Origin: Streptomyces sp. CNQ085
Lineage (GTDB): Bacteria; Actinomycetota; Actinomycetes; Streptomycetales; Streptomycetaceae
NCBI RefSeq assembly: GCF_022614595.1
Contig: NZ_JAJFAU010000034.1
Coordinates: forward strand, 1 to 36,023
Direction: 5' to 3'
Length of the DNA stretch: 36,023 nucleotides
Positions 1-36,023 of the stretch are shown piece after piece. Position numbers and translations under genes: made by a program. Below the pieces are notes generated by a model, which saw nothing but the letters and a program-made list of their open reading frames with translations, ran no database searches and was not told where the DNA came from. The number at the start of each line of letters is the position of its first letter. Position 1 is the first letter of the stretch.

Positions 1-28
1 CACCCCGCCCACCCCGCAGAGGAGCACC

Positions 29-1030
29 GTGACCCACACCGCCGCGGACACGCGCTACGACGCCATGCCCTACCGACGTGTCGGACGCAGCGGGCTGAAA
101 CTCCCGGCGATCTCGCTGGGTCTGTGGCACAACTTCGGCGACGACAAGCCGCTCCAGACCCAGCGGGCGATCCTGCGCCGCGCCTTCGACCTGGGCGTCA
201 CCCACTTCGACCTGGCCAACAACTACGGCCCGCCCCCCGGCGCGGCCGAGGCCAACTTCGGCCGCCACCTCGCCCGCGACTTCCGCCCCTACCGCGACGA
301 ACTGGTGATCTCCACCAAGGCCGGTTACGACATGTGGCCCGGCCCGTACGGCGAGTGGGGTTCGCGCAAGTACCTGCTGGCCAGCCTGGACCAGAGCCTG
401 AGCCGCACGGGCCTGGAGTACGTCGACGTCTTCTACTCCCACCGCCCCGACCCCGACACGCCCCTGGAGGAGACCATGGGCGCGCTGGACACCGCCGTCC
501 GGCAGGGCAAGGCGCTGTATGTGGGCATCTCCAACTACAGCCCCGGGCAGACCCGTGAGGCCGCCCGCATCCTGGCAGAGCTGGGCACCCCGCTGCTGAT
601 CCACCAGCCGTCCTACTCGATGTTCAACCGCTGGGTCGAGGACGGCCTGCTCGACGTGCTCGACGAGGTGGGAGCCGGCTCGATCGCCTTCTCCCCACTG
701 GCCCAGGGGCTGCTCACCGACCGCTACCTGTCCGGCATCCCCGCCGGGTCCCGGGCCGCGGGCGCCAGCCCGTTCCTGTCCGCGGAGGGCATCACAGAGG
801 AGACGCTGGCCACGGTCCGCGCGCTCGACGGCGTCGCGCGGCGGCGCGGCCAGACCCTGGCGCAGACGGCCATCGCCTGGATCCTGCGCGGCGGGCGCGT
901 GACCTCCGCGCTCGTCGGCGCCAGCAGCGTGAAGCAGCTGGAGGACAACGTCGCGGCCGCCGGAAACCTCGACTTCACCGACGACGAGCTCGCCGAGATC
1001 GAGAGCCACCTCGCCGGCCGGGCCGGTTAG
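29..1030 (+). CDS. Aldo/keto reductase, YghZ (L-glyceraldehyde 3-phosphate reductase)-like
   Basis: A 333-residue NADPH-dependent aldo/keto reductase with a TIM-barrel fold. The catalytic tetrad is visible: D61 and Y66 in THFDLANNYG, K97 in STKAGYDM and H138 in FYSHRPD. The GYDMWPGPYGEWGSRKYL stretch and the later LVGASSV nucleotide-binding segment are typical of the YghZ/Gpr branch, which reduces L-glyceraldehyde 3-phosphate and methylglyoxal-type aldehydes; the real substrate here is unknown. The GTG start lies 7 bases after GAGGAG and the length is normal. A ThuA-like start follows 25 bases downstream, suggesting an original two-gene sugar or aldehyde operon. Only 28 bases precede the gene in this window, so its promoter is not visible. 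Confidence 0.93.
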   Translation: MTHTAADTRYDAMPYRRVGRSGLKLPAISLGLWHNFGDDKPLQTQRAILRRAFDLGVTHFDLANNYGPPPGAAEANFGRHLARDFRPYRDELVISTKAGYDMWPGPYGEWGSRKYLLASLDQSLSRTGLEYVDVFYSHRPDPDTPLEETMGALDTAVRQGKALYVGISNYSPGQTREAARILAELGTPLLIHQPSYSMFNRWVEDGLLDVLDEVGAGSIAFSPLAQGLLTDRYLSGIPAGSRAAGASPFLSAEGITEETLATVRALDGVARRRGQTLAQTAIAWILRGGRVTSALVGASSVKQLEDNVAAAGNLDFTDDELAEIESHLAGRAG

Positions 1031-1055
1031 GCCGGGCTCCGGGAGGTGAGCGGGC

Positions 1056-1157
1056 ATGGCCGTCTCCGTGACGGTGTGGACCGAGCGCGGGCCGGGCGAC
1101 GCGGAGATCGCCGCCGTCCACCCGGAGGGAGTGCACAGCGCCATCGCCGGCTCGCGT
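1056..1157 (+). pseudogene. ThuA-like (trehalose utilisation) gene, N-terminal stub only
   Basis: A well-placed start (GGGAGGTGAG, then ATG) opens a frame beginning MAVSVTVWTERG and continuing with HPEGVHSAIA. This matches the N-terminus of ThuA-domain proteins (RVTVWNE, then YPDGIHAAIA). The similarity stops after about 33 residues. The frame then runs on as low-complexity sequence antisense to the neighbouring DNA methylase, so the rest of the gene (normally over 200 residues) is missing. Seen: a correct start and a family-like N-terminus. Inferred: a deletion between this gene and the methylase removed the body of the gene. The assignment is moderate because only a short stretch survives. 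Confidence 0.5.
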
Positions 1158-1178
1158 CCCCCGTCCCCGACCCGCGCC

Positions 1179-3203
1179 TCAGCGTCCGGCCGACAGCCGG
1201 CCCGTCGCCAGGCCGTCGCTGATGTCGCGCGACAGGCGCGAGGCCAGCTCGTCCAGGCGTCCGCGGTACTCCTCGAACTCCGTCAGCCGCCGGAACACCT
1301 CGCTGTAGCGCGACTGTTCGGCCGGCGGCACCTGGAGCACCTGGAGCCTGCGCACGTCCACCCGGGAGGCGCTGGAGGCGTGGGTGCCCGCCTGGCGGCC
1401 GTTGGAGGGGGCGCGCAGACAGCCCGCGAGGAACCAGGCGTCCATCTTCTCCGGGTCCACGCGCAGCGCGTACAACTGGGCGCCGAGCACGGTGGGCGGG
1501 CCCTGGTGCACCCAGGCGGCGAAGGCGCGGATCACCCCGGCCACCACCACGTCGCCCGGCATGGCCACCAGCGCACCGCGGCCGGAGACGTCCGAGGGGT
1601 GCAGCCAGCCCGTCGGACCGCCGCCCCGGAGCAGGTCCGGCACGGTCAGCAGGGGCATGCCGCCCTCGTCCGGCTCACCGCCGCGGACCGTCCCCTCCGG
1701 TGGCTGCCGGCCGCCGTGCAGAGTCAGCGCCCCGGCCCGGACCAGGTCGCCCACGGTCGTCCTCGGCTGTCCGCCTCCGTCCTCCCGGACCGGTTCCAGG
1801 GCGGACAGCGTCCGCCCCGCGGCGCGCAGTCCGTCCAGGGCCTCGCCGAAGCCGCTCCAGGCGTCCTCCGGATCGAGTTCCTCGCCGCCCGGCGCGGGGG
1901 AGACATGGCGTCCGGGGGTGAGGTCGACCTCGTCGTCCAGCAGTTCGATGACGGCCATGCGCCGGGCGCAGTCCGGCAGTTCGTCCGCCCCGCTGCCGTA
2001 GGCACGCACCGCGGTCTGTACGAAGTCGTCCAGTGCGTCCCAGTCCACCCCGTCCTCGCGTCCGGCCGCCGCGTCGGCGAGCAGGACCCCGTTGTCCTCG
2101 GCGGGCCCTGTGCCCTCGGGGGCGCTCAGCAGCCACAGGTGCAGCGAGACGCTGTGCGGCTGCGCGCAGCCGGACGGCAGGGCGATGACGGCGCGCAGCA
2201 GTCCGGCGCGCAGCAGTGCGCCGCGGATCCTGCGGCCGGCGCGGCGGGAGGCGACGGCCGGCGGCAGCAGCAGCACGGCGGTGCCGCCCGGCCGCAGCCG
2301 GGCCAGGGCGTGCTGCACCCAGGCCAGCTCGGACTCGGTGCGCGGCGGCAGGCCGTGCACCCAGCGCCGGTCGGTGGACAGCTCCTCGTAGCCCCAGTCG
2401 CGTTGGTTGAAGGGCGGGTTGCACAGCACGATGTCCGCGGCGGCCCGCTCGTGGGGGTCGGCGCGCAGGGAGTCGCCCTCCCGTACGTCCGCCGTCACCC
2501 GCGCCCCGGCCCCGCCCGCCTCGTCGGTCACGAACGCCAGCCGCGAGGCGGCCAGCGCGGCCAGCGCCGGGTCGCTGTCGCAGCCCAGCAGGGTGACGCT
2601 TGCGGCTCCCGCGCCCGCCCGGGCCCGTGCGGCGGCGTCCAGCAGATGGCCCGCGCCGCAGGCCGGGTCGAGCACGGTCGCCCCGCCGTCCCCGGCCGGG
2701 GACGGGTGCGCCGCCAGGGCGACCCCGACCATCAGGTCCGCCAGGGGCCGGGGGCTGGCGCTGACCTGGCGGACATGGGCCTCCAGCCAGCGCCGCAGCA
2801 GGAACTCGAAGACCTCCCGAGCCCCCTCGCGCCGCCCCAGCGCCACGGCCTCGCCGACCAGTTCCCCGGCCTGCTCGGACAGGGCGGGAACGGTCGCGGG
2901 AGTCTCACCGTCGCACATCCGCCGCCCGGCCTCGGCGATGGCCAGGCCCGCTTCGTCCCGGCCGCCGAGAGCCTCGAAGCCGGGCCAGAGCAGCTCGCGT
3001 CCGCCGATCTCCTCGAGCTTGCCGTTCTCCCGCAGCCACTGCTCGATCTCGGCGAGGGAGAACTGGGGGCCGGTGTCGGTGCCGCCGATCCGGGCGGGGA
3101 AGGTGTCGTGCCTGCGCCGCCAGTTGCTGACGGCCGCCCGCCCCACCCCGGCGATCCGCGCGATCTCCGCGAGGGTGACCGGCACTGCGCGTCGTGAAGG
3201 CAT
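1179..3203 (-). CDS. N6-adenine DNA methylase (HsdM-like) with N-terminal helix-turn-helix
   Basis: This 674-residue protein starts at MPSRRAVPVT, behind a GGAG 7-8 bases upstream; the open frame extends 29 codons further but has no better start. Residues 8-65 form an AlpA/MerR-like helix-turn-helix (TLAEIARIAGVGRAAVSNW) followed by a FSLAEIEQWL segment. The methyltransferase core has the SAM-binding motif DPACGAG (about residue 179) and the catalytic NPPF motif of N6-adenine methylases (about residue 262). The C-terminal half resembles a target-recognition and helical region of HsdM-like enzymes. No restriction nuclease, HsdS or other defence gene is adjacent, so it is either a solitary epigenetic methylase or one with a distant partner. 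The HTH may also allow autoregulation through the palindromes upstream (3248-3328). Confidence 0.88.
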   Translation of the reverse strand: MPSRRAVPVTLAEIARIAGVGRAAVSNWRRRHDTFPARIGGTDTGPQFSLAEIEQWLRENGKLEEIGGRELLWPGFEALGGRDEAGLAIAEAGRRMCDGETPATVPALSEQAGELVGEAVALGRREGAREVFEFLLRRWLEAHVRQVSASPRPLADLMVGVALAAHPSPAGDGGATVLDPACGAGHLLDAAARARAGAGAASVTLLGCDSDPALAALAASRLAFVTDEAGGAGARVTADVREGDSLRADPHERAAADIVLCNPPFNQRDWGYEELSTDRRWVHGLPPRTESELAWVQHALARLRPGGTAVLLLPPAVASRRAGRRIRGALLRAGLLRAVIALPSGCAQPHSVSLHLWLLSAPEGTGPAEDNGVLLADAAAGREDGVDWDALDDFVQTAVRAYGSGADELPDCARRMAVIELLDDEVDLTPGRHVSPAPGGEELDPEDAWSGFGEALDGLRAAGRTLSALEPVREDGGGQPRTTVGDLVRAGALTLHGGRQPPEGTVRGGEPDEGGMPLLTVPDLLRGGGPTGWLHPSDVSGRGALVAMPGDVVVAGVIRAFAAWVHQGPPTVLGAQLYALRVDPEKMDAWFLAGCLRAPSNGRQAGTHASSASRVDVRRLQVLQVPPAEQSRYSEVFRRLTEFEEYRGRLDELASRLSRDISDGLATGRLSAGR

Positions 3204-3247
3204 CGGGATCTCCGGGGTCGGGTCGGTCGGGGCTGTCTTAGGCAGCT

Positions 3248-3328
3248 GTTCGAATCCAAAGCTCCGATGGGAGCGCCGGGATTCGAACAATCGGTGTCAC
3301 CGGGCAGGTTACTACGGCGTTTGACACC
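3248..3328. promoter_or_regulatory. Nested and paired inverted repeats upstream of the DNA methylase
   Basis: GTTCGAATCC (3248-3257) is repeated inverted as GGATTCGAAC (3279-3288). Inside it sits a second inverted repeat, GCTCC-GATG-GGAGC (3261-3274). A third pair, GGTGTCA (3293-3299) and TGACACC (3322-3328), follows. All lie 45-125 bases upstream of the methylase start. This arrangement suggests an operator region or cruciform. The GTTCGAATC string resembles a tRNA T-loop, but no tRNA can be folded here. Confidence 0.5.
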
Positions 3329-3376
3329 GTTCACAGAACGAGGTGATGGGGCCGCGGGGCGGCCGGCACCCTTCAG

Positions 3377-3796
3377 ATATTCAGGGCCCGCACGATCCTG
3401 ATCAGCGACTGCATGGACGAATTCGGATTCGACTGGAAGGCGCCGCCCGAGCTGCCCAGGGTGGGGCCGAAGACTCTGACGGACGGACTTGCGGTACGGC
3501 ATCCATGACGCTGCGCTCGCCGGGAAACGCGGCTACAAGCCCGCCGCCGAGGAGATGGCGGCCTGTCAGAAGGCCGTCGACATGGGAGCGGTTGACGGTA
3601 CGACCGCCGACGGGGCGGACGGCAGAGTGCTCAACGGCGGTGCCGCCGAGGTGGACGGCCGGAAGGTCTCGGAGGGGGCTGTGTCGGTCAGGCCGAGCGC
3701 GAGCTGGGCGACAGGGGCCGACAGGGCAGCCGGAACCGGCCACGGGCCGGCTGCCGCGGGACGCCCGTGCGGTTCGGCGGAACGGCACCCGCGTGA
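3377..3796 (+). pseudogene. Unnamed actinobacterial protein, broken by two frameshifts
   Basis: Three consecutive reading frames join into one recognisable protein. Frame one (3377-3490) gives RARTILISDCMDEFGFDW and continues to LTDGLAVR. Frame two (from about 3489) gives RYGIHDAALAGKRGY and later VDGRKVSEG. Frame three gives GGCVGQAERELG. Together these resemble a family of secreted or lipoprotein-like Streptomyces proteins with the order CMxxFGFxW, TDxRYGITD, GYxPP, and GRxVPEGGCxGEAERxL; I know no function for it. The second shift lies in a run of five G at 3674-3678, where one extra base restores the frame. No start or signal peptide remains upstream, because a stop at 3344 cuts the first frame. 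The gene is dead. Confidence 0.62.
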
Positions 3797-3895
3797 CCGG
3801 TCCGGTGCGATGATCGCCGAGTGGCCCCGTACCCCGGCACGCCACCCGGCGGCCCGGGCCGTACCGCGCCAGCGGACCGATGGAAGCGAATCAGT

Positions 3896-4150
3896 GTGCG
3901 CGGACTCGTCCACTACGCCGCCATCACCCCCGACGGCTTCATCGCGGGCCCGGACGGCGCGGACCTCACCGGCCCGGACGGCTTCCGGCCCACAGCGGAG
4001 GACTACATCCGGCACCTCGTGGCCGAGTACCCCGAGACACTGCCCGCGCAGGCCAGGCAGGCGCTGTCCGTCACCGCGGAGGGCACGCGTTTCGACACCG
4101 TGCTCGGCAGCGGCGCGGTGATCCTCACCTACACGCGCGCCACCGGCTGA
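3896..4150 (+). pseudogene. RibD C-terminal/dihydrofolate reductase-like protein collapsed by internal deletion
   Basis: A GTG start, 7 bases after GGAAG, opens an 84-residue frame. Its first roughly 69 residues match the N-terminus of the RibD-C/DHFR-like reductase family (RGLVHYAAITPDGFIAGP, then EYPETLP and RFDTV). The last 15 residues, LGSGAVILTYTRATG, match the family's final beta strand (GGxVVLTYTRA). The expected middle of about 100 residues, including the MGRGTYE and GGGxL nucleotide-binding segments, is absent. It therefore keeps both ends and lacks the core, and cannot bind NADPH. Other collapsed genes in this window have the same architecture. Confidence 0.7.
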
Positions 4151-4268
4151 GACGCCCGGCGCAGGGCGTGCACGGCACCTCGGCGAAGCGGACACGCCCG
4201 GTGGCGCGAACCCCGGAGCGCGGATGTGCGGGAGGTGGGAGGGTGAGCGCCGACGGGGGGCCGGCGCG

Positions 4269-4300
4269 CGTTGATCGGACGTTGACGAAACGTTGATCGG
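4269..4300 (+). repeat. Three CGTTGA repeats at 11-bp spacing upstream of the WhiB-like gene
   Basis: CGTTGATCGG occurs at 4269 and 4291 with a degenerate copy, CGTTGACGA, at 4280, giving three direct repeats exactly 11 bp apart. They end 20 bases before the ATG. The spacing is one DNA helical turn, which suits a row of activator or repressor sites on one face. TTGACG at 4282-4287 could also be a -35 element, but no convincing -10 follows. Confidence 0.55.
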
Positions 4301-4320
4301 CGCCGGGCAGGCTTCCCGGT

Positions 4321-4569
4321 ATGGCAATTGACTACTCCGATCCGGTCGGGCAGCTGACCGGATGGTGGGAGCGCGCGCTGTGCGCGCAGATCGGCTCCGA
4401 GCCCTTCTTCCCGGAGCCGGGCAGGACACCCGTGGACGCCAAGAAGATCTGTCAGTCGTGCGAGGGGCGCATCGAGTGCCTGGAGTACGCCCTCGCCAAC
4501 GACGAGCGCTACGGGGTGTGGGGCGGGCTGTCGGAGGAGGAGCGGCGCGGACTCAGGCGCAGCGCCTGA
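4321..4569 (+). CDS. WhiB-family iron-sulfur transcription factor
   Basis: An 82-residue WhiB-like protein. The four cluster-binding cysteines are C21, C44, C47 and C53 (C-x22-C-x2-C-x5-C), followed by the family GVWGG turn at residues 65-69 and a basic C-terminus (ERRGLRRSA) that contacts DNA. WhiB-like proteins bind a 4Fe-4S cluster and act with the principal sigma factor. The WERALCAQ opening and LEYALANDERYGVWGGLSEEER stretch look closest to WhiB itself rather than to WblA, WblC or WblE, but the extended N-terminus of WhiB is missing, so this is probably a paralogue. It stands alone, convergent with the DUF3048 gene. The ATG has only a weak Shine-Dalgarno match. Three 11-bp-spaced repeats lie just upstream. 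Confidence 0.95.
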   Translation: MAIDYSDPVGQLTGWWERALCAQIGSEPFFPEPGRTPVDAKKICQSCEGRIECLEYALANDERYGVWGGLSEEERRGLRRSA

Positions 4570-4662
4570 CGTCCGTGCGGAGCGGGGACGGGGGAGGCTC
4601 GGCACGGTAGCCGTCCACGGCGCCCGCGACAGCGTCGGCGGCCGCTCCGTGTCGGCCCCTGG

Positions 4663-4678
4663 ACCGCCCTCGGGCGGT
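4663..4678. terminator. Small hairpin between convergent genes
   Basis: ACCGCC-CTCG-GGCGGT forms a 6-bp GC stem with a tetraloop, just beyond the stop of the DUF3048 gene and about 95 bases after the WhiB-like gene. It has no T-run, which is common in Streptomyces. It could serve both convergent genes. Confidence 0.4.
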
Positions 4679-4689
4679 ACGGCCACGGC

Positions 4690-5691
4690 TCAGCGCGGGG
4701 CGAGCACCACCCACACCCGCCCCTCGGCGAAGGTCATCGGTTCGCCCTCGGCGGTGGTGAACTCCGTGCCGCTCTCCGCCGACGGCCGCGACCAGCGCGC
4801 CTCGTACGCCCGGCCGCCGCGCAGCACCGTCGCCTCGCCGGAGCCGACGGTCTCCGAGTACGGGCTGACGCTGCCGCCGCGGTCCTGGAACCGGGAGTCG
4901 CGGATCTCCACGCGCTGGACGATGACCGTGGGGGCCCCGAGCCGGTCGCCGTCGGCGGTGGCCGCTTCCCGGCCGTCGATGGACACCAGCCAGCGGTCGT
5001 CCTCCCGCGACCAGGTGAAGGAGTACCGGGCGGCCGGGAAGCGGACGGCCTCCTCGGTCCCGGCCCGGCCGCCCCGCGGCGCCGGGCCGAAGCGGAAGCC
5101 GATGTCGGAGGCGCCGCTCACCCCGTCGGGCGCCTCGCGCAGGGCGGCTCGGGGATCCAGGTACATGTTGTGCGGGGCGGAACGGTCCGCGCTCCGCGAG
5201 TAGGCGCCGGGTGCCTCACCGGGCGGCACCAGGTGGAGCGGGGACGCCTCCAGCACCGGTACCAGCCCCGACTGAGCCCCGGAGTAGGCCAGCGCCGGCT
5301 CGCCGAACTGCCGCAGCAGCTCGATGTCGGACTCCCGGGCGCTGCGCACCGGGCCCACGGAGGGCGGCAGCTCGGAGGAGTACACGGCCAGCAGCCGGGT
5401 CAGGCCCGACTCGACCTGCTCCACGTAGACGATGTCGGCCCGCTCCAGTCCCGTCTGGGGGCGTGCGGCCGACACGTTGTCGATCTTCACGGCGAGCACC
5501 GGCGCCGAGGCGTCGGCCACGCTCTCGCCGGTGAACGGGGAGCGGCTCCCCTGTTCCCCGTCGCCGTTCCCCGCTCCCGGGCAGCCCGTCAGCAGCGCGG
5601 CGCAAGCCACCGCCACCGCCGCCGCCAGCGCCCGGATCCGCGTCCGCACGGCCCGCCGTCCCGTGCCCTGCCCGCTTCCAGCCGTCCGCAT
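4690..5691 (-). CDS. DUF3048-family lipoprotein (YerB-like)
   Basis: A 333-residue exported protein. The N-terminus has a basic region (RRAVRTRIR), a hydrophobic stretch and a lipobox LLTGC with lipidated C37, followed by a Gly/Asp/Ser linker. The body carries DUF3048 features: LAVKIDNVSAARPQTGLERADIVY, VESGLTRLLAVYSS, GPVRSARESDIELLRQFG, and the C-terminal WSRP, TTAEGEPMTFAEGRVWVVL. The family (including Bacillus YerB) is extracytoplasmic and of unsettled biochemical function. The ATG start was chosen because GGAGGG sits about 10 bases upstream; the open frame continues far upstream without a credible start. It diverges from the acyltransferase operon across a 240-base intergenic stretch in which I see no clear promoter. 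Confidence 0.88.
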   Translation of the reverse strand: MRTAGSGQGTGRRAVRTRIRALAAAVAVACAALLTGCPGAGNGDGEQGSRSPFTGESVADASAPVLAVKIDNVSAARPQTGLERADIVYVEQVESGLTRLLAVYSSELPPSVGPVRSARESDIELLRQFGEPALAYSGAQSGLVPVLEASPLHLVPPGEAPGAYSRSADRSAPHNMYLDPRAALREAPDGVSGASDIGFRFGPAPRGGRAGTEEAVRFPAARYSFTWSREDDRWLVSIDGREAATADGDRLGAPTVIVQRVEIRDSRFQDRGGSVSPYSETVGSGEATVLRGGRAYEARWSRPSAESGTEFTTAEGEPMTFAEGRVWVVLAPR

Positions 5692-5931
5692 CGCTCGCCG
5701 TCCCTCCGGCAGGGCGCCGCCGCGCCGCCTGATGACCCCTTCACCCCATCCCTTGACCGGGGCGGGCGGTTTCATGTCCGCCTGCCCCGCGCGGGTGACA
5801 ACACCTCCGTGCGCGGCTCGTACGCGCCGGGGGAGTGTGTTCAGCCGACGCACACCCACGCTCCCCGGAGCGGTCACGCGAAGTCCAGCCGGCCCGGCGA
5901 TCCGCCGCCGCCCGGACCAGGAGGACCCGCC

Positions 5932-6807
5932 GTGTCCGCTTCCGCCGTGCCAGCCGTGCCCGCCCTTCAGACCCTCTCCGCCCTCCCCGGTGTTCCCGCC
6001 CAGCCCTCCGCACCCGCACCGGCACCCGCACCTCCCGGCGGCGGCTACACCGTCTCCCTCGCCCGCGACGAGGCGGACGTACGGGCCGCGCAGCGCCTGC
6101 GCCACGAGGTTTTCGCCGGGGAGCTGGGCGCCCGTCTGTCCGGCTCCGAACCCGGCCTGGACACCGACTCCTTCGACGCCCACTGCGACCACCTCCTGGT
6201 GCGGGAGCGGGCGACCGGGCAGGTGGTCGGCACCTACCGGCTGCTGCCGCCGGAGCGGGCGCGCGCGGCCGGGCGGCTCTACGCCGAGGGCGAGTTCGAG
6301 CTGGACGGGCTGCTGGACGGCGCGGGCCTGCGCGGGGACCTGGTGGAGGCGGGCCGCTCCTGCGTCCACCCCGACCATCGCGACGGCGCCGTCATCGCCC
6401 TGATGTGGGCCGGCATAGCCCGCTACCTGAAGCGCACCGGCCACAACTGGCTCGGCGGCTGCTGCTCCCTGCCGCTGGCCGACGGCGGGGCGACGGCCGC
6501 CGCCGTGTGGGCGGCGGTCGCCGAGCGGCACCTCGCCCCCGCCGAGCACCGGGTGCGCCCCCGGCTGCCCTGGCGCGCCGGGGGCGTGGAGCCCGCGCCG
6601 CACGCCACTGCCCGGGCCACCGCGCACGCCGCGCCCCGCACCGCGCTGCCGCCACTGCTGCGCGGCTATCTGCGCCTGGGGGCGAAGGTCTGCGGAGAGC
6701 CCGCCCACGACCCGGACTTCGGCGTCGCCGACCTGTACGTGCTGCTGTCACTGCGCGACACCAATCCGCGCTACCTGCGGCACTTCCTCTCCCTCCTCCC
6801 GGCCTGA
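5932..6807 (+). CDS. GNAT-fold N-acyltransferase, OlsB (ornithine lipid)/hemolysin-like
   Basis: A 291-residue protein starting at GTG behind AGGAGG. After a roughly 35-residue Ala/Pro-rich leader comes the acyltransferase domain: YTVSLARDEADVRAAQRLRHEVFAGELG, DSFDAHCDHLLVRERATGQVVGTYRLL, then DLVEAGRSCVHPDHRDG and a long helical C-terminal half ending DLYVLLSLRDTNPRYLRHFLSLLPA. This is the family of OlsB, which attaches a 3-hydroxyacyl chain to ornithine to make lyso-ornithine lipid. A PlsC-like acyltransferase follows after 31 bases, the OlsB/OlsA arrangement. The same fold is also annotated as hemolysin-like acetyltransferase, so the amino acid acceptor is inferred, not shown. Confidence 0.83.
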   Translation: MSASAVPAVPALQTLSALPGVPAQPSAPAPAPAPPGGGYTVSLARDEADVRAAQRLRHEVFAGELGARLSGSEPGLDTDSFDAHCDHLLVRERATGQVVGTYRLLPPERARAAGRLYAEGEFELDGLLDGAGLRGDLVEAGRSCVHPDHRDGAVIALMWAGIARYLKRTGHNWLGGCCSLPLADGGATAAAVWAAVAERHLAPAEHRVRPRLPWRAGGVEPAPHATARATAHAAPRTALPPLLRGYLRLGAKVCGEPAHDPDFGVADLYVLLSLRDTNPRYLRHFLSLLPA

Positions 6808-6838
6808 CGGCACCGGCGGGGAGAGGGAGGGGGAGAGG

Positions 6839-7763
6839 ATGGGCACGCCGGACGGGACGGACCCCCGGGCGAATCCGTGGTTCCCCTTCTCGCCCTGCAC
6901 CGTGGCCGGCTGCCTGCCCCGCCGTCCGGCGGCCGCCGGGGCGGTGCGGCGGGCGGCGCGCTGGGCGGCCCTGGCCGCCGTCCTGCCGGCGGGGGTGGCG
7001 CTGTCACCGGCCGCGCGCCTCCTCGCCCCGGCCCGCCGCGCGGTGCTGGTGCGGTGGTGGTGCGCGGCGATCGCCGCCGCGCTGGGGGTACGGGTCCGCG
7101 TCACGGGCCGGCCCGTCGCCGGCCCGGCGCTGGTGGTGGCCAATCACGTCTCCTGGCTGGACGTACCACTGCTGGCCGCGGTGGCGCCCGGCCGGATGGT
7201 GGCCAAGCGGGAGGTCGGACGGTATCCGGTGCTGGGGCGGCTGGCCGCCCGCGGCGGCACCCTGTTCATCGACCGCGAGCGGCTGATGGGCCTTCCGGGA
7301 ACGGTCGCGGAGGTCGCCTCCGCCCTGCGCGCGGGCTCGACCGTGGTGGCCTTCCCCGAGGGCAGCACCCGGTGCGGCAGGGAGCGCGGAGCGTTCCGCG
7401 GTGCGCTGTTCCAGGCCGCGCTGGAGGCCGGGGTCCCCGTGCAGCCGGTGGCGATCCGCTACCTGACGCACGGCGCGGCGCACGGGAAGGGCCTCACGGA
7501 CGCGGCGGAGACGGTGGACACGCGGCCGGCCTTCGTCGGCGAGGACACACTGGCCGCCTCGCTGCGCCGGGTGGCCGCCGCCCGGGGCCTGGTCGCCGAG
7601 GTGACCGTACTGCCGTCGCTGCCTCCCGGCACCCACTCCGGCCGCCGTGCGCTGGCCGCCGCCGCGCGGGAGGCGGTGGAGGCGGCTCTGGACACGGGCG
7701 GGCCCGGGCGGCGCAGCCCGGGCCCGCCTCCGGCACGGCGGGCACCTGTGCCCCGCCCGGACG

Positions 7764-7792
<29 letters not shown>
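6839..7792 (+). CDS. 1-acyl-sn-glycerol-3-phosphate acyltransferase family (PlsC/OlsA-like)
   Basis: A 317-residue membrane-associated acyltransferase. The catalytic H-x4-D motif is NHVSWLD (H103, D108) and the acceptor-binding FPEGST motif is at residues 172-177. An Ala-rich hydrophobic segment near residues 40-60 could anchor it. The strong GGAGGGGGAGAGG leader fixes the ATG. With the upstream OlsB-like gene it probably performs the second, O-acylation step of an ornithine-type lipid; a general lysophosphatidate acyltransferase role is the alternative. The last roughly 35 residues are Pro/Arg/Gly-rich, are encoded through a 13-bp terminator-type inverted repeat (7697-7728), and run 29 bases into the convergent beta-glucosidase gene. 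This looks like an extension past the ancestral stop. Confidence 0.87.
7697..7728. terminator. 13-bp perfect inverted repeat within the plsC-like 3' end
   Basis: GGCGGGCCCGGGC, a 6-base loop (GGCGCA), then GCCCGGGCCCGCC. It lies 36 bases beyond the beta-glucosidase stop on the minus strand, so it can terminate that transcript. On the plus strand it lies inside the plsC-like reading frame, about 64 bases before its stop. Confidence 0.75.
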
Positions 7793-9193
<1,401 letters not shown>

Positions 9194-9197
<4 letters not shown>

Positions 9198-9660
9198 GAT
9201 TCTCCAGGTCGGCGGTCGTCGTTCAGCCAGCAGGCGACGCTGCGGCCGGTGTCTGTGTCCGTGTCTGTGCCGGTGTCCGGCACGGGCACGAGGCGGGGCG
9301 TGCGCAGGCCGCAGGGCTCGAACGCCTTCGGGCAGCGGGGATGGAAGGCGCAGCCGGGCGGCATGGCCAGCACGTCCACCGGCTCCCCCTCGCGCGGGTG
9401 GTAGCGCACGTCCCCGCCGGTGATCACCCCGGGCGGGGAGAGCAGCCGGGTGACGGCGTAGGCCAGGGTGGACTTGCCCGAGCCGGACTCGCCGGCCAGG
9501 CCCAGCACCTCGCCGCGGTGCAGGGTCAGGTCCACGTCGTGCAGGGCCCGCACCGCGCCGTCCCCGACGCCGTAGTCGACGGACAGACCGCCGATCTCCA
9601 GCACGGGCGGCCGCGTCGCGGTGTGCGGCGGGGCGCTCGCTGGGGAGGTGGCCGATGTGC

Positions 9661-9664
<4 letters not shown>
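9194..9664 (-). pseudogene. Oligopeptide/oligosaccharide ABC ATPase with in-frame internal deletion
   Basis: This 156-residue frame should be about 320 residues. The first 100 are a normal DppD-type start with Walker [10 protein letters not shown] at 58-66 and VTRLLSPPG following. Right after PVDVLAM the sequence jumps to the C-terminal oligo-HPY tail, [18 protein letters not shown]. The Q-loop, LSGGQ signature, Walker B and switch histidine are all gone, so it cannot hydrolyse ATP. Both ends stay in frame: ATGA overlaps join it to the permease upstream and to the GH1 gene downstream. A degenerate GTGTCT/C hexamer tract (9249-9279) encodes TDTDTDT near the C-terminus. The tail could derive from the same gene or from a second, fused ATPase gene. 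Confidence 0.85.
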
Positions 9665-10692
<1,028 letters not shown>

Positions 10693-10695
10693 GGG

Positions 10696-11674
10696 TCAGC
10701 CCTCCTTCCGGGTGCGCGGGTCGAGGAGCATGTAGAGCAGGTCGGCCAGGAGGTTGGCGGCCAGCACGGCGAGGGTGATGATCAGGAAGACGCCCCGCAT
10801 CAGCGGATAGTCCTTGGCGCCGACGCCCTGGAAGAGGACGTAGCCGATGCCGGGATAGGAGAAGACCATCTCCACCAGCAGCGTGCCGCCGACGATGAAG
10901 CCCAGCGAGAGGGCGAAACCGGAGACGTTGGGCAGGATCGCGTTGCGGGCGGCGTAGGAGAACATCACCCGGCGCTCGGGCAGCCCCTTGGCCTGGGCGA
11001 CCATCACGTAGTCCTCGGAGGAGACGGTCACCATCATGTTCCGCATCCCCAGCACCCAGCCGGCCATCGCGCTGAGCACGACCGTCACCCCCGGCAGCAC
11101 CGCGTGGTACAGCGCGCTGGAGACGAACGCCCCGCTGAGGGAGGGCACCAGGGAGGTGTCGTAGCCGCCGGAGGCGGGGAAGAGCGGCCACTGCACGGCG
11201 AACACCGCGATGGCGATCAGCCCCAGCCAGAAGTACGGGATGGCCGAGATGAAGGTGGTCACCGGCAGCAGCCCGTCCAGCCACGAGCCGCGCTTCCAGC
11301 CGGCGAAGACGCCGATGCCGGTGCCCAGGAGGAAGCTGATCAGGGTCGTGGTGCCGACCAGGGCCAGCGTCCACGGCAGGCTCTGGGCGATGACCTCCGA
11401 GACGGAGGTGGGGAAGTAGGTGAACGACGTCCCCAGGTCCCCGCGGGCCAGACTGGCCCAGTAGTCGGTGTACTGCTGCCACAGCGAGCGGTCCCGGTCG
11501 AGCCCGAAGAGGGCCTCCAGGGAGGCGATGGACTTGCTGGAGAGCGCCCTGGTAGCGGGCGAGCAGCGACTGCACCGGATCGCCGGGCATCAGCCGGGGG
11601 ATGAGGAAGTTGATGGTGATGGCCGCCCAGGCGGTCAGCAGGTAGAAGGCCAGGCGCTGGAGGACGAACTTCAC
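10696..11674 (-). pseudogene. ABC permease, DppB family, interrupted by one frameshift
   Basis: The GTG start opens with [18 protein letters not shown] and [18 protein letters not shown], a perfect DppB N-terminus, but then runs into a wrong frame. The rest ([28 protein letters not shown], then a full set of membrane segments to DPRTRKEG) continues in another frame. The switch falls at about 11545-11550 and corresponds to one extra base or two missing bases. With one base removed the protein would be a normal permease of about 325 residues. The GTGA overlap with the upstream ATPase remnant shows the original operon junction is unchanged. A sequencing error cannot be excluded for this single indel. 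Confidence 0.8.
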
Positions 11675-11946
11675 GACGCTGCCCCCCGCCCGGGCCCGGC
11701 GGTCGGTGCGGCCCCGGAGGTGTCGTACAGCCAGCAGGCCGCCCACTGGCCGCCGTCGAGGTCGAAGCGCGGCGGGGTCCGGTCGCGGCAGCGCTCCATC
11801 GCCAGCGGGCAGCGCGGGTGAAAGCGGCAGCCGGCGGGCGGCGAGATCAGGCTGGGCGGCTCGTTCGCCGACAGGTCCGCACTCTCCCCGTCGTCCCCGT
11901 CGTTTCCGGTGACCCGGTCCGGGTCGGGGGCGGATGCCAGCACCAC
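11671..11946 (-). pseudogene. C-terminal remnant of a second oligopeptide-type ABC ATPase
   Basis: The frame holds [13 protein letters not shown], then [25 protein letters not shown] and WAACWLYD. This is the last roughly 90 residues of a DppF/OppF-like ATPase, including the oligo-HPY domain with its paired cysteines. Nothing resembling Walker A, the signature or Walker B precedes it; about 40 bases upstream the LacI remnant ends. The deletion therefore probably removed the ATPase body and, I infer, the missing solute-binding protein gene. Its stop still overlaps the permease start (GTGA), so it marks the old order ATPase-permease-permease-ATPase-GH1. Confidence 0.75.
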
Positions 11947-11986
11947 CCGTTCGTCGGGACCGGCAGTGGCGCCGGGGGCGGGGCTT

Positions 11987-12310
11987 CTAGGGGGCGAGGG
12001 CCGGCACGCGGCCCCCCGGTTCGGCGGGCAGGACGGTCCGGCCGCCGGCCAGCGGCGGTCGGCGGGCGGTGGTCAGGGGCGGATCGGTGCGGGCTGCCGG
12101 CGGGATGTCGTCGAAGCCGATCGCCGTGACATCGTCGGGCACCCGCCGTCCGACGGCGCGCGAACCGGGCGCATGTCCCGGGGCGCCGGTGACGTCGCGC
12201 ACCCGCCCGGTGATCCGGCCGTCCACCTCGCCCCTGGCGTTGAGCACTCGGGAGACCGCCGACCTCTTGACGCCGGCCGCACGGGCGGCATCGGTGATGG
12301 TGACGCGCAT
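11987..12310 (-). pseudogene. LacI-family regulator reduced to its DNA-binding head and C-terminal tail
   Basis: A 107-residue frame with a good AGGAG site and ATG. Residues 1-50 are a LacI helix-turn-helix (TITDAARAAGVKRSAVSRVLNARGEVD). After SRAVG (about residue 54) it jumps to [25 protein letters not shown], the last part of the effector-binding core. About 200 residues forming most of the sugar-binding and dimerisation domain are missing, in frame. It sits where the repressor of the beta-glucoside operon should be, next to two LacI-type operators. The head could still bind DNA weakly as a monomer, but cannot sense sugar. Family members of this type (CebR/BglR-like) release operators on binding cellobiose or laminaribiose. 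Confidence 0.82.
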
Positions 12311-12418
12311 GGGTACTCCTTCGGCGGCTCGGCCCGGCTCGGCGGCGGGAAGGGTGCGGCGGGACGGCCGCGGCACTGGTGCCGGTGCCGGGCATGGGCA
12401 CGGAGTCAAACGGCAGCG

Positions 12419-12445
12419 AGCATAAGCGTCAAGACTTCACGTCAA
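12419..12445 (-). promoter_or_regulatory. Weak candidate promoter for the LacI/transporter operon
   Basis: On the minus strand TTGACG (12440-12445) is followed after 15 bases by TATGCT (12419-12424). The spacer is shorter than ideal. A second TTGACG at 12427-12432 makes a direct repeat. Confidence 0.3.
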
Positions 12446-12461
12446 AATTGGATGTCACTGT

Positions 12462-12486
12462 TTGAGAACGCTCTCAAGAGCGCTCT
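12462..12486. promoter_or_regulatory. Double LacI-type operator between the divergent LacI and GH16 genes
   Basis: TTGAGAACGCTCTCAA (12462-12477) is a near-perfect 16-bp palindrome. It abuts AGAGCGCTCT (12477-12486), a perfect 10-bp palindrome whose centre is 12 bp away. Both share the GAGxxCGCTC core of CebR/BglR-type operators (known form GGGAGCGCTCCC). They lie 150-175 bases upstream of the LacI remnant and about 260 upstream of the GH16 gene, so they could control both directions. The remaining intergenic sequence, 12487-12747, holds nothing else I can name. Confidence 0.68.
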
Positions 12487-12747
12487 CTCGTTCACTTCTT
12501 GAAGTTGATTGGTCTCGTCCAAGCTCTTGACGGCCGGGTTTCCCAGGAGTTGACTCACTGCCCGAACCAAGCCTGGAACGCGGGCGATTGGCGTGTTGAG
12601 CGCTATCCGCCCGCCCGTCCGACCGCGCCCTCACCGTGCACGGGACGGCTTCACGGTCCGCGGCCGCCGTGCGGTCCCATCACCCGAGGCCGCCCGCGCG
12701 GGGGAGCGGTCCCCACCGCCGGATCCTCCGGACGACAGACGGATGTG

Positions 12748-14082
12748 ATGGTCATGCACTCAACAACCCTCCACGACCCTCCCCGCGGCAGGAATCCCCG
12801 TCGCCGCCGGGCCCGCCGCTGGGCTTCGGCGGCGACACTGCTGACGCTGGCCGCGACCCTGGCGATCACCGGCACCGCGGCCGCCGGCCCGGCGGGCGAG
12901 ACCGGCCGGAAGGCCGCCCGGGAGACCACCCGGGCGGCCGAGGCGGCCCCGACGGCCGTGCTGTTCGAGGAGAACTTCGACGGGCCCGCCGGATCGGCGG
13001 TCGACAGTCGCAGATGGCAGCTGGAGACCGGCGACAACAGCGGCAACAACCACGAGCGGCAGTACTACACCCCGGGCAACGCCAACGCCGCGCTCGACGG
13101 CAACGGCAACCTGGTGATCACCGCCCGCAAGGAGAACCCCGGCGACTACCAGTGCTGGTACGGCCGTTGCCAGTACACCTCGGCCCGTATGAACACCGCG
13201 GGAAAGTTCACCACCACCTACGGCCATGTCGAGGCCCGGATGAAGCTCCCGCGCGGCCAGGGCATGTGGCCGGCGTTCTGGATGCTCGGTCACGACATCG
13301 GCAGCGTCGGGTGGCCCAACAGCGGCGAGATCGACGTCATGGAGAACGTCGGGTACGAGCCCGGCACCGTGCACGGCACCCTGCACGGCCCCGGCTACTC
13401 CGGCGGCGAGGGCATCGGTGCCGGCTACACCCTCCCCGGAGGCCGGGCGTTCGCCGACGACTTCCACACCTTCGCCGTCGACTGGTCCCCGAACTCCATC
13501 ACCTGGTCGGTCGACGGCCAGGTCTACCAGCGCCGCACCCCGGCCGACCTGGGCGGCGACCGCTGGGTGTTCGACAAGCCGTTCTTCCTGATCCTCAACC
13601 TCGCGGTGGGCGGCGACTGGCCGGGCCTGCCGGACTCCAGCACCGTCTTCCCGCAGAAGCTCGTCGTCGACTACGTCCGCGTCACCAGCGGCGGAGGCGG
13701 GCGCACCGGCACCATCACCGGCCTGGCGGGCAAGTGCCTGGACGTGGCCTGGGCGGACACCGCCAACGGCACCCCGGTGCAGCTCCACGACTGCAACGGC
13801 AACGCCGCCCAGCGGTGGACCGTCGGCACGGACGGCACCGTACGGGCGCTCGGCAAGTGCCTGGACGTCTCCGGCGCGGGCACGGCGGACGGCACCCCCG
13901 TGCAGATCTGGGACTGCAACGGCACGGCCGCCCAGCAGTGGGTCGTCACCGGAGCCCGGGACATCGTCAACCCGAACGCCGACAAGTGCCTGGACGTGAA
14001 GGGCGGCGACTCCGCCAACGGCACCAGGACGCAGATCTGGACCTGCTCGGGCGCCGCCAACCAGAAGTGGAGCACCCCCTGA
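12748..14082 (+). CDS. Secreted GH16 beta-1,3-glucanase (laminarinase-like) with CBM13 lectin domain
   Basis: A 444-residue exported enzyme. A basic leader (RGRNPRRRRARRW) and a hydrophobic stretch form a signal peptide with likely cleavage after GTAAA. The GH16 domain (about 70-310) carries the catalytic E-x-D-x-x-E in GEIDVMEN (E194, D196, E199) and the laminarinase features WMLG and AVGGDWPG. A Gly-rich linker precedes a ricin-B/CBM13 beta-trefoil with three repeats, each with CLDV and a QxW (QRW, QQW, QKW). It likely hydrolyses beta-1,3 or mixed-linkage glucans outside the cell, supplying oligosaccharides for the adjacent transporter and GH1 enzyme. The start is uncertain: ATG at 12748 or 12754, neither with a strong ribosome site. 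Confidence 0.93.
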   Translation: MVMHSTTLHDPPRGRNPRRRRARRWASAATLLTLAATLAITGTAAAGPAGETGRKAARETTRAAEAAPTAVLFEENFDGPAGSAVDSRRWQLETGDNSGNNHERQYYTPGNANAALDGNGNLVITARKENPGDYQCWYGRCQYTSARMNTAGKFTTTYGHVEARMKLPRGQGMWPAFWMLGHDIGSVGWPNSGEIDVMENVGYEPGTVHGTLHGPGYSGGEGIGAGYTLPGGRAFADDFHTFAVDWSPNSITWSVDGQVYQRRTPADLGGDRWVFDKPFFLILNLAVGGDWPGLPDSSTVFPQKLVVDYVRVTSGGGGRTGTITGLAGKCLDVAWADTANGTPVQLHDCNGNAAQRWTVGTDGTVRALGKCLDVSGAGTADGTPVQIWDCNGTAAQQWVVTGARDIVNPNADKCLDVKGGDSANGTRTQIWTCSGAANQKWSTP

Positions 14083-14101
14083 CCCAGCTCCCGCACCCAC
14101 C

Positions 14102-14130
14102 CCGGACCGTCCCCCTCAGGGGCGGTCCGG
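14102..14130. terminator. Hairpin between the GH16 and GNAT genes
   Basis: CCGGACCG-T-CCCC, a short loop, then GGGG-CGGTCCGG: a 12-bp stem with one bulged T, 20 bases after the GH16 stop. It sits between convergent genes and can act in both directions. Confidence 0.8.
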
Positions 14131-14140
14131 ACGGCGCGGC

Positions 14141-14524
14141 TCACCCGGACGGACTATCCGCGGGCCCCGGTCCCGCACCGACGGGACCGGGGCCCGCGGA
14201 ACCGGGTCCGCCGTCCCCGTCCTCCTCCGCCACGAGGTCCCGGTACCCGGGGTGAAGGGCGAGCCACTGCTCGACGAAGGCGCAGGCCGGACTGATGCGC
14301 AGGCCGCGCCGCCGCGCGTCGTCCAGAGCGGTGCGCACCAGCCGGTCGCCGATGCCCCGGCCCAGGAAGGGCCGGGACACCACCACCCGCGGGTACATCA
14401 CCAGATCGCCGTCGCGTACGTAGTCGGCGAAGCCGGTGAGGGTCGCGCCGATCCTGGCCTCGAACCGGCCGTGGGCCGGGGAGTCGGTGATCGTGACCTG
14501 GCTGTTGGTGGCTGCCGTGGGCAT
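14141..14524 (-). CDS. Small GNAT-family N-acetyltransferase
   Basis: A 127-residue protein starting at MPTAATNSQV, seven bases after GGAGGA. Residues 8-90 hold a compact GNAT domain of the YjdJ/Gcn5-like small type: SPAHGRFEARIG, GDLVMYPRVVVSRPFLGRGIGDRLVRTALDDARRRGL (acetyl-CoA-binding V-x-x-x-x-x-GxGxG-like loop), then ISPACAFVEQWLALHPGYRDLV. Substrate unknown. The last 28 residues are Gly/Pro/Ala-rich and are encoded by a 17-bp perfect inverted repeat (14159-14198), so the coding region seems to have grown past its original end into a terminator. Convergent with GH16. Confidence 0.85.
   Translation of the reverse strand: MPTAATNSQVTITDSPAHGRFEARIGATLTGFADYVRDGDLVMYPRVVVSRPFLGRGIGDRLVRTALDDARRRGLRISPACAFVEQWLALHPGYRDLVAEEDGDGGPGSAGPGPVGAGPGPADSPSG
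14159..14198. repeat. 17-bp perfect inverted repeat in the GNAT 3' end
   Basis: CGCGGGCCCCGGTCCCG (14159-14175), a 6-base loop, and its exact complement (14182-14198). It has terminator geometry for the minus strand but lies 15 bases inside the GNAT reading frame. Confidence 0.75.
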
Positions 14525-14615
14525 GCTGCGTTCCTCCGGGAACGGCCGTATCGCCCGGAAGGCGATAAGGGGACATCCTTCCGGGCGTCCGAGTGCCACA
14601 CGGCGGCGTTCCTAT

Positions 14616-14655
14616 CCCTCCCGCCCCGGCAGGACGGGTGAACCGGGTGGGAGGG
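14616..14655 (-). terminator. Hairpin downstream of the dodecin gene
   Basis: CCCTCCC-G-C-CCCGG pairs with CCGGG-T-GGGAGGG across a 13-base loop, about 40 bases beyond the dodecin stop on the minus strand. Confidence 0.6.
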
Positions 14656-14696
14656 GCACTCCGGCCGGCCCGTGCCGAGGCGGTTCGGCCCCCGGC

Positions 14697-14912
14697 CTAC
14701 CCCTCGCTCTCCAGGCGGAACCCGACCTTCAGCCCCACCTGGTAATGCTCCGCCCGGCCCTCCGAGATGTTGCCGCGCACCTGCGTCACCTCGAACCAGT
14801 CCAGGTGCCGCAGCGTCTCCGAGGCCCGGGCGAGCCCGTTGCGGATCGCCTGGTCGACGCCCTCGTGCGAGGTTCCGACGATCTCGGTCACCCGGTAGGT
14901 GTGGTCGCTCAT
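14697..14912 (-). CDS. Dodecin, flavin-storage protein
   Basis: A 71-residue protein starting at MSDHTYRVTEIVGTS behind AGGAGG. It has the whole dodecin fold in a helix flanked by strands: IVGTSHEGVDQAIRNGLARASETLRHLDWFEV, then RGNISEGRAEHYQVGLKVGFRLE. The tryptophan in HLDWFEV stacks on the flavin. Dodecins form hollow dodecamers that sequester riboflavin, FMN or FAD, or CoA in actinobacterial variants, and protect against light-induced damage. It is a single-gene unit, diverging from the glyA riboswitch promoter; the intergenic region is about 75 bases to the -10 element. Confidence 0.96.
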   Translation of the reverse strand: MSDHTYRVTEIVGTSHEGVDQAIRNGLARASETLRHLDWFEVTQVRGNISEGRAEHYQVGLKVGFRLESEG

Positions 14913-14986
14913 GGTGCCTCCTGCGAAGGGTGGGGCGATCGGTTCTCGTCTCCACGGTGCCCCAGGCCCGGGCGGTCCGCGACTGC

Positions 14987-14992
14987 TAGGCT
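14987..14992 (+). promoter_or_regulatory. -10 element for the glyA transcript
   Basis: TAGGCT lies 6-7 bases before the G-rich start of the ZTP aptamer, so transcription should begin at about 14998-15000, right at the riboswitch P1 strand. The -35 region is not recognisable. Confidence 0.6.
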
Positions 14993-14996
14993 CCGA

Positions 14997-15101
14997 GCGG
15001 GCCGTGACTGGCGCGTAGGGATGGGACCAACCATCGGGGAGCGGCCCGCGCACCGGGCGTACGAGCCCGCTGCGCCGAAGAGCCGCGCGCCTGGGCCGCC
15101 C
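14997..15101 (+). ncRNA. ZTP (pfl) riboswitch upstream of glyA
   Basis: The aptamer hallmarks appear in order. GCGGGCCG (14997-15004) leads into GTGACTGGCG, then GGGACCAACCATCGGGGAGC, closing with CGGCCCGC (15042-15049), which pairs exactly with the first strand. A linker hairpin CGGGC/GCCCG follows, and then the GCGCCTGGGC segment that forms the second domain and pseudoknot. ZTP riboswitches sense ZMP/ZTP, which accumulate when 10-formyl-tetrahydrofolate is short, and turn on folate and one-carbon genes. Control of glyA fits that logic. The ribosome site AAGGAGGGG lies about 30 bases downstream. Confidence 0.9.
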
Positions 15102-15133
15102 GTACCGTCGTCGAGGACGTCAAGGAGGGGCCC

Positions 15134-16615
15134 ATGGCCACCGCATCCACCCCGCACACCGGCGGCGCCGCCCGGAACACCACCGCCGCCACCGCGTCGA
15201 CCGCCTTCAACAGCGCCCTGGACGTGGTCCGCGCCGTCGAGCCGCGCGTCGCCGACGCCATCGGCGCCGAGATCACCGACCAGCGCGCCTCCCTCAAACT
15301 GATCGCCAGTGAGAACTACGCCTCCCCGGCCGTACTGCTGGCCATGGGCAACTGGCTCAGCGACAAGTACGCCGAGGGCACCGCTGGCCGCCGCTTCTAC
15401 GCCGGGTGCCGCAACGTCGACACCGTCGAGACGCTGGCCGCCGAGCACGCCCGCGAGCTGTTCGGCGCCGACCACGCCTACGTCCAGCCGCACTCGGGCA
15501 TCGACGCCAATCTCGTCGCCTTCTGGTCCGTCCTGGCCCAGCGCGTGGAGAGCCCCGCCCTGGAGCGCGCCGGGGCCAGGCACGTCAACGACCTGTCCGA
15601 GGAAGACTGGGAGGAGCTGCGGCGGGCACTGGGCGACCAGCGGATGCTGGGCATGTCCCTGGACGCCGGCGGCCACCTCACACACGGCTTCCGCCCCAAC
15701 ATCTCCGGCAAGATGTTCACCCAGCGCAGCTACGGCACCGACCCGGCCACGGGTTTGCTGGACTACGACGCGGTGCGCGCCGCCGCCCGCGAGTTCCGCC
15801 CCCTCATCCTGATCGCCGGCTACTCCGCCTACCCGCGGAGGGTGAACTTCCGGATCATGCGGGAGATCGCCGACGAGGTCGGCGCCACCCTGGTGGTCGA
15901 CATGGCCCACTTCGCCGGACTGGTCGCCGGCAAGGTCTTCACCGGCGACTTCGACCCCGTGCCGCACGCCGACATCGTCACCACCACCACCCACAAGTCC
16001 CTGCGCGGCCCGCGCGGCGGCATGGTGCTGTGCCGCGAGGCACTGGCCGAGCACGTGGACCGCGGCTGCCCCATGGTGCTCGGCGGCCCGCTGCCCCACG
16101 TCATGGCCGCCAAGGCCGTGGCACTGGCCGAGGCCCGGCAGCCGTCCTTCCACGCTTACGCCAGGCAGGTGGTGGACAATGCCGCGGCCCTCGCCGAGGG
16201 CCTGATGCGCCGCGGCGCGCGCCTGGTCACCGGCGGTACCGACAACCACCTGGCCCTGGTGGACGTCACCGGCTACGGCCTCACCGGACGCCAGGCCGAG
16301 GACGCGCTGCTGGACGCCGGCATCGTCACCAACCGCAACGCGGTGCCGCGCGACCCCAACGGCGCCTGGTACACCTCCGGTATCCGCATCGGCACCCCGG
16401 CCCTGACCACGCGCGGTCTGGGGACGGCCGAGATGGACGAGATCGCCGACCTGATCCACACCACCCTCACAGCCGCCGAGCCGGGCACCACCGCGGCTGG
16501 CGCCCCCTCCAGGGCCCGGTACCGGCTGGAGCCCGGGATCGCCGAGTCCGTCGCCGGACGCGCCGCCGACCTGCTGGCCGGGCATCCGCTCTACCCCGGC
16601 ATCGACCTGGCCTGA
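15134..16615 (+). CDS. glyA: Serine hydroxymethyltransferase
   Basis: A 493-residue PLP enzyme that interconverts serine and glycine while loading one-carbon units onto tetrahydrofolate. The PLP lysine is K288 in [14 protein letters not shown]. Other family landmarks are [46 protein letters not shown] and the C-terminal [14 protein letters not shown]. It is longer than the usual 420 residues because of an about 30-residue N-terminal extension and an insertion ([29 protein letters not shown]) seen in one actinobacterial SHMT class. The ATG lies six bases after GGAGGGG. It is a single-gene transcript with a ZTP riboswitch in front and a hairpin behind, so folate stress should raise expression. 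Confidence 0.97.
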
Positions 16616-16622
16616 CGGCCCC

Positions 16623-16646
16623 GTCCGGAACGGGCCCGCTCCGGAC
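16623..16646 (+). terminator. glyA terminator hairpin
   Basis: GTCCGGA, a 10-base loop, then TCCGGAC, beginning eight bases after the glyA stop. Confidence 0.6.
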
Positions 16647-16669
16647 TGACCGGCGGCGGGCCCGGCCGG

Positions 16670-16675
16670 TAGCCT
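16670..16675 (+). promoter_or_regulatory. -10 element of a probable leaderless gene
   Basis: TAGCCT ends six bases before the ATG of the DUF1707 gene and no Shine-Dalgarno sequence lies between. This geometry places transcription start at or next to the start codon. Confidence 0.55.
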
Positions 16676-16681
16676 GCCGCC

Positions 16682-17365
16682 ATGACCGACGATCTACCCG
16701 AGATGAGAGCCTCCGACGCCGACCGGGAACGCGTGGCCGAGGTGCTGCGCGAGGCGGTGGCCGAGGGGCGCCTCGACATGGAGGAGTTCCAGGAGCGGCT
16801 GGACTCCGTCTACGCCGCTCGCACCCAGGGCGAGCTGGCCCCCCTGGTCAGGGACCTGCCCCGGACCACCACCGTGGCTGCCCCGGCCGAACCCGCCCGG
16901 GCCGGCCGGGGCTGGGCCGGCCGCTTCGGCGGCAGCGCCACCTCCCGCGGCGGGGTGGCGGTCATGGGCGGTTTCGTGCGCAAGGGCCCGTGGACCGCTC
17001 CCCGCCGCTTCACCGGTTTCGCCTTCTGGGGCGGCGGGGAGATCGACCTGCGCGAGGCGTACTTCGAGGACCGCGAGGTGGAGATCCGCTGCTTCGCGGT
17101 CATGGGCGGCGTCAACGTGATCGTCCCGGACGAGGCCGAGGTCGACGTGCGCGGCATCGGCGTCATGGGCGGCTTCGACCACAGCGCCGCGGGCCGGGGG
17201 GAGCCGGGCGCGCCGCGCGTGGTGGTCAGCGGCTTCGCCTTCTGGGGCGGCGTCGGGGTCGAACGCAGGCGCAGGCGCGCGGAGCGCCGTGAACGCAAGC
17301 GTCTGGAAGGCAGGCACGGGCACACGTACGGGCACGACCGCGGGCGTGACGACCGGGACGACTGA
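16682..17365 (+). CDS. DUF1707 protein with LiaF-like C-terminal domain
   Basis: A 227-residue protein. Residues 7-60 are the DUF1707 domain (MRASDADRERVAEVLREAVAEGRLDMEEFQERLDSVYAA), a SHOCT-like helical module typical of actinobacteria. After a basic Gly-rich linker come repeated short strands built on VMGGF/VMGGV and FAFWGGGEIDLREA, like the C-terminal beta-helix of LiaF/cell-wall-stress proteins. The tail is rich in Arg, His and Asp. There is no signal peptide or membrane segment, so it is probably cytoplasmic. LiaF-type domains take part in cell-envelope stress signalling; a direct role here is inference. It is probably translated from a leaderless message. Confidence 0.88.
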   Translation: MTDDLPEMRASDADRERVAEVLREAVAEGRLDMEEFQERLDSVYAARTQGELAPLVRDLPRTTTVAAPAEPARAGRGWAGRFGGSATSRGGVAVMGGFVRKGPWTAPRRFTGFAFWGGGEIDLREAYFEDREVEIRCFAVMGGVNVIVPDEAEVDVRGIGVMGGFDHSAAGRGEPGAPRVVVSGFAFWGGVGVERRRRRAERRERKRLEGRHGHTYGHDRGRDDRDD

Positions 17366-17390
17366 CCCGCCGCCTCCTCACCCCGCACCC

Positions 17391-18833
17391 TCACCCCCAC
17401 GTCGGCGCGTCCCCGCCCGGCCGCCCCGGCGGCCGGGCCCAGCCCTCCGGCCCGCCGTCGTAGGCCACCGGGGAGACGGCGTGGCGCAGCGGGCCCAGCG
17501 GACTGTCCGTCTCGCCGAGCCAGTCGGCCGGGTCGTACGGCTCCCGTACCTCGTCCGGCTCCCGCGCTCCCTCCAGCTCGTGCAGCAGCCGGTGCGCGGT
17601 CCGGGCCAGCGCGAGCCGTACGCGTCGCGAACCCCCGCCGTCACGCCGGTCGGTGAGCGAGCGCAGTACGGCGGCGGCCAGCAGATAGCCCGTGCCGTGG
17701 TCCAGGGCCTGCGCGGGCAGCACTCCCGGATCGCCGTCCGGTCCGCCCTCGGCCACGGCGATGCCACTCGCCGCCTGCACCAGACTGTCGAACCCCCGCC
17801 TGCCGCCCCACGGACCGGCGCCGGGCCCGCCCCAGGCACTCAGCTGGGCCACCACCACACCCGGCCGCCGCCCCGCCAGCTCCCCGGCCGACAGTCCGAA
17901 ACGGTCCAGCGCGCCGGGACGGTAGCCGGTCACCACCACATGGGCCTGCCCCAACAACTCCTCGAAGGAGGCGCGGCCGGAGCGGGACGCCAGGTCCAGC
18001 AGCGCCGACCGCTTGCCGAACCCGGTGTCGGCGTGCGCGTCCGCGCTCTCGGGCAGACGCGGCGAGTCGATCCGCAGCACGTCGGCGCCCAGCAGGGCGA
18101 GGGTACGGGTGGCCACGGGACCGGCGATGACCCGGGTGAGGTCCAGCACGCGCAGCCCGGCGCATGGTCCCGAGCCCGGCCTCGGACCGGGGGAGGGCAG
18201 CGGCGGCGGCGTGGGCGCGTCGTCCAGCCGCTCCAGCCCCACCAGCGGGAGCCGGGCCACGGCCGCGCCCTGCGGATGCGCCGACCACTGCCCGGGTGTG
18301 CGTACGGCCACGGCCAGACCGCCCGCCGCGTACACCGCCTCCTCGACCTCCTCGGCGCGGCGCTCCGCCAGCACGTCGGCGACCCGGACGGTCAGCGCCT
18401 CGTCGTCGCCGTCGTCGGGCACACCGAGTGCGTACAGCAACCGGGCCCGGTGGTGCGGGTAGTTGGCGTGGGTACGCAGCCAACCGCCGTCGGTGCGCCA
18501 GAAACGCGACAGCGGCGCGAATGTGGACGGCGTGCGCCCGTCGATCCGCAGATGCCGCTCGCTGACGAACGCGGTGGCCACCGCCCCGTCGTCCACCCCG
18601 ACCCCGGGCACGGCCGTCCCCGAGCCCCCCTTGGCGGAGCGGGCCCCGAACTCGGCCGCCGCCAGCGCGCACACCGCCACGGTCGAACGCGCCAGCTCCC
18701 GTACCGGCAGCCGGGCGGGCAGCACACCGCCGGACCCGTCGGGGGAGGTGCGAGGGGCGAACCGGACACGCCCGCACAGGCCGGGGTCGCCGCCGAGCGC
18801 GGCCCACACCGGGGCCCAGGAGCGTTGATCCAT
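17391..18833 (-). CDS. CaiB/BaiF family (class III) CoA-transferase
   Basis: A 480-residue class III CoA-transferase with two related halves, as in actinobacterial long forms. The second half carries the clear signature GLRVLDLTRVIAGPVATRTLALLGADVLRID, GFGKRSALLDL, VVTGYRPGALDRFGL, QLSAWGGPGAGPWGG and DHGTGYLLAAAVL. Such enzymes move CoA between carboxylic acids through an aspartyl-CoA intermediate. The substrate cannot be told from the sequence. The start at MDQRSWAPVW was chosen over an upstream in-frame one because CACAAT lies six bases before it, a leaderless arrangement. A 12-bp perfect inverted repeat sits 15 bases upstream. Its stop faces the DUF1707 gene 25 bases away. Confidence 0.9.
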   Translation of the reverse strand: MDQRSWAPVWAALGGDPGLCGRVRFAPRTSPDGSGGVLPARLPVRELARSTVAVCALAAAEFGARSAKGGSGTAVPGVGVDDGAVATAFVSERHLRIDGRTPSTFAPLSRFWRTDGGWLRTHANYPHHRARLLYALGVPDDGDDEALTVRVADVLAERRAEEVEEAVYAAGGLAVAVRTPGQWSAHPQGAAVARLPLVGLERLDDAPTPPPLPSPGPRPGSGPCAGLRVLDLTRVIAGPVATRTLALLGADVLRIDSPRLPESADAHADTGFGKRSALLDLASRSGRASFEELLGQAHVVVTGYRPGALDRFGLSAGELAGRRPGVVVAQLSAWGGPGAGPWGGRRGFDSLVQAASGIAVAEGGPDGDPGVLPAQALDHGTGYLLAAAVLRSLTDRRDGGGSRRVRLALARTAHRLLHELEGAREPDEVREPYDPADWLGETDSPLGPLRHAVSPVAYDGGPEGWARPPGRPGGDAPTWG

Positions 18834-18847
18834 GCGCGCATTGTGCC

Positions 18848-18879
18848 CGCGGTCTCCGTCCGTCCGCACGGAGACCGCG
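18848..18879. promoter_or_regulatory. 12-bp perfect inverted repeat before the CoA-transferase gene
   Basis: CGCGGTCTCCGT, an 8-base spacer, then ACGGAGACCGCG. It lies 14-46 bases upstream of the CoA-transferase start, overlapping where the -35 region would be, so a repressor operator is likely. A separate palindrome GTACGCGTAC is at 18921-18930. Confidence 0.6.
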
Positions 18880-18982
18880 TTGTCAGTACCCGCGACCAGC
18901 TTGATCACCTACGCGGATGAGTACGCGTACGGATGTTTGGGAGCCGTGGTCGGACGGCACCCTGAAAGGCATGGAGCGGATC

Positions 18983-19135
18983 ATGGAGAACGTGCACGGA
19001 ACCCCCGAAACGGCCCCTTCCCTGGCCCCGGACCTCGAGCGCGGCCCCGTCCTGGCGCTCACCCTGGCGGGCACGCTCGCCGTGGGCTGGGTGATAGCCA
19101 TGCTCTACGTCATGGTCTCCTGGGTGACGGGCTGA
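18983..19135 (+). CDS. Small single-pass membrane protein
   Basis: A 50-residue protein beginning MENVHGTPETAPS, chosen because GGAG lies six bases before this ATG; in-frame starts at 18917 and 18971 have weaker sites. An acidic/polar head of about 25 residues (LAPDLERGP) is followed by one hydrophobic helix, VLALTLAGTLAVGWVIAMLY, and a short exit. I do not recognise a family. Small proteins of this shape are common in Streptomyces, often as regulators or subunits of membrane complexes, but no function can be assigned. Its stop codon lies in the loop of a strong terminator hairpin. Confidence 0.6.
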   Translation: MENVHGTPETAPSLAPDLERGPVLALTLAGTLAVGWVIAMLYVMVSWVTG

Positions 19136-19148
19136 CCGCCCGTCACCC
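19122..19148. terminator. 11-bp perfect hairpin spanning the small gene's stop codon
   Basis: GGGTGACGGGC, loop TGACC, GCCCGTCACCC. The loop contains the TGA stop of the small membrane protein. It also lies 33 bases past the stop of the convergent reductase gene, so it can end both transcripts. Confidence 0.85.
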
Positions 19149-19180
19149 TTCGGCTCCCGGTTTCCCAGGCTCCGGAACGC

Positions 19181-20371
19181 TCAGCGGCCCTCCGAGGCGG
19201 AGACCACCCGGAAGCCCGTTCCGGCCCGCACCAGCCGGCCGATCAGCGCGTCCCCCATCGCCACTGCCGTGGTGACCTGGCCCGAGGTCTGCGGCAGGTC
19301 GTCCAGCGCCAGACAGAGCGCCGACTCGGCCAGCATCCTCGCCGTCTCGTCGTAGCCCGGATCGCCGCCGGACACCTCCGTCACCACCCGACGGCCGCCG
19401 CCCTCCCCGAAGAAGCGGACCTTGAACCAGCTCTCCGCACGCTTTCGCGGACTCGGCCCGTCCCCCGGCGACAGCCGGGCCGACAGCGCGCGGCGCGCGG
19501 CCGGGAGCTGGGCGGCGGCGAAGAGCGCCCCCGCCCCGACCACGCCGCCCACGGCCACGGGCAGCGTACGGACGGCCGCGTAGTGGCGGTAGCGGAAGTC
19601 GGGACCGTAACGCTCCAGAGCGGCCGCCGACCGGGCCACGACCTGCGGATCGACCGTCGGCAGCGGTACCGCCCACACCCCCGCCTTCCCGCTGCGGCGC
19701 GGCCGGTCCAGCGGCGCGCTGACCCGGCGCCCGGCCGGACGGGACTCCACCCGCCGCCGCTCCCGCGCCGCGGCCCGCATCTGCCGGCCCCGGGAGATCG
19801 CCGTCAGCGCGGAGGCGAACGTCCCTCCGGAGAAGGCCGCCGACGCCCGCACATAGCCGTCGATCCGCAGCGGCACCCCCTCGGGCAGGCGCTCGACGGT
19901 GTACAGCACGCCCAGGTCGTGCGGCACCGAGTCGAAACCGCAGGCGTGCACCAGCCGCGCACCGGTACGGTGGGCCCGGTCGTGGTGGCGCAGATACATC
20001 ATGTCGACGAACTCCGGCTCGCCGGTGAGGTCCGCGTAATCCGTCCCCGCCTCGGCGCACGCGGCCACCAGCGGCTCCCCGTACTCGACGTACGGACCGA
20101 CGGTGGTGGCCACCACGGCGGCGCTCTCGGCCACCGTGCGCAGCGAGCCGGGATCGGTGACGTCGGCGTGCAGCAGCGGCAGTTCGGCGCAGGCCGGGTT
20201 GACCTGAGTCAGCCGCCCGCGCAGCCGCAGCAGCTTGTCGCGGTTGCGCCCGGCCAGCGCCCAGCGGCAGTCGCCGGGGGCGTGGGCGGCCAGGTACTCG
20301 GCCGTCAGCCCGCCGGTGAAACCGGTCGCGCCGAACAGCACCACGTCGTACTCGCGGTCGTTGCGGGGCAC
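19181..20371 (-). CDS. Saccharopine dehydrogenase-like NADP-binding oxidoreductase
   Basis: A 396-residue protein with an N-terminal Rossmann motif, YDVVLFGATGFTGGLTAEYLA, followed by WALAGRNRDKL and VVATTVGPYVEYGEPLVAACAEAGTDYADLTGEPEFV. These are diagnostic of the saccharopine dehydrogenase-like/trans-acting enoyl reductase family, represented in Mycobacterium by Rv2449c and Rv2953. The second half includes the conserved ACGFDSVPHDLG and a hydrophobic Ala/Gly-rich stretch (VAVGGVVGAGALFAAAQL) that may touch the membrane. In mycobacteria one member reduces a double bond in lipid synthesis; the substrate here is unknown. It is a single gene diverging from the MmcQ/YjbR gene and convergent with the small membrane protein. 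Confidence 0.9.
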   Translation of the reverse strand: MPRNDREYDVVLFGATGFTGGLTAEYLAAHAPGDCRWALAGRNRDKLLRLRGRLTQVNPACAELPLLHADVTDPGSLRTVAESAAVVATTVGPYVEYGEPLVAACAEAGTDYADLTGEPEFVDMMYLRHHDRAHRTGARLVHACGFDSVPHDLGVLYTVERLPEGVPLRIDGYVRASAAFSGGTFASALTAISRGRQMRAAARERRRVESRPAGRRVSAPLDRPRRSGKAGVWAVPLPTVDPQVVARSAAALERYGPDFRYRHYAAVRTLPVAVGGVVGAGALFAAAQLPAARRALSARLSPGDGPSPRKRAESWFKVRFFGEGGGRRVVTEVSGGDPGYDETARMLAESALCLALDDLPQTSGQVTTAVAMGDALIGRLVRAGTGFRVVSASEGR

Positions 20372-20434
20372 TCCTGACCTCCTGGGGTGATGAGAGGGAC
20401 GGCTGGGGCAGGATCACCTGTCGGTGTTCGACCC

Positions 20435-20440
20435 TACGCT
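20435..20440 (+). promoter_or_regulatory. -10 element of a probable leaderless gene
   Basis: TACGCT ends six bases before the ATG of the MmcQ/YjbR gene, with no ribosome site between: the same geometry as at 16670. Confidence 0.5.
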
Positions 20441-20446
20441 GGTGCC

Positions 20447-20863
20447 ATGAGCGATCGGACCGGGGGACGCGAAGGGCGCGGCGACGCGCAGGCGGTACGG
20501 GAGCGGGTGCGCGAGTTCGCCCTCCAACTTCCCGGTGCGTACGAGGACTTCCCCTGGGGAGAGTCCGTGGTCAAGGTCAACCGGAAGATCTTCGTCTTCC
20601 TCTTCCTCGGGCACCTCGTCGCGGGGCAGGGCGACTCCCCGCCCACCGTCACCGTCAAACTCACCGACCCCGAGGCCCACGCCCACGCGATGTCCGCCCC
20701 CGGCGCCCTTCTCACCGGCTACGGACTCGGCCGGGCGGGGTGGGTGACCATCCCGCTGGGCGGGCCGGGCACACCGGAAGCGGAGCTGCTGTGCGACTGG
20801 GTCGAGGAGAGCTACCGCACCGTCGCGCCGAGGCGACTGGTGGCGGAGCTCGACGCCGACTGA
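20447..20863 (+). CDS. MmcQ/YjbR family protein
   Basis: A 138-residue protein of the MmcQ/YjbR family (CyaY-like fold). Diagnostic segments are LQLPGAYEDFPWGESVVKVNRKIFVFLFL, TVKLTDPEAHAHAM, TGYGLGRAGWVTIPLG and LCDWVEESYRTVAPRRLVAEL. The family is usually labelled DNA-binding on weak grounds, and I would not rely on that. The first 20 residues (SDRTGGREGRGDAQ) are variable. It stands alone, convergent with the LysE gene; GCGGG-TGCTG-CCCGC at 20950-20964 is a weak hairpin that might end either transcript. Confidence 0.9.
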   Translation: MSDRTGGREGRGDAQAVRERVREFALQLPGAYEDFPWGESVVKVNRKIFVFLFLGHLVAGQGDSPPTVTVKLTDPEAHAHAMSAPGALLTGYGLGRAGWVTIPLGGPGTPEAELLCDWVEESYRTVAPRRLVAELDAD

Positions 20864-20978
20864 CGGCCGTGTCGGCTCGGGTTCGCGGCCCAGTTGGTGA
20901 GCGTGCGGTGTCCGGGCCGGTTCATACCGGGTGTGGACGCGGATCCCGGGCGGGTGCTGCCCGCAAGCCATGCGGCCG

Positions 20979-21590
20979 TCATGTGAGGTGGAGGAGGGAG
21001 TAGACGGCGAAGCCGAAGAAGAGGAAGGCGACGCCTCGGGTGATCCAGGGTGCTGCGCGGGCATAGAGCTTGCGGACGACTTGCAGGCCGACGACCCAGA
21101 CGAGCAGGGCGTCTGCGGTGACGCAGCCCAGGGCGCTGGCAAGGAGGAAGAGGGGGACGGTGGCGGCGGTGAGCAGGTCGATGTTCCCGGCGATGACGGA
21201 CGTGAAGACGGCCAGGGTGACGGGGTAGCTCTTGGGGTTGGTCAAGCCGAACACAGCACCGTGGGCGAGGGGGCGGCGCGCGTAGGCGGAAGCGCCGCCG
21301 TCGGGTGCGGAGGCCGCCATCAGCGCCCGGATGCCGAGGTAGGTCAGGTACAGGGCGCTGGCGATGGTCAGGACGGTGAAGACCACCGGGGACAGGAGTT
21401 GCACCCAGCGCAGGGCCAGCAGGGCGAGCAGGGCCCACATGACGTCGCCGGCCAGGTGCCCGAGGAGGAAGTGGGCGGCCTGTCGGCGCCCGCTGCCGGT
21501 GCCGATGTGCAGCACGGTGAGCACGCCGGGCCCGGGGGTGAGGACCACCAGGGCACAGGAGAAGGCGGTGGCGAGCAGGAGGGTGAACAC
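20979..21590 (-). CDS. LysE/RhtB family amino-acid exporter
   Basis: A 203-residue inner-membrane protein with about six hydrophobic segments. The family signature near the N-terminus is ALVVLTPGPGVLTVL, with GLTNPKSYPVTLAVF in the middle (the usual NPK element). The GTG start lies six bases after GAGGAG. LysE proteins export basic or small amino acids and related compounds. It begins 36 bases after the radical SAM gene on the same strand, so the two are probably co-transcribed. The natural inference is that it exports the enzyme's product, or relieves a precursor amino acid; the sequence does not decide which. Confidence 0.92.
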   Translation of the reverse strand: MFTLLLATAFSCALVVLTPGPGVLTVLHIGTGSGRRQAAHFLLGHLAGDVMWALLALLALRWVQLLSPVVFTVLTIASALYLTYLGIRALMAASAPDGGASAYARRPLAHGAVFGLTNPKSYPVTLAVFTSVIAGNIDLLTAATVPLFLLASALGCVTADALLVWVVGLQVVRKLYARAAPWITRGVAFLFFGFAVYSLLHLT

Positions 21591-21626
21591 ATCGGCTCCT
21601 CGGCGGTCCGGGCCGTCCGGGCGGGG

Positions 21627-23147
21627 TCAGGTGAGCTGGCTGTCAGAGATGCGGGCGGATCCGGAGACGGTGCCGTGCCGGTCGGCGTAGCCGCGAATGG
21701 CGCGGGTTGCCTCGACGAGCTCGTCCCAGCCGACGCGGCTGAAGATCTTGCACCAGTCCATGGAGATCTCGTCGAAGTCGATGATGTCGGTGCGGCCGTA
21801 CTTGTCGGGCATGGCGTCCAGGAGTGTCTCGTCGAGGATCTCGAAGCCCTTGTCCTTCGCCGTGGCCCGTGCGAGGTCGGGGTTCATCATCCAGCGGCCG
21901 GTCAGGGCACCGAAGTCGGGGTAGAGGGGCTGGGCTTCGAGTGCGGCCATCATCTCGTTGTCGATCAGCCACTGGGCGAAGGCGATGGTGTTGTCCAGGC
22001 TTTCGTGGGTCTCGCCCGGGCCTCCGAGGACGAGTGAGCCGTAGATGGGCAGACCGGCTTCCTTGAACAGGGCGCAGGCGCGCTGGTTGTTCTCCAGGCT
22101 GTCGCGCGGTCCTTTCAGCAGCTGGAGCATCCGGGTGTCGCCGGACTCCAGGCCCATGTTGACCCGGTACACACCCAATCGTTGATACAGGTCGACGATG
22201 CGCGGTGTGGTCTCGGCGGCCTGGGTGTAGACGAAGAACTTCGGATCACCGATGTCCTTGGGCCGGGCGTCCACCAGCCGCTCCACCCAGCGCGGGGAGC
22301 TGCTCATGCTGTCGAACGCCTCGTAGAAGATGGTGGCCGCGACCTGTTGCTGGGCGGCCCGGACGTCGTGCCAGAAGACTTCCGGTGAGGAGAAGCGAAG
22401 ACTCAGGTCCGCGATGCCACAGAAATGGCAGGGGTGTTTCACGCGTGCGCAGCCGCGGGCCCGGTTGATGGTCGTGACGCCGGTGACTTCCTCGTCGTCG
22501 TGCAGGCCTCCGTATCGGGCCAGGTAGTTCTGCCGGTAGCGTTCCCAGTTGGCCGCGGGCATCAGTGAACGGTCCGGTATCGGGATGGCGTCCAGGATGT
22601 TGCTGACCAGGGCTCCGCCACCCGGGCTGACGAGTGGAGCGGGAACTTCCGGCAGACGGTTGTGAGCGATGCCCTCACTTGTGCGGTAAAGCAGTTCGGG
22701 TACGGAGGCGAGGGGCCGCTTGCCGTCCAGGGCGTCGATGAAGGCGGACAGAGCGAACTCGCCGACATCCGCGGCGCACACGTAGTCCACGCTCTCGCGG
22801 TGGGCCAGGATCTGCCGGGACATGGCCGCCGCCTGGTCGTTGCCCAGGATGGTCACGGCCCCGGCGTTCTTCCCGGCCTCGGCTAAGCGAAGCGTGTTCA
22901 GATACGAGGTACCCAGGGCACTCAGGCCCAGGACGTCCGGTTCGAAGTCCCGGATGAGCCGCTCGATCTCCGGCATGGGGGTGATCTGACCGTCGAGCGC
23001 GATCACGTCCAGATACGGGTGGTCGCGCAGGAGGACCGTGGCGAGCGAGACCACGCCCAGGGCCGGGAACGTGCCGTCGTTGGCGATCGAGGACACGTCC
23101 CCGTCGGTGCCGGCATTGACGAGGAGGACTTTCCGCACGTGCTTCAC
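21627..23147 (-). CDS. Cobalamin-binding-domain radical SAM enzyme
   Basis: A 506-residue protein starting at GTG (KHVRKVLLVNAG) behind GGAAGGAAG. Residues 1-150 form a B12-binding Rossmann domain of the class lacking the DxHxxG histidine (GTFPALGVVSLATVLL, VIALDGQ, EPDVLGLSALGTSYLNTL, VTILGNDQAA). The radical SAM domain follows. Its cluster cysteines lie in RARGCARVKHPCHFCGIADLSLRF: C233, C240 and C243, that is C-x6-C-x2-C rather than the usual C-x3-C-x2-C. Downstream are VNMGLESGDTRMLQLLKGP and SLVLGGPGETHESLDNTI, typical of this superfamily. Such enzymes methylate or rearrange unactivated carbons. The substrate is not evident. It is paired with a LysE exporter. Confidence 0.9.
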   Translation of the reverse strand: MKHVRKVLLVNAGTDGDVSSIANDGTFPALGVVSLATVLLRDHPYLDVIALDGQITPMPEIERLIRDFEPDVLGLSALGTSYLNTLRLAEAGKNAGAVTILGNDQAAAMSRQILAHRESVDYVCAADVGEFALSAFIDALDGKRPLASVPELLYRTSEGIAHNRLPEVPAPLVSPGGGALVSNILDAIPIPDRSLMPAANWERYRQNYLARYGGLHDDEEVTGVTTINRARGCARVKHPCHFCGIADLSLRFSSPEVFWHDVRAAQQQVAATIFYEAFDSMSSSPRWVERLVDARPKDIGDPKFFVYTQAAETTPRIVDLYQRLGVYRVNMGLESGDTRMLQLLKGPRDSLENNQRACALFKEAGLPIYGSLVLGGPGETHESLDNTIAFAQWLIDNEMMAALEAQPLYPDFGALTGRWMMNPDLARATAKDKGFEILDETLLDAMPDKYGRTDIIDFDEISMDWCKIFSRVGWDELVEATRAIRGYADRHGTVSGSARISDSQLT

Positions 23148-23960
23148 GGTGGCTTCTTCCTTCCGGGGTGCGGGCGGGCGTGGGGCCGTGGCCAGGCCAC
23201 GACCGTTGACCACCCGGCAGCAACGAGGGACAGGACCCGCACGGAGTCCTGGTGGGAGGGGCTCGGGCGGCAGGGGGCCGGGCAACGGTTGGGACGGAAC
23301 GCGACCCGTTCCGGCCGCGGTATGCCGGTGGGTGTGCGTGCGGTCGGCGGCGAGGACCACGGCAGATCTCCCCGGGGCGTCACGATGGACCGGTCGGCCA
23401 CCCGGCTCTCCGGGGAACCGCGCGGCGTACTCACCGCACCCCCGGGCACCGGGGACGCACGCCTCGCCTCCGCGGCTGTCCCCCTCGTGCATCGTCCAAT
23501 CCCTCATCTCCGAGGACAGCGGCGGTTCGGTTCCGGCGACAGCCCGCCCCGTGTCAACGTATTGCCCTTCACGAATCACTTGATTGCAACACGCATGGCC
23601 CGGCGGTGCCATGCCGCACCCCTGTCACACGCCGCCGACGAGTGATAACAGGACATCCGTTCCCTGGCGGCCTTCACCTCCTTGTGGCAGCGGTCCGGTC
23701 GGTACAGGCGCGGTACGCCTCGCGCCCGGCAGGGCGTGGGCCGGCCGGGCCCGCCGAGGCCAGGGACGGCAATCGGTACGGCTGCCTCGAAGGGGCTCGG
23801 GACCTCGGGCCTCGGGCGCCGGTGGTAGCGGCGGCGGGTGCTGCCCGGGTGTCAGGGGCGGGGTGACGGGCCCACCCGCTTCTGGGCGCCGCGCCGCGCC
23901 GGGGTCAAGGTCGGGCGGATGACACGGAAACGTAACGCACGTTCACTTCTCGGCAACCTA
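23148..23960. other. Long intergenic stretch without a recognisable gene
   Basis: About 810 bases separate the radical SAM gene from the sugar-operon promoter. The radical SAM frame stays open upstream to 23612, but that part is Pro/Arg/Gly/Cys-rich without family similarity and has no better start. TTGACA on the minus strand (23552-23557) may be a -35 box, but no -10 fits. GTGGCCAGGCCAC (23188-23200) is a short palindrome. I could not recognise a cobalamin riboswitch or other structured RNA. Confidence 0.45.
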
Positions 23961-23989
23961 TTGACTGGGGACATCCCTGTACCTACGCT
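23961..23989 (+). promoter_or_regulatory. Sigma-70-type promoter of the sugar operon
   Basis: TTGACT (23961-23966), a 17-base spacer, then TACGCT (23984-23989). This is the best -35/-10 pair in the window. Transcription should start near 23996, giving a leader of about 37 bases to the kinase ATG. Confidence 0.8.
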
Positions 23990-23994
23990 CGCGC

Positions 23995-24011
23995 TTGTTC
24001 ATGGTTGTTCA
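23995..24011 (+). promoter_or_regulatory. Direct-repeat operator candidate at the sugar-operon transcription start
   Basis: TTGTTCA occurs at 23995-24001 and again at 24005-24011, ten bases apart and covering the predicted start site. The second copy also forms TTGT-TCACAT-ACAA (24005-24018). Binding here would block transcription; the GntR protein encoded at the end of the operon is the obvious candidate. Confidence 0.5.
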
Positions 24012-24032
24012 CATACAAGGCGTGGTGCGTCG

Positions 24033-24950
24033 ATGAAGATCGCAGTTGTCGGAAGCTATGGGGCCGGCCTCACCATGCGGGTCCCGAAGGCGCCCGTGGC
24101 GGGCGAGACCGTGGCGGGCGGCGTGTTCGACCCCGGCCCCGGCGGCAAGGGGAGCAACCAGGCCGTGGGCGCCGCCCGGCTGGGCGCCGAGGTCTGCCTG
24201 CTGACCGCCGTGGGCGACGACGACTTCGGCCGCGCCGCGCACGAGCTGTGGCGCCGTGAGGGCGTCGGGGCCGGGCACGTGCTGACGGCCCGCGCCCCCA
24301 CGATGGTCGGCTTCATCCTGGTCGAGCCGTCCGGCGAGAACCGCATCGCCATCGCTCCGGGGGCCCTGGACGAACTGGACGCGGTGGCCCTCGAGCCGTT
24401 CCGCGCCGAGATCGCCTCGGCCGATGTCCTCGTCGTCTCGATGGAGATCCCCGAGGAGGCCGTCGTGGCCGCGCTGCGCGCGGGCCACGAGGCCGGCACC
24501 ACCACCCTGCTCAATCCGGCGCCCGCCCGGCCGCTGCCCGAGGACGCCTGGCCGCTCATCGACGTGATCACACCGAACCAGACCGAGGCCCCCGTACTCC
24601 TCGGTCTCGGCGACGAGCACGGGCTCGGGGACGAGGACCTCGTCCGGGCCCTGTGCGAGCGCACCGAAGGCGCGGCCGTCCTCACCCGGGGCGGCGAGGG
24701 CGCGCTGATCGCCCGGGGCTCCGACGTGACGCGGGTGCCGCCGCACCCGGCCGGCGCCGTCGTCGACACCACGGGCGCGGGCGACTCCTTCACCGCCGCG
24801 CTGGCGGTCGCCCTCGCGGAGGGGCGGGACCTGCGGCAGGCGGCGGAGTTCGCCGCCGCGGCGGGTGCCCACACCGTCACCATCGCCGGCGTCATCCCCG
24901 CCCTGCCCACCAGAGACCAGCTGAACGCCCGGATTGGAAACACCCCATGA
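24033..24950 (+). CDS. PfkB-family sugar kinase, ribokinase-like
   Basis: A 305-residue kinase. The glycine-rich sugar/ATP motif FDPGPGGKGSNQAVGAARLG is at about 32-51, and the C-terminal PfkB signature VDTTGAGDSFTAALAVAL contains the catalytic base D251. In the sugar pocket the ribokinase GSINxD motif, whose Asn and Asp hold the ribose hydroxyls, is replaced by GSYGAG (residues 7-12). This suggests a sugar other than ribose. It heads a seven-gene operon with a transporter, a pyranase and a DeoC aldolase, so 5-phosphorylation of 2-deoxyribose or a similar deoxy or modified pentose is the best inference. Its stop overlaps the permease start (ATGA). Confidence 0.93.
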   Translation: MKIAVVGSYGAGLTMRVPKAPVAGETVAGGVFDPGPGGKGSNQAVGAARLGAEVCLLTAVGDDDFGRAAHELWRREGVGAGHVLTARAPTMVGFILVEPSGENRIAIAPGALDELDAVALEPFRAEIASADVLVVSMEIPEEAVVAALRAGHEAGTTTLLNPAPARPLPEDAWPLIDVITPNQTEAPVLLGLGDEHGLGDEDLVRALCERTEGAAVLTRGGEGALIARGSDVTRVPPHPAGAVVDTTGAGDSFTAALAVALAEGRDLRQAAEFAAAAGAHTVTIAGVIPALPTRDQLNARIGNTP

Positions 24951-25948
24951 CCTCGACCACCGCACCCGCAAGGGAGTTCTCCCTCCCGCTGCGCAGACTG
25001 CTCCACGCCCGTGAGTCCGGCGTCTTCGCCGCTCTCGTGCTGCTCTTCCTGCTGGGCACCGTCCTCTCTCCGGGCTTCGCCCAGTCCGGCAACCTGCTCT
25101 CGGTCGGCCAGCAGATCGCGCAGATCGGCATCATGGCCGTCGGCGCCACGTTCGTCATCCTCAACGGCGAGATCGACCTGTCGGTGGGGTCCACCTACGC
25201 GCTGTCGGCGATCTCGACCGGAATGCTGATCTCGGACGGCTGGAGCTGGCCCCTGGCGATGGGCGCCGGACTCGCCGTGGGAGCGCTGGCCGGGCTGCTC
25301 AACGGACTGGCCGTCGTGGTGCTCGGCGTGCCGTCGTTCATCGTCACCCTCGGCACGCTCAGCGTCTTCCGCGGCATCGCCCTGCTGATCTCCGACGGCG
25401 CCCCGATCTCCCTCAGCTCCTCCCAGCCCGGGGTCGCGGAGTTCAACCTCCTGGGCCAGGGGCGGCTGTTCGGCCTGATACCGATGCAGTTCGTCTTCTT
25501 CGTCGCCGTCGCCGCCGTCGGCGTGGTGCTGCTGTCCCGCTCGCGCTTCGGCTTCAACACCTACGCCGTCGGCGGCAACCAGGAGGCCGCCCGGCTGGTC
25601 GGCGTCAACGTCAAGCGGGTCAAGCTGACCGCGTTCGTCCTCTCCGGCTTCGCCGCCGGCCTCGCCGGTGTGCTCGGCCTGTCCTTCCTCTCCTACGTGC
25701 AGGGCGTCACCGGCCAGGGGCTGGAGCTGACGGTGATCTCCGCCGTCATCATCGGCGGCGCGGCCCTGTTCGGCGGCTCCGGAACCATGTGGGGCACCGT
25801 CATCGGCGTCGCCTTCATCGGCCTGCTCCAGAACATCCTCAACATCAACGGGATCTCCTCCTTCTGGCAGACCGTCGTCACCGGCCTGGTGATCATCGCC
25901 GCCGTCGCGGCCGACACCTGGCAGCGCAGGCGCAAGACCCGGGCCTGA
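24947..25948 (+). CDS. Sugar ABC transporter permease, RbsC type
   Basis: A 333-residue inner-membrane permease of the ribose/galactose (CUT2) class, with about eight to ten hydrophobic segments. Diagnostic stretches are ILNGEIDLSVGSTYALSAI, VPSFIVTLGTLSVFRGIALLISDG, FGFNTYAVGGNQEAARLVGVNV (the cytoplasmic loop that meets the ATPase) and VIIGGAALFGGSGTMWGTVIG. CUT2 transporters use a homodimer of one permease, so a single gene is enough. The ATG overlaps the kinase stop by four bases, giving translational coupling. Confidence 0.95.
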   Translation: MTSTTAPAREFSLPLRRLLHARESGVFAALVLLFLLGTVLSPGFAQSGNLLSVGQQIAQIGIMAVGATFVILNGEIDLSVGSTYALSAISTGMLISDGWSWPLAMGAGLAVGALAGLLNGLAVVVLGVPSFIVTLGTLSVFRGIALLISDGAPISLSSSQPGVAEFNLLGQGRLFGLIPMQFVFFVAVAAVGVVLLSRSRFGFNTYAVGGNQEAARLVGVNVKRVKLTAFVLSGFAAGLAGVLGLSFLSYVQGVTGQGLELTVISAVIIGGAALFGGSGTMWGTVIGVAFIGLLQNILNINGISSFWQTVVTGLVIIAAVAADTWQRRRKTRA

Positions 25949-26028
25949 GGGCCCGGTCACCGCGTCCCCGGGCTACGCCCGCGTCCCCGAACACCCCAGA
26001 CATTCCCGAACACACCCAAGGAACGCAC

Positions 26029-27051
26029 ATGTCTGCTCGCACCCTCCTCAGGGGCCTCGCCGCCGCGACGGCCGCCGCCGCCACCCTCACCCTCAGCGCG
26101 TGCGGCGCCGTCGCCCCCGCCGACTCCGGCGGTTCCGAGGACGGCTCCTTCGAACTCGCCTCCCACATCCAGCAGCGCATCGACGACGGCGAGCCGATGC
26201 GGATCAAGCTCAGCTACCACGACCCGTCCCTGGCCTTCGCCACGCCGATCGGCGCGGGCATGGAGAAGGCGGGCGAGGAACTGGGGGCCGATGTCGCCCT
26301 CATCGGGCCCACCGGCGGTGACGCCGCCCGGCAGGTGTCCGAGATACAGACGCTGATCCAGCAGGAGGCCGTGGACGGCCTCGCCGTCTCCTCCGCCTCC
26401 AGCGACGCCCTGAAGCCGGTCATCGCCCAGGCCTACGACGCGGGCATCCCGATCATCTCCTTCAACACCGACAACCCCGACTCCAAGCAGATGGGCTTCG
26501 TCGGCCAGGACCTCAAGGGCTCGGGCAAGGCCCAGGCCGAGCGGCTGCTCGAGGAACTGGACGGGACGAACGAGGGCAAGGTCGTCGTCTTCTCCGTGGA
26601 CACCGGGGCCGGCTGGTCGCACGACCGGTTCGGCGGCTTCAAGGAGGGGCTGGACGGCAGCGGCCTGGAGATCGTCGGGCCGGTGAACGTCGGCAACGAG
26701 CCCAGCTCCGCCTACAACACCGTCGAGTCCACCATGTCCGGCCAGTCCGGTGTCGTGGCGGTCGCGGGACTGGACTGCTGCTCGACGACCGCCGCCGCCA
26801 AGTGGGTGGCGCAGTCCGGCGATGCCGGTGACATCACCATGGGCGGCTTCGACCTCCTCACCCGGACGGCCGAGTACATCGACGAGGGAGTGCTGGACTT
26901 CACCATCAGCCAGAACCCCTCCGAGCAGGGCTACCAGGCCGTGAAGGTGCTGCACGACTTCCTCACCGGGGGCACCGAGATCGAGGGCGTGGACACCGGA
27001 GCCCAGTTCATCACCCAGGACAACCTCGACGAAGCGACCGTGGAGGACTGA
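26029..27051 (+). CDS. Sugar ABC transporter substrate-binding lipoprotein, RbsB type
   Basis: A 340-residue lipoprotein. The signal ends in the lipobox LSAC with lipidated C25, followed by a Ser/Gly/Asp linker. The type I periplasmic-binding fold follows: IKLSYHDPSLAFATPIGAGMEKAGEELGADV, QEAVDGLAVSSASSDALKPVIAQAYDAGIPIISFNTD, GGFKEGLDG, and ISQNPSEQGYQAVKVLHDFLTGG. The gene lies 80 bases after the permease with its own AAGGAA site, and its TGA shares a base with the ATPase ATG. Known CUT2 binding proteins recognise pentoses, hexoses or related ligands; the ligand here is unknown. An unusual DCC appears at about residues 246-248. Confidence 0.95.
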   Translation: MSARTLLRGLAAATAAAATLTLSACGAVAPADSGGSEDGSFELASHIQQRIDDGEPMRIKLSYHDPSLAFATPIGAGMEKAGEELGADVALIGPTGGDAARQVSEIQTLIQQEAVDGLAVSSASSDALKPVIAQAYDAGIPIISFNTDNPDSKQMGFVGQDLKGSGKAQAERLLEELDGTNEGKVVVFSVDTGAGWSHDRFGGFKEGLDGSGLEIVGPVNVGNEPSSAYNTVESTMSGQSGVVAVAGLDCCSTTAAAKWVAQSGDAGDITMGGFDLLTRTAEYIDEGVLDFTISQNPSEQGYQAVKVLHDFLTGGTEIEGVDTGAQFITQDNLDEATVED

Positions 27052-28649
27052 TGACCGCCACCTCCCGCGAGAACGCCACCTCCCGCGAGAACGCCACCTC
27101 CCGCGAGACCGCCTCCGCCGCCGACTCCCGCGCCTCCTCCGGCGAGGCCGTCCCGGCCGTCGGCGTCCGCGGCCTGTCCCGCAGCTTCGGCCCGGTGCGG
27201 GCCCTCACCGACGTCTCCTTCGACGTCCCCGCGGGTGAGGTCACCGCACTGCTCGGGGAGAACGGGGCCGGCAAGTCGACCCTGCTCAAGATCCTGGCCG
27301 GCCTCCAGCCGCCCAGCGACGGCGGCGTCACCGTGTTCGGCGAGGAGGTCACCTCCTTCGACCCGAGCACCATGCTCGGCCGGCACGGCGTCGCGATCGT
27401 CCCCCAGGAGCTGTCACTGCTGCCCGACCGCAGCGTCGCCGAGAACGTCCTCAGCGGCGTCGAGCCGGGGAGCCGCTGGTTCCCCTCCCGGCGCCGGATG
27501 CTGGAGCGCACCGCCGAACTCCTCCGAGCGCTGGACCTGCGGCTGGACCCGTCCGCCCCCGTGCGGTCGCTGGACCTGGCCACCCAGCAGCTCGTCGTGG
27601 TGGCCCGCTCCGTCGCCCGGGGCTGCCGCGTGCTGATCCTGGACGAGCCGACGGCGATGCTCACCCCGGCCGAGGCCGAGCGGCTGTTCGCGCTGATGGC
27701 CAGGCTCAAGGCGGACGGGACGACCATGCTCTACGTCTCGCACCGCATGCCCGAGGTCTTCCGGCTGGCCGACCGCATCGAGGTGCTGCGGGACGGCGCC
27801 CACGTCGCCTCCTGGCGCAGCGACGAGACCACCCCCGACCAGGCGGTCGCCGCCATGGTCGGCCGCGAGCTGGGGCAGCTCACCCGCCGCGCGGAGCACC
27901 CCGCCCGGCCCGCCGGGGAACCGGCCCTGCGTGTGCGGGAGTTGAGCGGGCGGCGGCACACCGGCGTCTCCTTCGAGCTGCGCCCCGGCGAGATCCTGGG
28001 CGTGGCCGGACTGCCCGACTCCGGCCGGGTGGAGATGCTGCACAACATCTTCGGCGGCGAGAAGGGGACCGGCGGCACGGTGGAGCTGCTGGGCAGGCCC
28101 TACGAGCGGCGCGACCCCATCGCCAGCGTCGAGCGCCGCCTGGCGTTCGTCCCCGGCGAGCGCCGCGCCCAGGGCCTGCTGACCACCATGAGCGTCGGCG
28201 AGAACGTCGGCGCGCTGATGACCAAGCCGCTCAGCCGCCTCGGTTTCGTACGCCGCCGGGCCCTGGACCGGCAGGCCGCCGAGCAGGCGAGGAGGCTGCG
28301 GGTCAAGACCGCCACCATGAGCCAGCCCATCACCAGCCTCTCCGGCGGAAACCAGCAGAAGGCCGTACTCGGCCGCTGGCTGGCGATCGACCCGGGGGTG
28401 CTGATCCTCGACGAGCCCACGCGTGGCGTGGATGTCGGGGCCAAGGCCGAGATCTACGAGCAGCTCTTCGAGCTGGCCCAGAAGGGCCTGGCGATCCTGT
28501 GCTCCTCCTCCGACCTGCCCGAACTGCTCACCCTGACCGACCGGATCGCGGTGATGAGCGAAGGCCGCCTGGCCGGCACCGTCGAGGCCGCGGAGGCGAC
28601 CGAGGAATCGGTCATGGCACTGGCCACCGGAGCGGTACCGGCCGCCTGA
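27051..28649 (+). CDS. Sugar ABC transporter ATPase, RbsA type (double cassette)
   Basis: A 532-residue CUT2 ATPase with two fused cassettes. The first has Walker A GENGAGKST, a signature region around LDLATQQLVVVARSVARG and Walker B VLILDEPT. The second has the usual degenerate P-loop (GLPDSGRVEM), an intact signature LSGGNQQKAVLGRWLA and LILDEPTRGVDVG. The length matches the family apart from an extra N-terminus. The first roughly 20 residues come from three 18-bp tandem repeats encoding NATSRE and are probably disordered. It powers the RbsC-type permease. TGATG joins it to the binding-protein gene. Confidence 0.95.
   Translation: MTATSRENATSRENATSRETASAADSRASSGEAVPAVGVRGLSRSFGPVRALTDVSFDVPAGEVTALLGENGAGKSTLLKILAGLQPPSDGGVTVFGEEVTSFDPSTMLGRHGVAIVPQELSLLPDRSVAENVLSGVEPGSRWFPSRRRMLERTAELLRALDLRLDPSAPVRSLDLATQQLVVVARSVARGCRVLILDEPTAMLTPAEAERLFALMARLKADGTTMLYVSHRMPEVFRLADRIEVLRDGAHVASWRSDETTPDQAVAAMVGRELGQLTRRAEHPARPAGEPALRVRELSGRRHTGVSFELRPGEILGVAGLPDSGRVEMLHNIFGGEKGTGGTVELLGRPYERRDPIASVERRLAFVPGERRAQGLLTTMSVGENVGALMTKPLSRLGFVRRRALDRQAAEQARRLRVKTATMSQPITSLSGGNQQKAVLGRWLAIDPGVLILDEPTRGVDVGAKAEIYEQLFELAQKGLAILCSSSDLPELLTLTDRIAVMSEGRLAGTVEAAEATEESVMALATGAVPAA
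27057..27110 (+). repeat. Three 18-bp tandem repeats at the start of the ATPase gene
   Basis: GCCACCTCCCGCGAGAAC occurs three times in direct tandem (27057, 27075, 27093), the last with one base changed. Being a multiple of three, copy-number change would keep the reading frame and only vary the disordered N-terminus. Confidence 0.9.
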
Positions 28650-28720
28650 CCTCAGCCTGACCCCCGCCCGTCCCGTCCGGTCCCCACATCTTTGACACTC
28701 TTTCGGAAAGGACCTCCGTC

Positions 28721-29176
28721 ATGAAGCGCTCCGGCATCCTCAACGCCGAACTGAGCGGAGCCCTGGCCACACTCGGCCACACCGACCTGCTGATGGTCGT
28801 GGACGCGGGCTTCCCCGTCCCCCGCGGTGCGCACCGCATCGACCTCGCCATCGCCGAGAACCTGCCGGACCTGCGGACCGTGCTCGGCCTGATCGCCGAC
28901 GAACTGGTCGTCGAGGGCGTGGTGCGCGCCGAGGACGTCCCGTCCAACAACCCGCGGCTGGACCAGTGGCTGCGCGAGCGCTTCGCCGGCGCGGAGTTCA
29001 CCACGCGTCCGCACGCCGAGGTGCTCGGCGAACTGGCCCACCGGGCCAAGGTCGTCGTGCGCACCGGGGCCTTCGAACCGTGGGGCAACGTCGGCCTGTT
29101 CTGCGGCGTCGAGGTCCCCCGGTGGTTCGGCGGGGAGGGCGTCGTCGTCCCGGACCACTACGCCTCCAAGCTCTGA
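28721..29176 (+). CDS. rbsD: D-ribose pyranase (RbsD)
   Basis: A 151-residue mutarotase that converts the pyranose form of a pentose to the furanose form needed by ribokinase-type enzymes. The catalytic His20 lies in TLGHTDLLMVVDAGFPVP, and the ligand-binding C-terminus reads VVRTGAFEPWGNVGLFCGV, close to E. coli RbsD (IRSGECSPYANIILCAGV). FucU is the related alternative, but this layout is RbsD. It follows the ATPase after 71 bases with GGAAAGGA before the ATG. Within the operon it links transport to phosphorylation. Confidence 0.93.
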   Translation: MKRSGILNAELSGALATLGHTDLLMVVDAGFPVPRGAHRIDLAIAENLPDLRTVLGLIADELVVEGVVRAEDVPSNNPRLDQWLRERFAGAEFTTRPHAEVLGELAHRAKVVVRTGAFEPWGNVGLFCGVEVPRWFGGEGVVVPDHYASKL

Positions 29177-29247
29177 CCTCCGCGGCGGCCCGCCCGCCGC
29201 ACCACCCACAAGCCACCACCACGGCTTCCACCACAGGAGACACCCGC

Positions 29248-29964
29248 ATGTCCGACACCACTGCCGCGGCCACCGCCGAACCGGCGCTCAGCCCGGCCGA
29301 GATGGCGCCCTACATCCAGCACACCAGAATCGACCCGGACGCCACCCGCGACGACATGGTCGCCCACGCCCGGGAAGCGGTCGCCCACGGCTTCAACGCC
29401 GCGATGGTGCCCGCCTCCTGGGTCCCCGTCGTGGCCGCCGAGCTGCGCGGCACCGGGATCGAGGTGGCCTCGGCCCTGGACTTCCCGACCGTCGGCGTCA
29501 TGACCAGCGCGGGCAAGGCGGCCGAGGCCGCCGAGATCGCCCGCCTGGGCGCGACGCAGCTCGACATCGGCGTGCAGATCGGCTGGCTCAAGAGCGGTAT
29601 GTACGACGAGTTCCGGGAGGACATCGCCGGCGTCGTACGGGCCTCGGGCCTGCCGGTCAAGGTCATGCTGGAGCTGCCGCTGCTCACCGACGCGGAGAAG
29701 GAGGCCGCCGTCGAACTGGCCATGGAGGCGGGCGCGGCCTACCTGAAGAACGCCAGCAGCGGGCAGATCGAGACCGCGAATCCGGCGAGTGTTCGCTACC
29801 TTGTCGACCGGGCACGGGAAGGCGTTCGGGTGAAGGCCTCCGGGTCCATCAAGAGCTACCGTCAGGGCCTGGAACTCCTGCGTGCCGGGGCCTCGTTGCT
29901 CGGTACCAGCGCCGGTGTGGCGATCATCGCCGACGCCGCCGACGACTCGACCACCAGCTACTGA
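29248..29964 (+). CDS. deoC: Deoxyribose-phosphate aldolase (DERA) family
   Basis: A 238-residue class I aldolase with a TIM barrel. The Schiff-base lysine is K167 in AAYLKNASSG, the helper lysine K196 in RVKASGSIKSY, and the catalytic aspartate D106 in TQLDIGVQIGWLKSG. All three catalytic residues are kept. However, the loop after the Schiff-base lysine reads KNASSG rather than the classical KTSTG, so it is a divergent member. DERA splits 2-deoxyribose 5-phosphate into glyceraldehyde 3-phosphate and acetaldehyde. Its place after a PfkB kinase and a pyranase gives a complete degradative path. A related phosphosugar remains possible. AGGAGA precedes the ATG; RbsD is 71 bases upstream. Confidence 0.9.
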   Translation: MSDTTAAATAEPALSPAEMAPYIQHTRIDPDATRDDMVAHAREAVAHGFNAAMVPASWVPVVAAELRGTGIEVASALDFPTVGVMTSAGKAAEAAEIARLGATQLDIGVQIGWLKSGMYDEFREDIAGVVRASGLPVKVMLELPLLTDAEKEAAVELAMEAGAAYLKNASSGQIETANPASVRYLVDRAREGVRVKASGSIKSYRQGLELLRAGASLLGTSAGVAIIADAADDSTTSY

Positions 29965-29997
29965 CGGCCGAGTACTTCGCAACCGGAGAGGAGACGC

Positions 29998-30762
29998 GTG
30001 ACCGTGACGGCCGACGAGGGAGGTCTCCCGGACATCAGGCGCAACGTTCCCACCGCGATCCACGCCCAGATCTCGGAACACATCCGGCTGCGCATCGCCG
30101 GCGGCGAGTGGCCGCCGCACTACCGCCTCAAGAGCGAACCCGAGCTGGCCCGGGAGTTCGGCGTCAGCCGCGGCACCGTACGCAGGGCCCTGGCGACCCT
30201 CATCGAGGAGGGGCTGCTGCGGCAGGTGCGCGGACGCGGCACGTTCGTCACCTCCACGGTGATCGAGCCGGCCATCGCCCAGAAGCTCAGCACCCTGTCG
30301 GAGGACTTCGCCAGCCAGGGCGTCGTCACCTCCACCAGGGTGCGCGAGAGCTCCCTGATAACGCCGCCCCGGCCGGTCGCCGCCCTGCTGGACGTGGCCC
30401 CCGGCACACAGGTGCTGCGCCTGGTGCGGGTGCGCAGCACCGAGGAGGGGCCGGTCGCCCTGCTGTTCAACTTCGTACGGACCGATCTCGCGCCCGGTAT
30501 CGAGAAGGTGGACTTCACGGCCTCCAGCCTCTTCGGGGTGCTGGAGGGCGCCTACGGCCTGAAGATCGCCTCGGCCCGCCGCACCTTCGGCGCGGAGGCC
30601 GCCTCGGATGAGGTCGCACAGGCCCTGTCGCTGGCCGAGGGCGCCCCCGTGCAGTACCTCCAGCAGGTCACCTACCTCGCCGACGACCGGCCGGTGGAGT
30701 ACTCGGACGTGTGGATCCACAGCGGTCGCCTGCGCGTCACCTCGCTGCTGCAGCGCAGATGA
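29998..30762 (+). CDS. GntR-family regulator, HutC subfamily (UTRA domain)
   Basis: A 254-residue regulator at the end of the sugar operon. Residues 15-85 form the winged helix (IHAQISEHIRLRIAGGEWPPHYRLKSEPELAREFGVSRGTVRRALATLIEEGLLRQVRGRGTFV). Residues 95-245 form a UTRA effector domain (LLDVAPGTQVLRLVRVR, LSLAEGAPVQYLQQVTYLADDRPVEYSDVWI). HutC-type UTRA domains usually bind a phosphosugar or pathway intermediate and then leave DNA. The operon's own repeats at 23995-24018 are the likely target, making this autoregulated. GTG start behind GGAGAGGAG, 33 bases after deoC. An 18-bp terminator follows. Confidence 0.95.
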   Translation: MTVTADEGGLPDIRRNVPTAIHAQISEHIRLRIAGGEWPPHYRLKSEPELAREFGVSRGTVRRALATLIEEGLLRQVRGRGTFVTSTVIEPAIAQKLSTLSEDFASQGVVTSTRVRESSLITPPRPVAALLDVAPGTQVLRLVRVRSTEEGPVALLFNFVRTDLAPGIEKVDFTASSLFGVLEGAYGLKIASARRTFGAEAASDEVAQALSLAEGAPVQYLQQVTYLADDRPVEYSDVWIHSGRLRVTSLLQRR

Positions 30763-30786
30763 GGCCGGCGGCGGACCCGTTCCGCC

Positions 30787-30835
30787 CCGTGTGCCGAAGG
30801 ACCGCCGCCGGAAGGGACGGTCCTTCGGCACACGG
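30787..30835 (+). terminator. 18-bp perfect hairpin ending the sugar operon
   Basis: CCGTGTGCCGAAGGACCG (30787-30804), a 13-base loop, then its exact complement (30818-30835), starting 25 bases after the GntR stop. It is the longest perfect stem in the window. Confidence 0.92.
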
Positions 30836-30918
30836 GCCCTCCGGTACGGCCGGGTCCGGTACGGCGCGGGGCACGGGCACAGCGTTCCGCGTCCGGGCCC
30901 GCGAGGGGTTGTGGAGAG

Positions 30919-30932
30919 TGGAACGTGTTCTT
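30919..30932. promoter_or_regulatory. KstR-like TetR-family operator before the beta-oxidation operon
   Basis: TGGAACGTGTTCTT contains the palindrome GAAC-GT-GTTC and fits the KstR consensus TNNAACNNGTTNNA at all but the last base. It lies 70 bases before the first gene of an acyl-CoA degradation operon, a suitable place for a lipid-responsive repressor. No such regulator gene is in the window. Confidence 0.5.
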
Positions 30933-31001
30933 AGCATCGCCGGTGTCGCATCATTGGTGTCATATGGTCGCGGTGCGGCGGCCCGGACGGTTGGAGACCG
31001 G

Positions 31002-31254
<253 letters not shown>

Positions 31255-31273
31255 CACGACGGGAAGGTCCAGG

Positions 31274-31558
31274 ACGAAGCGGAAGATCCTCCCCGAGGAC
31301 CACGACGCCTTCCGGCGGACGGTCCGGGCCTTCCCGGAACGGGAGGTGCTGCCGCACTACGAGCGCCGGGAGCGCGAGGGCGCCGTCGACCGCGAGGCGT
31401 GGCGCACCGCCGACCGCTGCCCGCAACTCCACGGCGGCTACGACTGCATGAGCGAGTACCCCGTCGCCAGGGCGTTCACCGGCGGGCGCGTCCAGACCGT
31501 CTACGGCGGCACGACCGAGATCATGAAGGAGAGCATCGGCCGTTCCCCGCTCTCCTGA
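31274..31558 (+). pseudogene. Acyl-CoA dehydrogenase collapsed by internal deletion, with mutated start
   Basis: Translation from 31274 gives [19 protein letters not shown], then [24 protein letters not shown]: the N-terminus of an acyl-CoA dehydrogenase, except that its expected ATG is ACG. It jumps directly to [20 protein letters not shown], then [15 protein letters not shown]: the C-terminus with the FAD-contacting YGGTTEI motif. The whole middle (about 280 residues, including substrate-binding strands and the catalytic glutamate region) is absent. An internal GTG at 31346 could still start a 70-residue fragment. It lies between the racemase remnant and the thiolase, in the old operon order. 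Confidence 0.85.
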
Positions 31559-31596
31559 TCCCCCGCCCCACTCCCTTCCGGAAGGCATCCTCGACC

Positions 31597-32823
31597 GTGA
31601 CGACCCACGCGAGCAACGACGCGTACATCTACGACGCCATCCGCACCCCGCGCGGGCGCGGCAAGGCCGGCGGCGCCCTGTACGGCACCAAGCCGATCGA
31701 CCTGGTCGTCGGCCTGATCCACGAGCTGCGCCGCCGCTTCCCCGGCCTGGACCCGGCCGCTGTCGACGACATCGTGCTCGGCGTCGTCACCCCCCTGGGC
31801 GACCAGGGCGCCGACATCGCCCGCACCGCCGCCATCGCCGCCGGACTGCCCGACACCGTCGCCGGCGTCCAGGAGAACCGCTTCTGCGCCTCGGGCCTGG
31901 AAGCCGTCAACCTGGCCGCCGCCAAGGTCCGCTCCGGCTGGGAGGACCTGGTCCTGGCCGGCGGCGTGGAGTCGATGTCCCGGGTGCCGATGGGCTCCGA
32001 CGGCGGCGCCTGGGCCATGGACCCGATGACCAGCTTCGAGACCGCCTTCGTCCCCCAGGGCATCGGCGCCGACCTCATCGCCACCATCGGGGACTTCTCC
32101 CGCCGCGACGTGGACGAGTACGCCGCGATGTCGCAGGAGCGCGCGGCCACCGCCTGGAAGGAAGGACGCTTCGACCGTTCGGTCGTCCCCGTCACCGACC
32201 GCAACGGCCTGGTCGTCCTCGACCGCGACGAGCACATGCGCCCGGGCACCACGGCCGACTCCCTCGCCTCCCTCAAGCCCTCCTTCGCCACCATCGGCGA
32301 GGCCGGCGGCTTCGACGCGGTGGCGCTGCAGAAATACCACTGGGTGGAGAGGATCGACCACGTCCACCACGCGGGCAACTCCTCGGGCATCGTGGACGGC
32401 TCCGCGCTGGTGGCCGTCGGCAGCCGCGAGACCGGCGAGCGTTACGGCCTCACCCCCCGCGCCCGGATCGTCTCGGCCGCCGTCTCCGGCTCCGAGCCGA
32501 CCATCATGCTCACCGGCCCGGCGCCCGCCTCCCGCAAGGCGCTGGCCAAGGCGGGGCTGACCGTCGACGACCTGGACCTGGTGGAGATCAACGAGGCGTT
32601 CGCGGCCGTCGTCCTGCGCTTCGTGCGCGACATGGGCCTGCCCATGGAGAAGGTCAACGTCAACGGCGGTGCCATCGCCATGGGCCACCCGCTGGGCGCC
32701 ACCGGCGCGATGATCCTGGGCACCCTCGTCGACGAGCTGGAGCGCCGCGGTCTGCGCTACGGCCTGGCCACGCTCTGCGTCGGCGGCGGCATGGGCATCG
32801 CCACCGTCGTCGAACGGCTCTGA
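31597..32823 (+). CDS. Acetyl-CoA C-acyltransferase (thiolase, FadA-like)
   Basis: A 408-residue degradative thiolase. The nucleophilic C97 lies in [12 protein letters not shown], the histidine in [15 protein letters not shown], and the second cysteine in LCVGGGMG. The N-terminus [20 protein letters not shown] resembles FadA-type 3-ketoacyl-CoA thiolases, which release acetyl-CoA in the last step of beta-oxidation. The GTG start at 31597 was chosen because it gives the normal N-terminus; a GGAAGG lies 11 bases before it, somewhat far. The FadB-like gene follows after 90 bases. The two form the surviving half of the operon and should work as a multienzyme complex. Confidence 0.95.
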
Positions 32824-32913
32824 CCGGCCCCGACCGGCCCCGTGCCCGCCCCGGGCGGCGTACGAAACGAACCTTCCGACGCAGCCAGACCTCAACGGAG
32901 ACCGAAACCCACC

Positions 32914-35106
32914 ATGGCAGCCCCCGCAGCCCCCTCCACCATCCGCTGGGAGCAGGACGACACCGGTGTCGTCACCCTCACCCTGGACGACCCGGCCCAG
33001 TCCGCCAACACCATGAACGCCGCGTTCGCCGTCTCGCTCGCGTCCGTCGCCGACCGCCTGGAGGCCGAGCGCGAGAGCGTCCGCGGCGTCATCGTCACCT
33101 CCGCCAAGAAGACCTTCTTCGCCGGCGGAGACCTCAACGACCTGCTGGCCGTGCGGCCCGAACAGGCCCGCGAACTCTACGAGCGCGGCATGGCCATGAA
33201 GCGCGACCTGCGCCGCGTGGAGACCCTCGGCGTCCCCGTCGTCGCCGCCGTCAACGGCGCGGCCCTCGGCGGCGGTCTGGAGATCGCGCTGGCCTGCCAC
33301 CACCGCGTCGCACTCGACGCCCCGGGTTCGGGGATCGGTCTGCCCGAGGCCACCCTCGGCCTGCTGCCCGGCGGCGGGGGAGTGGTGCGCACCGTGCGGC
33401 TGCTGGGCATCGCCGACGCCCTGCTGAACGTCCTCCTCCAGGGCCGGCGGTACCGCCCCAGGCAGGCCATGGACAAGGGCCTGGTCCACGAGGTCGCCGA
33501 CACCCCCGAGGAGATGCTGGAAAGGGCGCGGGCGTTCATCGACGCCAACCCCGTCTCCGTGCAGCCCTGGGACACCAAGGGGTACAGGATCCCCGGCGGC
33601 ACCCCCGCCCACCCGAAGTTCGCCGCCAACCTCCCGGCGTTCCCCGCCAACCTCGCCAAGCAGCTGGGCGGCGCCCCCTACCCGGCCCAGCGCAACATCC
33701 TGGCCGCGGCCGTCGAGGGCGCCCAGGTCGACTTCGAGACCGCCCAGGCGATCGAGTCGCGCTACTTCACCGAGCTGGCGACCGGGCAGACCGCCAAGAA
33801 CATGATCCAGGCGTTCTTCTTCGACCTCCAGGCCGTCAACTCCGGCCGCAGCCGCCCCCGGGGCGTCGAACCCCGCAAGGTGCGCAAGGTCGCCGTGCTC
33901 GGCGCCGGCATGATGGGCGCGGGTATCGCCCACGCCTGTGCGAAGGCCGGCATCGATGTCGTCCTCAAGGACGTGAGCGCCGAGGCCGCCGAGAAGGGCA
34001 AGGCGCACTCGGCCGGCCTGCTGGAGGCGGCCCTGGCCAAGGGCCGCACCACCACCGACGAGCGCGACGCGCTGCTGGCCCGCATCACCCCCACCGCCGA
34101 GGCCGCCGACCTCGCCGGATGCGACGCGGTGATCGAGGCCGTCTTCGAGGACACCGCCCTCAAGCACGAGGTGTTCGCCGAGATCCAGGACGTCGTCGGC
34201 CCCGACGCGCTGCTGTGTTCCAACACCTCCACCATCCCCATCACCTCGCTGGCCGAGGGCGTGAAGCGGCGGCGGGACTTCATCGGCCTGCACTTCTTCT
34301 CGCCCGTCGACAAGATGCCGCTGGTGGAGATCATCCGGGGCGAGCGCACCGGCGACGAGGCCACCGCCCGAGCCTTCGACCTGGTGCGGCAGATCAACAA
34401 GACCCCGATCGTGGTGGGCGACTCGCGCGGCTTCTTCACCTCCCGTGTGATCGGCCGGTTCATCAACGAGGGCGTGGCGCTGGTCGCCGAAGGCGTGGAC
34501 CCGGCCTCCGTGGAGCAGGCCGCCGCCCAGGCCGGCTACCCCGCCAAGGTGCTCTCCCTGACGGACGAGCTGACCCTGACCCTGCCGAGGAGGATCCGCG
34601 ACGAGGCGCGGCGCGCTGTGGAGGCCGCGGGCGGCGCCTGGGAGCCGCACCCGGCCGACGCGGTCATCGACCGCATGGTCGACGAGTTCGGCCGCACCGG
34701 CCGAGGCGGCGGCGCCGGCTTCTACGAGTACGACGCCGACGGCCGGCGTGCGGGCCTGTGGCCGGGGCTGCGCGAGCACTTCACCCGCGAGGGCGCCGCC
34801 GTGTCCTTTGCGGACATGAAGGAGCGGATGCTCTTCTCCGAGGCGCTCGACAGCGTGCGCTGCGTGGAGGAGGGCGTGCTGACCTCGGTCGCCGACGCCA
34901 ACATCGGCTCCGTCCTGGGCATCGGCTTCCCCGGCTGGACCGGCGGCGTCCTCCAGTACATCAACGGCTACGAGGGCGGCCTGCCCGGCTTCACGGCGCG
35001 CGCCCGCGAACTCCAGGAGCGCTACGGCGACCGGTTCGCACCGCCCGCGCTGCTGGTGGAGAAGGCGGAGAAGGGCGAGACCTTCACCGACACGCCCGCG
35101 GCGTAG
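32914..35106 (+). CDS. fadB: Fatty-acid oxidation multifunctional protein (enoyl-CoA hydratase/3-hydroxyacyl-CoA dehydrogenase)
   Basis: A 730-residue FadB-like alpha subunit. The N-terminal crotonase domain (1-200) has the oxyanion loop NGAALGGGLEIALACHHRVA and both catalytic glutamates (GGGLE and IGLPEATLGLLPGGGG). From about residue 326 comes the NAD-binding Rossmann motif VAVLGAGMMGAGIAHACAKAGIDVVLKD, then SNTSTIPITSL and the catalytic HFFSPVDKMPLVEII. Two C-terminal 3HCDH domains follow. It hydrates enoyl-CoA and oxidises 3-hydroxyacyl-CoA, passing 3-ketoacyl-CoA to the thiolase encoded upstream. The ATG was chosen at MAAPAAPSTIRW, the family N-terminus; the nearest GGAG is 13 bases away. 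It appears intact. Confidence 0.95.
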   Translation: MAAPAAPSTIRWEQDDTGVVTLTLDDPAQSANTMNAAFAVSLASVADRLEAERESVRGVIVTSAKKTFFAGGDLNDLLAVRPEQARELYERGMAMKRDLRRVETLGVPVVAAVNGAALGGGLEIALACHHRVALDAPGSGIGLPEATLGLLPGGGGVVRTVRLLGIADALLNVLLQGRRYRPRQAMDKGLVHEVADTPEEMLERARAFIDANPVSVQPWDTKGYRIPGGTPAHPKFAANLPAFPANLAKQLGGAPYPAQRNILAAAVEGAQVDFETAQAIESRYFTELATGQTAKNMIQAFFFDLQAVNSGRSRPRGVEPRKVRKVAVLGAGMMGAGIAHACAKAGIDVVLKDVSAEAAEKGKAHSAGLLEAALAKGRTTTDERDALLARITPTAEAADLAGCDAVIEAVFEDTALKHEVFAEIQDVVGPDALLCSNTSTIPITSLAEGVKRRRDFIGLHFFSPVDKMPLVEIIRGERTGDEATARAFDLVRQINKTPIVVGDSRGFFTSRVIGRFINEGVALVAEGVDPASVEQAAAQAGYPAKVLSLTDELTLTLPRRIRDEARRAVEAAGGAWEPHPADAVIDRMVDEFGRTGRGGGAGFYEYDADGRRAGLWPGLREHFTREGAAVSFADMKERMLFSEALDSVRCVEEGVLTSVADANIGSVLGIGFPGWTGGVLQYINGYEGGLPGFTARARELQERYGDRFAPPALLVEKAEKGETFTDTPAA

Positions 35107-35115
35107 GCCCGCCGA

Positions 35116-35137
35116 GCGGGGCCTGTGCGGCCCCCGC
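35116..35137 (+). terminator. Hairpin after the fadB-like gene
   Basis: GCGGGGCC, a short loop, then GGCCCCCGC with one bulged C, ten bases after the stop. Confidence 0.45.
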
Positions 35138-35214
35138 CCGCGCCCGTCCCCCGCCGTGCGCCGCCGGACGGGCGGAAGGGCGGAAGGGCGCGGGAACGGA
35201 CGTGCCCCGGGGTT

Positions 35215-35220
35215 TACCAT
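35215..35220 (+). promoter_or_regulatory. Candidate -10 element for the nitroreductase gene
   Basis: TACCAT lies 28 bases before the ATG. No clear -35 is seen. GGGCGGAA-type short repeats precede it. Confidence 0.3.
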
Positions 35221-35248
35221 CGCCCGCGGGTGTGCTGTGCTGCGGCGT

Positions 35249-35935
35249 ATGGACCGTGCCAATGGGCTTGCCGAGGAGCCGTCTGCCGCGTACCCCACCG
35301 TCCCGCACCGGCCGCCGCGCGTCCCCGCCGAGGAGGCCGAGAGCCGCGCCCGCGCCTTCCACGACGTGATGGCCCGCCGCCGGACCGTGCGCGACTTCTC
35401 CGCCCGCCCCCTGCCCGACGGCGTCCTGGAATGGGCCGTCCGCACCGCCGCCACCGCACCCAGCGGGGCGAACGTCCAGCCCTGGCGCTTCGTCGTCCTC
35501 ACCGACCCAGGACGCAAGGCGAGGCTGCGCGAGGCCGCCGAAGCCGAGGAGCGGGAGTTCTACGGGCGCCGCGCCTCCGACGAGTGGCTCCAGGCCCTCG
35601 CGCCGCTGGGCACCGACTGGAGCAAACCGTTCCTGGAGACCGCGCCCGCGGTGATCGTGGTCTTCGAGGTCCACAAGGGGCCCCACAGCCCGCGCCCCTA
35701 CTACACCAAGGAGTCGGTCGGCATCGCCGTCGGCCTGCTGCTGGCCTGCCTCCAACAGGCGGGTCTGGCCACCCTCACCCACACCCCCAGCCCGATGCGC
35801 TTCCTCAACGAGGTCTGCGACCGCCCGCCCGAGGAGCGCGCCGCGTACGTCATCCCGGTCGGCTACCCGGCCGACGACGCGAAGGTCCCCGACATCCGCC
35901 GCAAGGAGCTGGAACAGGTCATGGTGCGGCTGTGA
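35249..35935 (+). CDS. Nitroreductase-fold flavoprotein, iodotyrosine deiodinase-like
   Basis: A 228-residue FMN enzyme, single gene. FMN-binding segments are RRRTVRDFSARPLP, TAPSGANVQPWRFVVL and VGYPADDAKVP. The part between them matches iodotyrosine deiodinase closely: EEREFYGRRASDEWLQAL, GTDWSKPFLETAPAVIVVF, YYTKESVGIAVGLLLACLQQAGLATLTHTP. The three residues that grip the amino-acid end of the substrate in mammalian enzymes (Glu, Tyr at +4, Lys at +25 from the Glu) are present as E101, Y105 and K126. This points to reductive dehalogenation of a halotyrosine or similar phenol rather than a generic nitroreductase; the physiological substrate in bacteria is unclear. The ATG at 35249 has no strong ribosome site. 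Confidence 0.92.
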   Translation: MDRANGLAEEPSAAYPTVPHRPPRVPAEEAESRARAFHDVMARRRTVRDFSARPLPDGVLEWAVRTAATAPSGANVQPWRFVVLTDPGRKARLREAAEAEEREFYGRRASDEWLQALAPLGTDWSKPFLETAPAVIVVFEVHKGPHSPRPYYTKESVGIAVGLLLACLQQAGLATLTHTPSPMRFLNEVCDRPPEERAAYVIPVGYPADDAKVPDIRRKELEQVMVRL

Positions 35936-35956
35936 CGCCTCCGGTCCGCGGCGCGT

Positions 35957-35993
35957 TCACCCCCGTCACCCGGGAACGGGCGGTCGGGGGTGA
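35957..35993 (+). terminator. Hairpin after the nitroreductase gene
   Basis: TCACCCCCG (35957-35965) pairs with CGGGGGTGA (35985-35993), with a smaller CCCG/CGGG stem in the loop. It starts 22 bases after the stop. Confidence 0.7.
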
Positions 35994-36023
35994 GCTGGAT
36001 CTCGTCACCTCTCCCGTGGTCCG

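Follow-up and report, generated by a model that had tools for sequence, protein, structure and literature searches.

A cobalamin-type radical SAM enzyme paired with a LysE-superfamily exporter suggests a two-gene pathway to a secreted modified amino acid

Many characterised B12 radical SAM enzymes belong to larger biosynthetic clusters and act on carrier- or peptide-bound substrates. Two enzymes of this type, as described in the available parts of the reports, act on a free amino acid or on SAM itself: Orf29 (norcoronamic acid; a SAM C-methylase; PMC7277169) and TsrM, a Trp C-methylase (PMC8992657). Orf29 is encoded in an NRPS cluster together with a PLP enzyme, unlike the pair described here. 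On the transport side, the LysE superfamily includes LeuE of Escherichia coli, an exporter of Leu, Met and His that confers resistance to toxic Leu derivatives (PMC8140960). PimT, an RhtB exporter of Streptomyces natalensis that we liken to our exporter by family alone, is reported to secrete homoserine lactone as well as PI-factor, the inducer of pimaricin (PMC2698837). In the FVG (gvg) cluster of Pseudomonas fluorescens WH6, LysE-family exporters accompany the synthesis of a toxic non-proteinogenic amino acid, and at least one of the two is required for export of this compound and survival of the producer; gvg comprises 12 genes, and no radical SAM enzyme is found among those tabled in the available part of the report (PMC8067088).

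We analysed a 36,023-nucleotide stretch of DNA from Streptomyces sp. CNQ085 (hereafter the window), in which a predicted cobalamin-type radical SAM enzyme is followed downstream, after a gap of 36 bp, by an exporter gene on the same strand (Table 1). Genes, strand and gap are as the initial annotation had given them, and the N-terminal B12 domain that it had proposed is confirmed by a Pfam match above cut-off. The enzyme reading frame is, judged by homology, no chance ORF, because relatives at 52–76% identity occur in other Actinomycetota and in an archaeon. Two subfamilies of this enzyme are distinguished here, A, which includes the window enzyme, and B. Although 16 NCBIfam models matched the enzyme at E up to 0.1, all 16 remained below cut-off. 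The strongest was TIGR03975, a RiPP maturation radical SAM C-methyltransferase (49.0 bits versus 281.85); the RiPP enzyme ApyD gave 32.5 (versus 750), the AprD4 diol-dehydratase NF033070 22.4 bits (versus 500) and the TsrM Trp 2-C-methyltransferase TIGR04428 11.6 bits (versus 500). By these scores, it is a putative cobalamin-type radical SAM enzyme that belongs to none of the named NCBIfam families with a match to it.

Table 1. Positions of the two genes and of predicted enzyme features in the window.
Feature	Coordinates	Strand	Evidence and remarks
LysE/RhtB-superfamily amino-acid exporter, 203 aa	20979..21590	-	PF01810 77.1 bits vs cut-off 25.6; co-occurrence; GTG start at 21588-21590, ORF end at 20979
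Cobalamin-type radical SAM enzyme, 506 aa	21627..23147	-	ORF, Pfam, relatives, AlphaFold model and fold matches; ATG start at 23147, stop codon 21627-21629
B12-binding domain, residues 25-126	22770..23075	-	PF02310 44.4 bits vs cut-off 32.1
Radical SAM core domain, residues 228-391	21975..22466	-	PF04055 50.4 bits vs cut-off 29.5
Predicted [4Fe-4S] cluster motif C233-x6-C240-x2-C243	22419..22451	-	Sequence; invariant in 10-sequence A/B alignment
Leu78, residue predicted to lie under the cobalamin cobalt	22914..22916	-	Alignment with OxsB Asn186

The unusual spacing of the cluster motif had been put forward as a sign of novelty. The three cysteines of a radical SAM motif are present (RARGC-ARVKHP-C-HF-CG), spaced CX6CX2C instead of the canonical CX3CX2C, and they are the only invariant cysteines in an alignment of 10 sequences from the two subfamilies (seven A and three B enzymes). 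As the same X6 spacing is found in all eight A sequences, the window included, and all four B sequences (12/12, with both archaeal sequences counted), it appears to be a stable trait of the A/B family, although odd spacing has precedent: in our profile alignment the OxsB motif reads C-x4-C-x2-C, and exceptions are called "not unusual" in the available part of the TsrM paper (PMC8992657). The departure from the canonical spacing is confirmed and conserved, but taken alone it carries less weight as a mark of novelty than first supposed. Expanded loops of other lengths occur in more distant families: NRPS-linked relatives have CX8CX2C, and a protein of Streptomyces chartreusis has an X15 loop; a relative in phage SF3 has the ordinary CX3CX2C.

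An AlphaFold model of the enzyme (mean pLDDT 72.5, pTM 0.70; cluster loop 228–252 with pLDDT below 50) had its closest fold match in OxsB (Z 22.6 over 412 residues, 3.8 Å), followed by AprD4 (Z 22.0), MgmA (20.5), CysS (20.0), TsrM (19.8) and TokK (17.9). AprD4 shares the fold and is not known to need cobalamin, and our enzyme might likewise bind none. Two methylthiotransferases not known as B12 methylases, RimO and MiaB, reached Z 14.9–16.4, and other radical SAM proteins about 13 and below. Taking the best chain of each class 1 cobalamin radical SAM enzyme, Z ranged from 17.9 to 22.6 over 366–426 residues at 13–17% identity. The matches to OxsB, TsrM and TokK span nearly the whole model and, with PF02310 above its cut-off, the enzyme is predicted to adopt a cobalamin-type radical SAM fold of class 1 architecture, with the same Rossmann B12 domain, barrel and C-terminal helices as OxsB, TsrM and TokK and, by fold, CysS and MgmA. 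It differs from class 1 in motif spacing (CX6CX2C versus CX3CX2C, or CX4CX2C in OxsB), in the predicted residue under the cobalt (Leu versus Asn, Arg or Trp) and in having an exporter as the only partner found.

According to the available part of PMC13331322, OxsB Asn186 lies under the cobalt in the loop after strand 3, where TsrM has Arg and TokK has Trp. Profile alignment places Leu78 of our enzyme opposite Asn186. This Leu is invariant in the 10-sequence A/B alignment and, by ungapped reading, one or two enzymes from each of the C, D and phage-like families also have Leu at the same loop position. The lower face formed by Leu78 is predicted to be hydrophobic and non-coordinating; of the three reference enzymes, the methylase TokK (Trp) comes closer to it than OxsB (Asn) or TsrM (Arg). 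Because this face is closer to that of a radical methylase, methyl transfer would be our first choice for the chemistry. Alternatively, the enzyme might modify a free amino-acid-like compound by rearrangement, ring formation, dehydration or ring contraction, the kind of chemistry that OxsB and AprD4 carry out, with the exporter secreting the product. The non-methylases OxsB and AprD4 are among the best fold matches, and AprD4 is the top phmmer match in the PDB (E 0.00048). However, where OxsB has Asn under the cobalt, our enzyme is predicted to have Leu, and the strongest of the NCBIfam matches, though far below cut-off, is to a C-methyltransferase family. We consider non-methylating chemistry somewhat unlikely, if a serious contender.

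Enzyme A is rare and patchy within the sampled genomes, which are subsets, the 293 genomes of the enzyme and exporter searches being taken as one draw. It was present in one of 293 genomes of the order and one of 396 sampled across the phylum, in both cases the window's own, while three more genomes of the order carry subfamily B. Three of 54 genomes from the genus of Nonomuraea endophytica also carry enzyme A, as do Microtetraspora, Aeromicrobium (65% identity to the window enzyme) and one Candidatus Aenigmatarchaeota genome (52%); across the archaeal phylum, an A or B-like form was detected in 2 of 156 genomes. Contigs were scanned with six short peptide patterns from the query enzyme, which detect close relatives only. 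Among 72,556 plasmid records, a single one carries enzyme A, from Rhizobium phaseoli (62% identity); as this enzyme is split by a frameshift, the Rhizobium copy may be decayed. Each of nine carrier genomes searched had one enzyme match at E 1e-15, and the window's own genome holds a second, weak match (25%, E 1.7e-6). In the tree, subfamily A forms a clade (100/100). The archaeal sequence L038 joins the three Streptomyces-type B sequences with weak support (80/77) and flagged long branches, so its placement in B is provisional.

Of 60 other genomes, 45 have a match to part of the left flank of the pair (within 19201–20880) and none has one to the pair itself, with four candidates scored per genome; at the same depth, the right flank had no match in any of the 60. 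Since this part of the left flank is common to genomes that have no match to the pair, the pattern would fit acquisition of the pair by transfer. A viral origin was considered and rejected: the IMG/VR scan gave no relative of the enzyme, and the only homologue in the phage collection, in phage SF3 (two records), is distant (26%) and carries the ordinary motif spacing.

We next turn to the association of the two genes. A LysE profile run over 19 loci located an exporter at nine, namely the window, L009, L010, L011, L012, L030, L035, L036 and L037. Since ten exporters encoded at the very loci searched had gone into the profile, its matches give position only and the absences are the test: no exporter was detected at L014, at the archaeal loci L013 and L038, or at seven loci of more distant B12 radical SAM families (0/7; L032, L039–L043 and L045). 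A LysE-type gene thus adjoins the enzyme at 9 of 12 A/B loci, or 9 of the 10 bacterial ones with the frameshifted Rhizobium locus counted, which bears out the expectation that the pair is conserved and that the exporter is mostly kept with the enzyme. In L009–L011, the sequence TAGTG overlaps the enzyme stop with the predicted start of the exporter. Searched genome-wide at E up to 1e-30, the window-type exporter was present in one of the 293 order genomes, the window's own, and in two of the 54 Nonomuraea-genus genomes, both of them enzyme carriers with the exporter adjoining the enzyme. Over these two samples, it therefore occurs in three of four A-carriers versus 0 of 343 genomes without enzyme A. 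The fourth carrier, Nonomuraea sp. G682 (L014), has no exporter near the enzyme and no window-type exporter genome-wide at E 1e-30.

The partners are diverse. Exporters of the window, L009, L010 and L011 are 61–83% alike, whereas those of Aeromicrobium, Rhizobium and subfamily B are only ∼22–37% identical in local alignments to the window type and to each other, giving four exporter types paired with A/B enzymes; the Aeromicrobium exporter, unlike the others, is located upstream of the enzyme. Because the exporters have diverged this far while the Aeromicrobium and Rhizobium enzymes are still 65% and 62% identical to that of the window, they were most likely recruited separately. The number of independent pairings would be about four, as four of the nine pairs (window, L009–L011) may share one origin. 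That shared origin, together with the lack of an exporter at L014 and the archaeal loci, would fit a pairing that arose by chance or was inherited as an accident, with an exporter unrelated to the enzyme. However, Pfam finds just two LysE genes in the window's own genome, so that we estimate the chance of a LysE neighbour there at ∼0.1% per gene (larger genomes hold more LysE genes); different exporter types are paired in Aeromicrobium, Rhizobium and subfamily B, and the window-type exporter is missing from all 343 sampled genomes without enzyme A. We give an accidental pairing very little credence.

What the exporters carry may be narrowed by the LeuE equivalog model NF008201 (cut-off 165). 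Two of the three subfamily-B partners were scored and both passed (L035, 274.1; L036, 267.4; L037 was left out), whereas the exporters of Aeromicrobium (70), Rhizobium (88) and the window (45.8) fell below it. We propose a free, probably neutral or leucine-like cargo because of these two B exporters and the LeuE, FVG and PimT precedents; with its score short of this cut-off, the window exporter need not itself carry a leucine-like compound.

Overall, this suggests a model in which enzyme and exporter make up a self-contained make-and-export unit, a stand-alone C-methylase of a free small amino acid with its exporter, to which we assign a probability of roughly 45%. The enzyme would load a methyl group from SAM onto cobalamin, and a second SAM would yield a 5'-deoxyadenosyl radical at the cluster. 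This radical would remove a hydrogen from an unactivated carbon of the free amino acid, perhaps a neutral and hydrophobic one of branched-chain or leucine-like type, and methylcobalamin would then deliver a methyl radical to the substrate. The exporter would carry the resulting non-proteinogenic amino acid out of the cell, protecting the producer, and the product might act outside as an antimetabolite or signal. Our best reading of the enzyme is a C-methylase, or a radical modifier of another kind, that would act on a free and perhaps leucine-like amino acid. That a small amino-acid-like compound is modified and exported, as initially proposed, is plausible from the exporter family and the fold and residue comparisons. 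Several observations were counted against the make-and-export model: the exporter-free L014 and both archaeal loci, the frameshifted Rhizobium enzyme, the RimO and MiaB scores (Z 14.9–16.4), the close fold match to AprD4, the low-pLDDT cluster loop and the LeuE score of the window exporter (45.8 versus 165).

Beyond enzyme, exporter and overlapping frames, the window and L009–L014 had no neighbour gene consistently in common (ORFs of at least 60 aa, E 1e-12; the short loci L017–L019 were included and L030 was left out). Other matches among the window and L009–L014 were scattered, family-level (24–47% identity) and in different places, and the three subfamily-B loci had one further shared match (38%), also in different places. 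The enzyme–exporter pair is the only consistently shared unit found at the loci. Genes for a class-III aminotransferase, an aldehyde dehydrogenase and a saccharopine-dehydrogenase-like protein occur at both the archaeal L013 and the Nonomuraea L009, but a link to lysine or GABA catabolism was dismissed as coincidence, as these genes are 24–31% alike and unmatched at the other A loci compared. A phosphonate link was set aside; the PEP-mutase-family gene at L036 is unmatched at the other two subfamily-B loci.

To look for a peptide precursor, we took stop-to-stop frames of 20 aa or longer from the 1 kb preceding the enzyme at 10 loci and from 800 bp on the downstream side at five, and compared them at E 1e-3. 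No small upstream ORF was common to the window and its relatives. Short matches by the start codon (L010, L011 and L014) have the look of conservation in the upstream DNA, unrelated loci matched in a few long GC-rich frames, and downstream a single 23-column match of the window to L009 (E 7e-4, 52%) was taken as chance. A RiPP precursor at the pair was rejected on these grounds. The enzyme could still tailor a ribosomal peptide or an NRPS-bound residue made elsewhere, with an unrelated LysE cargo, as hinted at by its weak matches to the RiPP enzymes TIGR03975 and ApyD and by distant CX8CX2C relatives that adjoin NRPS genes. Nonetheless, both RiPP matches are far below cut-off, the upstream regions share no small ORF, and the exporter is the only gene consistently shared in the flanks, which makes peptide tailoring improbable. 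Beside the pair, no riboswitch was detected at Rfam gathering scores; a ZTP riboswitch at 14994–15103 is the window's only Rfam match.

The product might also serve as a diffusible signal (autoinducer) instead of a toxin, a possibility that concerns role over chemistry and overlaps with the make-and-export model. PimT, with its secretion of PI-factor, provides a precedent (available part of PMC2698837), and in R. phaseoli the pair is located downstream of a LuxR–LuxI gene pair. However, IS66-like genes stand between lux and the pair, the enzyme there is frameshifted, and in a non-systematic inspection no such signalling genes were noticed beside the other pairs. A signalling role is unlikely on this evidence.

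So far as the literature matches show, the components are of known kinds, a cobalamin-type radical SAM enzyme and a LysE-superfamily exporter, and their pairing appears undescribed. Among the matches listed for radical SAM or B12 terms together with LysE, the pairing was not found described; in this notation, CX6CX2C did not occur with radical SAM and cobalamin, and the bare motif appeared only in fungal papers. The A and B relatives sit in no recognised pathway, whereas homologues in a known one would have spoken against the initial annotation, and the new pathway it envisaged is plausible by comparison with known systems. Together, the exporter pairing suggests a tiny, undescribed pathway in which a modified amino acid is made and secreted. 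More tentatively, and with the odds somewhat against it, we propose a mobile two-gene pathway, distributed over Actinomycetota and a Rhizobium plasmid (the enzyme alone also occurs in DPANN archaea), in which a B12 radical enzyme would convert one of the common proteinogenic amino acids to a new non-proteinogenic one in free form, for example a C-methylated branched-chain amino acid. A dedicated exporter would secrete it as antimetabolite or signal, and no NRPS, RiPP or other cluster genes would take part. If true, a stand-alone enzyme with its own exporter would rank with the smallest routes known to any secreted designer amino acid, and it would probably escape cluster finders based on NRPS, PKS or RiPP genes. 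The recurrent exporter pairing, LeuE-type partners included, also offers a concrete substrate hypothesis in a superfamily whose substrates are mostly unknown.

A possible parallel was noted on a plasmid of S. chartreusis, where a distant relative of the enzyme (26%), the one with the X15 loop, is flanked by a PF04073 YbaK-like aminoacyl-tRNA editing protein and an overlapping EamA-family exporter. One of 293 genomes has a match to this relative at E 1e-60 (36%; locus L045); read by eye, that locus has neither the editing gene nor the EamA exporter as a neighbour, and the editing protein had no match at the other 18 loci. As a recurrent unit, the cassette of editing protein, radical enzyme and EamA exporter was rejected, being found at one locus only. 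At that locus, it would be in keeping with a cell that protects itself from mischarging by an amino-acid analogue.

A relic of the window exporter, the LysE/RhtB-superfamily gene beside the cobalamin-type radical SAM enzyme, lies elsewhere in the same genome, on a contig other than the window's and flanked by other genes. It covers the 5' end of the exporter plus DNA upstream of its start, and is a decayed, partial second copy of that gene.

A-type relatives of the enzyme occur at an archaeal and a Rhizobium locus. At the archaeal locus, an HTH_10 regulator is divergent from the enzyme, and amino-acid permease, aldehyde dehydrogenase, saccharopine-dehydrogenase-like and aminotransferase genes lie nearby. 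On the Rhizobium plasmid, the enzyme, followed by its exporter, lies downstream of LuxR and LuxI genes and is separated from these by what read like the genes of an IS66-type element. The enzyme is frameshifted, and the exporter, of the LysE family, is nearest to RhtB; past the exporter, the opposite strand carries flavoprotein/UbiD, isochorismatase and further genes. The 'radical SAM' remnant of enterobacterial plasmids, flanked by an arabinitol operon and arsenic genes, matches residues 252-399 of the window enzyme at 41% identity, a match that therefore starts past the cysteine motif.

More distant B12 radical SAM families have other neighbours. CX8CX2C relatives on Embleya and Streptomyces anulatus plasmids adjoin NRPS, phosphotransferase and urease-subunit genes, and the surroundings on an unannotated Kitasatospora plasmid were judged similar by reading; one more such relative (L045) sits amid genes that read like other radical SAM genes. 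In the S. chartreusis cassette, an aminoacyl-tRNA editing protein and an EamA exporter flank a B12-type radical enzyme whose cluster loop is of the X15 kind. In both L042 and L043 a hypothetical gene is followed by the B12 radical SAM gene, then by those for thymidylate kinase and NUDIX hydrolase, perhaps a nucleotide-modifying cassette.

Elsewhere in the window, an ORF at 15134-16615, directly downstream of a ZMP/ZTP riboswitch, reads like serine hydroxymethyltransferase (glyA).

Features discussed, with their coordinates
Feature	Locus or source	Position	Details
Exporter relic	L046, own genome, contig C19	4539-4675	137 bp, 88% identity
Enzyme neighbourhood	L013, Aenigmatarchaeota	9263-17952	
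Enzyme-exporter pair region	L030, Rhizobium phaseoli plasmid pRphaR744d	7419-14279	
'Radical SAM' remnant	L031 and L033, enterobacterial plasmids	6031-6453	140 aa
B12 radical enzyme cassette	L032, Streptomyces chartreusis plasmid	7478-10525	
Four-gene order	L042 and L043, Streptomyces plasmid and phage SF3	4086-7545 (L042); 2073-5446 (L043)	
ZMP/ZTP riboswitch	window	14994-15103 (+)	RF01750, 41.9 bits, E 0.00098
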